Source: Desulfuromonas sp. TF (GTDB lineage: Bacteria > Desulfobacterota > Desulfuromonadia > Desulfuromonadales > ATBO01). Taken from it: a DNA stretch of 64,000 bases. Location of the stretch: NCBI RefSeq assembly GCF_000472285.1, contig NZ_KI421413.1, forward strand, positions 38,087 to 102,086, written 5' to 3'. Shown in pieces: positions 1-64,000 of the stretch (its first letter is position 1; each line of letters starts with the position of its first letter). The position numbers and the translations under genes were made by a program. The notes beneath the pieces are model-generated. The model ran no database searches, was not told the origin of the DNA, and worked only from the letters and a program-made list of their open reading frames with translations.

Positions 1-35
1 CCCACCATGGTATTAACTAGAGAAAGCAGTACTTT

Positions 36-920
36 ATGGAGCAATATCTCGACCTTTTTCTCAATTATCTTGTGGTCGAGCGAGGCTTGTCGCGCAATAC
101 CCTGGACGCCTACGGCAGGGACCTGTCACGCTATCTTGATTTTCTGGAACGGGAACGGATCGACCGGTTCGATGCGGTAACCCCCTCCCTGGTATTGCGC
201 TATCTGGCACATCTGAAGGATGCCGGATTGTCGCCGCGCAGCCGGGCTCGAACTCTGGTTTCGCTGAGGATGTTTCATAAATTTCTTCTGGCGGAGAAAT
301 ACGCAGAGACCAATCCCACCTCCCGGGTGGAGGCTCCCAAGATGTTAAACGCTTTGCCTCACACCCTTTCGCCAAGTGAAGTGGAGCGCCTCCTCGCCTC
401 TCCGGCCGGTGAACGCCCTCTGGAGTTGCGGGACCGAGCCATGTTCGAAATTCTGTATGCGACGGGGCTGCGTGTTTCGGAGCTCGTCGGTCTCAAACTG
501 GGAAGTCTCCAGCTTGATGTCGGATATCTCACTGCTTTCGGAAAGCGGAGCAAGGAGCGGATCGTCCCCATCGGGGAGATGGCGATCGAGGAATTGCGCC
601 GCTATATGACTTTCGGCAGGCCCTCTCTGGAAAAAGAAGGGAGCCCCATTCTCTTCCTCAACCGTTCGGGTAGGGGGTTGACACGGCAGGGGTTCTGGAA
701 GATTATAAAGCGCCGAGCGCTGGAAGCGGGCATCAGTAAGAACATCACGCCCCATACCCTCCGGCATTCGTTTGCAACTCACCTGCTGGAAAACGGCGCC
801 GACCTGCGGTCGGTGCAGACCATGCTGGGGCATGCGGACATCTCGACGACACAGATATATACCCACGTCACCCGGGAGAGGTTGCGCAGGATTCACGAGC
901 AGTACCATCCAAGGGGCTGA
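36..920 (+). CDS. xerD: Site-specific tyrosine recombinase XerD
   Basis: A 294-residue tyrosine recombinase of normal Xer length. The N-terminal SAM-like DNA-binding domain covers about residues 1-90 and the catalytic domain about 105-290. The catalytic set is visible: R146 (in GLRVSEL), K170, H240 and R243 (HTLRHSF), H266 (LGHADIS) and the nucleophile Y275 (TQIYTHV). The C-terminal end (EQYHPRG) resembles XerD more than XerC. Xer proteins resolve chromosome dimers at dif with a partner recombinase. No clear ribosome binding site precedes the ATG at 36, so a start upstream of the window is not fully excluded. The next gene begins about 55 bases later. Confidence 0.9.
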   Translation: MEQYLDLFLNYLVVERGLSRNTLDAYGRDLSRYLDFLERERIDRFDAVTPSLVLRYLAHLKDAGLSPRSRARTLVSLRMFHKFLLAEKYAETNPTSRVEAPKMLNALPHTLSPSEVERLLASPAGERPLELRDRAMFEILYATGLRVSELVGLKLGSLQLDVGYLTAFGKRSKERIVPIGEMAIEELRRYMTFGRPSLEKEGSPILFLNRSGRGLTRQGFWKIIKRRALEAGISKNITPHTLRHSFATHLLENGADLRSVQTMLGHADISTTQIYTHVTRERLRRIHEQYHPRG

Positions 921-975
921 ACATTCTCCCGCGGAGCGTTTTACCAATCATCAATTACGTTTTTTCCGAGGTTTC

Positions 976-2187
976 ATGAAATACATTGTATTGCTCGGCG
1001 ATGGAATGGCCGACGAGCCGATCGCGGAGCTGGAAGACAGAACACCTCTGGAGGCGGCCAGAACGCCGAATATGGATTCTCTGGCGCTCAAGGGGCAGAT
1101 GGGGATGGTGGAGACCGTTCCCGCAGGCTTTCACGCCGGAAGCGATGTGGCCAACCTGTCGGTCTTCGGCTACGACCCCTCCTCCTGTTACAGCGGCCGT
1201 TCTCCCCTGGAGGCGGCCAGCATGGGGGTTGACCTTGGTCCGGAGGACGTGGCTTTTCGTCTTAACCTTGTCTACCTCGTTCCCCATTACGGCAAGCTTT
1301 ACATGGGCGATTTTTCAGCCGGCCATATTTCCACGGCCGAGGCCCGGGAGCTCATCGCCTCTCTGGAGGAGGAATTCGGAGGTGGAGAGTTTCGCTTCTA
1401 CCCCGGCGTTTCCTATCGCCACCTGATGGTGTGGAAGGGTGGGAAGGACAAGCTGAACTTCACACCTCCCCACGACCTGACCATGCAGAGCATAGAGGAA
1501 CATCTGCCGAAGGGGGAGGGGGCCAAGGAACTGATCCATCTCATGAATTCGGCCCAGCTGCTTCTTTATAACCATCCGGTCAATGCACGAAGGGAAAAAG
1601 AGGATCAGCCGACGGCCAATTCAATCTGGCTCTGGGGACACGGGCGGGCTCCGCGCATGGAAACCATGCGGGAGAAATTCGGAATTTCCGGAGCCGTCAT
1701 CTCTGCCGTCGACCTGATCAAAGGAATCGGCATCTATGCCGGTCTCGACGTCATCAAGGTTCCCGGGGCCACCGGCTATATCGATACCAATTATCGGGGA
1801 AAGGCCGAAGCGGCCCTGGAGGCGCTCAAAACCCGGGATTTCGTCTACCTTCATGTCGAGGCGCCTGATGAGGCGGCGCATGCCGGCAATCTGGAACAGA
1901 AGATTCAGGCCATCGAGTCCTTTGACGAACTGGTTGTGGGAACCGTCCTGCGCGGTCTGCCCGAGCTCGGCGAGTACCGGGTGTTGGTTCTGCCCGATCA
2001 TCCCACCCCGGTGCGTAAAATGACGCACACCCCTGATCCCGTCCCGTTCATTCTTTTTGATTCAGGCAGGAAATTCCCTCCCGCCGGTCATCCAAGCGGC
2101 TACAATGAACGTGAGGCTCGCGCTTCCGGTATTTACATCGAAAAAGGGCATGAAATGATGGCGCGCCTCATCAAGGCGTGCGGATAA
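976..2187 (+). CDS. apgM: Cofactor-independent phosphoglycerate mutase, archaeal type
   Basis: A 403-residue member of the alkaline phosphatase superfamily that interconverts 3- and 2-phosphoglycerate with Mn/Zn-type metals. The start MKYIVLLGDGMAD carries the first metal-binding Asp, and GSDVANLSVFGYDP at about 55-68 is the family's active-site block. Later metal ligands lie in VEAPDEAAHAG and PDHPTPV. The frame is open farther upstream, but the ATG at 976 follows GAGG (968-971) and matches the family N-terminus. It is nearly contiguous with the kor genes (one base before korD), which suggests co-transcription. Confidence 0.9.
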   Translation: MKYIVLLGDGMADEPIAELEDRTPLEAARTPNMDSLALKGQMGMVETVPAGFHAGSDVANLSVFGYDPSSCYSGRSPLEAASMGVDLGPEDVAFRLNLVYLVPHYGKLYMGDFSAGHISTAEARELIASLEEEFGGGEFRFYPGVSYRHLMVWKGGKDKLNFTPPHDLTMQSIEEHLPKGEGAKELIHLMNSAQLLLYNHPVNARREKEDQPTANSIWLWGHGRAPRMETMREKFGISGAVISAVDLIKGIGIYAGLDVIKVPGATGYIDTNYRGKAEAALEALKTRDFVYLHVEAPDEAAHAGNLEQKIQAIESFDELVVGTVLRGLPELGEYRVLVLPDHPTPVRKMTHTPDPVPFILFDSGRKFPPAGHPSGYNEREARASGIYIEKGHEMMARLIKACG

Positions 2188-2188
2188 G

Positions 2189-2431
2189 ATGAAGGGTTCT
2201 GACGACGTGCGAAAAGTGATTATCGATGAATTCCGCTGTAAAGGATGTGCTTTGTGTACGGTTGCATGTCCCCGAAAGCTGATTCTGATGAGCGAAAAAA
2301 TCAACAAACAGGGGTTTCTGCCGGCGTTGATCTCTCAGGAAAACCTTGAGCGCTGCACCTCATGCGCCCTGTGCGGGCAGATGTGCCCCGACGTCGCCAT
2401 TTCCGTTTATCGCGCCAAGAAGTGGGGTTGA
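2189..2431 (+). CDS. korD: 2-oxoacid:ferredoxin oxidoreductase, delta (ferredoxin) subunit
   Basis: An 80-residue protein with two 4Fe-4S motifs, Cys17/20/23/27 and Cys56/59/62/66, typical of the small ferredoxin-like delta subunit. It passes electrons from the thiamine-diphosphate site to ferredoxin. It starts one base after the apgM stop and is followed directly by the alpha, beta and gamma subunits. The four-gene order D-A-B-C matches 2-oxoglutarate:ferredoxin oxidoreductases of anaerobes. The substrate (2-oxoglutarate or a branched-chain 2-oxoacid) is inferred, because subunit sequence alone does not fix it. Confidence 0.88.
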   Translation: MKGSDDVRKVIIDEFRCKGCALCTVACPRKLILMSEKINKQGFLPALISQENLERCTSCALCGQMCPDVAISVYRAKKWG

Positions 2432-2445
2432 AGGTGGAGAATGTT

Positions 2446-3519
2446 TTGAATCAACGGCTTTTTGTCAAAGGAAACGAGGCGGTCGCCATGGGGGCCATCG
2501 AGGCCGGGTGCCGGTATTACTTCGGGTATCCGATCACTCCCCAGAGCGATATTCCCGAGTATATGTCCCGTGAACTCCCCCGACGGGAGGGTCAGTTCAT
2601 CCAGGCTGAGAGTGAAATCGCCTCCATCAACATGCTGCTCGGCGCCAGCGCCTGCGGCGCCAGGGCCATGACCTCATCTTCCAGCCCGGGCATCTCCCTC
2701 AAACAGGAAGGTCTCTCCTACATGGCGGGGAGCGAACTCCCCGGGCTGATTGTCAATATCTGTCGTTCCGGTCCTGGACTGGGGGGAATAGACGCCTCTC
2801 AGGCCGATTATTTTCAGGCGGTCAAGGGCGGCGGTCACGGCGGCTACCATCTTATCGTTCTGGCCCCGCATTCGGTGCAGGAGATGTATGACCTGACAAT
2901 GCTCGCCTTCGACCTGTCCGACCGCTACCGGATTCCGGCCATGCTCCTTGGAGATTCGGTGGTGGGACAGATGAAGGAGGCCCTTCTTCCCCATTCTTAT
3001 GTCCGGCCCGACGATCTCCCGACCAAGGACTGGGCCGTCAGCGGCAAGGGTGAACGGAAGGAACAGAATATCGTCAAATCCCTCTACCTGGGGGACGGGG
3101 AACTCGAAGCGCACAACTGGCGGCTGCATGGGAAATATCAGGCACTCAGAGAGAGGGAGGTGCGCTTCGAGAGTGTCTGCCTCGAAGATGCCGATCTGAT
3201 CGTCACCGCTTTCGGTTCCGCGGCCCGCATCGCCAAGACCGCCATCAGGATGGCAAGGGAAAAGGGGCTCAAAGTAGGACTGATTCGGCCGATCACCCTT
3301 TTTCCGTTCCCGGAAAAGGTCTTCAGACAGGCCACCGCCTCTACCAGGCGGGTCCTGTGCATCGAGCTCAATAACGGCCAGATGGTGGAGGATGTCCGGC
3401 TCTCGGTTTCCCGGGATGCCGAGGTTTTCTTCTACGGCCGGCCGCCGGGCGCCGGATCGCTCCCCACCCCGGAGGAGCTCTGCGAACAGATCAGCAGGTA
3501 CTGCGGGGAGGGATCATGA
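2446..3519 (+). CDS. korA: 2-oxoacid:ferredoxin oxidoreductase, alpha subunit
   Basis: The alpha (pyrimidine-binding) subunit. The N-terminal block KGNEAVAMGAIEAG and the segment FGYPITPQSDIPEYM are diagnostic, and the C-terminal transketolase-like domain includes LIRPITLFPFPEK. The frame is open upstream into korD, so the start is uncertain. TTG at 2446 is chosen because AAGGTGGAG (2431-2439) lies just before it and the protein then begins close to KGNEA, as in relatives. GTG 2434 or a coupled TTG at 2428 overlapping the korD stop are alternatives. The 357-residue length fits the family. The gene overlaps korB by four bases. Confidence 0.87.
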   Translation: MNQRLFVKGNEAVAMGAIEAGCRYYFGYPITPQSDIPEYMSRELPRREGQFIQAESEIASINMLLGASACGARAMTSSSSPGISLKQEGLSYMAGSELPGLIVNICRSGPGLGGIDASQADYFQAVKGGGHGGYHLIVLAPHSVQEMYDLTMLAFDLSDRYRIPAMLLGDSVVGQMKEALLPHSYVRPDDLPTKDWAVSGKGERKEQNIVKSLYLGDGELEAHNWRLHGKYQALREREVRFESVCLEDADLIVTAFGSAARIAKTAIRMAREKGLKVGLIRPITLFPFPEKVFRQATASTRRVLCIELNNGQMVEDVRLSVSRDAEVFFYGRPPGAGSLPTPEELCEQISRYCGEGS

Positions 3520-4271
3520 CTGAAAGTCTGCAGGTTTTTTCTCGTCCCCGTGCGCTCAAGGATGTGCCGACTCATTTCTGTCCCGGCTGCCAGCACGGAA
3601 CCACCCATCGCCTGGTAGCCGAAGTCATCGATAGCCTGGATCTGCAGGGTCGCACCATCGGCGTCGCCTCGGTGGGTTGCAGCGTCTTTCTTTACGGCTA
3701 TTTCGATGTCGACGTCGTGGAAGCTCCCCACGGGCGGGCGCCTGCTGTGGCCACCGGAGTCAAACGGGTGCACCGGGACAGGATCGTCTTCACGTATCAG
3801 GGCGACGGCGATCTGGCCGCCATCGGCACCAGTGAGATCATTCACGCGGCCAACCGGGGGGAGCAGCTCACGGTCATCTTCGTCAACAATACCACCTACG
3901 GCATGACCGGCGGACAGATGGCGCCGACCTCCCTGCCTCAGCAGAAGACCACCACTTCCCCCTACGGGCGGGATGTCGCCTCGGACGGACATCCGATCCG
4001 GATGGCTGAACTCCTCGCCGGTCTGGAAGGTACCTCTTATGTGGCCCGGGTTGCGGTCAATACGCCCGGAAATATCATCCAGGCGGGAAAGGCGATCAGG
4101 AAGGCTTTCGAAGTACAGGTGAGAGGGGAGGGCTTTTCCTTTGTCGAGGTTCTTTCCACATGCCCCACCAACTGGGGTATGTCGCCGCTCAGCGCCAACG
4201 AAAGAGTGGCCGCCGAGATGATCCCCTATTTTGCGCTGGGAACTTTTAAGGACCGGCAGACAGCCGGTTAG
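3516..4271 (+). CDS. korB: 2-oxoacid:ferredoxin oxidoreductase, beta (TPP-binding) subunit
   Basis: A 251-residue thiamine-diphosphate-binding subunit. FCPGCQHG (Cys22, Cys25) opens the protein, and the TPP/Mg motif runs from GDGD (96-99) to NN (124-125), followed by TYGMTGGQ. With KorA it forms the catalytic core that decarboxylates a 2-oxoacid and makes the acyl-CoA. It overlaps korA by four bases (ATGA) and is followed by korC after 14 bases. Proteins of this length with TGGQ after the TPP motif are usually annotated as 2-oxoglutarate oxidoreductase beta subunits. Confidence 0.9.
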   Translation: MTESLQVFSRPRALKDVPTHFCPGCQHGTTHRLVAEVIDSLDLQGRTIGVASVGCSVFLYGYFDVDVVEAPHGRAPAVATGVKRVHRDRIVFTYQGDGDLAAIGTSEIIHAANRGEQLTVIFVNNTTYGMTGGQMAPTSLPQQKTTTSPYGRDVASDGHPIRMAELLAGLEGTSYVARVAVNTPGNIIQAGKAIRKAFEVQVRGEGFSFVEVLSTCPTNWGMSPLSANERVAAEMIPYFALGTFKDRQTAG

Positions 4272-4285
4272 CCGAGGGTTTTTTC

Positions 4286-4840
4286 ATGCACTATGACGTA
4301 TTCATGGCCGGCTTCGGTGGCCAGGGGGTTCTGCTGATCGGCAACCTGCTGGCGTATGCCGCCATCCGGGAAGGGATGAACGCCTCCTATTTTCCGGCCT
4401 ACGGAGTGGAGAAGAGGGGTGGGGCGGCCACCTGCACGGTGGTGATTTCCGACGAGGAAGTCGGCTCGCCGATCATCGGTCGCCCCGCTGCGGCCCTTAT
4501 CTTCAATCCCCTTTCGATGGAGAAGTACTTCGGCAAGGTCAGACCGGGCGGTCTCTGTCTTGTCAACACCTCGTTGGTTGAGGACTTCGGGCAGGAGCGC
4601 GACGACATCGATATTCTGAGGATGCCGCTCAACGAGATGGCCCTTGAAGCCGGAGATGTCCGTCTGGTCAATATGGTGGCCCTCGGGGCCTATGCGGCAA
4701 AGATCCCGGTGGTCTCCCTTGACAGCCTCAAAGCCGCTCTTCACAACGCGCTGCCGGAGCGCAACCACCGGTTCATTCCCCTCAACATGCAGGCCATCGA
4801 TCTCGGTGCGAGCGCGGCGCAGGCAAAAGCGAAAGCATAG
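4286..4840 (+). CDS. korC: 2-oxoacid:ferredoxin oxidoreductase, gamma subunit
   Basis: A 184-residue gamma subunit with the glycine-rich GFGGQGVLLIG near residues 9-19, followed by YGVEKRGGAATCTV, both hallmarks of the POR/KOR gamma family. It completes a four-subunit oxidoreductase with the three genes before it. In anaerobes this enzyme either feeds reduced ferredoxin or runs reductively to fix CO2. Its stop codon lies inside a short intergenic repeat rich in CATAGG. Confidence 0.9.
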   Translation: MHYDVFMAGFGGQGVLLIGNLLAYAAIREGMNASYFPAYGVEKRGGAATCTVVISDEEVGSPIIGRPAAALIFNPLSMEKYFGKVRPGGLCLVNTSLVEDFGQERDDIDILRMPLNEMALEAGDVRLVNMVALGAYAAKIPVVSLDSLKAALHNALPERNHRFIPLNMQAIDLGASAAQAKAKA

Positions 4841-4866
4841 GTCTCATAAGTCCCATAGGACCTATG
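4836..4866. repeat. Short CATAGG-type repeat between korC and holC
   Basis: CATAGG (4836-4841) and CATAAG (4845-4850) are followed by the odd palindrome CATAGGACCTATG (4854-4866). The unit straddles the korC stop codon. It looks like one of the small dispersed intergenic repeats of this kind of genome; no second copy was seen in the window. Confidence 0.5.
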
Positions 4867-4885
4867 CACCCCCCCGGATATCGTT

Positions 4886-5305
4886 ATGACCCGAATCGAA
4901 TTCATCAGATTGAAGAAGCCTGAGAAAGCCAAGCATCTGTGCGATCTGGCGGAGGAATTCTTTCAGGCGGGCAAACGGGTTCTTGTCACCGTCCTCGATG
5001 AGAACCAGGGGGTGACCCTCGATCGCTTCATGTGGACCTGGCGCAAGGGTTCCTTCCTTCCCCACGCCCTCGACAACGGCGCCGTTGATTGCCTCGATGA
5101 GCCGGTGGTCATCGGCAGCTGCGACCGCAATCCCAACGGAGCGCGGATTCTGATCATGGGAAAGCCCTGCGATCCCGACTTTGTTCGCCAGTTCGAGCTG
5201 GCCATCGATTTTGCCGAACTTTACGACGGCGAGCTGGCGGATGCCTCTCGCAGGCGTTTCGTCCGATACCGGGAGATGGGTCTTGATCCCCGGATGCGCG
5301 AATAA
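4886..5305 (+). CDS. holC: DNA polymerase III chi subunit
   Basis: A 139-residue HolC-family protein. The pattern is characteristic: an N-terminal helix region (PEKAKHLCDLAEEFF), GKRVLVTVLDENQ, then WTWRKGSFLPHAL and the DEPVVIGS strand. Chi links the clamp loader to single-stranded DNA-binding protein at the replication fork. The ATG at 4886 is 45 bases after korC. The 3' end overlaps the inferred start of rsmE, so the two are probably translated from one message. Confidence 0.85.
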   Translation: MTRIEFIRLKKPEKAKHLCDLAEEFFQAGKRVLVTVLDENQGVTLDRFMWTWRKGSFLPHALDNGAVDCLDEPVVIGSCDRNPNGARILIMGKPCDPDFVRQFELAIDFAELYDGELADASRRRFVRYREMGLDPRMRE

Positions 5306-6050
5306 AGGGGGGGGCGGCAGCGTAGTCCGGCTGGATGCGGTCCCGGAGCTGGAGTCCCAGGTCTCCCTTTCGCCGATGGCCGCGGCGGCTCTGGAATGCT
5401 GGCAGGCACGTCAGGGGGAGATCTTCACGGTGGTCGACCCGGAGTTGAGTTTCTATCGGGCACGCTTGGGCGCGTTTGATGCCGTGGGAGGGGTGCTTCT
5501 CCCTTTCCACCGGTTCAACCGGCCCGTCGAGAGCCCCGTCGCCATCGAGGTCTACCAGGCCCTGCCGCAAAAAGAGCGTTTCGAACTGGTGCTGCAGAAA
5601 CTGACCGAAATCGGGGTTACCCGTATCGTCCCATACACCTCCAGTCATTCCACGACCCCGGAGGAGAGGGATGCCGGGCAGAAAAAGTCCCACCGCTGGC
5701 CCGAGGTCATTCTCCGCGCCGCCAGACAGTGCCGCCGCGCCATGCTTCCGGAATTGTCGCCGGTTCTCGATTGGGACGGCGCCATCTACGAAGCGAGTCA
5801 TGCCGACCTGAAACTGATGCTGTTCGAAGGCGAAGCTCAACTGACCCTCCGCGAAGCCCTGAAGGGAGTCAATGCCAACCGGATCGCCCTGCTGGTCGGC
5901 CCCGAAGGCGGCTTCACCGACGACGAGGTGGCGGATGCCCGAAAACTCGACTTTCTGCCGGTTTCCCTTGGACCGCGCATCCTGCGAACCGAATCGGCGG
6001 CCATCATCGGCGCGGCCCTGCTGCAGTATGAACTGGGTGATCTGGGATAA
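5283..6050 (+). CDS. rsmE: 16S rRNA (uracil-1498-N3)-methyltransferase
   Basis: An RsmE-family SPOUT methyltransferase. The C-terminal trefoil-knot motifs are clear: LLVGPEGGFTDDEV and SLGPRILRTESAAI. LPQKERFELVLQKLTEIGV marks the SAM-binding core, and a PUA-like domain lies before it. The start is a problem, because the usual MRRF-type N-terminus is missing. In this frame the best start is TTG 5283, inside the end of holC, giving 255 residues, close to the family norm. A G8 run at 5307-5314 just downstream invites a check for a sequencing indel. Confidence 0.82.
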   Translation: MIPGCANKGGGGSVVRLDAVPELESQVSLSPMAAAALECWQARQGEIFTVVDPELSFYRARLGAFDAVGGVLLPFHRFNRPVESPVAIEVYQALPQKERFELVLQKLTEIGVTRIVPYTSSHSTTPEERDAGQKKSHRWPEVILRAARQCRRAMLPELSPVLDWDGAIYEASHADLKLMLFEGEAQLTLREALKGVNANRIALLVGPEGGFTDDEVADARKLDFLPVSLGPRILRTESAAIIGAALLQYELGDLG

Positions 6051-6087
6051 CCTTTTCCGGATTTTTTCTTCAAAGAGTCAAAAATCC

Positions 6088-6202
6088 GCACGCAGATAAA
6101 ATCTGATCAAATCTGATAACTTCGGATAAAACATAAACCAAAAAGGGTTAAACTTGGTTAAACCGCTTTTCAATCCGCTTTTATCAGATTTTATCAGCGT
6201 GC
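6088..6202. repeat. MITE-like element with 20-base inverted ends
   Basis: The intergenic region between rsmE and trmJ is bounded by near-perfect inverted repeats: 6088-6107 pairs with 6183-6202 with one mismatch in 20. Inside, AAATCTGAT occurs twice near the left end, and GGTTAAAC occurs twice in the middle (6146-6162). The element is about 115 bases, AT-rich against GC-rich flanks, and has no coding capacity. Size, ends and composition fit a miniature inverted-repeat element or a REP-like sequence. No target-site duplication was identified. Confidence 0.6.
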
Positions 6203-6247
6203 AATGGTTTATGCCTTGATGGTTTCCCTTTTTACCTTGCAGGTTCC

Positions 6248-6991
6248 ATGAATCTTTCCAATATTTGCGTCATTCTCGTCGAGCCCCAGGGGCCGTTGAA
6301 TATCGGTTCTGTCTGCCGGGCCATGATGAATTTCGGTTTCAGCGACCTTCGCCTGGTCAATCCCCAGGTCGATCATCTGGTGGAAGATGCACGGCGCATG
6401 GCGGTCAAGGCTTCCCCCGTACTGGAAGCCGCCGCCGTCTTCAACGGGCTCGCCGATGCCTTGTCGGATTGCCAACTGGCCCTCGGCACCACTCGCCGGT
6501 TCGGGAAATACCGGGAGGATTTTCTTCATCCGGACGAGGCCGGCCGGTTTCTCCTGCCTTGGACGGAAAAAGGGCGGGTAGCCCTGGTTTTCGGCAGAGA
6601 GGACAAGGGACTCCTTACGGCCGAGCTCGACCTGTGCCAGCGATTCATCACCATTCCCACCACCGATGCACTGCCCTCCATGAACCTCTCTCAGGCCGTT
6701 TCCCTCTGCCTCTACGAAACGGCCAAGTCCCTTGGCGAGGCGAAAGGGATGACCCATGGGCGCAAGCGTCAGGCCACGGGGAAAGCCCTGGAAGGGATGT
6801 ATCGCCATATGAAACAGACTCTGCTTGATATCGATTATCTCGACTCCCAGAACCCCGAGCATATTCTTCGTTCCTTTCGACGCATTTTCGGCCGGGCTGG
6901 GCTGAACGACCGCGATGTTCGCATCCTCCAGGGACTGTGGAGCCGCATTGATTGGGTAGAGGCTGAGCGGCGGAAGAAAAGTGACGCGTGA
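6248..6991 (+). CDS. trmJ: tRNA (cytidine/uridine-2'-O)-methyltransferase
   Basis: A 247-residue SPOUT methyltransferase of the TrmH/TrmJ family, which methylates the 2'-O of position 32 in some tRNAs. Motif 1 is PQGPLNIGSVCRAMMNFG (about 13-30), motif 2 VALVFGREDKGL (111-122) and motif 3 LPSMNLSQAVSLCLYE (about 142-157). A C-terminal extension from about 165 is typical of TrmJ rather than TrmL. The ATG at 6248 follows GCAGG (6239-6243). The short repeat element lies immediately upstream. Confidence 0.87.
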   Translation: MNLSNICVILVEPQGPLNIGSVCRAMMNFGFSDLRLVNPQVDHLVEDARRMAVKASPVLEAAAVFNGLADALSDCQLALGTTRRFGKYREDFLHPDEAGRFLLPWTEKGRVALVFGREDKGLLTAELDLCQRFITIPTTDALPSMNLSQAVSLCLYETAKSLGEAKGMTHGRKRQATGKALEGMYRHMKQTLLDIDYLDSQNPEHILRSFRRIFGRAGLNDRDVRILQGLWSRIDWVEAERRKKSDA

Positions 6992-7018
6992 GGCATCACT
7001 GAATTTATCGAGAGAACA

Positions 7019-7414
7019 ATGACAAAAATAATTCAGACGGAAAACCTTCCCAACGGCATGAAGATCGAATTCATAAACTGCTCCAACCGCTACTATGGCG
7101 ATTACCACCGGGTGCGAATCGAGGTTCGCTGCATCTTTCCATTGACCCCTGCAGTCATCGAGCAACTTGCCGACTCTGATGCGGAGCGGGTGAACATTCG
7201 TAAAGTTCTGGGGGAAAGGTACGTCTACACCCAGGTTCTGGAAAAGATGGGAGTTCCCGGAGACGCTTTGGAGGAAACCAGCCGCAGCCTCATCGACTCC
7301 TTCACCGGAAGCACCTTTTCCTACATGGCGCAGCCCTCTTTCCCGCTTCGGCTCATCGTCAGGGAGCTGGCACGACGCAGCAAGGTTCATCGTCCCTTCC
7401 GGAACTCCCGATGA
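7019..7414 (+). CDS. Conserved hypothetical protein
   Basis: A 131-residue soluble protein I cannot assign to a named family. It is rich in charged residues and has no signal peptide, membrane segment or cysteine cluster. A conserved-looking N-terminus (LPNGMKIEFINCSNRYYGDYHRVRIEV) is followed by a helical C-terminal half. Its stop overlaps the rlmD start (ATGA, 7411-7414), so it is translationally coupled to an rRNA methyltransferase and follows a tRNA methyltransferase. A role near RNA modification is only a guess from position. Confidence 0.7.
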   Translation: MTKIIQTENLPNGMKIEFINCSNRYYGDYHRVRIEVRCIFPLTPAVIEQLADSDAERVNIRKVLGERYVYTQVLEKMGVPGDALEETSRSLIDSFTGSTFSYMAQPSFPLRLIVRELARRSKVHRPFRNSR

Positions 7415-8703
7415 TATTGGATCTGAACATCGATTCCCTGGCGTTTGGCGGCAGCGGGGTCGGGCGCCATGACGGCAAGGTGGTCTTCGTCCCTTTTACC
7501 GCTCCGGGCGATCTGATTCGCTGCCGGATCGTGCGGGAAAAAAAACGGTTCGCCGAGGGGGAAATCCTTGAGCTGATCGAGCCCTCTTCTGCAAGGCGAG
7601 AACCTCCGTGCCCTGTATTCGGCGTGTGCGGAGGCTGTCAATGGCAGCATCTGCCCTATGAGACGCAGAGCCGGTGGAAGGGGGAGATCTTTGCCGACAC
7701 CCTGCGGCGCCAGGGGGGAGGGGAAGAGGAGCTTCTGCGTCCCCTGGTGCGATCTTCCGAGGAATGGAACTACCGCAGCCGGGTTCAGTTCAAATGCCTG
7801 CAGACGGATAATGGTTTCGTAATGGGTTTTTATCGGCGTGGGAGCCATTTCGTCGTTGACATTGAGAATTGTCCGATTACCGCATCGCCGCTCAATGAGG
7901 CTCTTCACCTTTTCCGCCGATGGCTGCCGCAATCGCCCTGTCCGGAACGGATTCCACAGGTCGATATGGCCGTCGATGACGAGAATAAAGTCCGGATCGT
8001 CGTTCATGCCCTCGGTTCCGATCACGACGCACTCCGCGCCTTTCTCTCTCCACTGGCCGAAAGCGCCGGCTTTGCAATTTTCATTCAGACCGGGCGGAAG
8101 AGCACCATCATCCCCGTCGTCGGCGGTGAAGACCTGCATATCCATCCGCTTCCCGGAGGGTCTCTGCGCCTGGCATACGGTCCAGGCGGTTTCGCCCAGG
8201 TCAATCTGGAGCAGAACCGACGTCTTGTGGAGGGGGTGATTGCCGCGGCCGATCTGACCGGAGAGGAGAGGGTCCTCGATCTCTTCTGCGGCATGGGAAA
8301 TTTTTCCCTGCCGCTTGCCCAGAAGGCGAAAGAGGTAATCGGCGTGGAGGATTTCGAACCCGCCATAGAAAAGGCCAGGGACAATGCCCGGGAAAACGGC
8401 CTGAGCAATATGAGCTTTCATGCCCGCACCGCCGAAGGCGCCGCAGGGAAACTCGCCGGGGGCATGGGGCTGGATCTCGTCCTTCTCGACCCTCCCAGGA
8501 CCGGAGCCTACGAGGTGGTCAGGGATCTGCTTTCCGTCCGTCCGGCTAAAATCATCTATGTTTCCTGCGATCCGCCCACTCTCGCCAGGGATCTCAAGCC
8601 TCTGCTTCACGGAGGTTACCGCCTGATCTTCTCGACCCCTTTTGACCTGTTCCCCCAAACCCATCACACCGAAAGCCTGTCGCTTCTGATCAGGCAGGAT
8701 TGA
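7411..8703 (+). CDS. rlmD: 23S rRNA (uracil-1939-C5)-methyltransferase, RlmD/RumA family
   Basis: A 430-residue TrmA/RumA-type enzyme. An N-terminal TRAM domain covers about 1-58, then come iron-sulfur cysteines C67, C73 and C76 (in CPVFGVCGGCQWQHLPY) and the Rossmann fold with LDLFCGMGNFSLPLA. LLDPPRTGA and IYVSCDPPTLARDL (catalytic Cys) sit near the C-terminus. The fold and cofactor motifs are certain; choosing RlmD over RlmC or a related paralogue is by length and TRAM domain. Confidence 0.88.
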   Translation: MILDLNIDSLAFGGSGVGRHDGKVVFVPFTAPGDLIRCRIVREKKRFAEGEILELIEPSSARREPPCPVFGVCGGCQWQHLPYETQSRWKGEIFADTLRRQGGGEEELLRPLVRSSEEWNYRSRVQFKCLQTDNGFVMGFYRRGSHFVVDIENCPITASPLNEALHLFRRWLPQSPCPERIPQVDMAVDDENKVRIVVHALGSDHDALRAFLSPLAESAGFAIFIQTGRKSTIIPVVGGEDLHIHPLPGGSLRLAYGPGGFAQVNLEQNRRLVEGVIAAADLTGEERVLDLFCGMGNFSLPLAQKAKEVIGVEDFEPAIEKARDNARENGLSNMSFHARTAEGAAGKLAGGMGLDLVLLDPPRTGAYEVVRDLLSVRPAKIIYVSCDPPTLARDLKPLLHGGYRLIFSTPFDLFPQTHHTESLSLLIRQD

Positions 8704-8716
8704 CGCGTTGAGTCCA

Positions 8717-8744
8717 TTGGCGCATGGGCGATTGCTGTTATACT
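8717..8744 (+). promoter_or_regulatory. Possible sigma-70 promoter
   Basis: TTGGCG (8717-8722) and TATACT (8739-8744) are separated by 16 bases, about 47 bases before the ATG of the secreted protein at 8792. A reasonable but not strong match. Confidence 0.45.
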
Positions 8745-8791
8745 ATTAAAAATATTTCCCACTCAGTCTTTGACCGGATCGGAGGTGCTCC

Positions 8792-9433
8792 ATGTACAGG
8801 ATTGCACTATTGGTGGTAGTTCTGCTTTTTGCCGGAGCATCCTCTCTGGCAGCTGAAACACTTTCCATTGTTCCGGGCATTGCCCTGGAGGTGAACCTGC
8901 CCGGACAAAAGTGGCAGATGTCCCGTCAGGCGCCCGAGTTTCTCGTTCGAGAGACGGCCGAGCATCTCGAACATGAACTGGCGGATAAGGGCAAGCAGGT
9001 CGATGCCGAGAGTCTGAAGGCGGAGGCCGGCAAACGCCTTGCGGCCAACGAGTTATTCATATTCAATCCGGATAGCGGTGCGGTACTGACGATCGATTTC
9101 AGCCCCTTGAAAGAGAAGGAAAAAGCTCCCCGCGATCGCACCGTGGCCTCTTCGGCCCGATATGCAGGAGAGAGCCTGTCGAGTGAAGAGGGGATTGAAG
9201 GAGTGGAGAGTAAAACCGACAAGGTGAAAGTGGCCGGAGCGGGTTCCGCCTACCGGGTGAATGCCAGTTACCGGCAACATGGCGATCCGATGAAATTCAC
9301 AGGAATCATCGGCTTTGCAGAGCCCTATTGGTTCTTCTTCTACTATACGGACCCTCTGCGCGATCCCGGCGACGCCGAGGAGATGGGTCGGATATTGGAC
9401 GCTCTGGTCCTGAAACCTGGAGGGGGTAATTAG
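8792..9433 (+). CDS. Secreted hypothetical protein
   Basis: A 213-residue protein with a clear Sec signal peptide (MYRIALLVVVLLFAGASS, likely cut after SLAA at about 21). The mature part starts with a beta-rich stretch, has a charged helical segment at about 55-85 and an aromatic strand (PYWFFFYYTDP) near the C-terminus. No family was recognised. GGAGGT lies about 7 bases before the ATG. It stands between rlmD and the rimP operon with its own possible promoter, so it is probably a single-gene unit. Confidence 0.75.
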   Translation: MYRIALLVVVLLFAGASSLAAETLSIVPGIALEVNLPGQKWQMSRQAPEFLVRETAEHLEHELADKGKQVDAESLKAEAGKRLAANELFIFNPDSGAVLTIDFSPLKEKEKAPRDRTVASSARYAGESLSSEEGIEGVESKTDKVKVAGAGSAYRVNASYRQHGDPMKFTGIIGFAEPYWFFFYYTDPLRDPGDAEEMGRILDALVLKPGGGN

Positions 9434-9443
9434 ATTTTTTTAC

Positions 9444-9472
9444 TTGCAATCGGAACTTTCTCGTGGTATCAG
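9444..9472 (+). promoter_or_regulatory. Possible promoter of the rimP-nusA-infB operon
   Basis: TTGCAA (9444-9449) and TATCAG (9467-9472) are spaced by 17 bases, upstream of the leader hairpin. The -10 match is partial. Confidence 0.35.
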
Positions 9473-9498
9473 TTAGCTGTTATTTCATAGTTCACAGT

Positions 9499-9527
9499 AA
9501 AAAGTGGGCCCTTCGCTCACTTTTTTT
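9499..9527 (+). terminator. Intrinsic-terminator-like leader hairpin before rimP
   Basis: AAAAAGTGGG (9499-9508) pairs with the segment ending CTCACTTTTT (9516-9525, one G-U pair) around a CCCTTCG loop, and a run of seven T follows the stem. It sits between the possible promoter and the rimP start, so it could act as an attenuator of the whole operon. Hairpins of this kind before rimP-nusA operons have been described in other bacteria; function here is inferred. Confidence 0.55.
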
Positions 9528-9546
9528 ATTTGCAGAGGTGTCAAGC

Positions 9547-10035
9547 GTGTCGCAGGATACGACTCTGGAAAGAATTCGCGGCCTGGTTTCTCCGATTTTG
9601 CAGAGCATGTCTTTCGAACTTGTGGAGCTCGAATACAAGCCGGAAGGCAGAAACTGGGTCGTGCGCCTGTTTATCGACAAGCCGGGCGGCATCACCCTCG
9701 ACGATTGTGTCGATGTCAGCCGGGAGGTCGGCGCTCTCCTTGAGGTAGAGGATGTGATCGAAACTTCGTATCGGCTTGAGGTTTCCTCGCCGGGGCTGGA
9801 CCGGCCGTTGAAGAAAGCGCAGGATTATGAGCGCTTTTGCGGAGAGCGGGTCAAAATCAAAACCCATGAAAAGCTTGATCCCGACAACCGGGGCTACGAG
9901 CGAAAAACATTTGTTGGCAAATTGCTGGGGTACGAGGACGGCAGGGTGAGAATTCTCCAGGTCGACAAGAAGGGGGGAGAGATCGTTCTTTCTCTGGAGG
10001 ATATAGCCAATGCTAATCTGGAGCCCGAGTTTTAA
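9547..10035 (+). CDS. rimP: Ribosome maturation factor RimP
   Basis: A 162-residue RimP protein needed for 30S subunit maturation. Family features: ELVELEY near residue 25, RLFIDKPGGITLDDCVDVSREV, and EVSSPGLDRPL, followed by an SH3-like C-terminal domain. GTG 9547 is preferred over GTG 9538 because AGAGGTG (9534-9540) is then a well-placed ribosome binding site and the length fits. It heads the classic rimP-nusA-infB operon and lies behind the leader hairpin. Confidence 0.9.
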   Translation: MSQDTTLERIRGLVSPILQSMSFELVELEYKPEGRNWVVRLFIDKPGGITLDDCVDVSREVGALLEVEDVIETSYRLEVSSPGLDRPLKKAQDYERFCGERVKIKTHEKLDPDNRGYERKTFVGKLLGYEDGRVRILQVDKKGGEIVLSLEDIANANLEPEF

Positions 10036-10137
10036 ACTCCTGCCTGGCGCAACCATGCGCGGGCAAAAGCAGAATAAAAAGGCCGAGACCGCGTGGTGAC
10101 TAACTCTCGGACAGACAGTTACAGGGGGTACTAGGGA

Positions 10138-11409
10138 ATGGTAGTGAATCTTAATCATATTCTTGATCAGGTAGTGAAGGACAAAGGCATTGATCGTGGC
10201 GTTCTGGTCGAGGCGCTTGAGTCCGCGGTATTGTCGGCTGCCAATAAGAAATACCGCAACACACGGGATCTGGAAGCCCATTACAATGATGAGATGGGCG
10301 AAGTCGAGCTTTTTGAGTTCGTCACCGTCGTTGAGGAGGTTCACGACTCATACAAGGAGATCGATCTGGAGGAAGCTCGCGAAATCGATCCCGATGTCGA
10401 GGTCGGCGACTCTCTCGGGATGAAGATGGATGCCAGCAACTTCAGCCGCATCGCCGCCCAGACCGCCAAACAGGTGATCATACAGAAAGTTCGCGAGGCC
10501 GAGCGCGAGGGGGTCTACAATGAATTCAAGGACCGTCTCGGTGAACTGGTCAACGGCATTGTCCGCCGCTATGAGCGAGGCGACCTGATCGTCGACCTGG
10601 GAAGGGCCGAGGCTCTGCTCCCGCATCGTGAGCAGGTGCCCCGCGAAAATTATCGCCAGGGAGACCGGGTCAGGGCCTATATATCCGACGTTCGTCTGTC
10701 GCCGAAAGGTCCGCAGATCATTCTCTCGCGTACTCATCCCGGAGTGGTCGCCGCCTTGTTCTATTCCGAAGTGCCCGAGATAGCCGAAGGCATTGTGGAA
10801 ATCAAGTGTGTCGCCAGGGAACCGGGGAGCCGGGCAAAGATTGCGGTGGTTTCCCATGATCCCGATGTCGATCCGGTTGGCGCCTGCGTGGGAATGCGCG
10901 GATCCCGCGTCCAGAATGTGGTGTCCGAACTGCGTGGTGAAAAAATCGATATCATCAACTGGACTCCGGATATCGGAAGGTTTGCCTGTTCCGCTCTTTC
11001 CCCTGCCGAAGTCACCCGGGTTTATGTCGACAACGAGGAACAGGCCCTGGAGATTATCGTTCCGGACGACCAGCTTTCGCTGGCCATCGGTAAAAAAGGG
11101 CAAAACGTCAGGCTTGCAGCCAAGCTGACCGGCTGGAAGATCGACATCAAGAGCGAGACACGGGCGGCGGAATCCGAACTCGAGGAACTGCGCCAAGCCG
11201 AGGGGGATGAGGCGACTTCCGAAATCGATGAATCTCCATCCTATAGTCGGGATGAGCTCTATGCCCTGGCCAAGGAATACAATCTTGCCGGACGCAGCAC
11301 CATGACCAAGGAAGAGCTTGTCCAGCGTCTGGGCGAGTTGGGAGTCCTTGAGAAAACTGAACCGGTGGCGGAAACCGCCGAACCGGCCGAGGAAGAAGAA
11401 CAGGGTTAA
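10138..11409 (+). CDS. nusA: Transcription termination/antitermination factor NusA
   Basis: A 423-residue NusA. The N-terminal polymerase-binding domain covers about 1-125, an S1 domain about 130-200 ([25 protein letters not shown]), and two KH domains follow, with [15 protein letters not shown] and [17 protein letters not shown] as GXXG motifs. Instead of the acidic repeats of enterobacterial NusA, the C-terminus after about 360 has a short SAP/Rho-N-like segment ([11 protein letters not shown] then [12 protein letters not shown]) and an acidic tail. A GGGG-rich site (10125-10136) precedes the ATG. It binds RNA polymerase and nascent RNA. Confidence 0.93.
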
Positions 11410-11412
11410 CCA

Positions 11413-12012
11413 TTGTCTTCATCCGGAAATAAGGCGCAGCGCACCTGTCTGGGCTGCCGGGTCGTTTGCGATCAGGACCAGGTTGTCCGCTACGTTCTTT
11501 CACCTCAGGGGGAGGTTCTTGTCGATTATCGGCGCAAACTACCGGGTCGGGGGGCGTATACGTGCCTTGAACGGTCCTGCATCGAGACAGCGGTCCGGCG
11601 GAATCAGTTCGATCGGGCATTCAAGGGACGGGCAGGAAGCCGTCCCGACGAAGGGGAGCTCACTGCCGCTCTTGCCGACCAGATCCTGGAGCGGATTGTC
11701 GCTCTTCTGGGAATGGCGCGCAAATCGGCCAAAGCCGTCTCCGGAAGCAATCTGGTTCTGAGTGCGCTCGGAGGTCACGGCCGGATCGCTTTTGTTCTCC
11801 TGGCCGAAGACGTTTCCGCCGGAATTGCCGATAAGGTCATCGGCAAGGCGGACAGGATGGAAATTCCATGCTTCCGCCTGCTGACCAAGGATTTCATGGG
11901 GCAGGTGATGGGCAAGGGAGAACGCAGTGTGATCGCACTTGCTTCAGGCCCGCTTGCTAAAGCTATAATGGTAGAGCTGGTGAGATATAAGCAAATCGTA
12001 GGGGAGAGTTGA
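11413..12012 (+). CDS. Fused YlxR (DUF448) and L7Ae-like RNA-binding protein
   Basis: A 199-residue two-domain protein. Residues 1-80 form a YlxR domain ([19 protein letters not shown] and PGRGAYTC). About 90-199 is an L7Ae/L30e/S12e-like domain ([16 protein letters not shown] then VLLAEDVS). In Firmicutes these are separate genes (ylxR, ylxQ) in the same operon position between nusA and infB. The start is TTG 11413, three bases after the nusA stop. The gene overlaps the infB ATG by one base. A role in rRNA or RNA-structure binding is inferred from the domains. Confidence 0.85.
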
Positions 12013-14867
12013 TGGGAAAGATACGGGTATACGAATTGGCACAAAAACTGGGCGTGGAAAATAAGGATCTTCTGGATCGTCTTGAGGACGCGGGTATTGA
12101 TGCCAAAAGCCATATGAGCTTTCTGGAAGAGGACGATATTCGTAAGCTTGAGGACGACTCGACCCCATCGGTGGAGAAGGTTGAAGAAAAGCTGGTCAAA
12201 CCCGGCTTGATCCGCCGCCGGCGCAAGGAGGTGCCCCAGCCCGCTGTCCCCGAAGAGGCGCCTCTGGCCGCGGCTGAATTAGCCCCGACTGCCGTCGAAA
12301 AGCCGGTAGAGACGCCAGTAGAAGAAGCCGAAAAAGAGGCTGCGACGGTCTCTGTCAAGGAACCGGCGTCCACCCGCGAAATGGAGACCGCCCCTTCAGA
12401 TGCTGAGGCGGCAGCTGAAAAGGCTGAACAGAAGCCTGTAGCTGCTGCCGAAGGAGCCGCGAGGCCGGTCGATAAGATCAAAGCCGAGGCTCTCCCGATC
12501 CCCAAAGCCCCGGCGGCTAAAAAGGAAGAAACTCCCAAGGCGGCTCCTCCGAAAGCAGCCGAGAAGGTGACTCCGTCACGGGCCAAGATCCTTGGCCGCG
12601 TCGAGCTCCCCCAGGCTGCCGCTCCGACACCCCGGGGAGCAGCGCCTGGCGGTGAACGTCCGCGCGGCGAGCGTCCGCGTACGGATCGACCCGGAGCACC
12701 TCCCGCCAGGGAACGTACCGGAGCACCTCCCGCCAGGGAACGTACCGGAGCACCTCCCGCCAGGGAACGTACCGGAGCGCCTCCCGGCAGGGAACGTACC
12801 GGAGCGCCTCCCAGGGAAGGACGACCCGCGCCCGGGTCCCGGCCGAGCCGTACAGCCGCCGCGCCCACTGTTCCGACCACTGCTCCCGACGAGTTGTTTC
12901 CCGGCAAGGAGGCGAGAGGCGGAAAGAAGAAGAAAAAAGGTAAAGGTGCGGACTATAGCGAGGCGGCGGGCCGTGTAGAAGCTGAGAAACGCCGTAGCCG
13001 TCGCGAGGTTTTTGAGCCGGATCGCGGCGATCGCTATCGCAAGGGTCGCAAGTCCGCAAGACTCACGAAAAAGACCGAGGTCACCGTTTCCAAAGCTATC
13101 AAGAGGATCATCCGCATCAGTGACGTGATCACGGTCGGTGAACTGGCCAAGAGGATGGGTGTTAAGGCTAACGACCTGATCAAGGAACTCATGCGCCAGG
13201 GCCAGATGGTGACCATCAACCATCCCCTCGACTTCGAGTCGGCGGCGATCCTCGCTTCGGAATTCAGCTACGAGGTCGAGAACGTCGCCTTCGATGAAGT
13301 GACCATTCTCGATCATGCCGGCCTGAAGGAAGGGGAGGAAGAGAAGCCTGAAGATCTTAAAACCAGACCTCCCGTGGTAACCATCATGGGACATGTCGAT
13401 CACGGAAAGACCAGCCTGCTCGATGCCATTCGCACCACCGACGTCACCGCCGGGGAAGCCGGCGGCATCACACAGCACATCGGCGCCTATGACGTGGAAC
13501 TGGACGGACGGAAAATCAGCTTCCTGGATACCCCGGGTCACGAAGCCTTCACCGCCATGCGTTCCCGAGGCGCTCAGGTTACCGACATCGTCGTCCTGGT
13601 CGTGGCGGCGGACGACGGCGTCATGCCCCAGACCAAGGAGGCGATCAATCACTCCAAGGCTGCCGGCGTTCCGATCATCGTCGCCATCAACAAAATGGAC
13701 AAGCCCGACGCCAATCCCGACCGGGTCAAGCAGGAGTTGACTGAATTTCAGCTGGTCCCCGAAGAGTGGGGGGGCGACACCATTTTTGTGGAGGTTTCCG
13801 CCAAGCAGAAGACCAACATCGATCAGATTCTCGAGATGATCCTGCTGCAGGCCGAAGTCATGGATCTCAAGGCCAACCCCAACAAACGCGCCAAAGGGGC
13901 CATTATCGAAGCGAGACTGGACAAGGGGCGGGGGCCCGTGGCCACGGTCCTTGTGCAGGAGGGCACCCTCAAGGTCGGAGATCCGATCGTGACCGGCGTT
14001 CACTACGGCCGGGTTCGGACCATGATCAACGATCGCGGCGAGCGCCTCGAGGAGGCGGGTCCGTCCTGCCCCGTCGAGGTAACCGGACTTTCCGGCGTTC
14101 CAGATGCCGGGGATACCTTTCATGCCGTGGAGGATGAAAAGACCGCTAAAGACGTGGCCCAGCACCGGCAGCAGAAGCTGCGGGAGGCTGAGTTGGCAAA
14201 AACCAGCAAGATTTCCCTGGAACAACTCTATGCCCGCATCCAGGAAGGGGACGTCAAGGAGCTCAAAGTTATCCTCAAGGGCGACGTCCAGGGTTCGGTG
14301 GAAGCGGTCAAGGATTCGCTCTCCAAGCTTTCCACGGATGCCTGCCGTCTTATCGTGATTCACACGGGTGTCGGCGGCATCATCGAAAGTGACGTCTCCC
14401 TGGCTTCGGCTTCGGATGCCATAGTTCTCGGCTTCAACGTGCGGCCCGAACCAAAGGCCGCCGCCCTTGCCGAGACCGAAGGGGTGGATATCCGCCTCTA
14501 CAACATCATCTATGACGCGGTTGCCGATATTCGGAATGCCATGGAAGGACTCCTTGCACCTACTCTGAGGGAAAAGGCTCTGGGACGGGTGGAGGTCCGC
14601 GAAACATTCAGCGTCTCCAAGGTGGGGACCATCGCCGGATGCTATGTGCTCGATGGGAAAGTGCTGCGCGGCGCCCAGGTACGGCTGGTTCGCGACAATG
14701 TGGTCGTCTGGCAGGGCAAGATGAGTTCGCTCAAGCGCTTCAAGGATGATGCCCGGGAAGTTGCCGCCGGTTACGAATGCGGCATCGGCCTCGAAAATTA
14801 CAATGACCTCAAGATCGGGGATATCATCGAAGTCTTCGAAATGGAAGAGGTGAAGACGATTCTCTGA
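12012..14867 (+). CDS. infB: Translation initiation factor IF-2
   Basis: A 951-residue IF-2. The N-terminal IF2_N domain ([20 protein letters not shown]) is followed by a long low-complexity Ala/Pro/Glu linker to about 330, a second IF2_N-like domain, and the GTPase domain with [12 protein letters not shown] (about 459), [12 protein letters not shown] and SAK. Domains II-IV follow. It places initiator tRNA on the 30S subunit. The linker contains a 9-residue repeat, listed separately. The ATG at 12012 overlaps the previous stop by one base and has GGGGAGA before it. Confidence 0.95.
12691..12813 (+). repeat. 27-base tandem repeat inside infB
   Basis: Four copies of a 27-base unit (12691-12717, 12718-12744, 12745-12771, 12772-12798) and a partial fifth encode GAPPARERT-type repeats in the IF-2 linker. 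The first three copies are essentially identical at DNA level and the fourth carries a few changes, so the array is recent and could vary in copy number. Confidence 0.85.
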
Positions 14868-14880
14868 TTCGGAGAAGGCA

Positions 14881-15168
14881 ATGGTGGTGGGCGTTCTCAG
14901 GGTAGAACTGATCCTTCATGCTCCGCAGAGCCTCAAAGAAAAGCGCTCAATCGTGCAGAAGATCGTCGGCCGCTGCCGCTCCCGCTTCCCTATCTCCGCC
15001 GCGGAAACGGGACTGCACGACCTCTGGCAGCGCTCCGAGATCGGATTTTGCATGGTCGCCGGGGACGAGGCGGCCATACACACGGTGTTTTTACGCATTC
15101 AGGATGAGATCGCCCGTACCGGCCTTGCCGAGGTAGGCGATCTGCATCAGGAATATCTCCACTTCTAA
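14881..15168 (+). CDS. DUF503 (YlxP-like) protein
   Basis: A 95-residue DUF503 protein: [21 protein letters not shown] is the family signature, followed by the usual alternating beta-alpha pattern. It lies between infB and rbfA, where YlxP is found in many bacteria. YlxP has been linked to ribosome assembly in Firmicutes; the role here is inferred from homology and position. It starts 13 bases after infB. Confidence 0.85.
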
Positions 15169-15179
15169 GGAGCTTTTTT

Positions 15180-15551
15180 TTGCAATCTTCACGTTCCCAT
15201 CGAGTCGCCGAATCGATCCACAAGGAGGTGTCTTCACTCCTGCTCAAGGGATTAAAAGATCCCAGGATCGGCTTTGTGACCATCACCGGCGTAGAGGTTA
15301 CCCCGGACCTTCACCTTGCCCGCATTTATTTTTCGGTGATGGGGGATGAGGAGGCGCGCAAAAACACCCAGAAAGGACTGAGCAGCTCCACTCCTTATGT
15401 CCGCCGCGAAATCGGCCGGCGTCTGCGACTGCGGCATGTTCCGGACATCCTCTTTGAGTACGATACTTCCCTGGAGTACGGCAACCGCATCGAATCACTG
15501 ATCCGCGAAATCCATTCCGACGATGATCAAGGCGATACTGAAGACAATTGA
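15180..15551 (+). CDS. rbfA: Ribosome-binding factor A
   Basis: A 123-residue RbfA, a KH-like cold-shock protein that helps mature the 16S rRNA 5' end. Features are [36 protein letters not shown] and ARIYFSVMG. The start is TTG 15180 with a strong AAGGAG (15167-15172) seven bases upstream; no ATG is available near the conserved N-terminus. The 3' end overlaps nrnA by 29 bases. Confidence 0.88.
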
Positions 15552-16506
15552 AGAAGGAAGGCGCTTTCTGGTCGCCGCCCATGAGAATCCCGATGGCGAT
15601 GCCCTGGCTTCCACCTTGGCTCTGACCAACGCTTTGCGTGAACTCGGCAAGGATGTCACCGCATTCAATCGGGATGGAGTCCTCGAACCGTTCGCTTTTC
15701 TCCCCGGCGCCGAAACCGTGGTCACAGATCTTGAGGGATGTGCGCCTTTTGACGCCGGGTTCGTTCTTGATTCGGGTGAATTGCGGCGCGCGGGAAGCCA
15801 TCTCCGTGAACACTGCCGGATCCTGATCAATATCGATCACCATCCCTATTCAGAGGAGTTTGGTGAAATTCGTTTCGTGGATGAGAGCGCCAGCGCAACC
15901 GGTGCCCTCATCTACCGGATTCTCACGGAAGGCGGTATCGAGATTTCGCCTTCCGTCGCTCTCTGCATTTATACCTCCATTCTCTCGGATACAGGGTCTT
16001 TCCGCTACTCCAACGCCGATCCGGAAGCTTTTCACATTGCCGCTGAAATGGTGGATAAGGGAGTCTCTCCCTGGGATGTGGCTTCGGGACTTTACGAGAG
16101 CCAGGGTGCCGAACGGCTGCGCCTGCTGGCCCTGGCCCTTGCCACCCTGACCGTTTCCACCTGCGGGCGCTATGCATCCGTTACCGTGACCGCGGAGATG
16201 TACGATCAAACCGGGGCCGGGGCTGAACACACGGACGGATTCGTCAATTATCCCCGATCGATCCGCGGGGTGGAAGTGGCCATTTTCTTCCGTCAGGTAG
16301 CCCATTCTTCCTTTAAGGTCGGGATGCGTTCAAAGGGGAAGGTGGATGTGGGATCTCTGGCGCGCGAACTTGGCGGCGGGGGGCATCACAATGCCGCCGG
16401 AGCCCTTCTCGACGGCTCTCTGGATGAGATTCGCAAGGCGGTCTTCGCTCGAATCGATGTTCTCCTTAATGAAATGCCCGGGTCCACTACCGATAGTGAG
16501 CGATGA
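15523..16506 (+). CDS. nrnA: DHH/DHHA1 phosphoesterase (oligoribonuclease / pAp phosphatase NrnA type)
   Basis: A 327-residue DHH-family phosphoesterase. HENPDGDA (20-27), LDSGE (82-86) and NIDHHP (103-108) are the metal-binding motifs of the DHH domain, and the C-terminal DHHA1 motif is [11 protein letters not shown]. NrnA degrades very short RNAs and dephosphorylates pAp. It is embedded in the rbfA-truB operon, overlapping rbfA by 29 bases and truB by four. This neighbourhood is common in bacteria that lack Orn. Confidence 0.88.
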
Positions 16507-17423
16507 ACGGCCTGTTGATCATTGACAAACCGCAGGGGATGACCTCCTTCGATGTGGTGCGGCGGGTGCGCAAACTGTGCGGGACCCGGCGTGTCGGTCA
16601 TGCCGGAACCCTCGATCCCCTCGCCACCGGCGTTCTCCCGGTCGCTGTGGGCGAAGGGACGCGCATCGTCCAGTTTCTCATGGAGGGAGACAAAACCTAT
16701 CGGGCCACCCTCAAGCTTGGTGAAATCACCGATACGCAGGATGCCGAAGGTGAAATCCTTGAACGGCGGCCGGTGGCTGGAGTGACGGAGGAAAAACTGA
16801 CGGAGGCCTGTCGCTCCTGGGAGGGGACAGTAAACCAGGTTCCTCCCATGTATTCCGCCCTCAAGAAGGACGGTGTTCCGCTGTACCGCCTTGCCCGGAA
16901 GGGGATAGAGATCGAACGGCAGGCGCGTCAGGTTGAGATCCGGCGGCTGGAGATTATCGATGTCCATCTCCCCTATATGTCCTTCGAGGTGGACTGCTCC
17001 AAAGGGACTTACATCCGCAGCCTATGCCACGACCTCGGCCTCGCCCTGGGACCGGGAGCCCACCTGACGGCCCTGCGACGGACCCGCAACGGCACTTTCA
17101 GGGAATCGGACAGCATTACCCTGGAAAAACTCGCCGAAGATGCGAATGCCGGTATTTCGCCTGGGCTGCTTTCCCTGGAGGAGTCTCTGGGGGGATTTCC
17201 CTCTTTCGACGTGTCGGAGGCGGCAGCGTCCCGTCTTCGACACGGCGTGCCGCCGGAGTTGACTTCCGTCGACGGACCAGTGCACTTGGAGGAAGGGAAG
17301 AAGGTTCTGCTTCTCCGAGATGGAAACCTGCTGGCGGTCGCCTCCTTCGCTCCCTCGCGAAACCAGGAAAAGCGCGGCGATTTTGAGCTTTTAAGGGTTT
17401 TTAACCGTCCTGGACATGAGTGA
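16503..17423 (+). CDS. truB: tRNA pseudouridine-55 synthase
   Basis: A 306-residue TruB. The catalytic Asp38 lies in [18 protein letters not shown], and [22 protein letters not shown] follows. [13 protein letters not shown] and a C-terminal PUA-like domain complete it. It makes the universal pseudouridine 55 in the tRNA T loop. It overlaps nrnA by four bases (ATGA) and comes before rpsO. Confidence 0.93.
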
Positions 17424-17430
17424 ATATTGC

Positions 17431-17459
17431 TTTACACCCTTATGGATTTGTGCTAAAAA
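17431..17459 (+). promoter_or_regulatory. Possible promoter of rpsO
   Basis: TTTACA (17431-17436) and TAAAAA (17454-17459) with a 17-base spacer, about 65 bases before the rpsO start, in an AT-rich stretch just after truB. Confidence 0.45.
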
Positions 17460-17524
17460 TTCTTTTTTCCAACGGCAAAACCAGGCCACGGCCTGATTCA
17501 TCATCATTCAAAGGAGGTGGCACA

Positions 17525-17791
17525 GTGCTCGCCACGGAACGCAAGCAGGAAATCATTGATAAGTTCAAGACCCACGAGGGAGACACCGGGTCTCCGGAGG
17601 TGCAGATCGCTCTCCTTTCCGAGCGCATCACCTATCTGACCGAGCATTTCCGTACCCACAAGAAAGATCATCATTCCCGTCGGGGTCTTCTCAAGATCGT
17701 CGGTCAGAGAAGACGTCTGCTGGACTACCTGAAGAAAAAGGATGTCGAGCGCTATCGCACGGTCATCCAGGCTCTGGGAATCCGCAGGTAA
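17525..17791 (+). CDS. rpsO: 30S ribosomal protein S15
   Basis: An 88-residue S15 of normal length. [20 protein letters not shown] and the [21 protein letters not shown] block are family hallmarks. The start is GTG 17525 with AAAGGAGG (17510-17517) just upstream; the open frame before it is not part of the protein. It binds the central domain of 16S rRNA. It is followed by a terminator and then pnp, the usual order. Confidence 0.95.
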
Positions 17792-17795
17792 ATCC

Positions 17796-17846
17796 GGGCA
17801 GCATACTTCCTCGACCCAGCGGGAGTCTGCTGCCCTTCGTTTTTTG
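17796..17846 (+). terminator. Terminator after rpsO
   Basis: GGGCAGCA (17796-17803) pairs with TGCTGCCC (17828-17835); TTCGTTTTTT follows. It lies between rpsO and pnp and probably gives partial termination. The rest of the gap to pnp (17847-18012) shows no further clear signal. Confidence 0.7.
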
Positions 17847-18012
17847 GTGACTCTGGAGGTTGTCCGGAGAGAGGATCTGATATCCTGTATAAGCAGGAGT
17901 TTTCGGATGCTGTCTCAGGCCATCCTCCTTTGGTCATTTTTGTCAAACACACGCAGTTTTACAAAAGCTCCAGGGATGTCTTCGGTCTCGCCCGGGGTAA
18001 AAGGAGAAAAAC

Positions 18013-20106
18013 ATGGCTTACCACAAAGTGGAAATTGAATTCAACGGTCAACCGCTGACCCTTGAAACAGGAAAGATGGCACGGCAGGCCCATGGCGCAA
18101 TCGTCATTACCTACGGCGACACCAAGGTTTTGTGTACGGTCGTTTCGGCCACCAAGATGCGGGAGGGGATGGACTTTTTTCCCCTTACCGTCAATTACCA
18201 GGAAAAGTTTTACGCTGCCGGCAAGATTCCCGGATCCTTCTTTCGCCGGGAACGAGGAGCTACGGAGCGCGAAACCCTGATCTGCCGCCTCATCGACCGT
18301 CCCATGCGCCCCCTGTTTCCGAAGGGGTATCTTTTCGAAACCCAGATCATGCCGACCGTCATCTCGGCCGACCTGGTCAACGATCCCGACACCCTGGCAA
18401 TGGTCGCGGCCTCGGCGGCGGTCACCGTCTCCGATATCCCTTTCCACGGACCCATTGCCGCCGTCCGCGTCGGCCGTGTAGGGGGACAACTGATCGCCAA
18501 CCCGACCCTTCAGCAGATGACCGAAAGCGATATTGAGATTGTCGTTTCCGGCTCCAGGGATGCCGTCATGATGGTGGAGGGGGAAGCTGACCTGGTCTCC
18601 GAGGACGAGATGCTTGAGGCAATTTTCTTCGGCCATCAGTCTCTTCAGCCTCTGATCGACTTGCAGCTCAAGCTGCAGGAGATGGTCGGCAAAGCCAAGC
18701 GCGAGTTCCGGGCTCCCGAGGTGGATGCCGCACTGGAAGCCAGGGTAACCGAACTTGCCGAGGCGAAACTCATTGAAGCCGCCAAGCTCCGCGAAAAGCA
18801 GGAGCGCTATGCCACCATCGACCAGATCAAGGATGAAGTCAAAGAGGCTCTGGAGACGGACTTTGAAGGACGGGCAGGGGAAATCTCCTCCATCCTCGGC
18901 TCCATTTCCAAGCGCGTGGTGCGCCAGATGGTCGTCAGGGACAAGGTGCGCATCGACGGTCGGGACATGAAGACCATCCGTCCCATCACCTCCGAGATCG
19001 GAACCCTCCCTCGAGCCCACGGCAGCGCCCTGTTCACCCGCGGCGAGACCCAGGCACTGGTGGCCGTGGCCCTCGGAACCTCGTCGGACGAACAGCGCAT
19101 GGACAACATCCAGGGGATGGAATTCAAGAAATTCCTTCTTCACTACAATTTTCCTCCCTTCTGCGTCGGGGAAACGAGCATGCGCCTCTTTCCGGGCCGC
19201 CGGGAGATCGGGCACGGCATGCTGGCCGAGCGCTCCATCGCCAAGGTGCTCCCCAAGTGGGATGATTTTCCCTATACCATCCGCATCGTCTCCGATATTC
19301 TCGAGTCGAACGGATCCTCTTCCATGGCCAGCGTTTGCGGCTCTTCCCTTTCCCTGATGGAAGCCGGTGTTCCGATCTCGGCCCCGGTGGCGGGCATCGC
19401 CATGGGTCTGATCAAGGAAGGCGACGATGTGGCGGTTCTCTCCGACATTCTCGGCGACGAGGACCATCTGGGCGATATGGACTTCAAAGTCACCGGCACT
19501 GCCGAGGGCGTCGCCGCCCTGCAGATGGACATCAAGATCACCGGCGTGGACAGAGCAATCATGAAGCAGGCTCTCGAGCAGGCCAAGGAAGGACGTATTC
19601 ACATCCTGGGGAAGATGGCCGAGGCGATCTCCGCTCCTCGTGCCGAACTCTCTCCCTATGCCCCCCGGATTACCACCATCTACGTCAAATCCGATCAGGT
19701 GCGTACCGTTATCGGTTCGGGCGGCAAGAACATCCGTGGCATCATCGAAGCGACCGGCTGTTCCATCGACATCGAGGACGATGGCCGGATCAACATCGCT
19801 TCCGCCGATGGCGACGCATGCAAGAAAGCCATCAAGATGATCCGCGATCTCACCCAGGAAGCTGAAGTCGGCAAACTCTACGAAGGAACGGTCCGGAAGG
19901 TCATGGAGTTCGGCGCCTTTGTCGAGATTTTCCCCGGAATGGACGGTCTCGTACATATTTCGGAACTGGACAAGGAACGGGTCCGCAATGTCACCGATAT
20001 CCTCAATGAAGGTGACCGGGTGCTCGTAAAGTGCATTGGGATAGACAAACAGGGCAAGATCAAGCTTTCGCGCAAAGAGGCTTTAGGTCAGACCCTCCCC
20101 GAGTGA
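18013..20106 (+). CDS. pnp: Polyribonucleotide nucleotidyltransferase (PNPase)
   Basis: A 697-residue PNPase with two RNase PH cores (about 10-230 and 310-550) joined by an alpha-helical domain, a KH domain at about 555-615 ([20 protein letters not shown]) and an S1 domain at about 622-690 ([28 protein letters not shown]). It degrades RNA 3'-5' by phosphorolysis. AAAGGAG (18000-18006) precedes the ATG. It follows rpsO and is directly followed by an M16 peptidase, a very widespread order. Confidence 0.96.
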
Positions 20107-20126
20107 AGGGTGAACAGGGCGGAGGA

Positions 20127-21386
20127 ATGATTTATAAAACGGTCCTTGAAAATGGTATTCGCGTTATAACGGAGGAAATTCCCACGGCCCATTCCGCCAC
20201 CCTCGGTTTCTGGGTGGAAAACGGGTCGCGCCATGAGGATCTATCCCAAAGCGGCATTTCCCACTTTATTGAGCACATGCTCTTCAAGGGGACCGAGCGC
20301 CGAAGTGCGCAGGAAATCGCCAAGGAGATCGATTCGGTCGGCGGGGTGCTCAATGCATTCACCAGTCGCGAGTTCAGCTGCTATTATGCCAAAGTGCTGG
20401 CCAGACGACTCCCGCTGGCGGTCGATCTCCTCTCCGATATCGTCCTTCATTCCATTCTGGACCCTGACGAAATAGAGAAGGAAAGGCGTGTCATCCTCCA
20501 GGAAATTCATATGGTGGATGACACGCCGGACGATCAGGTACACGAACTGTTCTGCCAGACTTTCTGGGAAAACCATCCGCTCGGGCATTCCATTCTCGGC
20601 ACCGGGAACACGGTAGGGAAGATTTCCCGTGATCATCTTCTGTCCTATCTGGAAGATCGATACTGCGGAAAGAATATCCTTATCTGCGCTGCCGGGGACT
20701 TGAAGCACGAACAGCTGGTGGAGCATATCAATCAGGCCTTTCGCCGCATAAAAACCGGCGAGAGGCCTCCTCTCTGCTCACTCCCCGATTATCGCCGCCG
20801 CCTCAATATCCTCGAAAAAGATCTCGAGCAGGTCCATATCTGCCTGGGAACCCGTGCGTTGCCCCAGAATCATCCCAATCGCTTTGTTTCCTACCTGCTG
20901 AATACTATCCTCGGCGGAGGAATGAGTTCCCGCCTCTTCCAGAACGTTCGGGAGGATCAGGGCCTCGCCTATTCCATCTACAGCTACCTGAACTGTCACT
21001 CCGATGCCGGTGCGCTTGTTGTTTCCTCGGGGACTTCCCCGAATGAGGCGCCGAAGGTGGTCAATATCCTTCTGAAAGAACTTGCCCGCTTCCGAGCCGA
21101 AGCCGTATCCGAGGAGGAATTGCATTCGGCCAAGGAACAACTCAAGGGAAACTTGCTTCTGTCCCTGGAAAGCACCGACAATCGCATGACCCGGCTGGCC
21201 AAAAACGAGATCTATCTCGGCAGGAACCTGTCCATTAAAGAGGTTATCAGGGGGATTGACCAGGTGAGCGCCGATGACATTCAGAAGTTGGCCGGCTTCA
21301 TCTTTAAGGACGACTATCTCAATCTTCAGATGGTGGGCAAAGTCCGGGAAAGCGATTACCCGCTATCCGGTTTGACCCTCGCCTGA
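20127..21386 (+). CDS. M16 family zinc peptidase (processing-peptidase-like)
   Basis: A 419-residue insulinase/MPP-type peptidase. The inverted zinc motif HFIEH is at 46-50, and the downstream Glu lies in the following helix. The C-terminal inactive half (LNTILGGGMSSRLFQNVRED) is intact, so this is a full two-domain protein. ATG 20127 matches the family N-terminus but has a very close GGAGG. An in-frame GTG at 20103 overlapping the pnp stop is an alternative. Gene order pnp-M16-dut is conserved in many bacteria; the natural substrate is unknown. Confidence 0.9.
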   Translation: MIYKTVLENGIRVITEEIPTAHSATLGFWVENGSRHEDLSQSGISHFIEHMLFKGTERRSAQEIAKEIDSVGGVLNAFTSREFSCYYAKVLARRLPLAVDLLSDIVLHSILDPDEIEKERRVILQEIHMVDDTPDDQVHELFCQTFWENHPLGHSILGTGNTVGKISRDHLLSYLEDRYCGKNILICAAGDLKHEQLVEHINQAFRRIKTGERPPLCSLPDYRRRLNILEKDLEQVHICLGTRALPQNHPNRFVSYLLNTILGGGMSSRLFQNVREDQGLAYSIYSYLNCHSDAGALVVSSGTSPNEAPKVVNILLKELARFRAEAVSEEELHSAKEQLKGNLLLSLESTDNRMTRLAKNEIYLGRNLSIKEVIRGIDQVSADDIQKLAGFIFKDDYLNLQMVGKVRESDYPLSGLTLA

Positions 21387-21444
21387 ATCCCCCCTCAGGG
21401 GAGTCGTCAGGGATTCGAAATCCTTGCAGTAAAGGATCGTATTC

Positions 21445-21888
21445 ATGGAACCGCTGAATATTCAGGTGCAATGTCTGCGTGAGGGCGCTATTGTTCCTCG
21501 TTACATGACGGAGTGTGCCGCAGGCATGGATCTGTTTGCCTGTCTCGATGTTTCATTGCGACTGGCTCCCGGTGAGCGGAGCCTGGTCCCCACCGGCATC
21601 GCTCTGGCTATTCCGGCTGGATTTGAAGGGCAGGTGCGGCCGCGATCCGGCCTCGCACTGAAAAAGGGTCTGACCCTGGTCAATTCCCCCGGCACCGTCG
21701 ACGCCGATTATCGTGGCGAGATCGGGGTCATCATGATCAATCACGGCGCTGAAGAGGTGATCATCACGCCGGGGGACCGCATCGCGCAGATAGTCGTTGC
21801 TCCGGTTCGCCGTGCTGTTTTAACCATATCCGAAAGCCTGGAAGATACGCCCCGAAGCTGCGGCGGATTCGGCCATACGGGATCATGA
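21445..21888 (+). CDS. dut: Deoxyuridine 5'-triphosphate nucleotidohydrolase
   Basis: A 147-residue trimeric dUTPase with all five motifs: AGMDL (26-30), [12 protein letters not shown] (65-76), VDADYRGEI (85-93, catalytic Asp), RIAQIVV (112-118) and the C-terminal GGFGHTGS. It hydrolyses dUTP to dUMP and keeps uracil out of DNA. It follows the M16 peptidase with a 58-base gap that contains a small CCCCTCAGGGG hairpin. Confidence 0.94.
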
Positions 21889-21900
21889 AGGGTTCATCAG

Positions 21901-22179
21901 ATGGATGAGCCGTCCGCATTGTCTCAACTGCTGGAGTTTCCCTGTGATTATCAATTCAAGGCCTTCGGCCCCCGGGATGAAGATGACAGCTTCGTACTTG
22001 CCGTACGGGAAGCTGTTTCGTCTGTTGTCCCTGTTTCCGGTGATGGGGTGCGCACTCGATCCAGCAGCCGCGGAACCTATCTTTGTGTCACGATTTCAGT
22101 GCGTCTGCACAATGCCGATCAGGTCCAGGCGATCTACGCCTCACTGCGCCGGATCGAAAGCTTGAAATATCTTCTTTGA
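21901..22179 (+). CDS. DUF493 (YbeD-like) protein
   Basis: A 92-residue DUF493 protein: LLEFPCDYQFKAFG at the start, RSSSRGTYLCVTISVRL in the middle and a helix ending in YASLRRIESLKYLL. The ACT-like ferredoxin fold is typical of this family, whose function is not settled. It starts 12 bases after dut and is probably in the same transcript. Confidence 0.85.
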   Translation: MDEPSALSQLLEFPCDYQFKAFGPRDEDDSFVLAVREAVSSVVPVSGDGVRTRSSSRGTYLCVTISVRLHNADQVQAIYASLRRIESLKYLL

Positions 22180-22340
22180 TGGAGATGATGTCTCATCGAA
22201 TCGCAGTATGGTAAAATTGCTCCATGACGATGGGGAGATTCTGCCGGTTGGGAAGTGGGGAACTCTTCGTCCAATAAGTACCTGTTGAAGGTGCCTGTCT
22301 TGGTTAGCTTTTTATGCAGTGACTTATCAGGAGGAGATGT
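22180..22340 (+). promoter_or_regulatory. Possible structured leader before the threonylcarbamoyl-AMP synthase
   Basis: A 161-base gap with a -10-like TAAAAT (22212-22217) and no coding potential. Downstream, TTGGGAAG can pair with CTTCGTCCAA, and ACCTGTTGAAGGT forms a second small hairpin. It ends with a strong AGGAGG (22329-22334) before ATG 22341. It may be a leader or small RNA; no known family was recognised. Confidence 0.35.
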
Positions 22341-22955
22341 ATGGTCCTGAACATCAATCCGGAAAATCCTCAGCCCCGGCTCATCCATCGAGTAGTGGAA
22401 TCTCTCAAGCAGGGAGGGGTCATTGCCTACCCCACGGATACCACCTACGGGATCGGATGCGACATTTTCAACAAAAAAGGGGTCAAGAAAATTTATCAGA
22501 TCAAGCACCGCGACCCCCGCAAGCCTTTCTCCTTTATCTGCGCCGATCTCTCGGATGTGGCCAATTACGCCCAAGTCAGTAACTTCGCCTTCAAAACGAT
22601 GAAGAGGAACCTGCCCGGACCTTATACCTTTGTCCTCGAGGCAACCCGCATGGTTCCGGATCTCCTGACCACCCGCCAGAAGACGGTAGGTATCCGGATT
22701 CCAGATAATCCTATCGCACTGGCCATCGTCCGTGAACTTGGGCACCCCCTGGTCACCACCAGCGCCAACGTTTCCGGCGAAGAAACCTTTAACGACCCTT
22801 CCCTGATCGACGAATCCATGGGGCGGATGCTCGACATGGTGGTGGACGGCGGAATCCTGCTCGGGGATCCCTCCACGGTCGTCAGTCTTATCGACGACAA
22901 GGCCGAGGTGCTGCGGCAGGGGAGCGGGGATACTTCATGGATTCACCAGCTGTAA
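22341..22955 (+). CDS. Threonylcarbamoyl-AMP synthase (Sua5/YrdC/YciO family)
   Basis: A 204-residue YrdC-domain protein. GGVIAYPTDTTYGIGCD and KKIYQIKHRDPRKPFSFIC are the nucleotide-binding blocks, with LPGPYTFVLEA and LVTTSANVSGEE following. The family makes threonylcarbamoyl-AMP for the t6A modification of tRNAs, although the YciO branch may differ. KHRDPRKPFSF is closer to YciO-like members. A good AGGAGG site precedes the start. The 3' end overlaps the next gene by 19 bases. Confidence 0.83.
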   Translation: MVLNINPENPQPRLIHRVVESLKQGGVIAYPTDTTYGIGCDIFNKKGVKKIYQIKHRDPRKPFSFICADLSDVANYAQVSNFAFKTMKRNLPGPYTFVLEATRMVPDLLTTRQKTVGIRIPDNPIALAIVRELGHPLVTTSANVSGEETFNDPSLIDESMGRMLDMVVDGGILLGDPSTVVSLIDDKAEVLRQGSGDTSWIHQL

Positions 22956-23374
22956 ATAAGCGCCGGTGGCGGTCCGCCGCGAGTTTCGCCGGGCTTTTCC
23001 TCGCATTTTTTCTCGTGGGTGCCGGAACTTCGCCGGCCGCGGAAAATTCTTTCGGCGGTGTAGGGCTGCAGGTGGTTCCCACCATCGAAGGCGAACTCGT
23101 CGTGCTGAATGTGATCGAAGGAGCACCGGCGGCCAAGGGGGGCCTCCTTCCGGGTGATCTGATCATCAAGGTGGATGATTTTTCCCTGAAGGGGAGCGAT
23201 TTCACTGAAGTCGTCTCCCGTTACCTGTGGGGAGAGACTGGCACGGCGGTAACTCTCAAGTTTCTTCGGCCGGGGAAAGAAGGAGTGCATTCGGCTACTC
23301 TCCGACGTACTCCTCTGAACACGGAGACGGATCAGCCGGCCGGAGTCAGGATGCTCACCCCTTCAAAGCAATAA
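22937..23374 (+). CDS. Exported PDZ-domain protein
   Basis: A 145-residue protein with a basic N-terminus (NKRRWRS) and a hydrophobic segment at about 14-34 ending in SPAAE, a signal peptide or an anchor. The rest is a single PDZ domain: GVGLQVVP, LNVIEGAPAAKGGLLPGDLIIKVDD, then EVVSRYLWGETGTAVTLKFLRPG. There is no protease domain, so it probably binds peptides or C-termini in the periplasm. It overlaps the preceding gene by 19 bases. Confidence 0.8.
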   Translation: MDSPAVNKRRWRSAASFAGLFLAFFLVGAGTSPAAENSFGGVGLQVVPTIEGELVVLNVIEGAPAAKGGLLPGDLIIKVDDFSLKGSDFTEVVSRYLWGETGTAVTLKFLRPGKEGVHSATLRRTPLNTETDQPAGVRMLTPSKQ

Positions 23375-23397
23375 ATAGCAGAAAACGATGGATACTC

Positions 23398-23790
23398 ATG
23401 ACGCAAAAAGTGATTACAGTCGTTTTTTATAGCCGCCGTTATCCTCGCAGCGATTGGCGACTCGACCTTGAGGAAAAAACGCTCGCCGCTTTTTTTGACC
23501 GCATCGCTGAGGAGTTTGCTCCCCTAAACATCCGGGTTGAATATCTCAAGGATAAGACCCTGAGCTTCGATATCAACGGATATGGAGATCTTCTCAACTC
23601 GATTCGCATCCGGTCCCCACGCGACGGGATCGGTAATCTCTGTCTGGGTCACATCATCGGAGCGAGCCCCAACCGTGAACCGTTGGAGGATGTCCGCCGT
23701 GGTCTGAGCCGGGTAGCCTTCGCACCCGAAACAATCGAACCGGAAGGAAGCGACAAAATCGTCTGTCACAATTGCGGTTGTGGTTGTTGA
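23398..23790 (+). CDS. Unknown protein with C-terminal CxxCGCGC tail
   Basis: A 130-residue protein of unknown function. No signal peptide or membrane segment is seen. The last residues are CHNCGCGC, five cysteines packed at the end, which suggests metal binding or thiol chemistry. ATG 23398 gives a sensible start, although the frame is open upstream into the PDZ gene. It is followed by a strong terminator, so it ends the transcript from the dut/PDZ region. The last codon is followed by TGA; read-through as selenocysteine was considered and rejected. Confidence 0.7.
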   Translation: MTQKVITVVFYSRRYPRSDWRLDLEEKTLAAFFDRIAEEFAPLNIRVEYLKDKTLSFDINGYGDLLNSIRIRSPRDGIGNLCLGHIIGASPNREPLEDVRRGLSRVAFAPETIEPEGSDKIVCHNCGCGC

Positions 23791-23838
23791 TTCTTGCCCG
23801 GGTCTAATTCTGATACATCTCCACCCGGAATACATAAC

Positions 23839-23887
23839 GGCCGGTTCTGATGAGGTTTATCCTCACAGGAGCCGGCCTTTAATTTTT
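23839..23887 (+). terminator. Strong terminator after the CGCGC-tailed protein
   Basis: GGCCGG (23839-23844) and following bases pair with CCGGCC (23872-23877) in a stem of about 17 bp with two central mismatches and a short loop; TTTAATTTTT follows. Confidence 0.8.
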
Positions 23888-24121
23888 CCGTGGCGATCGT
23901 GTTATCGGCGGAATGCACAGGTTCAAGCAAGGCTCATGCTCTTTGGCAGCGATCTGTTATATACTTCCTTCCGATATCACTTCTGGAAAGCAGAGAGACT
24001 AGCGATAATCGGATCGAGATGAATTAAACATTTCAGGTAAGTATCGAAAAATTGTGCGACTGCATTGATTATAACCTGGGGCGTGTTATAGGTAAACATA
24101 ACACACTCACAGGAGGAAATC
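23888..24121 (+). promoter_or_regulatory. Upstream region of the MucR-like gene with repeated half-sites
   Basis: Together with the preceding terminator this is a gap of about 330 bases without a gene. Near its end ATAAC/GTTAT half-sites recur: ATAAC 24071-24075, GTTAT 24085-24089 and ATAAC 24098-24102. The last two are part of the exact inverted repeat GTGTTAT (24083-24089) and ATAACAC (24098-24104) around an 8-base spacer. TATAAC at 24070-24075 could be a -10 box, but no convincing -35 was found. MucR/Ros proteins often repress their own gene, so an operator here is plausible. AGGAGG (24111-24116) is the ribosome binding site. Confidence 0.5.
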
Positions 24122-24547
24122 ATGGCTAACCTGCTCGACATGGCAACCAATATTGTCAGTGCTCATGCGTCCAATTCTGCGATGACCAGGGCGGAACTCC
24201 TGGCGGAATTGCAGGACGTTTATCTTACTCTTTCCAGGATGGAAGGAGAATCGCCTGCCGGAGAAATGAAAGAGGAGGAGGGCACGCCGGCGGTCTCTAA
24301 AAAGAAAGCATTCGGGAAAAATCAGATCTTCTGCATGCTGTGCGGCAAAGGCATGAAAACCCTCGGTCGCCATCTGAGAACGACCCATGATATGAAGCCC
24401 AGTGAATACCGTAAGAAATTCGGGATTCCCCGAAGCCAGTCCCTTGCCTCCAAGGCCTATTCGGAAACCAGAAGGCAGATGGCTGTGGACCGCGGACTGG
24501 GTGAAAATCTGGCCAGGGCACGGGCTGCTAAAAGAGCCAAGCAGTAA
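24122..24547 (+). CDS. MucR/Ros family zinc-finger transcriptional regulator
   Basis: A 141-residue Ros/MucR protein. The single zinc finger is C-x2-C-x9-H-x4-H (CMLCGKGMKTLGRHLRTTH), flanked by the conserved basic and helical segments (TTHDMKPSEYRKKFGIP). The N-terminal helix (MANLLDMATNIVSAHASNSAM) fits the oligomerisation region known in MucR. Such proteins bind AT-rich DNA and act as H-NS-like or specific repressors. It is a single gene with a possible operator upstream. Targets cannot be told from the sequence. Confidence 0.88.
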   Translation: MANLLDMATNIVSAHASNSAMTRAELLAELQDVYLTLSRMEGESPAGEMKEEEGTPAVSKKKAFGKNQIFCMLCGKGMKTLGRHLRTTHDMKPSEYRKKFGIPRSQSLASKAYSETRRQMAVDRGLGENLARARAAKRAKQ

Positions 24548-24661
24548 AAAAGATTTCCGCCCAGGCACGATTCTTTCTCGGGCAACTGCCATCGCCCGAG
24601 CATTCTGGTATCTGGCTGAAGCCGAAACGCCGATCCGGACTGGTCCGCTTCGGCGGCGGAT

Positions 24662-24704
24662 AAACAAAAACCCGGCTCTGTATAACAGAGCCGGGTTTGT
24701 TTGT
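24662..24704 (-). terminator. Terminator of the secG-tRNA-Leu transcript
   Basis: CCCGGCTCTGT (24671-24681) pairs perfectly with ACAGAGCCGGG (24685-24695). On the minus strand it lies just after the tRNA and is followed by TTTTTGTTT. The other side (TTTGTTTG) is also T-rich, so it may work for the MucR gene as well. The stretch between that gene and this hairpin (24548-24661) holds one more inverted repeat, CTCGGGC 24577-24583 with GCCCGAG 24594-24600, without a T run. Confidence 0.8.
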
Positions 24705-24707
24705 TGC

Positions 24708-24794
24708 TGGTGCCGAAGGCGAGACTCGAACTCGCACGGGCTGTCGCCCACCACCCCCTCAAGATGGCGTGTCTACCAGTTCCACCACTTCGGC
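24708..24794 (-). tRNA. tRNA-Leu (anticodon GAG)
   Basis: The minus strand folds as an 87-base class II tRNA. The acceptor stem is GCCGAAG/CTTCGGC with encoded ACCA at the 3' end, followed by the D arm with GGTAGACACG, an anticodon arm CCATC-TTGAGGG-GGTGG (GAG), a long variable arm and a T arm GCGAG-TTCGAGT-CTCGC. It lies just downstream of secG. Confidence 0.95.
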
Positions 24795-24855
24795 GAACGG
24801 AGAGTATTTATACTTATTTGGATCGCCGGTGTCAACCCTCAAAACCGGTCGGCGA

Positions 24856-25218
24856 TCATTTTTTTTCAGGTGCGGGAGCGGCGCTCTCCGAGGGCTGCTC
24901 AACCGGAGCCGCAGGCGGCTGCACAAGGGCTTCCGGGGCTGGAGCAGTCTGTGGGGCGACGGTGGCAGGCATGACGCTGGTGGAGCCAGGCTGCCCGTAA
25001 AAATAGGCAAGGGTGAGGCTGGTCAGCATGAAGATGATGGCGGCGCCGGTGGTGAGCTTGCTCATGAAGCTCTGACCGCCTGTGGCTCCGAATACCGTCT
25101 GGCTTGAACCGCTGCCCAGGGAAACGCCCATTTCAGCTCCTTTGCCGCCCTGGAGAAGGACAATGGCGATAAGAGCGATACAGACGAGCACATGCAGGGT
25201 GAGAAGAAGAGTGGTCAT
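24856..25218 (-). CDS. secG: Protein-export membrane protein SecG
   Basis: A 120-residue SecG, a small subunit of the SecYEG translocon. Two membrane segments (about 3-22 and 52-73) flank the conserved GGKGAEMGVSLGSGSSQTVFGATG loop. The C-terminus is a Pro/Ala/Glu-rich tail (from about 85) longer than in E. coli, probably unstructured. AAGGAG is well placed upstream. It is the last protein gene of the gap-pgk-tpiA-secG operon, before tRNA-Leu. Confidence 0.92.
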   Translation of the reverse strand: MTTLLLTLHVLVCIALIAIVLLQGGKGAEMGVSLGSGSSQTVFGATGGQSFMSKLTTGAAIIFMLTSLTLAYFYGQPGSTSVMPATVAPQTAPAPEALVQPPAAPVEQPSESAAPAPEKK

Positions 25219-25303
25219 GTTTCCAGTAACTCCTTACATTTAATACATTCGGTTCGATCCGCGACAAGTTAGCACAGATACGACCCGCTGCAAAGAGGAA
25301 ATA

Positions 25304-26062
25304 TCAGTTTCGCTTAAAACGGACAATCCGGGCGAAATCGGGAGCCTTCAGGCTGGCTCCGCCGACCAGGGCGCCGTCGATATCGTCCTGGGCCATGAGA
25401 CCGTCCACGTTCTCCGGCTTTACGCTGCCGCCGTACAGGATCCGGGTGGCATCTGCCGTTTCCTGATCGAACACACCCTGCAGCAGGCCGCGTATGAAGG
25501 CATGGGCCTCCGCCGCCTGCTCGTCGGTGGCGGTTTTCCCCGTTCCGATCGCCCACACCGGTTCATAGGCTATGACGATATTCCGCATGGCGGCAGCCTC
25601 CATGCCTTTGAGACCTTCCTTGACCTGCCGGGTCAGTATGTCGTACATCCGTCCGTTTTCCCTCTCTTCCAGGGTTTCTCCGATACAGAAAATGGGTTGC
25701 AGCTCCTCCTCCAGAAGGGAGTGAATCTTTCGATTGATGAATTCGTCGCTTTCCCCGAATAGCTGACGCCGCTCCGAATGACCCACGATGACATAACGGC
25801 AGCCGATATCCTTGAGCAGCATCGGGGAGACTTCACCCGTAAAAGCGCCAGTTTTTTCAGGATAACAGTTCTGGGCAGCCAGGGAAATATTGCTCCCCGA
25901 CAGCGTTTCGGCCACCTTGCCCAGGGCCGTGAAGACCGGAGCCACGATGATATCCGCATCATCGATTCCGGTGAGTTCGTCCTTGAGTGCCTCCACCAGA
26001 TCCAGAGCCTCTTCGACAGTCTTGTGCAGTTTCCAGTTTCCGGCGATCATGGGTTTGCGCAT
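25304..26062 (-). CDS. tpiA: Triosephosphate isomerase
   Basis: A 252-residue TIM-barrel isomerase of normal length. MIAGNWKLHK carries the Asn and Lys of the active site, VGHSERR the catalytic His, VIAYEPVWAIGTGKTA the catalytic Glu and the start of the mobile loop, and GGSVKPENV the phosphate-binding loop. It interconverts dihydroxyacetone phosphate and glyceraldehyde 3-phosphate. AAAGGAG precedes the start. It is third in the minus-strand glycolytic operon. Confidence 0.96.
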   Translation of the reverse strand: MRKPMIAGNWKLHKTVEEALDLVEALKDELTGIDDADIIVAPVFTALGKVAETLSGSNISLAAQNCYPEKTGAFTGEVSPMLLKDIGCRYVIVGHSERRQLFGESDEFINRKIHSLLEEELQPIFCIGETLEERENGRMYDILTRQVKEGLKGMEAAAMRNIVIAYEPVWAIGTGKTATDEQAAEAHAFIRGLLQGVFDQETADATRILYGGSVKPENVDGLMAQDDIDGALVGGASLKAPDFARIVRFKRN

Positions 26063-26138
26063 ATCCCTACTCCTTTTTTTATTTCAAGTGAGCCCATTCT
26101 TGATGGCTCGGCCATCCTCTGAGTTGTTCGCTAAGGCA

Positions 26139-27332
26139 TCAGTCTTTATTGGACAGGGCAGCAATCCCCGGCAACTCTTTGCCTTCGAGAAACTCGAGGG
26201 ATGCTCCGCCGCCCGTGGAAATGTGACTCATGCGATCGGAAAGTCCCGATTTATTCACCGCCGCAACCGAATCGCCGCCGCCAATAATGGTAAGAGCCTC
26301 CGATTCGGCAAGGGCATGGGCGATCGCCATGGTTCCTCTGGCGAAAGCGTCGAATTCAAAAACCCCCATCGGGCCGTTCCAGATCACCGTGGCGGCATTC
26401 TTGAGCATTCCGGTATACCGGTCGATGCTTTTCGGCCCGATATCGAGAGCCATCCAGCCCTCGGGGATTTCAACTCCGTCTGTTGTCCTGGCATTTGCAT
26501 CGGCCTTGAACGCATCGGCAATGACGTGGTCTTCGGGCAGGAGCAGTTCGACTCCTCTTTCGACGGCCTTTTTCAGAAGTTCGCCCGCCATTCCGATGCG
26601 GTCTTCCTCGACCAGGGAGCCGCCGACGGAAATGCCTCTGGCCTTAAGGAATGTATAGGCCATACCTCCGCCGATAAGCAGCGTGTCCACCTTGGTGAGC
26701 AGATTTTCGATTACGGTGATCTTGTCGCTGACTTTGGCTCCGCCGAGTATCGCAACAAAGGGGCGGGCCGGTGCGGCAATGGCCTGCCCCAGATAGCGCA
26801 GCTCCTTTTCCATCAGAAAACCGGCTGCGGCCGGAGAGAGAATGTGGGCAACCCCTTCGGTGGAGGCATGGGCGCGATGGGCGGCTCCGAAAGCATCATT
26901 CACATAGAGGTCGGCAAGTTCTGCCAGTTTTCGGCTGAACGCGGGATCATTTTTGGTTTCGCCCGCGTGGAAGCGGACGTTTTCCAGCAGCAAGACATCT
27001 CCGTCCTGCATCTTGTTTGTCAGGCTCAACACTTCCGGGCCGATACAATCCGGAGCCATGGCGACATTCCTGCCGAGGAGGCCGGCAAGATGAGGAGCGA
27101 CGGGAGCGAGGCTGTAGCGCTCATCCGGCGTTCCTTTCGGTCGCCCGAGGTGCGAGGCGAGGATGAGGCGGCCCCCCTGCTCTACGATGTGCCGAATGGT
27201 GGGAAGGGCGGCGACGATGCGGGTGTCGTCTGAAATATTGCCCTCATCGTCCAGGGGGACGTTGAAGTCGACCCTGCAGAGCACTTTCTTTCCCTTGAGG
27301 TCAAGATTCTGAATGGTCATTTTGTTAATCAT
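26139..27332 (-). CDS. pgk: Phosphoglycerate kinase
   Basis: A 397-residue phosphoglycerate kinase. [15 protein letters not shown] is the N-terminal substrate-binding signature, and [22 protein letters not shown] and the C-terminal GGGDSVAAV nucleotide-site motif are intact. The start at 27332 (MINKMTIQ) is chosen because AGGAGGT lies 5 bases upstream; the frame stays open farther upstream without meaning. It transfers phosphate from 1,3-bisphosphoglycerate to ADP. It follows gap after a hairpin. Confidence 0.96.
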
Positions 27333-27365
27333 GGTACCTCCTGCACGCAAATGGATAGGATGCCG

Positions 27366-27402
27366 CAAAGGAAAAGGGCAGGACATCGGTGTGTCCTGCC
27401 CT
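27366..27402 (-). terminator. Hairpin between gap and pgk
   Basis: AGGGCAGGACA (27375-27385) pairs with TGTCCTGCCCT (27392-27402) around a six-base loop; on the minus strand TTTTCCTTT follows. It may be a partial terminator or a stabilising processing site that makes gap mRNA more abundant than pgk mRNA. Confidence 0.65.
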
Positions 27403-27423
27403 GCAATCCCTGAGGGATCAGAA

Positions 27424-28482
<1,059 letters not shown>

Positions 28483-28510
28483 CTATTTATATTGGATTAT
28501 TCACCGCGAA

Positions 28511-28539
28511 ATAATATCGGATAGGTTAGGGGGCGTCAA
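28511..28539 (-). promoter_or_regulatory. Sigma-70 promoter of the gap operon
   Basis: On the minus strand TTGACG (28534-28539) and TATTAT (28511-28516) are separated by 17 bases, about 85 bases before the gap start. Confidence 0.75.
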
Positions 28540-28833
28540 CCTATTTTAAAGAGTTTTTTTAGAGGAATTTTATGACTTTGTATTGCCCTTTCGTAACCAA
28601 TGTGATATCTATTCCGGATTGAAGTCTGGGGCAGGAGGGGGCACCATTACCGCCCCTTTTTCAACGATCGGGGTTGCCTTTGAGCCGTCCCTTCTGGTTC
28701 ATGCCCTGTTAAATGTACATGACCGCCGGAAAAACGCAAATACGAGAGGATTTTTCTTGCGCTCTGCGGAGTATCTGAGGCCATCCGGACACAGAGAATC
28801 CCTTTTTCCCTCATATCCACCCCCAATGCCCTT
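28540..28833 (+). other. Intergenic region before the sensor kinase
   Basis: Part of a gap of about 400 bases between divergent gap and the kinase gene. A possible plus-strand promoter is TTGCCC (28583-28588) with TATCTA (28606-28611), spacer 17. Downstream, GGGGC (28638-28642) pairs with GCCCC (28652-28656) followed by five T, a weak terminator or attenuator. An open frame of 84 codons at 28583 has no ribosome binding site or recognisable features and is not called. Confidence 0.4.
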
Positions 28834-30894
28834 ATGAAAAAAACTCTTGAAAAGCGAATTCTGCTATTCGCCTTTCTAACATTGACCCTAACCATTACGG
28901 TCAATACGGCTTTTAATATCGAGGGCTTCCGCCGCGATTACCGGGACGGAATCATCCTTCGATGTCAGAGCCTGGCGGCGGGGCTCAAGTCGTCGATCGA
29001 CAAGGTGCTGGCCCTGGGTATTCCCCTGGAAGAAATGGAGGGACTGAGCCTCCGATGCCAGGAAATCGTGGCCACCGACCCGGAAATCGACTATGTTCTT
29101 ATTGAAAACGAAGTCGGCACCCCTCTTTATTCCAGCGACCCCTCGTTCCACTTTCCCAACGAAGTCGAATTCCTGAGATCTCTGACTCCCTCGGTCGCCA
29201 TTCTCAAATCCCGACGGGGCTTGCTTTACGATGTGTCAGTGCAAATTTATGCCGCCGACGGAAAGATGGTCGGACGCATTCGCACCGGTTTTCTCGAGAG
29301 CATCCTAGATGAAAGAACCGGAAAGGCGTTCCGCCGCTCTATTGCGGTCCTGGGCACTGCATTTATCCTGGTTTTCGGGCTGATCTTCCTTTTCATCAAA
29401 CGCGACCTGGTTGGTCCGATAGGCCGCCTCTGTTCCGTCGCCAAACAAATTGCCTCGGGGAACTTCAAGGTCGCCGTTCCTCCTATGCCCACCAGAGATT
29501 TTGATGAGCTCGGCACGGCAATTCAGGAGATGGCTGCTTCTCTGCAGAGTCGTGACGACAAGATCAACGAAGGTTACCAGGAACTTGAAATAACCAATCG
29601 TGAACTTCAGGATTCCTATGAGCATCAGGAGCAGATCAGCGCCGAGCTGGGACGCAGCCGGGAGATGTATCGCTCTCTTCTTGAAGGTGCCAATGATGCC
29701 ATCGTGGTCAGCGATGAAGAGGATCAGATCGTCCTGGTCAACAAGGCCGCTGAAGCATTTTTCGGTTTTTCCAGGGGACAGGTTGAGGGAGCCAATCTCT
29801 TCACGACTCTCGAGAAATTGTTGAGTGACGATATCGAGGGGCAGTACGCCATGCACCAGAAGGTCCTTCGCGGCCAGAATGTTGAGGCTGAAATTCGTTT
29901 CGTGCGCCCCACCGACCGCAGACCGGTGGTCGGATGGGCGCTGGCTTCATCAATCGTCGGGAAAAATGGCAAACGGATGGTTCAAGCCGTTTTTCGTGAC
30001 GTCACCAGGGAGAGGCAGGTCAAGGAAAACCTTGAAAACAGCGCCAGGGAACTGGAAAGGCTGAACCAGATGAAGGATTCCTTTCTGGGAGTGGCTTCTC
30101 ACGAACTGAAAACTCCCCTGACCGTAATTATAGGATATGCCGAATTGATCCTTTCCGAGATGTCCGGCAATGTGGACAAATCGGTTCTCCCCATGGTTCA
30201 GCACATTGCTGATGCGGCCGAAAGGCTTTCCAACATCGTCAAGGACATGACCGACGTATCCATGCTGGACAGCAAGCGCCTTCCTCTCAGAAACAGGGAA
30301 GTCGATATCAATACTCTCATCCAGGATGCCGTCCGGGAACTCGGTTTATTCTTCTCCTTGCGCAAGCAGGTGCTTGAAATGAATCTCGGAAACGGGTTGC
30401 CGCTCATCAACTGCGACCCGGACCGCATGATTCAGGCGATCAGCAATCTCGTTGGCAACGCCATCAAGTTTACTCCTGACGGGGGAACGATTATCATCGA
30501 AACACGGTTGACTCAAAGCCTCCGTTCTTTCAGGCCGGCGAATGAGGAGGAGGGGATAAAAGCGCTTGAAACCCGCTTGCTTCCCTACATTGAAATCATT
30601 GTCCGCGATACGGGTATCGGAATTGCCGAAACAGATCAGCTCCATGTCTTCGACAAGTTCTATGAAGTGGGAAAAATCGAGGAGCATTTCACCGGCAAGT
30701 CGGCCTTCAAGGGAAAAGGCACAGGGCTTGGCCTGACGCTTGTCAAGGGGATTGTCGACATGCATGGAGGAGAAATCTGGGTGGAAAGCCCCGGTTGCGA
30801 TCCCGGAAAATGTCCCGGAAGCGCCTTCCATATTCTCCTTCCCATTGTTCAATTGGAGAGGGAAGGGGACTCTTCCGATCCTGGAGACGTCTGA
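28834..30894 (+). CDS. Membrane sensor histidine kinase (HAMP-PAS-HisKA-HATPase)
   Basis: A 686-residue kinase. TM1 is at about 8-28, followed by a periplasmic sensing region to about 168, TM2 (about 169-190), HAMP to about 245, a coiled coil to about 275 and a PAS domain at about 280-390. HisKA follows with SHELKTPLTVIIGY (phospho-accepting His423), then an HATPase with NLVGNAIKFTPDGG, DTGIGI and GKGTGLGL. No response regulator is adjacent, so it is an orphan. The layout resembles WalK, and the next gene encodes a YycJ-like protein. The ATG lacks a clear ribosome binding site. Confidence 0.9.
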   Translation: MKKTLEKRILLFAFLTLTLTITVNTAFNIEGFRRDYRDGIILRCQSLAAGLKSSIDKVLALGIPLEEMEGLSLRCQEIVATDPEIDYVLIENEVGTPLYSSDPSFHFPNEVEFLRSLTPSVAILKSRRGLLYDVSVQIYAADGKMVGRIRTGFLESILDERTGKAFRRSIAVLGTAFILVFGLIFLFIKRDLVGPIGRLCSVAKQIASGNFKVAVPPMPTRDFDELGTAIQEMAASLQSRDDKINEGYQELEITNRELQDSYEHQEQISAELGRSREMYRSLLEGANDAIVVSDEEDQIVLVNKAAEAFFGFSRGQVEGANLFTTLEKLLSDDIEGQYAMHQKVLRGQNVEAEIRFVRPTDRRPVVGWALASSIVGKNGKRMVQAVFRDVTRERQVKENLENSARELERLNQMKDSFLGVASHELKTPLTVIIGYAELILSEMSGNVDKSVLPMVQHIADAAERLSNIVKDMTDVSMLDSKRLPLRNREVDINTLIQDAVRELGLFFSLRKQVLEMNLGNGLPLINCDPDRMIQAISNLVGNAIKFTPDGGTIIIETRLTQSLRSFRPANEEEGIKALETRLLPYIEIIVRDTGIGIAETDQLHVFDKFYEVGKIEEHFTGKSAFKGKGTGLGLTLVKGIVDMHGGEIWVESPGCDPGKCPGSAFHILLPIVQLEREGDSSDPGDV

Positions 30895-30967
30895 CCTTTT
30901 CCCTTGCAGGGTTTTCAGATTTCCGGTATATAAACAGCGCTCTCGGGAGGGGGGAGGAGTAGAGGTT

Positions 30968-31738
30968 TTGCGGGTTTGTCTGCTGGCCAGCGGAAGCAAG
31001 GGCAACGCCCTGTATATTGAGAGTGGAGAGAGCCGTCTGCTGATCGATGCCGGTCTCTCCGCCCGGGAACTGACCACCCGCCTTGACCGAATCGGCGTCG
31101 CCGGGGAGCACCTGAACGGCCTGCTGGTCACTCACGAGCACAGCGACCATTGCCGCGGCCTCGGGCCCATGGCCCGACGATTCGGATTGCCGGTCCATAT
31201 CCATCACGACACCCATGCTGCACTGTCCCGAGTCGGCAACATCCCCGAACTGCAGATGTTCGAAACCGGCGAAGTCCTTGCTTTCAGGGATCTGAAGGTG
31301 GAAACCTTCCCCATTACCCACGATGCCGCGGCCCCTGTCGGCTTCACCATTGAAACCGGAGAAGGAAAGATCGGGGTCGCCACCGATCTCGGCATCGCCA
31401 CCCGACTGGTGACTCAGCACCTCAGGGGATGCCGGGTGCTGATCCTTGAGTCCAATCACGACGAAGGCATGCTTCAGAACGGCCCCTATCCCTGGCACCT
31501 CAAACAAAGAATCCGGAGCAACCACGGACATCTATCCAACCATGCCTCCTCCGAGCTTCTCGAGGGTCTGCTCTGGGAGGGTCTGGAAGCGGTTTTTCTG
31601 GCGCATCTGAGCGAAACGAACAATCATCCCTCTCTGGCCGAGAGTTGCGCCCTGGAGATGCTGGCAGGTCAGAATGTCTGCCGGCCCGAGGTCATCCTCG
31701 GCTGTCAGCACCGGCCGAGTCTTTGCTTTTCCTTTTGA
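30968..31738 (+). CDS. Metallo-beta-lactamase-fold hydrolase, YycJ/WalJ-like
   Basis: A 256-residue MBL-fold protein. LASGSKGNALYIESG at the start and LLVTHEHSDHCRGLG (His56, His58, Asp60, His61) are diagnostic of the YycJ/VicX branch. The ILESNHDEGML segment and C-terminal AHLSETNNHP complete the metal site. YycJ-type proteins are inferred to be nucleases or DNA-repair-related hydrolases. The start TTG 30968 is chosen because family members begin immediately before LASGSKGN and GGAGG (30952-30956) lies upstream. It follows the sensor kinase by about 70 bases. Confidence 0.85.
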   Translation: MRVCLLASGSKGNALYIESGESRLLIDAGLSARELTTRLDRIGVAGEHLNGLLVTHEHSDHCRGLGPMARRFGLPVHIHHDTHAALSRVGNIPELQMFETGEVLAFRDLKVETFPITHDAAAPVGFTIETGEGKIGVATDLGIATRLVTQHLRGCRVLILESNHDEGMLQNGPYPWHLKQRIRSNHGHLSNHASSELLEGLLWEGLEAVFLAHLSETNNHPSLAESCALEMLAGQNVCRPEVILGCQHRPSLCFSF

Positions 31739-31833
31739 GTTGTGCGAATCTGTTTTTCCGGGGCCTCCGATGACAGGGACCTGAACGTTTTGAAGCTGAT
31801 CATCGAATAAAGACATAAGAAGGAGAACTTATA

Positions 31834-33129
31834 ATGATCCCACGTTACACCCGTAAGGAAATGGCCCGTATCTGGGAGCCCGAAAACCGGTTCCGGATCT
31901 GGCTGGAGATAGAGACTCTGGCCTGCGAAAAACAGGCACAGCTCGGAGTCATCCCGGCGGAGTCGGTCAAGGTGATCCGGGAAAAAGGTAACTTCGACAT
32001 CTCCCGCATCGATGAGATCGAGGCCGAGGTCAAACACGACGTCATTGCCTTTCTTACCTCAGTGGCTGAATTCGTGGGTCCGGAGGCGCGCTTCATTCAT
32101 CAGGGGATGACCTCTTCGGACGTTCTCGACACCTGCTTCTCGGTACAGCTTGTACAGGCCGCCGACGAACTGCTCACCGATCTCGACATGGTCCTCGATG
32201 CGATTCGCGAACGGGCTTTCGAACACAAGGACACCGTCTGCATGGGGCGCTCCCACGCCATTCATGCCGAACCGGTCACCTTCGGCCTGAAGCTGGCTAC
32301 CTGGTATGCTGAGATGCAGCGCAACAGACAGCGCCTGCAGGCGGCCCGGGAGAATATTGCCACCGGCGCCATTTCAGGGGCTGTCGGCACCTTTGCCAAC
32401 ATCGATCCGGCCGTGGAGGAGTACGTCTGTCAGAAACTGGGCCTGAAGCCCGAACCGGTTTCAACTCAGGTTATTCCTCGCGACCGCCATGCCGAATATT
32501 TCTGCACCCTGGCGATTATCGCTTCGTCCATGGAGCGCATCGTGGTGGAAATCCGGCACCTCCAGCGCACCGAGGTTCTGGAGGCCGAGGAGTTCTTCTC
32601 CAAGGGGCAGAAGGGCTCGTCGGCCATGCCTCACAAGCGCAATCCGATCCTGTCGGAAAACCTTACCGGCCAGGCTCGGATGGTGCGTGCCTACTGTCTG
32701 CCGGCGTTGGAGAACGTGGCTCTATGGCATGAACGGGACATCTCCCACTCTTCGGTTGAGCGCAATATCGGACCCGACGCCACCGTCACCCTCGATTTTT
32801 CCCTGCGGCGGCTGGCCGGCCTGATCAGGAACCTTGTGGTCTACCCTGAAAACATGCTGAAAAATCTCAACCAGATGCGCGGTCTGGTCTTCTCGCAGAA
32901 GATCCTACTCGATCTCACGCAGGCCGGCGTCTCCCGAGAGGACTCTTACCGCATGGTGCAGCGCAACGCGATGAAGGTCTGGGAAGAGGGGAAGGATTTC
33001 CAGGAGGAGCTCCTCGCCGACAAGGACGTTGTGGACGCTCTCGGAGAGAACAAAATCCGAGAGTCGTTCGATCTGAGCTATCACCTCAAGCATGTCGATA
33101 CGATTTTCAAGCGGGTATTCGGCTGTTGA
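31834..33129 (+). CDS. purB: Adenylosuccinate lyase
   Basis: A 431-residue fumarase/aspartase-superfamily lyase. The signature GSSAMPHKRNP is at about 263-273 and HQGMTSSDVLDT and MGRSHAIHAEPVTFG are intact. It acts twice in purine synthesis, on SAICAR and on adenylosuccinate. GAAGGAGAA precedes the ATG. It opens the run purB-purL-purQ-purF-pyrE. Confidence 0.96.
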   Translation: MIPRYTRKEMARIWEPENRFRIWLEIETLACEKQAQLGVIPAESVKVIREKGNFDISRIDEIEAEVKHDVIAFLTSVAEFVGPEARFIHQGMTSSDVLDTCFSVQLVQAADELLTDLDMVLDAIRERAFEHKDTVCMGRSHAIHAEPVTFGLKLATWYAEMQRNRQRLQAARENIATGAISGAVGTFANIDPAVEEYVCQKLGLKPEPVSTQVIPRDRHAEYFCTLAIIASSMERIVVEIRHLQRTEVLEAEEFFSKGQKGSSAMPHKRNPILSENLTGQARMVRAYCLPALENVALWHERDISHSSVERNIGPDATVTLDFSLRRLAGLIRNLVVYPENMLKNLNQMRGLVFSQKILLDLTQAGVSREDSYRMVQRNAMKVWEEGKDFQEELLADKDVVDALGENKIRESFDLSYHLKHVDTIFKRVFGC

Positions 33130-33197
33130 GAGTGAGCAGCCTGGGAAAACCAACTTTTTCAACCACCCTGCTCTAAACAGCATCGGGGAGAAGATAA

Positions 33198-36176
33198 ATG
33201 GCCTGGAGAGTCGTCGTAGGACTGAAAAAAGACGTTAAGGATGCGCGGGGAATGCGCGTCCAGCGCGAAATCAGGGAACACCTCGGCATCGAGCTGGAGG
33301 ATGTCCGCACGCTGGATGTCTTCACCGTCGATGCCCAGCTGTCGGACGAAGAACTGGAGGCGGCGGCCTCAGGGCCCTTTTCCGATCCGGTGATTCAGGA
33401 ATACGCCGTCAACCATCTCCTGGCGACCGATTTCGATGTGCTCATCGAAGTCGGATTTCGCCCCGGCGTGACGGACAACGTGGGGCGCACGGCTCGTGAG
33501 GCTATCCAGTATATCACCGGCCGGCCTTTCCGGCAGGGGGAGGGGGTTTACACCTCCACCCAATATCTGCTCAGAGGTGCGGTCGATCGGGAATCCGCCG
33601 AAAGGATCGCGGCGGGTTTTCTCGCCAACGGCCTGATCCAGCGATGGACGATCCTCACCGCCTCCGAACTCGATCCGAAGACGGGCGTCCCGATTACGGT
33701 TCCCAAGGTCGTCAGCGATGCCCGGCCCGAGGTCCGACCCGTCGATCTGGATGTTTCCGACGACGAGCTGCTCAGGATCAGCCGTGAGGGGATGCTGGCA
33801 CTCAGCCTGGAGGAGATGAAAAAACTCCAGGCCTACGTCGCCGACCCGGAGGTCCGCAAGGTCCGCAAAGCCGCCGGACTCGGTCCCGATCTCACAGATG
33901 TGGAACTCGAGGCGCTGGCCCAGACCTGGAGCGAGCACTGCAAGCACAAGATATTTTCCGCCCGCATCGAATATGAAGACGAAAATGGGAACAGGGAAAC
34001 CATCGATTCTCTGTTCAAAACCTACATCGTCGGCGCGACTCGTGAGATCCGCCGCAGGATGGGCGAAAAAGACTTCTGTCTGTCGGTCTTCAAGGACAAT
34101 GCCGGAGTGATCGAGTTCAACGCCGACTGGAGTCTGGTCTTCAAGGTTGAGACCCACAACTCTCCCAGCGCCCTCGACCCTTACGGCGGCGCGCTGACCG
34201 GGATCGTCGGAGTCAACCGCGACGGCGTCGGCACGGGCATGGGGGCGAGGCTGATCTTCAACACGGACGTCTTCTGTTTCGCGTCCCCCTTTCTTGAGAA
34301 ACCCCTGCCTCCGAGACTTCTCCACCCCCGGCGAATCTTCGAGGGGGTGGTGGAAGGGGTCGAGCACGGCGGCAACAAGAGCGGCATCCCCACCGTCAAC
34401 GGCTCTCTCATCTTCGATGAGCGCTTTGCCGGCAAGCCACTGGTCTACTGCGGAACCGCCGCCATCATGCCCCGGGTGCTGAATGGCAAACCGGCTCACG
34501 AAAAGAAGGTGAGGATCGGCGATCACATCGTCATGACCGGGGGGCGCATCGGCAAGGACGGCATCCACGGCGCCACCTTCTCCTCGGAGGAGCTTCACGA
34601 GGGCTCTCCGGTCACCGCCGTGCAGATCGGCGATCCGATAACCCAGAAGCGGATGTTCGATTTCCTGAACATCGCCCGCGACCGAGGTCTCTACAGCTCC
34701 ATTACCGATAACGGCGCCGGGGGCCTCTCATCCTCCGTCGGGGAAATGGCCGAGGACACGGGCGGGTTCGAGATGCACCTCGACCGGGCGCCGCTCAAGT
34801 ACCCCGGCCTTCAGCCCTGGGAGATTCTCATTTCTGAGGCCCAGGAGCGCATGACCCTCTCCGTCCCTCCGGAGAATCTGGAGGAGTTCCTCCGGCTGGC
34901 CCGGGAGATGGACGTCGAGGCGACCGACCTCGGAGTATTCACCGATTCCGGATACGCCCACTGCCTTTACGAAGGCCTGACCGTCGCCTATCTTTCCATG
35001 GAGTTTCTCCATGAAGGTGTGCCGCAGATGGTGATCCCCGCGCGCTGGGAGCCGAAAGACCTGATCGAGCCCGCCATCGAAACGCCCGCCTCCCTGGACG
35101 CCGTGCTCGAAGCGCTTCTCGGACGTCTCAATATCTGCTCCAAGGAGAGCGTGGTGCGGCGCTACGATCACGAGGTTCAGGCCGGCACCGTCATCAAGCC
35201 GCTGATCGGGGTGGCCAACGACGGTCCCTCCGATGCCGCCGTATTCCGACCCCTGTTCGACTCCTTCGAAGGGGTGGTGGTCTCCCACGGCATCTGCCCT
35301 TCCTACAGCGATATCGACACCTACCACATGATGGCCTGCGCCATCGACGAAGGGCTGCGCAACTACGTGGCCGTCGGGGGCGACATCGGACATGTTGCCG
35401 GTCTCGACAATTTCTGCTGGTGCGATCCGGTCAAGAGCGATAAGACGCCGGACGGCGAATACAAGGCCGCCCAGCTGGTGCGGGCCAACAAGGCCCTCTA
35501 CGACACCTGCGTCGCTTTCGGAGTGCCGCTGATCTCCGGCAAGGACTCCATGAAGAACGACTACCAGATCGGCGATACCAAGATCTCCATTCCGCCGACC
35601 GTCCTCTTCTCGGTCATCGGCAGGATCGACGACGTCCGCCGTGCCGTCTCCATGGACGTCAAGCGTCCCGGTGACCTCGTCTACCTCCTCGGCATCACCC
35701 GCGACGAGTGCGGAGGCTCCGAATACTATTCCTGGCTCGGCGAACTGGGAAAAAACGTCCCCAAGGTCGACGCTCCCTATGCGCTTCGCCTCTACAGGGC
35801 CCTTAATGCCGCCCAGAATGAAGGGCTTGTGGCCTCCTGCCACGATCTCTCCGACGGCGGGCTCGGCGTCGCCCTGGCGGAGAAGGCCTTCGCCGGCGGC
35901 TTCGGCATCCGTGCCGATCTCGCCAGGGTGACCGCCGACGGGAAGCTGAGAGCCGACACCATTCTCTTCTCCGAGTCCCAGAGCCGGCTCCTTGTCACGG
36001 TGCGTCCTGAAAACCGGGTCCGTTTCGAGGCCCAGTTTGCCGGACTCGATGCCGCACTCATCGGAGAAGTGACACCGTCGCCCCAGCTATGGATCAGCGA
36101 CGGCGGCCGGACCCTGATCCAGTCGGATATCAACACATTGAAGGAGGCGTGGCAGGCGCCTCTCAGGGAGCTGTAA
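33198..36176 (+). CDS. purL: Phosphoribosylformylglycinamidine synthase with duplicated PurS-like N-terminus
   Basis: A 992-residue FGAM synthase. The C-terminal 780 residues are a full PurL: ETHNSPSALDPYGGALTG, SITDNGAGGLSSSVGEMA and GKDSMKNDY are ATP- and substrate-binding motifs. The first 165 residues look like two consecutive PurS-type units, each with V-x-D-x-x-G (VKDARGMRV and VTDNVGRTA) and a LLATD or FLANGLIQ end. Normally PurS is a separate 80-residue protein. It is followed by purQ after one base; together they convert FGAR to FGAM. Confidence 0.93.
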   Translation: MAWRVVVGLKKDVKDARGMRVQREIREHLGIELEDVRTLDVFTVDAQLSDEELEAAASGPFSDPVIQEYAVNHLLATDFDVLIEVGFRPGVTDNVGRTAREAIQYITGRPFRQGEGVYTSTQYLLRGAVDRESAERIAAGFLANGLIQRWTILTASELDPKTGVPITVPKVVSDARPEVRPVDLDVSDDELLRISREGMLALSLEEMKKLQAYVADPEVRKVRKAAGLGPDLTDVELEALAQTWSEHCKHKIFSARIEYEDENGNRETIDSLFKTYIVGATREIRRRMGEKDFCLSVFKDNAGVIEFNADWSLVFKVETHNSPSALDPYGGALTGIVGVNRDGVGTGMGARLIFNTDVFCFASPFLEKPLPPRLLHPRRIFEGVVEGVEHGGNKSGIPTVNGSLIFDERFAGKPLVYCGTAAIMPRVLNGKPAHEKKVRIGDHIVMTGGRIGKDGIHGATFSSEELHEGSPVTAVQIGDPITQKRMFDFLNIARDRGLYSSITDNGAGGLSSSVGEMAEDTGGFEMHLDRAPLKYPGLQPWEILISEAQERMTLSVPPENLEEFLRLAREMDVEATDLGVFTDSGYAHCLYEGLTVAYLSMEFLHEGVPQMVIPARWEPKDLIEPAIETPASLDAVLEALLGRLNICSKESVVRRYDHEVQAGTVIKPLIGVANDGPSDAAVFRPLFDSFEGVVVSHGICPSYSDIDTYHMMACAIDEGLRNYVAVGGDIGHVAGLDNFCWCDPVKSDKTPDGEYKAAQLVRANKALYDTCVAFGVPLISGKDSMKNDYQIGDTKISIPPTVLFSVIGRIDDVRRAVSMDVKRPGDLVYLLGITRDECGGSEYYSWLGELGKNVPKVDAPYALRLYRALNAAQNEGLVASCHDLSDGGLGVALAEKAFAGGFGIRADLARVTADGKLRADTILFSESQSRLLVTVRPENRVRFEAQFAGLDAALIGEVTPSPQLWISDGGRTLIQSDINTLKEAWQAPLREL

Positions 36177-36177
36177 T

Positions 36178-37005
36178 ATGGCTAAAGAAGTCAGAGCGAT
36201 GGTCATCGCCGGCAACGGCACCAACTGCGAGCGGGAGGTGGCCAATGCCTGCCGTCTCGCCGGAGCCGAAGTCGTCGATATCGTTCACATCGCCGAACTC
36301 CTCGCCGGGCGGGCGCGTCTCGATGATTACCATTTCCTGAATCTGGCCGGTGGTTTTCTTGACGGCGATGATCTCGGCAGCGCCAAGGCCGGAGCCAACC
36401 GTTTCCTCCATGCTCCCGTCGCAGGAAGCGATGAGCACCTGGCAGATCAGCTGCAGCGTTTTGTCGACGAGGGGAAGCTGATCATGGGGGTCTGCAACGG
36501 CTTCCAGCTGATGGTAAAGATGGGGCTGCTCCCTGGTCTCGGGAGGGAATACCGCAACCAGACCACCACCCTGACCTTCAACGACAGCGGCCGCTTCGAG
36601 GACCGCTGGGCCTATCTCAAGGTCGATCCTCAATCCCCCTGCATTTATACCCGGGGCCTGAGCGGGATCTATCTGCCGGTGCGCCACGGCGAAGGGAAAT
36701 TCGTTGCCTCTTCTGAGGAAGTACTGAACGAAATCGAGAGCAAATCCCTGTCAGTGCTGAAGTATTCCGATTCGGACTATGCGGTCCCGACGATGGAATA
36801 TCCCCTCAATCCCAACGGTTCGATGAACGCTATCGCCGGAATCTGCGATGAGACGGGGCGCCTGTTCGGCCTCATGCCCCATCCTGAGGCTTACGTCCAC
36901 CGCACGCACCATCCCCGCTGGACCCGTGAAGAGCTCCCAGAGGAAGGGATGGGACTGTTGCTTTTCCAGAATGCCGTCCGTTTCGTCCGTGAGGAGTTGT
37001 TTTAG
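36178..37005 (+). CDS. purQ: Phosphoribosylformylglycinamidine synthase, glutaminase subunit
   Basis: A 275-residue class I glutamine amidotransferase, longer than the usual 230-residue PurQ. GNGTNCEREVANA opens the protein, the nucleophile Cys is in MGVCNGFQLM (about 105) and the His/Glu pair is in LMPHPEAYVH near the C-terminus. It feeds ammonia to PurL, which precedes it by a single base. It is followed directly by a GC-rich inverted repeat. Confidence 0.94.
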   Translation: MAKEVRAMVIAGNGTNCEREVANACRLAGAEVVDIVHIAELLAGRARLDDYHFLNLAGGFLDGDDLGSAKAGANRFLHAPVAGSDEHLADQLQRFVDEGKLIMGVCNGFQLMVKMGLLPGLGREYRNQTTTLTFNDSGRFEDRWAYLKVDPQSPCIYTRGLSGIYLPVRHGEGKFVASSEEVLNEIESKSLSVLKYSDSDYAVPTMEYPLNPNGSMNAIAGICDETGRLFGLMPHPEAYVHRTHHPRWTREELPEEGMGLLLFQNAVRFVREELF

Positions 37006-37125
37006 GGACGCGGGACGAGGAATGCGAAATGCGAAATGCGAAACCGTGGGGACGCGGGGAACTTTGACCACGTCCCTCGTTCCGCGTCCCGCGTCCCGCG
37101 TCCCGCGTCCCGCGTCCCGCGTGAC
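37005..37125. repeat. GC-rich inverted and tandem repeat after purQ
   Basis: GGGACGCGGGACGAGG (37005-37020) pairs with 37075-37090 with one G-U pair. Between them lie three tandem GAAATGC-type 8-base units (37019-37042). After the right arm GCGTCCC is repeated five times in tandem (37084-37118). A related sequence lies after pyrE. The arms could form a long hairpin after purQ. Confidence 0.75.
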
Positions 37126-37149
37126 GGGTATCTTTTTCCCAGCGGTTTG

Positions 37150-37186
37150 TGCTATATTGCCATGGTCTGGAACGGTTGGTCCGTTC
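37150..37186 (+). promoter_or_regulatory. Possible extended -10 promoter and leader hairpin of purF
   Basis: TG-C-TATATT (37150-37158) is an extended -10 element without a clear -35. Just downstream GAACGG (37170-37175) pairs with CCGTTC (37181-37186) across a five-base loop. The purF start is about 50 bases later. Confidence 0.35.
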
Positions 37187-37236
37187 GCAACTTTTTGAAT
37201 TATAAGCAGATACTTACATAGAGGATCGGTGGATTG

Positions 37237-38640
37237 ATGTTTGACAAATTCAACGACGAATGCGGCGTGTTCGGTATCTTCGGACATCCGGAGGCCGCCA
37301 ATCTGACCTACCTTGGACTTTACGCCCAGCAGCACCGGGGACAGGAGAGCTGTGGCATTGTTGCCTCCGACGGACACCGCCTGAGGACTCATAAGGGAAT
37401 GGGGCTGGTTGCCGACGTATTCAAGAATGATGCGGTTTTCGAGACACTCCCGGGCAAAAGCGCCATAGGCCATGTTCGGTATTCCACCGCCGGCGGCAAT
37501 GATCTGAAGAATTGCCAGCCGATCATGGTCGATTACCACCGCGGCAGCATTGCCGTGGCCCATAACGGCAATCTGGTCAACGCCCAGGAAACCCGCAACC
37601 GCCTGGAACAGAAGGGTTCCATTTTCTCCACGACCTCCGATACCGAGGTGATCATCCATCTTCTCGCTCGCGCCGAGGCCGACTCTCTGGCCGACCGGCT
37701 CACCGAAGCCCTTCAGATCATCAAGGGCGCCTACAGCCTGGTCTTTCTCACCGAAACCCGCATGGTTGCGGTTCGCGACCCTAACGGCTTCCGTCCGCTG
37801 GCGCTCGGAAAGCTTGACGGGGCCTATGTCGTCGCCTCCGAGACCTGCGCCTTCGACCTGATCGAGGCGCAGTTCATCCGGGAGATCGAACCGGGGGAAA
37901 TGGTCGTCATCGACAAGGACGGCCTTAAGACCTTTCATCCCTTCGGCAAGGTGGAGCCGTCGCCCTGCATCTTCGAGTTCATTTATTTCGCCCGGCCCGA
38001 CAGCACCATTTTCGGCCATCAGGTTTACGGCATTCGCAAGGAGTTCGGCCGCCAGCTCGCCCGCGAACATCCCGTCAAGGCCGACGTGGTTATCCCTATC
38101 CCCGACTCCGGAGTCCCGGCGGCTATCGGCTATGCCGAGGAATCCGGCATCCCCTTTCAGTTGGGGCTGATCCGCAACCATTACGTTGGGCGCACCTTCA
38201 TCGAACCCCAGCAATCGATCCGGCATTTCGGGGTAAAGCTCAAGCTCAATCCGGTGCGCGAGATCATCGAAGGGAAGAGAGTGGTGGTCATCGACGATTC
38301 CATCGTCCGGGGCACGACGGCCCGCAAAATCATCAAGATGATCCGCAATGCCGGCGCCAGGGAGGTTCACGTCCGCATTTCCAGCCCGCCGACCAGCTTC
38401 CCCTGCTACTACGGCATAGATACTCCCACCCGCAAGGAGCTTATTTCATCCTCCCATTCGCTTGAGGAGATCAACCGCTACGTCACGTCGGACACCCTCG
38501 GTTATCTATCCCTGGAGGGGTTGCTTGCGGCCGCGCGCGCTGAAGGAGGCGCCGGCAATTTTTGCGATGCCTGCTTCAGCGGCAAGTACCCGGTCAAGTT
38601 TCCTAGACTCAAGGCCGACAGCCAGCTGGGACTTTTTTAG
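37237..38640 (+). CDS. purF: Amidophosphoribosyltransferase
   Basis: A 467-residue PurF. The nucleophile is Cys9 ([10 protein letters not shown]) after an 8-residue propeptide, and the glutaminase domain runs to about 230. The phosphoribosyltransferase domain carries [13 protein letters not shown], the PRPP loop. Cysteines in [14 protein letters not shown] and [11 protein letters not shown] match the 4Fe-4S form known from Bacillus subtilis, so oxygen-labile regulation is likely. ATG 37237 is chosen over the in-frame TTG three bases earlier. Confidence 0.95.
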
Positions 38641-38657
38641 TTTTAAGGAGGTTTTTC

Positions 38658-39215
38658 ATGACGTCACAGGAGAGGGAAGAGCTGATGGACATCGTCCGGG
38701 AGCTCTCTTACGAACAGCGCGAGGTGACCTTGGCGTCCGGGCGCAAGAGCAATTTCTACTTCGATGGCAAGCAGACGACCCTTCACGCCAGGGGCGGCCT
38801 GCTGGTCGGCAAGGCCTTCTATGAGGAGGTCGGGAAACTTCCCGGCCCCATCCATGGGGTGGGGGGGCTGACCCTGGGCGCCGATCCCATTGCCACCGCC
38901 ACCTCGATTGCTGCCTGCCTCAAGGGCGACAGCGTGGCCGCCTTCATCATCCGTAAGGAGCCCAAGGGGCATGGCACCGGTCAATGGCTCGAAGGACGCA
39001 AGAATCTGCCCAAGGGCTCCCGGGTGGTCATCGTAGAAGACGTCACGACTACCGGTGGATCCTCCATGAAAGCCGTCGAACGCGCCCGCGAAGAGGGGAT
39101 GGAAGTCGTCGGCATCGTCACCCTGGTCGATCGGGAGGAGGGCGCCCGGGAGAACATCGAAGGGCAGGGGATCGCGTTGCGGGCGGTGTTCACCAAGAGT
39201 CAGGTTGTGGGGTAA
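38658..39215 (+). CDS. pyrE: Orotate phosphoribosyltransferase
   Basis: A 185-residue type I phosphoribosyltransferase. The PRPP-binding motif VVIVEDVTTTGGSS is at about 122-135, and LASGRKSNFYFDGKQTTLH near the start is typical of orotate enzymes. It converts orotate and PRPP to OMP. AAGGAGG (38645-38651) precedes the ATG. It follows purF by 17 bases, so purine and pyrimidine genes are on one message, both consuming PRPP. Confidence 0.94.
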   Translation: MTSQEREELMDIVRELSYEQREVTLASGRKSNFYFDGKQTTLHARGGLLVGKAFYEEVGKLPGPIHGVGGLTLGADPIATATSIAACLKGDSVAAFIIRKEPKGHGTGQWLEGRKNLPKGSRVVIVEDVTTTGGSSMKAVERAREEGMEVVGIVTLVDREEGARENIEGQGIALRAVFTKSQVVG

Positions 39216-39218
39216 CCC

Positions 39219-39316
39219 GGGACGCGGAACGAGGGACGAGAAAAGCCAAGGGCGCCATTTCGGCGCCCTTTTTTATAGACCTGTCATCGCGTCCCTCGTC
39301 CCGCGTCCCTCGTCCC
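39219..39316. repeat. Second copy of the GGGACGAG repeat family, around the pyrE terminator
   Basis: GGGACGCGGAACGAGGGACGAG-like sequence occupies 39219-39240. On the right a 14-base unit beginning GCGTCCCTCG is repeated at 39289-39302 and 39303-39316, complementary to the left arm. The pyrE terminator sits inside. The sequence family matches the repeat at 37005-37125. Confidence 0.7.
39248..39275. terminator. Bidirectional terminator between pyrE and the minus-strand operon
   Basis: AAGGGCGCC (39248-39256) pairs with GGCGCCCTT (39262-39270) across a five-base loop; TTTTT follows on the plus strand. The minus-strand operon ends at 39326, so it could serve both. Confidence 0.8.
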
Positions 39317-39325
39317 GCAGTACTC

Positions 39326-39535
39326 TTATTCTTCTTCCGGGATCTTGAATATCTCCAGGACGCCGGATAGGTTTCGCAGTTCGCTTTGGTCGATCGTCCC
39401 GGTCTGTCCTATCACCCCGAGGATAACCCTGTCGGCGCCGGTGGACTGGTGAAAGTCGAAATCCCGTTCGGTCAGATACTGCTTGACACCCTTCAGGTCC
39501 TCTTCCGACGCCTTTTTTTTCATCACAATCAGCAT
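39326..39535 (-). CDS. Stand-alone DAHP-synthase ferredoxin-like regulatory domain
   Basis: A 69-residue protein starting MLIVMKKKASEEDLKGVKQY and ending with LRNLSGVLEIFKIPEEE. The pattern MLIVMKK, then IGVIGQTG, then PGV-type end is that of the N-terminal FXD domain of class AroF DAHP synthases, but no synthase domain follows. The start at 39535 has AAGGAA upstream; the frame runs farther up without good evidence. It directly follows aroQ, with four bases between genes. A regulatory role in aromatic amino-acid synthesis is inferred. Confidence 0.75.
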   Translation of the reverse strand: MLIVMKKKASEEDLKGVKQYLTERDFDFHQSTGADRVILGVIGQTGTIDQSELRNLSGVLEIFKIPEEE

Positions 39536-39539
39536 GTTG

Positions 39540-39812
39540 TCAGATTCCTTTCGTCCGGATTCTTTCCAGTCGCCGGGATTCGTCGATGACGCGCTCGAAG
39601 AGGCGAACGATCGCCCCGTCTTCAAGAGGCCCCGGATTACCGGCTCTCACCTTATCGAAAATAAGTTTTTCCCGTTCAGGGTCGTAGACGGGCATCCCCT
39701 TTTCCTTCTTGATCTCCCCTATGGCCAGGGCAAGCGACGCCCGCTCATTGAAGATCCTGAGAAGTTCATTGTCCAGGCGGTCGATTTCCTGCCGTATTTC
39801 GTCAATATTCAA
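39540..39812 (-). CDS. aroQ: Chorismate mutase, AroQ type
   Basis: A 90-residue all-helical chorismate mutase. IDEIRQEIDRLDNELLRIFNERA contains the N-terminal catalytic Arg. AIGEIKKEKGMPVYDPERE carries the catalytic Lys, and the C-terminal helix has the expected Glu/Arg. It converts chorismate to prephenate. AGGAG precedes the start. It lies between nadB and the FXD-domain gene and is probably co-transcribed with both. Confidence 0.92.
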   Translation of the reverse strand: MNIDEIRQEIDRLDNELLRIFNERASLALAIGEIKKEKGMPVYDPEREKLIFDKVRAGNPGPLEDGAIVRLFERVIDESRRLERIRTKGI

Positions 39813-39830
39813 CGTTCGCTCCTGTAACGG

Positions 39831-41435
39831 TCAAAAGGCTTTCTGGATGATCGTGTCGCGCTTCCAGTGCGCATCATCGGTTTCAGGGTAGTCGATCGTA
39901 TAATGCAGTCCGCGGCTCTCATGACGTTCCAGAGCACAGCGGATAATGAGTTCGGCCACGGTGGCGATATTGCGCAATTCGATCAGATCGGAAGTGATGT
40001 AGAAGTTCCAGTAGTAGTCGGTGATCTCTTCCTGAATCATCTGAATGCGCCGCAGAGCTCGCACCAGGCGCTTGTTCGAGCGGACGATGCCGACATAATT
40101 CCACATGCAGAGGCGGATTTCGTGCCAATTGTGAGCCACCACGACTTCTTCGTCGCTGTCGGTGGCGCTCCCCGGATCCCAGGGCTGAATGGCGGGGAAG
40201 GGGGTGAGGGAGGGAGGCTCCTCCAGGCGCTCCAGCGACCGGCGGGCGCTGCGGGCGGCGAATACGACTCCTTCGAGAAGGCTGTTGCTGGCCAGCCTGT
40301 TGGCGCCGTGCAGGCCGGTGCAGGAGGTTTCTCCTATGGCAAAAAGATTCCTCACATCCGACTCCCCCCATTTATCGACCTGGATGCCTCCGCAGAGGTA
40401 ATGAGCCGCAGGAACCACCGGTATCGGCTCGGTGGTCATGTCGATGCCGTAGGAGAGGCATGTTTTATAGATGTTCGGAAAGCGGTCCCGGATATAGTCC
40501 GCCTCACGATGGGTGATGTCGAGAAAGACGCAGTCGTCGCCGTGGACCTTCATCTCATTGTCGATGGCCCGGGCCACGATGTCCCGCGGACCAAGATCCT
40601 TGAGTTCGTGGTACTGGTCCATGAAGGCCGTGCCGTCCCGACGCCGCAGAATGGCCCCTTCTCCGCGGACCGCCTCGGAGATGAGAAACGATTTGGCATG
40701 CGGGTGGAAAAGAGTGGTCGGATGGAACTGCATGAATTCCATGTTAGCGATGGTGGCTCCGGCCCGATAAGCCATGGCAACTCCGTCTCCGGTGGCAACA
40801 TCGGGATTGCAGGTATAGAGATAGACCTTTCCGGCTCCGCCGGTCGCCAGCACGGTCACCCGGGCGCCGAAGGTGATGACCTCCTCACCCGCAATGTCCA
40901 GGACGTAGGCTCCCAGGCAGCGATTGGGCCGAATCCGCCGATGAGTAACTTTCGATTCCGTGATCAGGTCGATGGCGATGTGATGTTCATATATGGTGAT
41001 GTTGGGGTGTTTGCGGACGGCTTCCACAAGCGCACGTTCGATCTCCTTGCCGGTGAGATCCTTGGAATGCAGGATTCGCCTCTGGCTGTGTCCCCCTTCC
41101 CGCGTCAGATCATAGGTTTCGTCGTCGTTCTTGGTGAAATTGACGCCCCAGTCGATCAGGTCCTGAATGGCTTTGGGGCCGTTTTCCACTACCATTCGGA
41201 CCGTCTCCTCGTGAGAGAGGAAAGCGCCGGCGACCATGGTGTCCCGAAGATGGGAATCAAATGAGTCGTCGGCGGAAAACACCGAGGCGATCCCTCCCTG
41301 GGCCAGATTGGTGGCGGTTTCCGATATCTCCCGCTTGGTGATCACGGCAACGGTGCCGTGTTCGGCAACCTTGAGGGCATAGGATAGACCGGCGATGCCG
41401 CTGCCGATGACAAGAAAATTCGATGTGATCTTCAT
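39831..41435 (-). CDS. nadB: L-aspartate oxidase
   Basis: A 534-residue flavoprotein. NFLVIGSGIAGLSYALK is the FAD-binding motif, ATNLAQGGIASVF and the C-terminal helical domain (from about 420) are typical, and the active-site HREAD-type segment is present. It oxidises aspartate to iminoaspartate, the first step of NAD synthesis. The start at 41435 matches the family N-terminus; the frame continues upstream spuriously. No nadA or nadC is beside it. It heads an operon with aroQ and the FXD gene under a strong promoter. Confidence 0.94.
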   Translation of the reverse strand: MKITSNFLVIGSGIAGLSYALKVAEHGTVAVITKREISETATNLAQGGIASVFSADDSFDSHLRDTMVAGAFLSHEETVRMVVENGPKAIQDLIDWGVNFTKNDDETYDLTREGGHSQRRILHSKDLTGKEIERALVEAVRKHPNITIYEHHIAIDLITESKVTHRRIRPNRCLGAYVLDIAGEEVITFGARVTVLATGGAGKVYLYTCNPDVATGDGVAMAYRAGATIANMEFMQFHPTTLFHPHAKSFLISEAVRGEGAILRRRDGTAFMDQYHELKDLGPRDIVARAIDNEMKVHGDDCVFLDITHREADYIRDRFPNIYKTCLSYGIDMTTEPIPVVPAAHYLCGGIQVDKWGESDVRNLFAIGETSCTGLHGANRLASNSLLEGVVFAARSARRSLERLEEPPSLTPFPAIQPWDPGSATDSDEEVVVAHNWHEIRLCMWNYVGIVRSNKRLVRALRRIQMIQEEITDYYWNFYITSDLIELRNIATVAELIIRCALERHESRGLHYTIDYPETDDAHWKRDTIIQKAF

Positions 41436-41540
41436 TGAATGTCCTGAATGTGAGTTCCGCATTCGCCAAGAGAGCGGCAGCGTCCGGGTGAAACGGCGAT
41501 TAGATTCGAACCGATCGCCTCGAGTATTTGCGGGCAAAAC

Positions 41541-41569
41541 ATTATCGGACGCCATTTATTCCTTGTCAA
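41541..41569 (-). promoter_or_regulatory. Sigma-70 promoter of nadB
   Basis: On the minus strand TTGACA (41564-41569) and GATAAT (41541-41546) with a 17-base spacer, about 105 bases before the nadB start. Eleven of twelve consensus positions match. Confidence 0.8.
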
Positions 41570-41592
41570 GATTATTGCCCAAGCTAAACAGG

Positions 41593-41621
41593 TTGAAATA
41601 CATCAGATTTTCCGCTAAGAT
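41593..41621 (+). promoter_or_regulatory. Sigma-70 promoter of the lytic transglycosylase
   Basis: TTGAAA (41593-41598) and TAAGAT (41616-41621) with a 17-base spacer, 30 bases before the ATG at 41651. It is divergent from the nadB promoter. Confidence 0.65.
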
Positions 41622-41650
41622 GCGAGGATGTATTTGAAACTGGAGGGATA

Positions 41651-42232
41651 ATGGTCAAGGTCGCTGCAGGTTTTGCGGGCCCCCTGCTGGGGCTTTTGGT
41701 TGTTCTTGTATTCCCCTCCGCCGGGTTGGGGGACATCTACAAGTACGTGGATGCCAACGGGGTGATCCATTTCACCGACAGACCCACCCATAATCAGTTC
41801 AGTCTCTACCTGAAAGAGAAGAAAAAGGAAAAGTCCGAGGTCCGCGAAATCATCAGCCGTTATGCCAGCCAGTTCCGGTTGGAAGAGGCGCTGGTCAACG
41901 CGGTCATCAAGGTTGAAAGCGACTACAATCCCACAGTCGTCTCCAGAAAAGGAGCGCAGGGGATGATGCAGCTCATGCCGCAGACGGCAAGGGAGCTGGA
42001 TGTTCGGGATCCACTGAACCCGGAAGACAATATCCGGGGTGGAACCCGTTATCTGCGGCAGATGCTCGACAGGTTCAAGGATCTTGACCTTGCCCTGGCT
42101 GCTTATAATGCCGGACCCTCGGCCGTGAGCCGTTATGGCGGCATCCCTCCTTATGAAGAGACCCAGAACTACGTCATCCGGGTAAAAAAATACCTTCAAC
42201 AATACCGTCAGGACCAGGAAAGCTATCTATGA
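41651..42232 (+). CDS. Exported SLT-type lytic transglycosylase
   Basis: A 193-residue protein. A signal peptide covers about 1-26 (hydrophobic to SAGLGD), a short DUF4124-like segment (IYKYVDANGVIHFTDRP) follows, then a lysozyme-like SLT domain. Glu89 in VESDYNPTVVSRKGAQGMMQLMP is the catalytic acid, and ALAAYNAGPSAV is the second family motif. It cleaves peptidoglycan to 1,6-anhydro products. AACTGGAGG precedes the ATG. It overlaps pgsA by four bases. Confidence 0.92.
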   Translation: MVKVAAGFAGPLLGLLVVLVFPSAGLGDIYKYVDANGVIHFTDRPTHNQFSLYLKEKKKEKSEVREIISRYASQFRLEEALVNAVIKVESDYNPTVVSRKGAQGMMQLMPQTARELDVRDPLNPEDNIRGGTRYLRQMLDRFKDLDLALAAYNAGPSAVSRYGGIPPYEETQNYVIRVKKYLQQYRQDQESYL

Positions 42233-42816
42233 GCCTTCGCACAGGGCTGCTGAATCTACCCAACCTCCTCACCCTCGGGCGGATCGCTGCCATCCCCGTG
42301 CTGGTTGTCCTTCTCCTTTTTGACAGCAAAGAAGCCGGGTTCTGGGCCGCCGCGGTTTTCGGCCTGGCGGCGATCACCGACTGGCTGGACGGCTGGTTCG
42401 CCCGCAAATGGGAGATCGTGACGGTTCTGGGCAAATTCCTCGATCCCCTTGCCGATAAACTCATCGTGATGGCAGCCTTCATCATGCTCATCCCCATGGG
42501 ACGTGTTCCCGCCCTGGCGGTGTTTCTGATTCTTGCCAGGGAGATGGTGGTCACCAGTCTGCGTTCCATCGCATCGTCCGAGGGGATCATCATCGCTGCC
42601 AGCGACCTGGGCAAATACAAGACAATCTTTCAGATGACAGCAATTCCAGGGCTTCTGCTGCACTACGATTACTACTGGTTCTTTGGAGTCAGGTGGGAGA
42701 TTTTTCACGTCAACATGCATAATTTCGGTATTTTCTTCTTTTACGTCGCCTTCGCCATGGCCATGTGGTCAGGGGGGGACTATCTGGTTAAATTCTTTAA
42801 AGTTATTGCCCGGTAA
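42229..42816 (+). CDS. pgsA: CDP-diacylglycerol-glycerol-3-phosphate 3-phosphatidyltransferase
   Basis: A 195-residue membrane enzyme. The CDP-alcohol phosphatidyltransferase motif is complete: D51, D54, G55, A58, R59, G68, D72 and D76 in DWLDGWFARKW then GKFLDPLAD. Four to five membrane segments are visible. It makes phosphatidylglycerol phosphate, the precursor of phosphatidylglycerol and cardiolipin. The start ATGA overlaps the transglycosylase stop. Confidence 0.93.
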   Translation: MSLRTGLLNLPNLLTLGRIAAIPVLVVLLLFDSKEAGFWAAAVFGLAAITDWLDGWFARKWEIVTVLGKFLDPLADKLIVMAAFIMLIPMGRVPALAVFLILAREMVVTSLRSIASSEGIIIAASDLGKYKTIFQMTAIPGLLLHYDYYWFFGVRWEIFHVNMHNFGIFFFYVAFAMAMWSGGDYLVKFFKVIAR

Positions 42817-42917
42817 GCGGTTTGGCGCCAGGGATAATTTTTTCCGAATTTTTTGTTGACTTGGGAAAAGCCATTTGGTATTAATAAGCCCGCTCGCGAC
42901 AGCGGGCGGCAAAATGA

Positions 42918-42992
<75 letters not shown>

Positions 42993-43002
42993 AAAAATAA
43001 TC

Positions 43003-43038
43003 AAGCCCCCAGATCCGAAAAGATCCTGGGGGCTTTTT
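43003..43038 (+). terminator. Terminator after tRNA-Gly(GCC)
   Basis: AAGCCCCC (43003-43010) pairs with GGGGGCTT (43028-43035) and the stem extends inward through AGATC/GATCCT with one bulge; TTTTT follows. Confidence 0.82.
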
Positions 43039-43060
43039 GCGTTCGAAATTGTCAGGTGTC

Positions 43061-43090
43061 AACCCCTCTGTATCCGGAGGGGTTTTTTTT
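43061..43090. terminator. Terminator-like hairpin at the end of the AEC transporter gene
   Basis: AACCCCTC (43061-43068) pairs with GAGGGGTT (43077-43084) and is followed on the plus strand by T8 (43083-43090). The T run also encodes the stop of the minus-strand gene. On the minus strand it lacks a good T tail. Confidence 0.6.
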
Positions 43091-43982
43091 ATTGCTGCAG
43101 ATACAGAATGACGGTCAGGGACAGGGCGCTCAGCATGGTGGTGGCGAAGATGGCTCCGGCCAGCAGGTCGGGACGGGTATTGAAGCGCAGGCAGTAGAGG
43201 AGGGGGAGCACGGCCGAGGGGGTGCTTGTCTGCAGGATCACGACGTCCCTGGTAAGGCCCTTTATACCGAGCAGGGTTGTGATCCCCCAGGCGACAAGCG
43301 GGGCCAGAAGGAGGCGCAGCAGGACGGATACGGAAATAAAGCCGGTATTCCCCTGCAGCCGGGTCCGGGCCAGCTGCATGCCCAGAAGCACCAGCATCAG
43401 GGGAATGGCTGCCTGCCCCAGAAGGGTGATGGCTCGAAGAAGAAATTCCGGGATCTCCCAGTCGAGATATTTGAGGCAAAAGGCCAGAAGGACGGCGTGG
43501 AAAATCGGTATCTTGCACGTATTCAGAAGGACGCGGCCGAGCGGCGCCTTGGATCCCTGGGCGATCATGATGGCGACGGTGCCCAGCGAGAGATTGAACA
43601 TCACGAAGATCAGGATGGAGGCTTCCAGACCGCGGTCGCCAAAGGCAAAGTAGGCCAGGGGCAGACCGAAATTGCCGACATTCATCATAGCTGTGCCCAG
43701 GCACAGGGCTCCGCGGGCGTCACCCTCCATTTTCAGAAGGCGTCCGGTCAGATAGGCCATGGCCAGCAGCGCGGCGGTATACAGAATCATGAAGAGGAAT
43801 AGGTCCGAGGCCATGGCAAAGGAGATTTCACGCGCGACCAGTGCGGAGAAGACCAGGCAGGGGCTGAACAGGTAAAGGGAGACATCGGAGAGGGGGCCCA
43901 GTGGGAGGTCCGTTCGTTTTTCAAGGATATAGCCGGCCAGGATGATCAGAAACACCGGCAGGATGATCTGGACGAAGAGCAT
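43089..43982 (-). CDS. AEC (auxin efflux carrier) family transporter
   Basis: A 297-residue membrane protein of the bile-acid/auxin-carrier superfamily with about ten hydrophobic segments in two inverted halves. The N-terminus MLFVQIILPVFLIILAGYIL and the C-terminal LLGIKGLTRDVVILQTSTPSA are typical of bacterial AEC members. It likely moves a small organic anion; the substrate is unknown. The start at 43982 has GGAG upstream. It is alone on the minus strand, diverging from the V-ATPase operon. Confidence 0.85.
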   Translation of the reverse strand: MLFVQIILPVFLIILAGYILEKRTDLPLGPLSDVSLYLFSPCLVFSALVAREISFAMASDLFLFMILYTAALLAMAYLTGRLLKMEGDARGALCLGTAMMNVGNFGLPLAYFAFGDRGLEASILIFVMFNLSLGTVAIMIAQGSKAPLGRVLLNTCKIPIFHAVLLAFCLKYLDWEIPEFLLRAITLLGQAAIPLMLVLLGMQLARTRLQGNTGFISVSVLLRLLLAPLVAWGITTLLGIKGLTRDVVILQTSTPSAVLPLLYCLRFNTRPDLLAGAIFATTMLSALSLTVILYLQQ

Positions 43983-44122
43983 GAAATCTCCAGGTGGATG
44001 ATAGGGGGGGCGTGACGGGAGAGTATCATGGCTGCCGGAGCTCCGCAATGGTTCGGATGGTGAGTGTCGGCTGCCTTGAATGAACGGCAAAAGCTGATAG
44101 CGTTGTATTACCGGGTAGTTTC

Positions 44123-44467
44123 ATGGCTGAGCGAAAGAAGGCGTCCATGGGCTTTGCAGATGATATCCGAGGAGTGCTTGAAATCGAACGGGAGGGAAAG
44201 AAGCGCCTTGCCGCTGCACGGGAGGAGGCTCAACGAGCCCTTGATCTTGCTCGCGACGAGTCCCGGCGAATACTGGAGGAAGGGGAGCTCAGCCTGGTTC
44301 GGCAGAGGGAGAAGCGTACGGAGGCGGTGCAGGCTGAGATCGCCGGTGAGGTTGAAACTCTGGAAAGGCGATTTCGGTCAGAATCCGACAGGTTGTCTCA
44401 CCTTGCAAGACAGAACCATGATGCCGCCGTCCGGAAAATACTTGCCTGGCTCTGGGGAGAGAATTGA
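44123..44467 (+). CDS. V/A-type ATPase peripheral stalk subunit G (AtpH/NtpF-like)
   Basis: A 114-residue, highly charged, mainly helical protein (KRLAAAREEAQRALDLARDES and following) typical of the long coiled-coil subunit that forms the peripheral stalk with subunit E. Sequence identity in this family is low, so the call relies on the coiled coil and on being first in the operon. An internal ATG at 44147 (MGFADD) is an alternative start. It is followed by subunit C with a one-base TGATG overlap. Confidence 0.8.
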   Translation: MAERKKASMGFADDIRGVLEIEREGKKRLAAAREEAQRALDLARDESRRILEEGELSLVRQREKRTEAVQAEIAGEVETLERRFRSESDRLSHLARQNHDAAVRKILAWLWGEN

Positions 44468-45456
44468 TGGCCCTGCGGTTGCTCAGGTATTCCTATGGCG
44501 CAGTGCGATCCCGGGCCCTGGCTGCCGGTTTGCTGAAGCCGGAGCAGATCGGGGATCTGCTTGACTGCGCTTCGAAAACCGAGGCTGAGCGTTGGCTGGA
44601 AAAAAAGGTCGACATCCCCGCCGGAGCGGTCGAAGCCGGCCTTCATGGCCGGTTTATGGCCTTTGGAAAAAAAGTTTCCCGCTCCCTGCCGACTCCGGCC
44701 CGTGAACTTCTCTTCTCTTATCTCTCCCGCGGCCAGGTCGAAAATTTGAAGGTGCTCTGTCGGAACCTTCTGGTCGACCGACGGCAGGAGACGGACCGAT
44801 TTCTGCTCCCCGATGCGCAGGGAAAAATCGTGACCACCCACTGCGCCGCCGCCGGCACTCCGGAAGAACTTCTCAAGCGTCTTCCCCGCAGCCCCTACCG
44901 GGATGCCGTCCGTGCAGCACTGGCGGCGTCCCCGGAAGAACGCCTCTTCCGGGTGGAATCTGGACTGGACCGCACCTTCTGGGAAATGGTTTGGGAACGG
45001 TCCCGGCGCCTGGCCTTTTTCGACCGCCGGGCCGCACTGGAGATTCTGGGCATGCGGGCCGACATTGAATGGTGCAGGGTGCTCGGCCGGGGGATAAGAG
45101 CGGGTCTGCCGGCGGCAACCATCCTCGACTCGCTGCCGCCGCTCGGGGCCCTCCTGCCGGCGAGGCGGGTGCGGATCGCCTTGAAATCGGAGAATCCGGC
45201 CGCTGCGGTGGCGCAGCTCATGACCGGGATCGACGGTGACCCTCTCGGAACGGATGGGGAGACGTTTCTGTTCCGGCGTCTCTATCGTCATCTGCGGCGG
45301 ACCCTTATCTCTCACCCCTTCGACGTCTCCGTTCCTCTCAGCAGCCTTCTTCTGATGGAACTGGAGACGCATGATCTGAAATCGATTTTCGGCGGCAAGC
45401 GTGTCGGCTCCGCACGAGAAGATATCCTCCCCTTTCTGAGTTCCTATGGAGTCTGA
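44467..45456 (+). CDS. V/A-type ATPase subunit C (d-like, central stalk cap)
   Basis: A 329-residue mostly helical protein of the V-ATPase subunit C/d family. It opens with LLRYSYGAVRSRALAAGLL and has several repeated helical units. In the complex it caps the proteolipid ring and links it to the central stalk. ATG 44467 overlaps the previous stop by one base. In most bacterial operons this gene follows subunit E, whereas here it is second. Confidence 0.83.
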   Translation: MALRLLRYSYGAVRSRALAAGLLKPEQIGDLLDCASKTEAERWLEKKVDIPAGAVEAGLHGRFMAFGKKVSRSLPTPARELLFSYLSRGQVENLKVLCRNLLVDRRQETDRFLLPDAQGKIVTTHCAAAGTPEELLKRLPRSPYRDAVRAALAASPEERLFRVESGLDRTFWEMVWERSRRLAFFDRRAALEILGMRADIEWCRVLGRGIRAGLPAATILDSLPPLGALLPARRVRIALKSENPAAAVAQLMTGIDGDPLGTDGETFLFRRLYRHLRRTLISHPFDVSVPLSSLLLMELETHDLKSIFGGKRVGSAREDILPFLSSYGV

Positions 45457-45458
45457 GG

Positions 45459-47709
<2,251 letters not shown>

Positions 47710-48015
47710 ATGAGCATCCGGGTGCTCGGTTCCGTCGAAATGGTCACTGCCTTCGCCCTGGCGGGAGTCGGCGGCCGGACCGTGGCGCACAGGTCCGAAT
47801 TGCTTGCGGCCCTGGATGAGACCGAACGAATGGATGGAATCCGGGTTCTGGCCGTGGAAGAGGAGATCGCCGCCTGGGCGCGGGATGAAATCGACCGGCT
47901 GAAGCTCGACGCCCAGGCGCCGCTGGTGGTCGAGGTGCCCGGTCCCCGGGGACCGGCGGAGGAGCGGCAAACGGCCCTGGACCTCGTCCGAAGAGTGCTG
48001 GGAATCAGGATATGA
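47710..48015 (+). CDS. V/A-type ATPase subunit F (central stalk)
   Basis: A 101-residue subunit F (NtpG/AtpF type). The Rossmann-like start IRVLGSVEMVTAFALAGV matches the family, with LVVEVPGP in the last strand. Together with D it forms the central rotor axle. The ATG directly follows the subunit K stop. Confidence 0.85.
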   Translation: MSIRVLGSVEMVTAFALAGVGGRTVAHRSELLAALDETERMDGIRVLAVEEEIAAWARDEIDRLKLDAQAPLVVEVPGPRGPAEERQTALDLVRRVLGIRI

Positions 48016-48019
48016 GAGG

Positions 48020-48628
48020 ATGATGAGGAATATGCCCCTCAAGCTCAAGGATGAGCTCCTGCGCGAAATCGATGCGGAAATCGAGCAGACCCTTGCCCGG
48101 GCCCGGCAGGATGCCGAGGCGATCGTCACCGAGGCCCGCCGCCGCCGGGATAACAGGGAGAGGGAAGGTCTGCGCCGCCTGGAGGACGAATTGAACGTGT
48201 CTCGCCGGCGGGCCCTGGCCCGGGCCGAGCTGGATGGGCGCAATGCCCTGCTGAGGCTGAAACGGGAGGAGACGGACCGGGCCTTCGCCGCCGCCCGGGA
48301 GGAACTTGCCCGCATGGAGTCTGCCGATCCCGATCGTTACACAGCCCTTCTGGAGCGGATATTCCGCTCCTGCCGCCGCATGCTTCCGCCGGGACCGGTC
48401 AAGGCCAGGATCGGCCGGGGGAAAGAGGCTCTGCGGGAGCGACTGGCCGGCGAAGAGGGGGTCGAAGCGGTCTCCGATCCCGATCTGCGGGGAGTCATTC
48501 TGGAGAGCGCCGACGGGCGTCTGCATTGCGACGGGTCCCTCGAAGGGCTGCTGAGCAGCCTGCGGCAGGAAAGGGCGGCGGAAATCGAAGGGATCCTCTT
48601 TGGAGACGGCGATGAGCGCGAAGAATAG
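48020..48628 (+). CDS. V/A-type ATPase peripheral stalk subunit E
   Basis: A 202-residue subunit E. The N-terminal half is a long charged helix (EIDAEIEQTLARARQDAEAIV and on), the C-terminal half a small mixed domain ending in RAAEIEGILFG. With G it forms the stator stalk. Starts at 48020, 48023 or 48032 are possible; the first is listed. The gene ends inside the beginning of subunit A (17-base overlap). Confidence 0.85.
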   Translation: MMRNMPLKLKDELLREIDAEIEQTLARARQDAEAIVTEARRRRDNREREGLRRLEDELNVSRRRALARAELDGRNALLRLKREETDRAFAAAREELARMESADPDRYTALLERIFRSCRRMLPPGPVKARIGRGKEALRERLAGEEGVEAVSDPDLRGVILESADGRLHCDGSLEGLLSSLRQERAAEIEGILFGDGDEREE

Positions 48629-50453
48629 GGAAAACGCCACGGGCATCGTCGTCTGGGTAAACGGACCGGTGGTACGGGCCCGCTGCGAGGCGGGATTCCG
48701 GATGCTGGAGGTGGTCAAGGTCGGCGGCGCCGGACTGGTCGGCGAGGTCATCGGGATCCACGGTGATCTGGCCACCATCCAGGTTTACGAGGATACGTCG
48801 GGGCTGCGCCCGGGAGAAGTCGTCGAGGGGAGCGGCTCCCCTCTGAGCATCGAACTCGGACCGGGTCTGGTCTCCCAGGTGATGGACGGCATCCAGCGGC
48901 CGCTGAAGCGTCTGCGGGCCGCCGCGGGCGATTTCATCCACCGCGGCGTAAGCGTTCCGCGGCTGGACCGGGAGCGCCGTTGGGAGTTCGAGCCGCGCCT
49001 GGAGAAGGGAACCATGGTCGAAGGGGGGGAGATTCTGGGCATCGTGCCCGAGACTCCCCTGGTCGAACACCGCATCCTGGTTCCGATCGGGGTTCGCGGC
49101 GAGCTGGTTTCGGTGGCCGGGCCCGGGCCATACACGGTGGATGAGATCGTCGCCAGGGTGGACGCCTGCGGCGCAGAGATCCCCCTGACCATGCGGCAGC
49201 ACTGGGAGGTCCGACGCCCCAGGCCGGTGCGGGAGCGGCTGATGCCTTCGGTCCCCCTCCTCACCGGGCAGCGGATCATCGACGTCTTCTTCCCTCTGGC
49301 CAAAGGGGGGACCGCGGCCATTCCCGGCGGTTTCGGCACCGGCAAGACGGTGACCCAGAACAACCTGGCCAAATGGTGCGACGCCGACATCATCGTCTAT
49401 ATCGGCTGCGGGGAGCGCGGCAACGAGATGACGGGTGTGCTTACCGATTTCCCGCAGCTGAAGGACCCCCGCTCCGGCCGGCCGCTGATGGAGCGGACGA
49501 TTCTCATCGCCAACACCTCCAACATGCCGGTGGCCGCCCGCGAGGCCAGTATCTATACCGGGGTTGCCATCGCCGAGTATTTTCGCGACATGGGCTACCA
49601 CGTCGCCGTCATGGCCGACTCCACCTCGCGCTGGGCGGAGGCGCTGCGCGAAATCTCCGGCCGCCTGGAGGAGATGCCGGCCGAGGAGGGCTTCCCCGCC
49701 TACCTGGCCACCCGGCTGGCCGAGTTTTACGAGCGCGCCGGCCGCGTGGTCACCCTCAGCGGAGAGGAGGGATCGATCTCCATCATCGGGGCGGTTTCGC
49801 CTCCCGGCGGCGACTTCTCCGAGCCGGTCACCCAGCATACGAAGCGATTCGTGCGCTGCTTCTGGTCCCTCGACAAGGAGCTCGCCTCCGCCCGCTTTTT
49901 CCCTTCCATCAACCCCATGGACTCCTACAGCGAGTATGATCGGTCGGTGGAGGCGTGGTGGCAGGAGGCGAGCGAGGAGGACTTCGGCGCCCTCAAGGAA
50001 AGAGCCCGGTCGATCCTGCGCGAGGACAGCGGTCTGCAGCAGATCGTTCGGCTGATCGGCGAGGATGCGCTTCCGGACGACCAGAAAATGACCGTCCTGG
50101 CCGCACGCCTGCTCCGGGAGGGGTTCCTCCAGCAGGATGCCTTCGAGCCGGTCGACATGTACGCCCTGCCCGACAAGCAGGTGAAGATGCTGCGGGCCAT
50201 CCTGCGCTTCTGCGACATGGGGCGGGTGCTGGTGCGCAAGGGGATCCCCGCCGGCCGCCTCCGCGACCTCGAATCCTATCTGGTGCTGCAGCGCATGAAA
50301 TCGACGGTGGGAAACGAAGAGACCGACCGGATCGATGCCATCGTCCATGAAACCGAAGAGGAGATGTATCGCACCTTCCCCATCGACGAACGGGATTTCT
50401 TCGCCATTTCCGACCGGCCGCCAGCCGGCGGCAGGCCCGGAGGGAGAAAGTGA
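48612..50453 (+). CDS. V/A-type ATPase catalytic subunit A
   Basis: A 613-residue catalytic subunit. The Walker A loop GGFGTGKTV is at about 238-246 and [11 protein letters not shown] follows, typical of A subunits. The non-homologous region of about 90 residues before the P loop is present, which separates A from F-type beta. It hydrolyses or makes ATP. ATG 48612 has GGAG six bases upstream. It overlaps subunit E by 17 bases and subunit B by four. Confidence 0.95.
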
Positions 50454-51835
50454 CTGAGCTGGCCTATCGCGAATACATGGGCGCCCAGCGCGCCCGGGGG
50501 CCGCTCCTCTTCATCGAGGGGGTGGAGGGGGTCGGCTATGATGAACGGGCGGAAATCCTGCTGCCGGACGGCGGAACCCGGCAGGGGAGGGTTCTGGAAG
50601 TCGGCGAGGAGATGGCCGTAGTGGAAATATTCGAGGGGAGCGGCGGCCTGCTTCTTGGTGATATCCGGATCCGTTTTCTCGGTCGCCCGTTTCACCTGAC
50701 GGTCAGCGAGGAGATGCTGGGCCGGGTTTTCGACGGCCTCGGCCATCCGCTGGACGGCGGTCCGGCGACGGTGTCGAAGGTGAAGCGCGACGTCAACGGC
50801 AGCGCCATCAACCCTCTTGCCAGGCTCTACCCAGAGGATTTCATCGAGACCGGCGTCTCCGTCATCGACGGCATGAACACCCTGGTGCGGGGGCAGAAAC
50901 TCCCCATCTTCTCCGCTTCCGGTCTGCCGCACAACGAGCTGGCCGGGCAGATGATCCAGCATGCGCGCATCAGCGAACAAGAGAACTTCGCCCTGGTCTT
51001 TGCCGCTATCGGGGTGAAGCACGATGTGGCCCGGATGTTCCAGGAGCTCTTCGAGGCCGGGGGGGTGACCCGGCAAGTGGTCATGTTCCTCAATCTGGCC
51101 AACGACCCCTCCATCGTCCGGCTGATGACGCCGAGGGTCGCCCTGACCGTGGCCGAGTACCTCGCCTTCGACCTCGGCCGCCATGTGCTGGTCATCATGA
51201 CCGACCTCACCAACTACGGCGAGGCGCTGCGCGAGGTCGCCACCGCCAAGGGGGAAGTCCCCAGCCGCAAGGGGTTTCCCGGGTACCTTTACTCCGATCT
51301 CGCCTCCCTCTTCGAGCGGGCCGGCCGGATCGAGGGGCGGCCGGGATCGATCACCCAGCTGCCGATCCTGACCATGCCCAACGACGACATCACCCATCCG
51401 ATACCCGACCTCACCGGCTACATCACCGAGGGGCAGATCGTCCTCGACCGGGACCTCTTTCGCAAGGGGATCTATCCGCCGATCAACCCACTGCCGTCCC
51501 TCTCCCGACTGATGAACGACGGCATCGGCGGCGGCAAGACGCGCGAGGACCACGCCCATCTGTCCTCCCAGCTCTACGCCGCCTATGCCCAGGCGCGGCA
51601 GATCGAAAGGCTGTCCACCATCATCGGCGAGGGGGAGCTCTCGCAGCTCGACCGCCTCTATCTCGAATTCGGCGAGGCCTTCGAGCGTCGCTTCATCGCG
51701 CAGGGGCCGCAGGAGGGACGCTCCCTGGAGCGGACTCTCGACCTGGGGTGGGAGTGCCTTTCCATCCTCCCCCCGGACGAGCTGAGCCGGGTCACCGCCG
51801 AGGAGATCGACCGCTATCTGGGCAAGGGGCGTTAA
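50450..51835 (+). CDS. V/A-type ATPase regulatory subunit B
   Basis: A 461-residue B subunit. It has the fold of A but lacks the Walker A loop; the corresponding segment reads [15 protein letters not shown], the hallmark of V-type [34 protein letters not shown] is also diagnostic. It forms the A3B3 hexamer with subunit A. The start is GTG 50450, overlapping the A stop (GTGA) with AGGGAGAAA before it. Confidence 0.95.
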
Positions 51836-52453
51836 ATGGAGAGGCTGCGAGTACCTGCCACCAAGAGCAATCTGATCCGCCTGCGAGATGAGCTGAGCTT
51901 CGCCCGCGAAGGGAAGAATCTGCTGACCCAGAAGAGGGAGGTCCTGGTATCGGAGCTGCTGCGGCTGCATGAAGACGCCCGCAAGGTTCGCGAGGAACTC
52001 GACGATCTTCTTGCCAGGGCCTACGGGGCCTTCGCCGAGGCGACCATGCTCGAGGGCTTCGACGCCCTGGCCCGGCTCTCCCTGGGGGCGGCGCCTGTAC
52101 CGCAGGTCAAGATTCACGAGCGCAGCGTCATGGGGGTGGTCGTCCCTATCATTGAGGCGCCCCCCGAACGGCAGTGGCGGCCCATCTCCGGCCTGGCCGG
52201 CGCCTCGGTCGCCGCCGACCGGGCTTCCGAGCTCTTCCAGGAGGTCGCCGACAAGCTGTTCGAGGTGGCGGAAATCGAGACTGCTATCTACCGGCTGGCC
52301 ATGGAGACACGAAAGACCCTCCGGCGGGAGCGGGCCCTGGAGAATCTCCTGATTCCCCAGTATGCCGCCACGGTCAAGTTCATTCAGGAGACCCTGGAAG
52401 AGAGAGAGCGCGAAGGCTTCTACCAGATGAAACTGCTGAAAGGGAAGAGGTGA
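51836..52453 (+). CDS. V/A-type ATPase subunit D (central rotor)
   Basis: A 205-residue helical protein with the N-terminal VPATKSNLIRLRDELSFAREGKNLLTQKRE block, shared by all D subunits. A C-terminal helix with RRERALENLLIPQYAATVKFIQETLEERERE pairs with it as the rotor coiled coil. It turns inside the A3B3 head. It starts directly after B and overlaps the start of the UspA gene. Confidence 0.93.
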   Translation: MERLRVPATKSNLIRLRDELSFAREGKNLLTQKREVLVSELLRLHEDARKVREELDDLLARAYGAFAEATMLEGFDALARLSLGAAPVPQVKIHERSVMGVVVPIIEAPPERQWRPISGLAGASVAADRASELFQEVADKLFEVAEIETAIYRLAMETRKTLRRERALENLLIPQYAATVKFIQETLEEREREGFYQMKLLKGKR

Positions 52454-52902
52454 CGGTGAGTCCCGAAGGCTTTTTCAATCGGCTGCTGATCCCCGTGGAC
52501 GGCTCAAAGAGCTCGCTCAAGTCGGCCCGCTTCGGTCTGCGCCTGGCCGGTCACGAAAATTGCGAGGTCATCGCCGTTCACGTGATCGACGAGGAGAACG
52601 CCGCCGACCTCGCTCTCTATTCCGACCGTCCGGTCGAGGAGATCCTGGAGAGGATGAGGCGCGGAGGCGAGAGTTATATCGAGGAAATCGAGGAGATCGC
52701 CCGACGGCACCGGGTGCGGTTCGTCGGAGAGGTGCGGGTCGGCATCCCCCACCGGGCCATTCTGGCGATTGCCGAAGAACGCGACGCCGACCTGATCGTC
52801 ATGGGAACGGTGGGGCGCAAAGGACCCCGGAGGGTCCTGATCGGCAGCGTCACCGAAAGGGTCATCGAACAGTCGCCTGTGCCGGTGCTGGTGGTTAAAT
52901 AA
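52450..52902 (+). CDS. Universal stress protein, UspA family
   Basis: A 150-residue single-domain UspA. RLLIPVDGSKSSLKSARFG begins the fold, and GTVGRKGPRRVLIGSVTERVIEQ carries the G-x2-G-x9-G-S nucleotide-binding motif, so it probably binds ATP. GTG 52450 overlaps the subunit D stop (GTGA) as elsewhere in this operon; GTG 52456 is an alternative. Ending the V-ATPase operon, it could tie the pump to energy stress, but that is inferred from position only. Confidence 0.88.
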   Translation: MTVSPEGFFNRLLIPVDGSKSSLKSARFGLRLAGHENCEVIAVHVIDEENAADLALYSDRPVEEILERMRRGGESYIEEIEEIARRHRVRFVGEVRVGIPHRAILAIAEERDADLIVMGTVGRKGPRRVLIGSVTERVIEQSPVPVLVVK

Positions 52903-52963
52903 AAGGTGAAAGGTGAAAGGCCTTGAACTGGTTGAAAATTTCTTTTGGCCGGAAGGATTTGTC

Positions 52964-53860
52964 GTGAAAAACTTAAAGTTGATTCTCGCAGTGTGTTCGG
53001 TCCTTGTCGGGACCATGCTTCTAAGCGCTTGCCCCGGTGAGGAAAAGGAGAAGACGTCAAAAATCCCTGCCTGGAGTCAGGGCGATGTCCGGGCCACGGG
53101 AAGCTATATCGAGCATTTCGGTGAGCCGCCGACGGTCAAGGAGGGAACCTGCTACGCTCAGGTGGGTTACTATCCCCTTGCCGATGCTCCAGGAAAACTT
53201 CGACCGTTCCCGCTATTTCTCTTCAATCCGGATAAACGCCTGGAACTTATCACCGAACATCTGCTTCACTGGGGAGAGGGGTGGGATATGGGCGGGGTGC
53301 TCCTCAACCCGTTTCCGCCGGGAACACAGCTGGTCTCCTTGAGCCGGGAAGGGGACCTGGTGCGGGTCGAACTCTCCCCTGAAATCGCGGAGGTCGACAA
53401 CCTCCAGCGGCAGGTCGTCATCAATGTCCTCGGTCTGACCCTGGCGCAGTTTGAAGGAATTTCCAGGGTGATGGTAATTGCCGGCGGAGAACTCCTGACT
53501 GACCAGGCCGAAAAGGCCTTCATCCCCGACGGCTCCGTGGTGGCGGGGCCGGGAGAACCGCTGGTGCTGGCCGTCACGGGAACCTGGGAGGAGGATCGGA
53601 AAGATCCCGAGGAAGTCTCCATCTTCTTCGACCGCCCCATTACGGTGGAGGAGATCGACCTGAAGGATGAACGCGGAAACCCTCTTCAGGGAGATTACTA
53701 CCGCTCCGTTTTCGACATGGCGGTGGTTCTTCATCCGGCAGACCCTGCCGCCGTCACCGAAGGGATGCCTCTAAAAGTCGTCTGGAAGGTTTCCGACCGG
53801 CTGGGGCGCAAGGGGGCGGGGGAGAAGACCTTCGCGCTGAAGCGGCTTGAGCATCCTTGA
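52964..53860 (+). CDS. GerMN-domain lipoprotein
   Basis: A 298-residue lipoprotein. The signal peptide ends in a lipobox (LLSAC) with the lipidated Cys at about residue 22. About 70-175 is a GerMN domain: PLFLFNPDKRLELITEHL, then LSREGDLVRVELSPEIAEV and FEGISRVMVIAGGELL. A beta-rich C-terminal part follows. The start GTG 52964 is chosen because AAGGA lies 6 bases upstream and it sits just before the lysine/hydrophobic signal. GerMN domains occur in cell-envelope and spore proteins; the role here is unknown. Confidence 0.82.
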   Translation: MKNLKLILAVCSVLVGTMLLSACPGEEKEKTSKIPAWSQGDVRATGSYIEHFGEPPTVKEGTCYAQVGYYPLADAPGKLRPFPLFLFNPDKRLELITEHLLHWGEGWDMGGVLLNPFPPGTQLVSLSREGDLVRVELSPEIAEVDNLQRQVVINVLGLTLAQFEGISRVMVIAGGELLTDQAEKAFIPDGSVVAGPGEPLVLAVTGTWEEDRKDPEEVSIFFDRPITVEEIDLKDERGNPLQGDYYRSVFDMAVVLHPADPAAVTEGMPLKVVWKVSDRLGRKGAGEKTFALKRLEHP

Positions 53861-53900
53861 AAACATTTACCGTATACCTGAAAGCTCTCCAACATTCCCG

Positions 53901-53930
53901 TTGACAAGGGCTCGGCAATGCTGATTTAAT
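53901..53930 (+). promoter_or_regulatory. Strong sigma-70 promoter of the aminotransferase gene
   Basis: TTGACA (53901-53906) is an exact consensus -35; TTTAAT (53925-53930) is the -10, spacer 18. Transcription should start about 60 bases before the ATG. Confidence 0.75.
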
Positions 53931-53946
53931 ACCGCGCTGGTGCTAG

Positions 53947-53977
53947 CGCCCGCTTCGTGCGGGCGTCCGACTCTTTT
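53947..53977 (+). promoter_or_regulatory. Leader hairpin followed by T run
   Basis: CGCCCGC (53947-53953) pairs with GCGGGCG (53959-53965) across TTCGT; seven bases later comes TTTTT (53973-53977). Placed between promoter and ribosome binding site (GAGGAG, 53989-53994), it may be an attenuator or a stabilising 5' hairpin. Confidence 0.5.
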
Positions 53978-53999
53978 TAATTCGTCCGAGGAGAATACG

Positions 54000-55304
54000 A
54001 TGAATCCATTGGCCAAGGAACTGAACGATCTGATCGCCCAGCATAGTCCGCACATGCTGGAGATGCTTTCCGACCTCGGGAAGAATCTCTTCTTCCCCAA
54101 GGGAATCCTCACCCAGTCCGCCGAGGCGAAGGAGAAGGCGCACAAGTTCAACGCCACCATCGGCATCGCCACCGAAAACGGCGGCCCGATGTTCCTGCAG
54201 TGCATCCAGGACAAGCTCTCGGCCTTCGATCCCAAGGACATCTATCCCTACGCGCCGCCGGCAGGAAAGCCCGAGCTTCGCTCCCTCTGGCGGGAGAAGA
54301 TGCTGCGGGAGAACCCCAGCATGCAGGGGAAGCATTTCAGCAATCCCGTCGTCACCAACGCCCTGACCCATGGCCTCTCCATCGTCGGCGACATGTTCGT
54401 CGATCCGGGCGATCACCTGGTCCTGCCGGACATGCTCTGGGGGAACTACAACCTGACCTTCGGCACCTGCAACGGCGGCATCGTCAAGAAGTTCCCCACC
54501 TTCACGGTGGCCGGCGGCTATGACGTCGACGCGTTCAAGACCGTTCTGCAGAACACCGCCGAGGAGAAGGGGAAGGCAATCGTCCTGCTCAATTTCCCCA
54601 ACAACCCCAGCGGATACACCCCGACCGTTGCCGAAGGCGAGGCCATCGTCGCCGCCATCCGCGAAGTCGCCGAGGGCGGCTGCAACGTCGTCGCCATCAC
54701 CGACGATGCCTACTTCGGACTCTTCTACGAAGATTCGATGACCGAGTCACTCTTCGGCAAGCTGGCCAACCTCCATCCCCGCATTCTCACCATCAAGCTC
54801 GACGGCGCCACAAAGGAGGAGTACGTCTGGGGTTTCCGCACCGGCTTCATCACTTTTGCCGACGGCAACGATTACGAGAACGCTCCGGTCATCACCGCCC
54901 TGGAGAAGAAGACCATGGGGATCATCCGGGCCAAAATATCCAACTGTCCGCATCCCTCCCAGACTTTCGTCATCGAGGCGCTGCGCTCCCCTGACTTCCT
55001 CAAGCAGAAGGAGCAGAAGTACGAAGTGATGAAGGGGCGCGCCCTGAAGACCAAGAAGGTCCTCGACAGCGGCAAATACGACAAGGCCTGGGAGTACTAC
55101 CCCTTCAACTCCGGCTACTTCATGTGCCTGAAGCTCAAAACGGTCGATGCCGAGAAGCTGCGCGTGCATCTCCTCGACAAGTACGGCGTCGGGACGATCT
55201 CCATCGGCAAGACCGACCTGCGCATTGCCTTCTCCTGCATCGCCGAGAAGGATATTAAGGAACTCTTCGATCTGATCTACCAGGCGGTGGGTGATCTGGC
55301 CTGA
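54000..55304 (+). CDS. Class I/II pyridoxal-phosphate aminotransferase
   Basis: A 434-residue aminotransferase. The substrate-binding start YPYAPPAGKPELRSLW, PNNPSGYTP and ITDDAYFGLFYED are typical of fold type I. The lysine that binds the cofactor lies in LTIKLDGATKEEYVWGFRTGF. The sequence does not fit AspC or IlvE closely, so substrate is unassigned. It has its own promoter, leader hairpin and terminator, and is therefore a one-gene unit. GAGGAG is the ribosome binding site. Confidence 0.85.
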   Translation: MNPLAKELNDLIAQHSPHMLEMLSDLGKNLFFPKGILTQSAEAKEKAHKFNATIGIATENGGPMFLQCIQDKLSAFDPKDIYPYAPPAGKPELRSLWREKMLRENPSMQGKHFSNPVVTNALTHGLSIVGDMFVDPGDHLVLPDMLWGNYNLTFGTCNGGIVKKFPTFTVAGGYDVDAFKTVLQNTAEEKGKAIVLLNFPNNPSGYTPTVAEGEAIVAAIREVAEGGCNVVAITDDAYFGLFYEDSMTESLFGKLANLHPRILTIKLDGATKEEYVWGFRTGFITFADGNDYENAPVITALEKKTMGIIRAKISNCPHPSQTFVIEALRSPDFLKQKEQKYEVMKGRALKTKKVLDSGKYDKAWEYYPFNSGYFMCLKLKTVDAEKLRVHLLDKYGVGTISIGKTDLRIAFSCIAEKDIKELFDLIYQAVGDLA

Positions 55305-55320
55305 TTAACTCGGCACCGTA

Positions 55321-55350
55321 AAAGGCCCGCATTTGCGGGCCTTTTTTTTT
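55321..55350 (+). terminator. Terminator after the aminotransferase gene
   Basis: AAAGGCCCGCA (55321-55331) pairs with TGCGGGCCTTT with a very short loop and is followed by a run of nine to ten T. Confidence 0.88.
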
Positions 55351-55416
55351 AAACTCCCCTGCGCATCTCCCCCTCTGCGTTAAACTTGACCAAAACCACT
55401 GCCACGAGACTCCTGA

Positions 55417-56739
55417 ATGGAAGACCTAAAAAAAATTCTCACCGATGCCCGCATCATCCCGGCCCTGACCGAACTCCTTCGGCCCGGCACCGAATGCTGG
55501 CTGGTCGGCGGGACGCTTCGGGACTGGCTTCTCGGGCGGCCGGTGAGGGACTTCGACATCGCCACGCCGAAGGATCCGTCGGATCTGGCCATGCGTTTTG
55601 CCGAACGGGTCGGGGGGAAGTGGTTTCTCATGGACCGGCAGAGGCGGCAGAGCCGGGTCGTCCTGAGAGGGGAGGGGATCACCTGCGATTTCGCCCCCTT
55701 TCGGGCTCCCGACCTGAAAGGGGATCTGCGCATGCGTGATTTCACCGTCAATGCCCTGGCTCTTCCCCTGACCGGGAAATTTCCGCCGAAGCTGATCGAC
55801 GTGGTCGGGGGGCGGGAGGATCTTGCCCTGAAGCGGCTGCGGGCCTGCTCGGAGTGGGTCTTTTTCGACGATCCCCTGCGCGTCCTCAAGGGGGTGCGGC
55901 ACTGCGCGGAGCTCGGTTTCCGTCTGGAGGAGGAAACCCGGAGGCTGATGGCTCGGGCTGCCGGGGTGATGGATCGCGTCGCACCGGAGCGCATCCGCGC
56001 CGAGGTGGCCGCCATCTTTTCCGCTCCCTCGCCGGCGGACCACCTGCCGCTGCTGCATTCCCTCGGCCTCGACGGGAAGCTGTTCGGCCCCTCCCAGGTC
56101 GAAGAAGGATTCGACCGGGGGGTCCAGTTGGCGGCCCGGATGGAGAAGATCACCCGGAATCTGGCGGCGGACGATGCCGCGGCGGCTCTTCTCGACGAAG
56201 AGCTGGAAGCCGGTCTCAGCCGCCGGACCCTGCTCACGTTCGCCGCCTTCCTGCGCGGCTACGCGCCGCAGGATCCGGCAGGGCTGAGCGCTTCCCTTCG
56301 CCTGGGCGGCAAAGCCGCTGCCGCCTTGCCGGCTCTCGCCGCTCTGCCGAGGAATCGGGCGGCCGAGATCGCCGCCTTGCCCGATAAGCCTCGAGGACGC
56401 GCTCTCTGGGCCGCCTCCCTGGGTGCCGGAGCGGTGAACAGCCTGATGTTTATCTCCCTCTTCAAAAAAGAATCGCCGGAAGAGGTCGCCGCCGAGGTCC
56501 TGCCCCTGCTGCGCGACGTGATCGACTGCGCCCGGGGAGGTCGCATCCCCGACCTGGTCGACGGCCGCTGGGTGAGGGAAAACCTCGGCCTGGGGGAGGG
56601 GCCTAAAGTCGGCGGCGTGCTGGAGATGTTGCGCCGGGAGGAGATCGCCGGACGGGTTAACAACGCCCAGGAAGCGAGGAAATTTCTGAAATCGTTGGCC
56701 AAGAAAATCGTTGACAATGAAACGGGCGGCACCCTATAA
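55417..56739 (+). CDS. CCA-adding / poly(A) polymerase family nucleotidyltransferase
   Basis: A 440-residue class II nucleotidyltransferase. LVGGTLRDWLLGRPVRDFDIAT has the G-G-x-x-R and D-x-D catalytic motif (about 28-50), MRDFTVNALALPL and FFDDPLRVLKGVRHCAELGF follow. The helical C-terminal half is diverged. It could add CCA to tRNAs or act as a poly(A) polymerase; these cannot be split by eye. Both tRNA-Gly genes and tRNA-Leu here encode CCA, so a repair role is likely. The last codons overlap the promoter of the next tRNA. Confidence 0.85.
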   Translation: MEDLKKILTDARIIPALTELLRPGTECWLVGGTLRDWLLGRPVRDFDIATPKDPSDLAMRFAERVGGKWFLMDRQRRQSRVVLRGEGITCDFAPFRAPDLKGDLRMRDFTVNALALPLTGKFPPKLIDVVGGREDLALKRLRACSEWVFFDDPLRVLKGVRHCAELGFRLEEETRRLMARAAGVMDRVAPERIRAEVAAIFSAPSPADHLPLLHSLGLDGKLFGPSQVEEGFDRGVQLAARMEKITRNLAADDAAAALLDEELEAGLSRRTLLTFAAFLRGYAPQDPAGLSASLRLGGKAAAALPALAALPRNRAAEIAALPDKPRGRALWAASLGAGAVNSLMFISLFKKESPEEVAAEVLPLLRDVIDCARGGRIPDLVDGRWVRENLGLGEGPKVGGVLEMLRREEIAGRVNNAQEARKFLKSLAKKIVDNETGGTL

Positions 56740-56740
56740 T
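56711..56740 (+). promoter_or_regulatory. Consensus promoter of tRNA-Gly(CCC) inside the end of the nucleotidyltransferase gene
   Basis: TTGACA (56711-56716) and TATAAT (56735-56740) are both exact consensus hexamers, spacer 18. The -35 lies in coding sequence (codons for VDN), and the -10 contains the TAA stop of the upstream gene. The tRNA begins 13 bases after the -10. Confidence 0.88.
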
Positions 56741-56752
56741 CTGCCCCTGCAT

Positions 56753-56827
<75 letters not shown>

Positions 56828-56835
56828 AAGATTGC

Positions 56836-56868
56836 AAGGGTTAGGCAGATCTGCCTAACCCTTTTTTT
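56836..56868 (+). terminator. Terminator after tRNA-Gly(CCC)
   Basis: AAGGGTTAGGCAGA (56836-56849) and TCTGCCTAACCCTT (56850-56863) form a perfect palindrome followed by a T run; T7 covers 56862-56868. Confidence 0.88.
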
Positions 56869-56923
56869 ATCTTGCTCAGAGTTTAATCCGCCGTAAGTAC
56901 ATTTTTTAGACAGGAGATCTTTC

Positions 56924-57115
56924 ATGCGCAACATTGCGGAATACAAACTTATCTCATCCCACTCACCCCAGGAAATGATCTCGGAGGTGAACAAAATGAT
57001 TTCTGATGGATGGCAGCCTTTCGGGTCCCCCCATGTAGTGGCGCCGGTTCTCAATGAAACCCCTGCTCCGCTTTATTCTCAAGCCATGGTCCGGTACGCG
57101 AATAAACTTGAGTAG
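56924..57115 (+). CDS. DUF1737-family small protein
   Basis: A 63-residue protein matching DUF1737: EYKLISSHSPQEMISEVNKMI, DGWQPFGSPHV and the end YSQAMVRY. The family is small and of unknown function. GACAGGAG (56909-56916) precedes the ATG. It lies after the tRNA terminator, so it starts a new transcript or is read through. Confidence 0.8.
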   Translation: MRNIAEYKLISSHSPQEMISEVNKMISDGWQPFGSPHVVAPVLNETPAPLYSQAMVRYANKLE

Positions 57116-57122
57116 AGGGTCT

Positions 57123-57350
57123 ATGAGCCAGAAGAAGAAATCCCTGACCAAGCATCAGCCCCCCAAGAAGCAACAAAGCGTCTTCCAGGAGGCCTGGAGC
57201 AACATGTCCGATGACTTCAACCGCTTGATGCCGGAGAAGCTTCGGCAGCGCAAGGGGAAGAAGAAGTTCGTGCTGTGGCTGTTTATCCTGGAGCTGGTGG
57301 TTCTGGGAGTGGTGGGGAAGTTTGTTTATGAGTGGATTACGGGGGGCTGA
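57123..57350 (+). CDS. Small single-pass membrane protein, unknown
   Basis: A 75-residue protein with a lysine-rich N-terminus (KKKSLTKHQPPKKQQS) and one C-terminal membrane helix (about 50-70, FVLWLFILELVVLGVVGKFVY). No family recognised. AGAGGG lies close before the ATG, and it follows the DUF1737 gene by seven bases, so the pair may be co-expressed. Confidence 0.65.
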   Translation: MSQKKKSLTKHQPPKKQQSVFQEAWSNMSDDFNRLMPEKLRQRKGKKKFVLWLFILELVVLGVVGKFVYEWITGG

Positions 57351-57865
57351 GCTGTAGGAAATATTTTTTGACCAGCAGATTATGCAGATGGGCGCAAGGC
57401 ACCCCTCCTCGAGACCAAGATCCGCAAATTCCGACCTCCAATATACGACGCGGAAGTCGTCATCCCCAAGTTCCGTCGCCTCAGCTTCGAAATCCAGCAC
57501 CCAAACGTCCATTTATGCACTCGCCTGCGCTTGGGCTTTGTCGTCAAAAAGGTCGACTTAAAAGCAAATTACTGTATATTTCGACAAATTTGACGACTTA
57601 AGGTATGGAGTTCAGTGTAGAGATTCTTCAGGTAACCTGAATCACGACGATCCGGGTCTGAACCCTGCCTTTTCATTGACTTCCGGTCCTCCTGCCGGTA
57701 TCTTGGGGCATTCTTTTTTTTGTGATGTTCTGGAGGATCGGATATTGGTTTTTAGTAGGTTTTCGAGATAGACTGGTGAGCCGCTTGCTGCCCTTTGGGG
57801 CGGGGGCGGTTTTTTGTTGTCGTTTCCGCACGTTGCAATGTTGCTCTTAAACCAGGAGTAGAGGG
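57351..57865 (+). other. Gene-poor junction before the restriction locus, with possible coding remnant
   Basis: A 515-base stretch without a convincing gene. One plus-strand frame from about 57382 to 57570 reads protein-like (LLETKIRKFRPPIYDAEVV and on) but has no start codon and could be a truncated gene remnant. GTCGTCAAA (57540-57548) and TTTGACGAC (57589-57597) form an inverted repeat, and GACTTA recurs nearby. It marks the change from core genome to the accessory locus. Confidence 0.45.
57781..57815 (+). terminator. Terminator-like hairpin before hsdR
   Basis: CCGC...GCCC (57781-57793) can pair with GGGC...GGCGG (57798-57809, imperfect), followed by TTTTTT (57810-57815). It would protect hsdR from read-through from upstream, or act in its leader. 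Confidence 0.45.
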
Positions 57866-60712
57866 ATGTCACCTTCCGAGCAGGAGGCGAGACAACAGAT
57901 CGATGGACTGCTTATCGCCTGCGGCTGGCGGGTGCAGGACGCCTCCGCGGTCAACATCCATGCCGGCCGCGGGGTGGCGATCCGGGAGTTTTCTCTTCCG
58001 GGTTACGGATATGCCGACTACCTCCTCTACGTCGACGGCAAAGCCGCCGGGGTGATCGAGGCAAAGAAGGTCGGCACCACCCTGACAGGCGTCGAGGTGC
58101 AGTCGGCCCGCTACACCCAGGGGCTCCCTGAAGGCCTGCCGTGTTGGCACAACCCGCTCCCTTTCTGCTATGAATCGACAGGCATCGAGACCCGCTTCAC
58201 CAACGGCCTAGATCCCGAGCCCCGCTCGCGCGGCGTCTTTGCCTTCCACCGGCCGGAGACCCTGGCGGCGTGGCTGGATGAGGCTCTGGATTTTCATGGG
58301 CTTCCGGCCGATATGGGCGGCGCGTCCTATGCGGCAGAAAGTCAGCCGAAAACCTTCCTTGCCCGGCTGAGATACATGCCCGAGTTGGTGACCGAGGGAC
58401 TCTGGCCGGCGCAGATCAAGGCGATCGATAACCTCGAAGTCTCCCTGCGCGACAACCGCCCCCGGGCCCTGATCCAGATGGCGACCGGCTCGGGGAAGAC
58501 CTTTACCTCGATCAACTTCATCTACCGCCTGATCAAGTTCGCCGGGGCCCGGCGGGTCCTCTTCCTGGTCGACCGCGCCAACCTTGGGCGGCAGACCCTC
58601 AAGGAGTTCCAGCAGTACGTCTCCCCCTACAACAACTTCAAGTTCACCGAAGAGTACATCGTCCAGAATCTCTCCTCCAACCGCCTCGACCGCACGGCGC
58701 GGGTCTGTATCTGCACGATCCAGCGGCTCTACTCCATGCTCAAGGGGCGGGAACTGGCGGAGGAGCTGGACGAGGAGTCGGCGGCGGAGCTGGGGAGCCT
58801 GTTCAAGGAGCCGGAGCCGATCGAGTACAACCCCGACTTTCCCATCGAGGACTTCGACATCATCGTCACCGACGAGTGCCACCGCTCCATCTACAACCTC
58901 TGGCGGCAGGTCCTCGAATACTTCGACGCCTACCTCATCGGCCTCACCGCCACGCCCAGCAAGCAGACCTTCGGCTTCTTCCACAAGAACCTGGTCATGG
59001 AGTACGGCCATCCCCAGGCGGTGGCCGACGGGGTCAACGTCAACTATGACGTCTACCGCATTCGCACGCAGATCGGAGATGCGGGCGGCAGGGTCGAAGC
59101 CGGCTACTACGTCGACAAGCGGGACCGCGAGACCCGCGAGGTGCGCTGGGAGCAGCTCGACGACGATTTCGCCTACGACGCCCGGCAGCTCGACCGCGAC
59201 GTGGTCGCCGTCGACCAGATCCGCACGGTGGTGCAGACGTTCCGGGACAAGCTCTTCACCGAGATCTTCCCGGGGCGCTCCTGGGTCCCCAAGACCTTGG
59301 TCTTCGCCAAGGACGACTCCCACGCCGAGGACATCGTCCGGATCGTGCGCGAGGAGTTCGGCAAGGGGAACGAGTTCGCCCAGAAGATCACCTACCGCAC
59401 CACCGGCGAGAAGCCCGAGAACCTCATCGCCGCCTTCCGCACCAGCCCCATGCCCCGCATCGCCGTCACCGTCGACATGATCGCCACCGGCACCGACATC
59501 AAGGCGGTGGAGTGCGTCTTCTTCATGCGAATGGTTAAATCAAGGGCCTACTTCGAGCAGATGAAGGGGCGCGGGGTGCGCATCATCAACGACAACGACC
59601 TCCAGGCCGTCACCCCCGACGCCGTGACCAAGGACCATTTCGTTATCGTCGACGCCGTCGGCGTCTGCGAGCAGGACCAGACCGACTCCCTCCCCATGGA
59701 GCGCAAGAAGAACGTCGGCTTCGAGAAGCTCCTCCAGGCCGTCGCCTTCGGCAACTGCGAGATCGACGTCATCTCCTCGGTGGCGGCGCGGCTGGCCCGG
59801 CTGGAGAAGAAGCTGACGTCCCAGGAGCACCGGCAGGTGGAGGAAATCACCGGCGGCACGTCCCTGAAGACGCTGACCGGCGACCTGGTCGCCGCCCTGG
59901 AGCCGGACCGACACATCGCCGAGGCGCAAAAGGCCTCCGGCTCCGCCGAGCCGGACGCCAGACAGATCCGGCAGGCGGCGGCGCGGGTTCTCGGCGATGC
60001 GGCCAAGCCCCTGTGCGACCCGATGCTGCGGGAGCTTCTCTTCGCCATCAAGAAGAAGAACGAGCAGATCATCGACACGGTCAGCACCGATACGGTGATC
60101 TTCTCCGGCTTTACCGAGGAGAAGGCCAAGGGGGTGATCGAATCTTTCGAGCGGTTCATCGAGGAGAACCGGGACGAGATCACCGCCCTGCAGGTGCTTT
60201 ACAGCAAACCCTTCAAGCAGCGCTTGAGGTTTGAGGACGTGCGCGAGCTGGCCGAGAAGCTGGTGACGCAGGTCGAGCAGCTGCGCATCTACCAGACCCA
60301 TCCGCAGGGATGGGAGAAGCGCGTGCCCGATGAGCTGTGGGCGGCCTACCGGAAGCTGGCGGCGGGCAAGGTGCGCGGTGCTGCTGCCAACCATATTTTG
60401 ACCGATCTGGTGTCGCTGGTGCGCTTCGCCATGCATCAGGAGAACGAGCTGGTGCCGTTTCCGGAGAAGGTGCAGGTGAACTTCCGGGCGTGGGTGGAGC
60501 AGCAGCAGGCGAGCGGGCGGCGGTTTACCGACGAGCAGCGCAAGTGGCTGGAGATGATCCGGGATCACATCGCCGCCAACCTCCAGATCGAGACGGACGA
60601 TTTCGATTATGCGCCGTTTGCGCAGGAGGGTGGAATTGGGAAGGTTTGGCAGTTGTTCGGGGAAGATTTGAATCTGATTCTTGATGAATTGAATGGAACT
60701 CTGGCAGCGTAG
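57866..60712 (+). CDS. hsdR: Type I restriction enzyme R subunit
   Basis: A 948-residue HsdR. The N-terminal nuclease has D51 in GYGYADYLLYVDG and E65-A-K67 in GVIEAKK (PD-(D/E)xK). The motor has IQMATGSGKTF (Walker A, about 206-216) and TDECHRSIYN (motif II, about 333-342), then conserved RecA-like motifs to about 590, and a helical C-terminal domain. It translocates and cuts unmodified DNA. AGTAGAGGG precedes the ATG. Composition is GC-rich like the core genome. It is followed by a small membrane protein and hsdS. Confidence 0.93.
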   Translation: MSPSEQEARQQIDGLLIACGWRVQDASAVNIHAGRGVAIREFSLPGYGYADYLLYVDGKAAGVIEAKKVGTTLTGVEVQSARYTQGLPEGLPCWHNPLPFCYESTGIETRFTNGLDPEPRSRGVFAFHRPETLAAWLDEALDFHGLPADMGGASYAAESQPKTFLARLRYMPELVTEGLWPAQIKAIDNLEVSLRDNRPRALIQMATGSGKTFTSINFIYRLIKFAGARRVLFLVDRANLGRQTLKEFQQYVSPYNNFKFTEEYIVQNLSSNRLDRTARVCICTIQRLYSMLKGRELAEELDEESAAELGSLFKEPEPIEYNPDFPIEDFDIIVTDECHRSIYNLWRQVLEYFDAYLIGLTATPSKQTFGFFHKNLVMEYGHPQAVADGVNVNYDVYRIRTQIGDAGGRVEAGYYVDKRDRETREVRWEQLDDDFAYDARQLDRDVVAVDQIRTVVQTFRDKLFTEIFPGRSWVPKTLVFAKDDSHAEDIVRIVREEFGKGNEFAQKITYRTTGEKPENLIAAFRTSPMPRIAVTVDMIATGTDIKAVECVFFMRMVKSRAYFEQMKGRGVRIINDNDLQAVTPDAVTKDHFVIVDAVGVCEQDQTDSLPMERKKNVGFEKLLQAVAFGNCEIDVISSVAARLARLEKKLTSQEHRQVEEITGGTSLKTLTGDLVAALEPDRHIAEAQKASGSAEPDARQIRQAAARVLGDAAKPLCDPMLRELLFAIKKKNEQIIDTVSTDTVIFSGFTEEKAKGVIESFERFIEENRDEITALQVLYSKPFKQRLRFEDVRELAEKLVTQVEQLRIYQTHPQGWEKRVPDELWAAYRKLAAGKVRGAAANHILTDLVSLVRFAMHQENELVPFPEKVQVNFRAWVEQQQASGRRFTDEQRKWLEMIRDHIAANLQIETDDFDYAPFAQEGGIGKVWQLFGEDLNLILDELNGTLAA

Positions 60713-60728
60713 TAAGGAGGATGTTGGA

Positions 60729-61058
60729 ATGTCCGATCAAGCCGAAGCACAGACACCACAAATTGTCGCTCCTGAGCAGGAGATGATTGCAATTACCGAC
60801 TTGTTGAAGGGGGTTACTGAGCCATTGGCCAAGAGTCAGGATATTGCCCAGCAGGAAGCGACGAAAAGAGCAGAGATTCTTGGCCGGGTTACAAGCAAGT
60901 TCCTGATGTATGTGTTCAGTGTAGCGGTGCTCGTTGTGCTTCTCGCCGGCATGGCATTATTCAAGGGTGAAGTGCAGTTGACTGAAAAGATAATAATTGC
61001 TCTCCTTGGGTTCTTGGGTGGTTTTGGTTTCGGTCGCGGATTTGGTAAGGGGCAGTAG
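60729..61058 (+). CDS. Two-helix membrane protein inserted between hsdR and hsdS
   Basis: A 109-residue protein with a soluble, Glu/Gln-rich N-terminal helix region (about 10-55) and two membrane helices at about 58-78 and 87-104, the second ending in a glycine-rich FGFGRGFGKGQ. AAGGAGG (60714-60720) is an excellent ribosome binding site. It starts 16 bases after hsdR, and its stop overlaps the GTG start of hsdS by one base, so it is translated as part of the hsd operon. No family was recognised. Its composition is lower in GC than hsdR. Confidence 0.78.
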   Translation: MSDQAEAQTPQIVAPEQEMIAITDLLKGVTEPLAKSQDIAQQEATKRAEILGRVTSKFLMYVFSVAVLVVLLAGMALFKGEVQLTEKIIIALLGFLGGFGFGRGFGKGQ

Positions 61059-62788
61059 TGGTAAACGCTTGGACGGAAGTGAAAATTGAGGAGATTGCTG
61101 AGGTCAATCCGCGCCTTGACAAGAAAGATATCCCAGATGACCTGCTGGTTTCTTTCGTGCCGATGCCCGCAGTAGGCGCAGGAGATGGTTCAATTGACGT
61201 CTTGGCTGTAAAACCATTCAGTGAAGTAAAGAAGGGCTTTACCAGCTTTCAGCAAGGTGATGTGCTATTTGCCAAGATTACGCCGTGCATGGAAAATGGC
61301 AAGATGGCGGTCGTTCCCGAAGTCAAGAACGGATACGGGTTTGGTTCGACTGAGTTCCATGTGTTGCGGCCGAAGCCGGGAGTCAACGCCCGCTATCTTT
61401 ACTTCTATGTTTCCAGTAATAAGTTTCGCGGCGATGCCGAACACCAGATGACCGGCGCGGTCGGGCAGAAGCGCGTGCCGACGCAATTCCTGCGTGATGC
61501 GACTATCCCTCTTGCCCCCCTCAACGAACAAACCCGCATCGTCGCCGAAATCGAAAAACAATTCTCCCGCCTCGACGAAGCCGTCGCCAACCTCAAGCGC
61601 GTCAAGGCCAACCTCAAGCGCTACAAAGCCGCTGTCCTCAAGGCCGCCGTCGAAGGCAAACTCACCGAAGAATGGCGCAAGCAGCATCCCGATGTCGAAC
61701 CGGCCGACAAGCTGCTGGAGCGGATTCTTGAAGAGCGGCGTGCGAATTGGCAAGGGAGGGGGAAGTACAAGGAGCCTGTTGCGCCGGACACGAGCGGGTT
61801 GCCGGAGTTGCCGGAGGGGTGGGTTTGTGTCTCAATTGGCGACGTTTTTGAAGTCTGCGTTGGTGCGACACCAAGTAGAGTCAAGCCTGAGTACTGGAAT
61901 GGTTCAGTCCCTTGGGTAAGTAGCGGAGAGGTCGCCTTCTGTAGAATTCGATCCACTAGAGAGACAATAACCGATCTTGGCTTAAAAAGCTCTTCAACGA
62001 AATTGCACCCTCCGGGCACAATCTTACTAGGGATGATAGGAGAGGGCAAAACAAGGGGTCAGGTAGCAATTCTCGACATTGAAGCGTGTAATAACCAGAA
62101 CTCAGCGGCGATTCGAGTTTCGGATACGGAAATTGTGTCTGAGTACATCTACAGCTTTCTTGAGCAAGAATACGAACGTACTCGGCTCCGTGGTTCTGGA
62201 GGGAACCAGCCCGCGCTCAACAAAAGCCGAGTAGAACAAATTCCTTTTTCTCTCCCACCTATTGAGGAACAACACCAAATCGTCGCCGAAGTCGAACGCC
62301 GCCTCTCCATCGTCGCCGATGCCGAAGCGCAAGTCGACGCCAACCTCCGCCGCGCCGCCCGCCTGCGCCAGTCGATCCTCAAACAAGCCTTCTCCGGCCA
62401 ACTCGTCTCCCAGGACCCAAACGACGAGCCGGCCAGCGTGCTGCTGGGACGGATACGGTCGCAGCAACCCCCGCAAACCAAAGAACCGGCCGCTCGCCAA
62501 CGCAAGCACAGACTCCCTGCACCCAGGACAGGTGCACCCAGGACAGGTGCACCTGCGACCAATCCGCTGCCGATGGTCGCCGAAGCCCCCGCCCCCTACG
62601 GCGACGCCATCATCGCCCGCATCCTCGCCACAATGCAACACGGCCGCGAATACGCCCGCGCTGATCTGGTCGACCCGCTCGGTTTGACTGCTGGCCAGTG
62701 GAATACGGCGATTCAGGAGTTGAAGCGGGTAGGAAAGGTGCGGCAAGTTGGGGAGAGGCGTGGGGCGCGGTATGTAGTCTCTGGGTAG
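61058..62788 (+). CDS. hsdS: Type I restriction specificity subunit with C-terminal extension
   Basis: A 576-residue HsdS, longer than the usual 400-460. Two target-recognition domains (about 1-150 and 245-395) are each followed by a conserved helix region: EIEKQFSRLDEAVANLKR and EVERRLSIVADAEAQ. After about 480 comes a Pro/Arg-rich linker with a short tandem repeat (GAPRTGAPRT) and a domain of about 65 residues (IIARILATMQHG to RRGARYVVSG) that looks like a winged helix. GTG start at 61058 overlaps the membrane-protein stop. It should direct HsdM and HsdR to a bipartite target. Confidence 0.9.
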   Translation: MVNAWTEVKIEEIAEVNPRLDKKDIPDDLLVSFVPMPAVGAGDGSIDVLAVKPFSEVKKGFTSFQQGDVLFAKITPCMENGKMAVVPEVKNGYGFGSTEFHVLRPKPGVNARYLYFYVSSNKFRGDAEHQMTGAVGQKRVPTQFLRDATIPLAPLNEQTRIVAEIEKQFSRLDEAVANLKRVKANLKRYKAAVLKAAVEGKLTEEWRKQHPDVEPADKLLERILEERRANWQGRGKYKEPVAPDTSGLPELPEGWVCVSIGDVFEVCVGATPSRVKPEYWNGSVPWVSSGEVAFCRIRSTRETITDLGLKSSSTKLHPPGTILLGMIGEGKTRGQVAILDIEACNNQNSAAIRVSDTEIVSEYIYSFLEQEYERTRLRGSGGNQPALNKSRVEQIPFSLPPIEEQHQIVAEVERRLSIVADAEAQVDANLRRAARLRQSILKQAFSGQLVSQDPNDEPASVLLGRIRSQQPPQTKEPAARQRKHRLPAPRTGAPRTGAPATNPLPMVAEAPAPYGDAIIARILATMQHGREYARADLVDPLGLTAGQWNTAIQELKRVGKVRQVGERRGARYVVSG

Positions 62789-62805
62789 AGATAAATGGAG
62801 GTAAC

Positions 62806-64000
62806 ATGGGGAAAAATTCATTTGCAGAAGTGGCCTTAAATCCATCGAATCCGAAATGGAATCAATCTGTTTCTCGCGTATCCGAACTTTATCGGAAAAC
62901 GGATGACATAAGGTCAGAATTTGCAAGAGATTTTACACGGATACTTCACTGCAATGCATATCGAAGACTGAAGCATAAGACTCAAGTTTTCTTTGCCACT
63001 CAAAACGACCATATTTGTACAAGGATTGAACACGTAAACCATGTATCGTCTGTTAGTCAGACAATTTCGCAGTATCTTGGTCTAAATACAGAATTAACAA
63101 GCGCGATAGCAATTGGACACGACCTTGGCCATGCGCCTTTTGGCCACGCTGGCGAGACGGTTATCAAAAAAATAGCAATTGATCATATAGGTGACAGCTT
63201 TTGGCACGAAAGGAATAGCCTTCGTTTTGTTGATGAAATTGAGACGTTGCCAGACAGTAGTGGACGGGATACAAACATGAATCTCACTTATGCAGTGAGA
63301 GATGGAATAGTTTCTCATTGTGGTGAGGTTGACGAGACAGGCCTACGGCCTAGGGATATGGCCATTGATTTGACAGAAATTGTAAAGCCAAATCAATATG
63401 CTCCGTTCAGTTGGGAAGCTTGTGTTGTCAAGGTTTCTGACAAGGTTGCTTACTTAGGGAGGGACATTGAGGATGCAATTAGGATTGGGATTTTGACTTA
63501 CAGCGAACTTAAAAAGCTTAAGCAAATTTCCGGATCTCCTCTGAAAGAAATCAACAACACAATAATAATGCATGACTTTATTGTTGATTTGTGTAATTCA
63601 AGTTCTCCTGAAATAGGGATCTCCTTTTCAGAGAAGCACTTGGAATTAATAAATAATATTAAAAAATTCAATTATGAAACCATCTATTTTCACCCTCGAC
63701 TTGAAAATTATAAAAAATATGTGGAACTTGTTATTCGATCTATTTTTGAGAGCCTTAAAGTGTGCTACAACAAGATGGAAACGCCAAATGTTATAAAATC
63801 TCATTCGAAATTTTATCCTAAATTTTCAGAATATTTTTTCGCATGGCTTAACAAATATTCGAATGCTAGCACCGCAAGGGGGGAGACGGGACGACTAAAT
63901 AACAAAGTGATATATGACATGAATAATGAACGGCAATATCACCAAGCAATAATCGATTTCATAACGGCAATGAGCGATCAATTTGCAATCAAATCTTATA
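62806..64000 (+). CDS. HD-domain dGTP triphosphohydrolase-like protein (partial, runs off the window)
   Basis: The open frame runs from ATG 62806 (GGAGG at 62797-62801) to the end of the window with no stop, 398 codons so far. The HD set is visible: H76 in RIEHVNHV, H105-D106 in GHDLGHAPFGHAGE, and a later Asp in VSDKVAYLGRDIEDA. This combination is that of dGTPases, which hydrolyse dNTPs. Base composition is strikingly AT-rich against hsdR and the core genes, pointing to transfer. It follows hsdS by 17 bases. The C-terminal part is unseen. Confidence 0.82.
   Translation, partial: MGKNSFAEVALNPSNPKWNQSVSRVSELYRKTDDIRSEFARDFTRILHCNAYRRLKHKTQVFFATQNDHICTRIEHVNHVSSVSQTISQYLGLNTELTSAIAIGHDLGHAPFGHAGETVIKKIAIDHIGDSFWHERNSLRFVDEIETLPDSSGRDTNMNLTYAVRDGIVSHCGEVDETGLRPRDMAIDLTEIVKPNQYAPFSWEACVVKVSDKVAYLGRDIEDAIRIGILTYSELKKLKQISGSPLKEINNTIIMHDFIVDLCNSSSPEIGISFSEKHLELINNIKKFNYETIYFHPRLENYKKYVELVIRSIFESLKVCYNKMETPNVIKSHSKFYPKFSEYFFAWLNKYSNASTARGETGRLNNKVIYDMNNERQYHQAIIDFITAMSDQFAIKSY

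Follow-up and report, generated by a model that had tools for sequence, protein, structure and literature searches.

A dGTPase-family gene in the variable slot of a Desulfuromonas type I restriction operon is predicted to be anti-phage cargo

Unrelated defence genes are known from the interior of type I restriction-modification (RM) operons, PrrC among them, and anti-phage dGTPases were reportedly described by Tal et al. in 2022. DarTG2 is embedded between hsdS and hsdR in a type I operon of EPEC (PMC12255303), TgvAB lies within the type I cluster of V. cholerae VPI-2 (PMC11411939), and the insertion site in such operons was described as a possible recombination hotspot (PMC12255303, PMC11411939). 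Embedded defences, the hotspot idea and defence against phage by dGTPases (PMC12265719) are therefore already published. Here we analyzed a window of 64,000 nucleotides (C2:38087-102086) from the 4.4-Mb genome of Desulfuromonas sp. TF, at the right end of which a dGTPase gene lies inside a type I operon. We give a probability of roughly 0.6 to the reading, built from sequence comparison, that this gene is accessory anti-phage cargo of an hsdR-hsdS-[cargo]-hsdM operon, imported in a cassette with hsdS and acting through dGTP depletion.

The operon is read from the forward strand. It starts with hsdR (57866-60712), coding for a restriction subunit of 948 aa with an EcoEI-like C-terminus (Pfam ResIII, EcoEI_R_C and HSDR_N; PADLOC REase_I), followed in the R-S slot by an ORF for a small membrane protein of 121 aa (60693-61058), and by hsdS (61058-62788), which has a GTG start and encodes a specificity subunit of 576 aa (Pfam Methylase_S, E=1.9e-34; PADLOC Specificity_I, E=7.7e-168). 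The 121-aa protein had no match in Pfam, PADLOC or NCBIfam; a relative of 115 aa was found at the same position in genome G118 (phmmer match in locus L156). Two copies of the 15-nt repeat cacccaggacaggtg are present in the part of hsdS encoding the C-terminal linker (62530-62560), a possible length-variable site. Beyond the window, the operon continues, after the dGTPase gene, in the coordinates of locus L009 (window position = L009 + 55913), with a 5' remnant of hsdM (8126-8379) and genes for a 142-aa membrane protein (8440-8868), a zinc-dependent phospholipase C-like protein (8904-9911), a lipoprotein-like protein (9896-10357) and Fic (10370-11005), before an intact hsdM downstream (11247-12749). 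The gene of the 142-aa protein, right after the hsdM remnant, has 36% GC and no family match, and is likely another import. HsdR, HsdS and HsdM are thus encoded on one strand with non-RM genes between them, as in type I operons with embedded cargo. We considered the tRNA-Gly gene at 56753 as an integration site, but its 3' end has no second copy in L009 and hence no attachment repeat was seen.

The dGTPase gene begins with an ATG at 62806, preceded by a strong Shine-Dalgarno sequence (GGAGGT, 62797-62802, by direct reading). As the first-pass annotation had reported, it is co-oriented with hsdS and separated from its end at 62788 by 17 bases. Reading the genome beyond position 64000, we found the stop 20 bases past the window end (C2:102106, the equivalent of window position 64020); the frame is unbroken, with no frameshift, and encodes 404 aa. 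The product exceeded the gathering scores of Pfam HD (E=3.2e-7) and HD_assoc (E=3.1e-8) and passed the cut-off of TIGR01353 dGTP_triPase (158.2 bits against 152.35). The HD/metal residues H76, H105, D106 and D212 and the catalytic H114 and E117 are conserved without exception in an alignment of 51 relatives, so that the dGTPase identity proposed from the HD motifs stood up well, as did the conservation of the residues on which it depended. The spacing of H105, D106, H114 and E117 equals that of the HD motif and H126/E129 in the anti-phage dGTPase CloA (comparison with PMC12265719). The best PDB sequence match was the Thermus dNTPase 2dqb (E=3e-36). An AlphaFold2 model made from 51 sequences had a mean pLDDT of 91.5, and in Foldseek its best match was 2dqb (TM 0.63-0.67); the next ranks went to 9p8w, an anti-phage dGTPase of Shewanella, then to a dGTPase from V. 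cholerae and to CloA. The slot gene is predicted to encode a catalytically intact dGTP triphosphohydrolase that would hydrolyse dGTP, and its standing as a complete, non-housekeeping HD-type dGTPase of the type I locus is confirmed.

Family models for defence were less telling. The NCBI model for anti-phage dGTPases (NF041026) gave the slot protein 123.5 bits, far under its cut-off of 400 and below the scores of the genome's two ordinary dGTPases. The PADLOC dGTPase model behaved similarly, with 257 and 363 bits for the ordinary copies versus 182 for the slot dGTPase. We therefore rejected this PADLOC match as evidence of defence and took the location of the gene as the informative feature.

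Several features mark the slot dGTPase as an accessory import, as judged from sequence. Its GC content is 37.8%, about 5 standard deviations below the 58.5 +/- 3.9% of 1.2-kb stretches of the window; the genome has two further dGTPases (C2:509903 and C2:122430), both exceeding equivalog cut-offs; and the lineage is rare in the class, being found, among 277 class genomes, only here and in G191 (56% identity). An ordinary dGTPase is present in 256 of these 277 genomes (E<=1e-20). A more distant relative occurs in G186, where a nucleoside 2-deoxyribosyltransferase-like gene directly precedes the dGTPase gene and transposases follow it (L042, 8806-10558), a possible nucleotide-pool pair. In genome contigs, we found at least 42 full-length relatives with 43-58% identity, which among the matches listed were mostly from Bacillota, Bacteroidales (Bacteroidota) and Treponema (Spirochaetota). 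These 42 listed relatives, the slot dGTPase and the G191 copy form one clade (100/100). In 19 of 22 sampled genomes, drawn from the genome contigs loci, the family member is the sole dGTPase, so that in these it is probably resident; most of the family looks like resident housekeeping enzymes. Plasmids and phages contained no close relative of the slot dGTPase, only general dGTPases with at most about 36% identity, and a search of viral contigs returned two distant matches.

The slot that holds the gene, between hsdS and hsdM (S-M), was then compared between genomes. The window-type system, recognised by HsdM identities of 77-88%, is present in about 30 class genomes. Both these and a further set of more distant loci from the phylum preserve the order hsdR-hsdS-[variable genes]-hsdM. 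Contents of the S-M slot differ across the 39 loci in which one contig carries both hsdS and hsdM, as expected of variable cargo, and at least 20 of the 39 hold a cargo gene recognised by PADLOC, counting direct hits and phmmer relatives of scanned genes with part of the slot genes scanned. In class and phylum relatives the cargo includes Hachiman HamAB, DRT UG19, AbiEii, a PsyrA/ShosA-like pair, PDC-M04AB, RhuM and Fic, as well as Septu PtuA, HEC-01A, PDC-M11A, PDC-M31A and PDC-S02. The evidence from PDC families may be partly circular, since these are candidates perhaps chosen for their embedding in defence loci, while that from Hachiman, Septu and AbiEii is not. Among the loci read, a dGTPase occupies the S-M slot in the window locus only. 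The defence role proposed earlier for the dGTPase thus gained indirect support, because a low-GC accessory import sits in a slot that in the operon of relatives holds defence genes. Defence by dGTP depletion is the likely, predicted outcome: dGTP hydrolysis would starve the replication of phages that escape restriction, and we rate such a function, independent of the restriction complex, as somewhat better than an even bet.

Traces of how such cargo may have entered were found next to it. Behind the dGTPase gene lies a start fragment of hsdM of 254 nt, which shares 94% identity with the intact gene and reaches 7 nt upstream of the start codon. Its 247 coding nucleotides are 94.7% identical to the intact hsdM, compared with at most 89.1% for hsdM of other genomes, and its start codon is located 25 bases past the dGTPase stop, a normal spacing for an operon junction. 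Querying each of 44 loci having upstream sequence with its own hsdM (E<=1e-15), we found same-strand hsdM pieces in the upstream slot region of eight (L009, L162, L168, L173, L187, L189, L192 and L193), with a second piece in L173 at 4e-7. All nine pieces derive from nucleotides 1-314 of the gene of about 1,490 nt (p about 8e-7 under uniform placement). The remnants closely follow cargo genes in the window locus, L168 and L173, the last with the layout S-[PDC-M04AB]-M'-[RhuM]-M'-[Fic]-M. Remnants of hsdS were absent from the 39 slots save for one 26-nt match. The mirror image was seen on the other side, where hsdR 3' remnants stand directly before hsdS in L180 (10670-10746), L187 (10977-11186 and 9887-10010) and L188 (9709-9916), all numbered in the hsdR-to-hsdM orientation; in L187, hsdR', hsdS and hsdM' lie in this order between two cargo sets. 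Self-matches near the hsdR ends of L157, L163, L169, L170 and L183 amounted to short repeats, in several cases present on both strands, and were left out of the count. The R-S gap of these five loci and of L181, with short repeats near the hsdR end, contains a recurring related gene of about 200-230 aa, which by eye looks like a REP-associated tyrosine transposase.

The simplest account suggested by this pattern of hsdM 5' and hsdR 3' remnants is that hsdS and its cargo are exchanged together as one cassette, whose joins can be imprecise. We propose, tentatively and at a little under even odds, that the exchangeable unit has its limits in the hsdR 3' end and the hsdM 5' end, that one event swaps both specificity and defence, and that imprecise events stack remnants recording successive layers, represented in the window locus by the dGTPase and Fic. 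Such exchange would usually take place through hsdR and hsdM by homologous recombination, and a clean event would leave no trace. An imprecise join would leave hsdM 5' or hsdR 3' pieces in place and older cargo behind, so that cargo becomes stacked. A close relative would formerly have carried the dGTPase directly upstream of an hsdM, in the operon order R-S-dGTPase-M, and the gene would have entered the present genome within an hsdS-plus-cargo cassette whose right end fell inside the 5' part of another hsdM. The 254-nt remnant would be the surviving right end of this incoming cassette, and the dGTPase layer would now adjoin a second layer with Fic. In the open-access literature, we found no description of a truncated hsdM in such a role, of the hsdM-hsdR remnant pattern, or of this dGTPase lineage as RM cargo.

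It had also been suggested that restriction and nucleotide depletion are paired in this locus. The dGTPase identity and its location in a type I locus hold; a dedicated pairing does not. Searching with phmmer and hmmsearch, seeded from two different type I systems, we found HsdR, HsdM or HsdS in the available flanks of none of the 42 close homologues among the matches listed, and in the class sample one of the 25 S-M slots read held a dGTPase, which led us to reject a recurrent hsdS-dGTPase pair. Most of the family indeed consists of apparent housekeeping homologues with no restriction neighbours, the exceptions being the imported copies, namely the window gene, G191 and L046. In G191, a distant class member, the dGTPase ends a type I operon of another subtype (M-RhuM-S-R-YgjP-dGTPase), and in L046, from a Chloroflexi MAG, a DrmD-like SNF2 helicase, type III Mod, Res and the dGTPase follow in series (1828-11218). 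Family copies therefore adjoin RM genes at three known places at least, a small number that was noticed after the fact. L111 has the top local identity to the slot dGTPase among the matches listed (66% over 146 aa) and adjoins DNA methyltransferases. At first it looked like a further RM-linked case, but it was set aside, being truncated and grouping with a resident clostridial copy (L050). Its dGTPase gene is cut after about 146 codons beside several DNA methyltransferase genes (7006-11337), as if RM genes had inserted into a resident dGTPase. A common origin of the RM-linked copies was rejected for the set including L111, which does not form one clade (p-AU 0.012).

These data bear on other accounts of the gene. 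It could be a resident-type dNTP-pool enzyme caught by chance with inserted DNA, neutral or mildly useful and with no part in defence. The resident look of its family, the sole dGTPase in most of the genomes sampled, agrees with this, as do the ordinary genes and few PADLOC defence matches flanking the 42 listed homologues. We nevertheless hold such a passenger to be unlikely: the host genome encodes two dGTPases besides this one, the slot copy is intact with its strong ribosome-binding site and operon spacing, relatives fill the same slot with defence genes, and two other family members (G191 and L046) end RM operons.

A functional link to restriction, for instance by clearing nucleotides from cut phage DNA or by triggering through restriction intermediates, would explain why the gene adjoins hsdS in the same orientation and why other copies come last in RM operons (type I in G191, type III Mod-Res-dGTPase in L046). 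RM linkage also probably arose more than once, given that the RM-linked set with L111 is not one clade. However, the RM types differ between the linked copies and hsd genes are missing from the flanks of the 42 listed homologues. Moreover, the slot takes unrelated cargo, so that adjacency to hsdS needs no coupling, and we regard such a link as quite improbable. Even harder to credit is control by a partner in the style of Clover CloA/CloB, with the 121-aa or the 142-aa small membrane protein as regulator. CloA does require a regulator against its toxicity (PMC12265719), and the operon does hold these two unexplained small membrane proteins. No nucleotidyltransferase such as CloB was found among the locus proteins, though, the gene of the 142-aa protein is separated from the dGTPase gene by the hsdM remnant and so probably came with another layer, and the anti-phage SpdGTPase is active alone (PMC12265719). 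The preferred reading remains that of an accessory anti-phage cargo gene.

For the route by which defence genes enter type I operons, the remnants offer direct sequence traces of the process. Their positions behind cargo and before hsdS predict that specificity and cargo move jointly; if the cassette reading is true, a strain changes its DNA specificity and its accessory defence in a single event. The dGTPase lineage becomes a candidate defence cargo, and uncharacterised slot genes become candidate defences.

Among dGTPases of solved structure, the Thermus dNTP triphosphohydrolase 2dqb comes nearest in both sequence and fold, yet identity is about 25% and we know of no restriction link for that enzyme. 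Anti-phage dGTPases (SpdGTPase of Shewanella putrefaciens, NF041026) share the HD fold and catalytic residues with the slot dGTPase, and likely dGTP depletion too, but form a separate lineage. Clover CloA is likewise an HD dGTPase with identical motif spacing, whereas Clover has the CloB nucleotidyltransferase and the present locus has no CloB-like gene. Like the DarTG2, TgvAB and PrrC loci, the window locus carries an unrelated defence gene, here a predicted one, among hsd genes on the same strand. It differs from them in its order R-S-cargo-M, in its dGTPase cargo, and in the hsdM 5' and hsdR 3' remnants by which earlier junctions appear to be marked.
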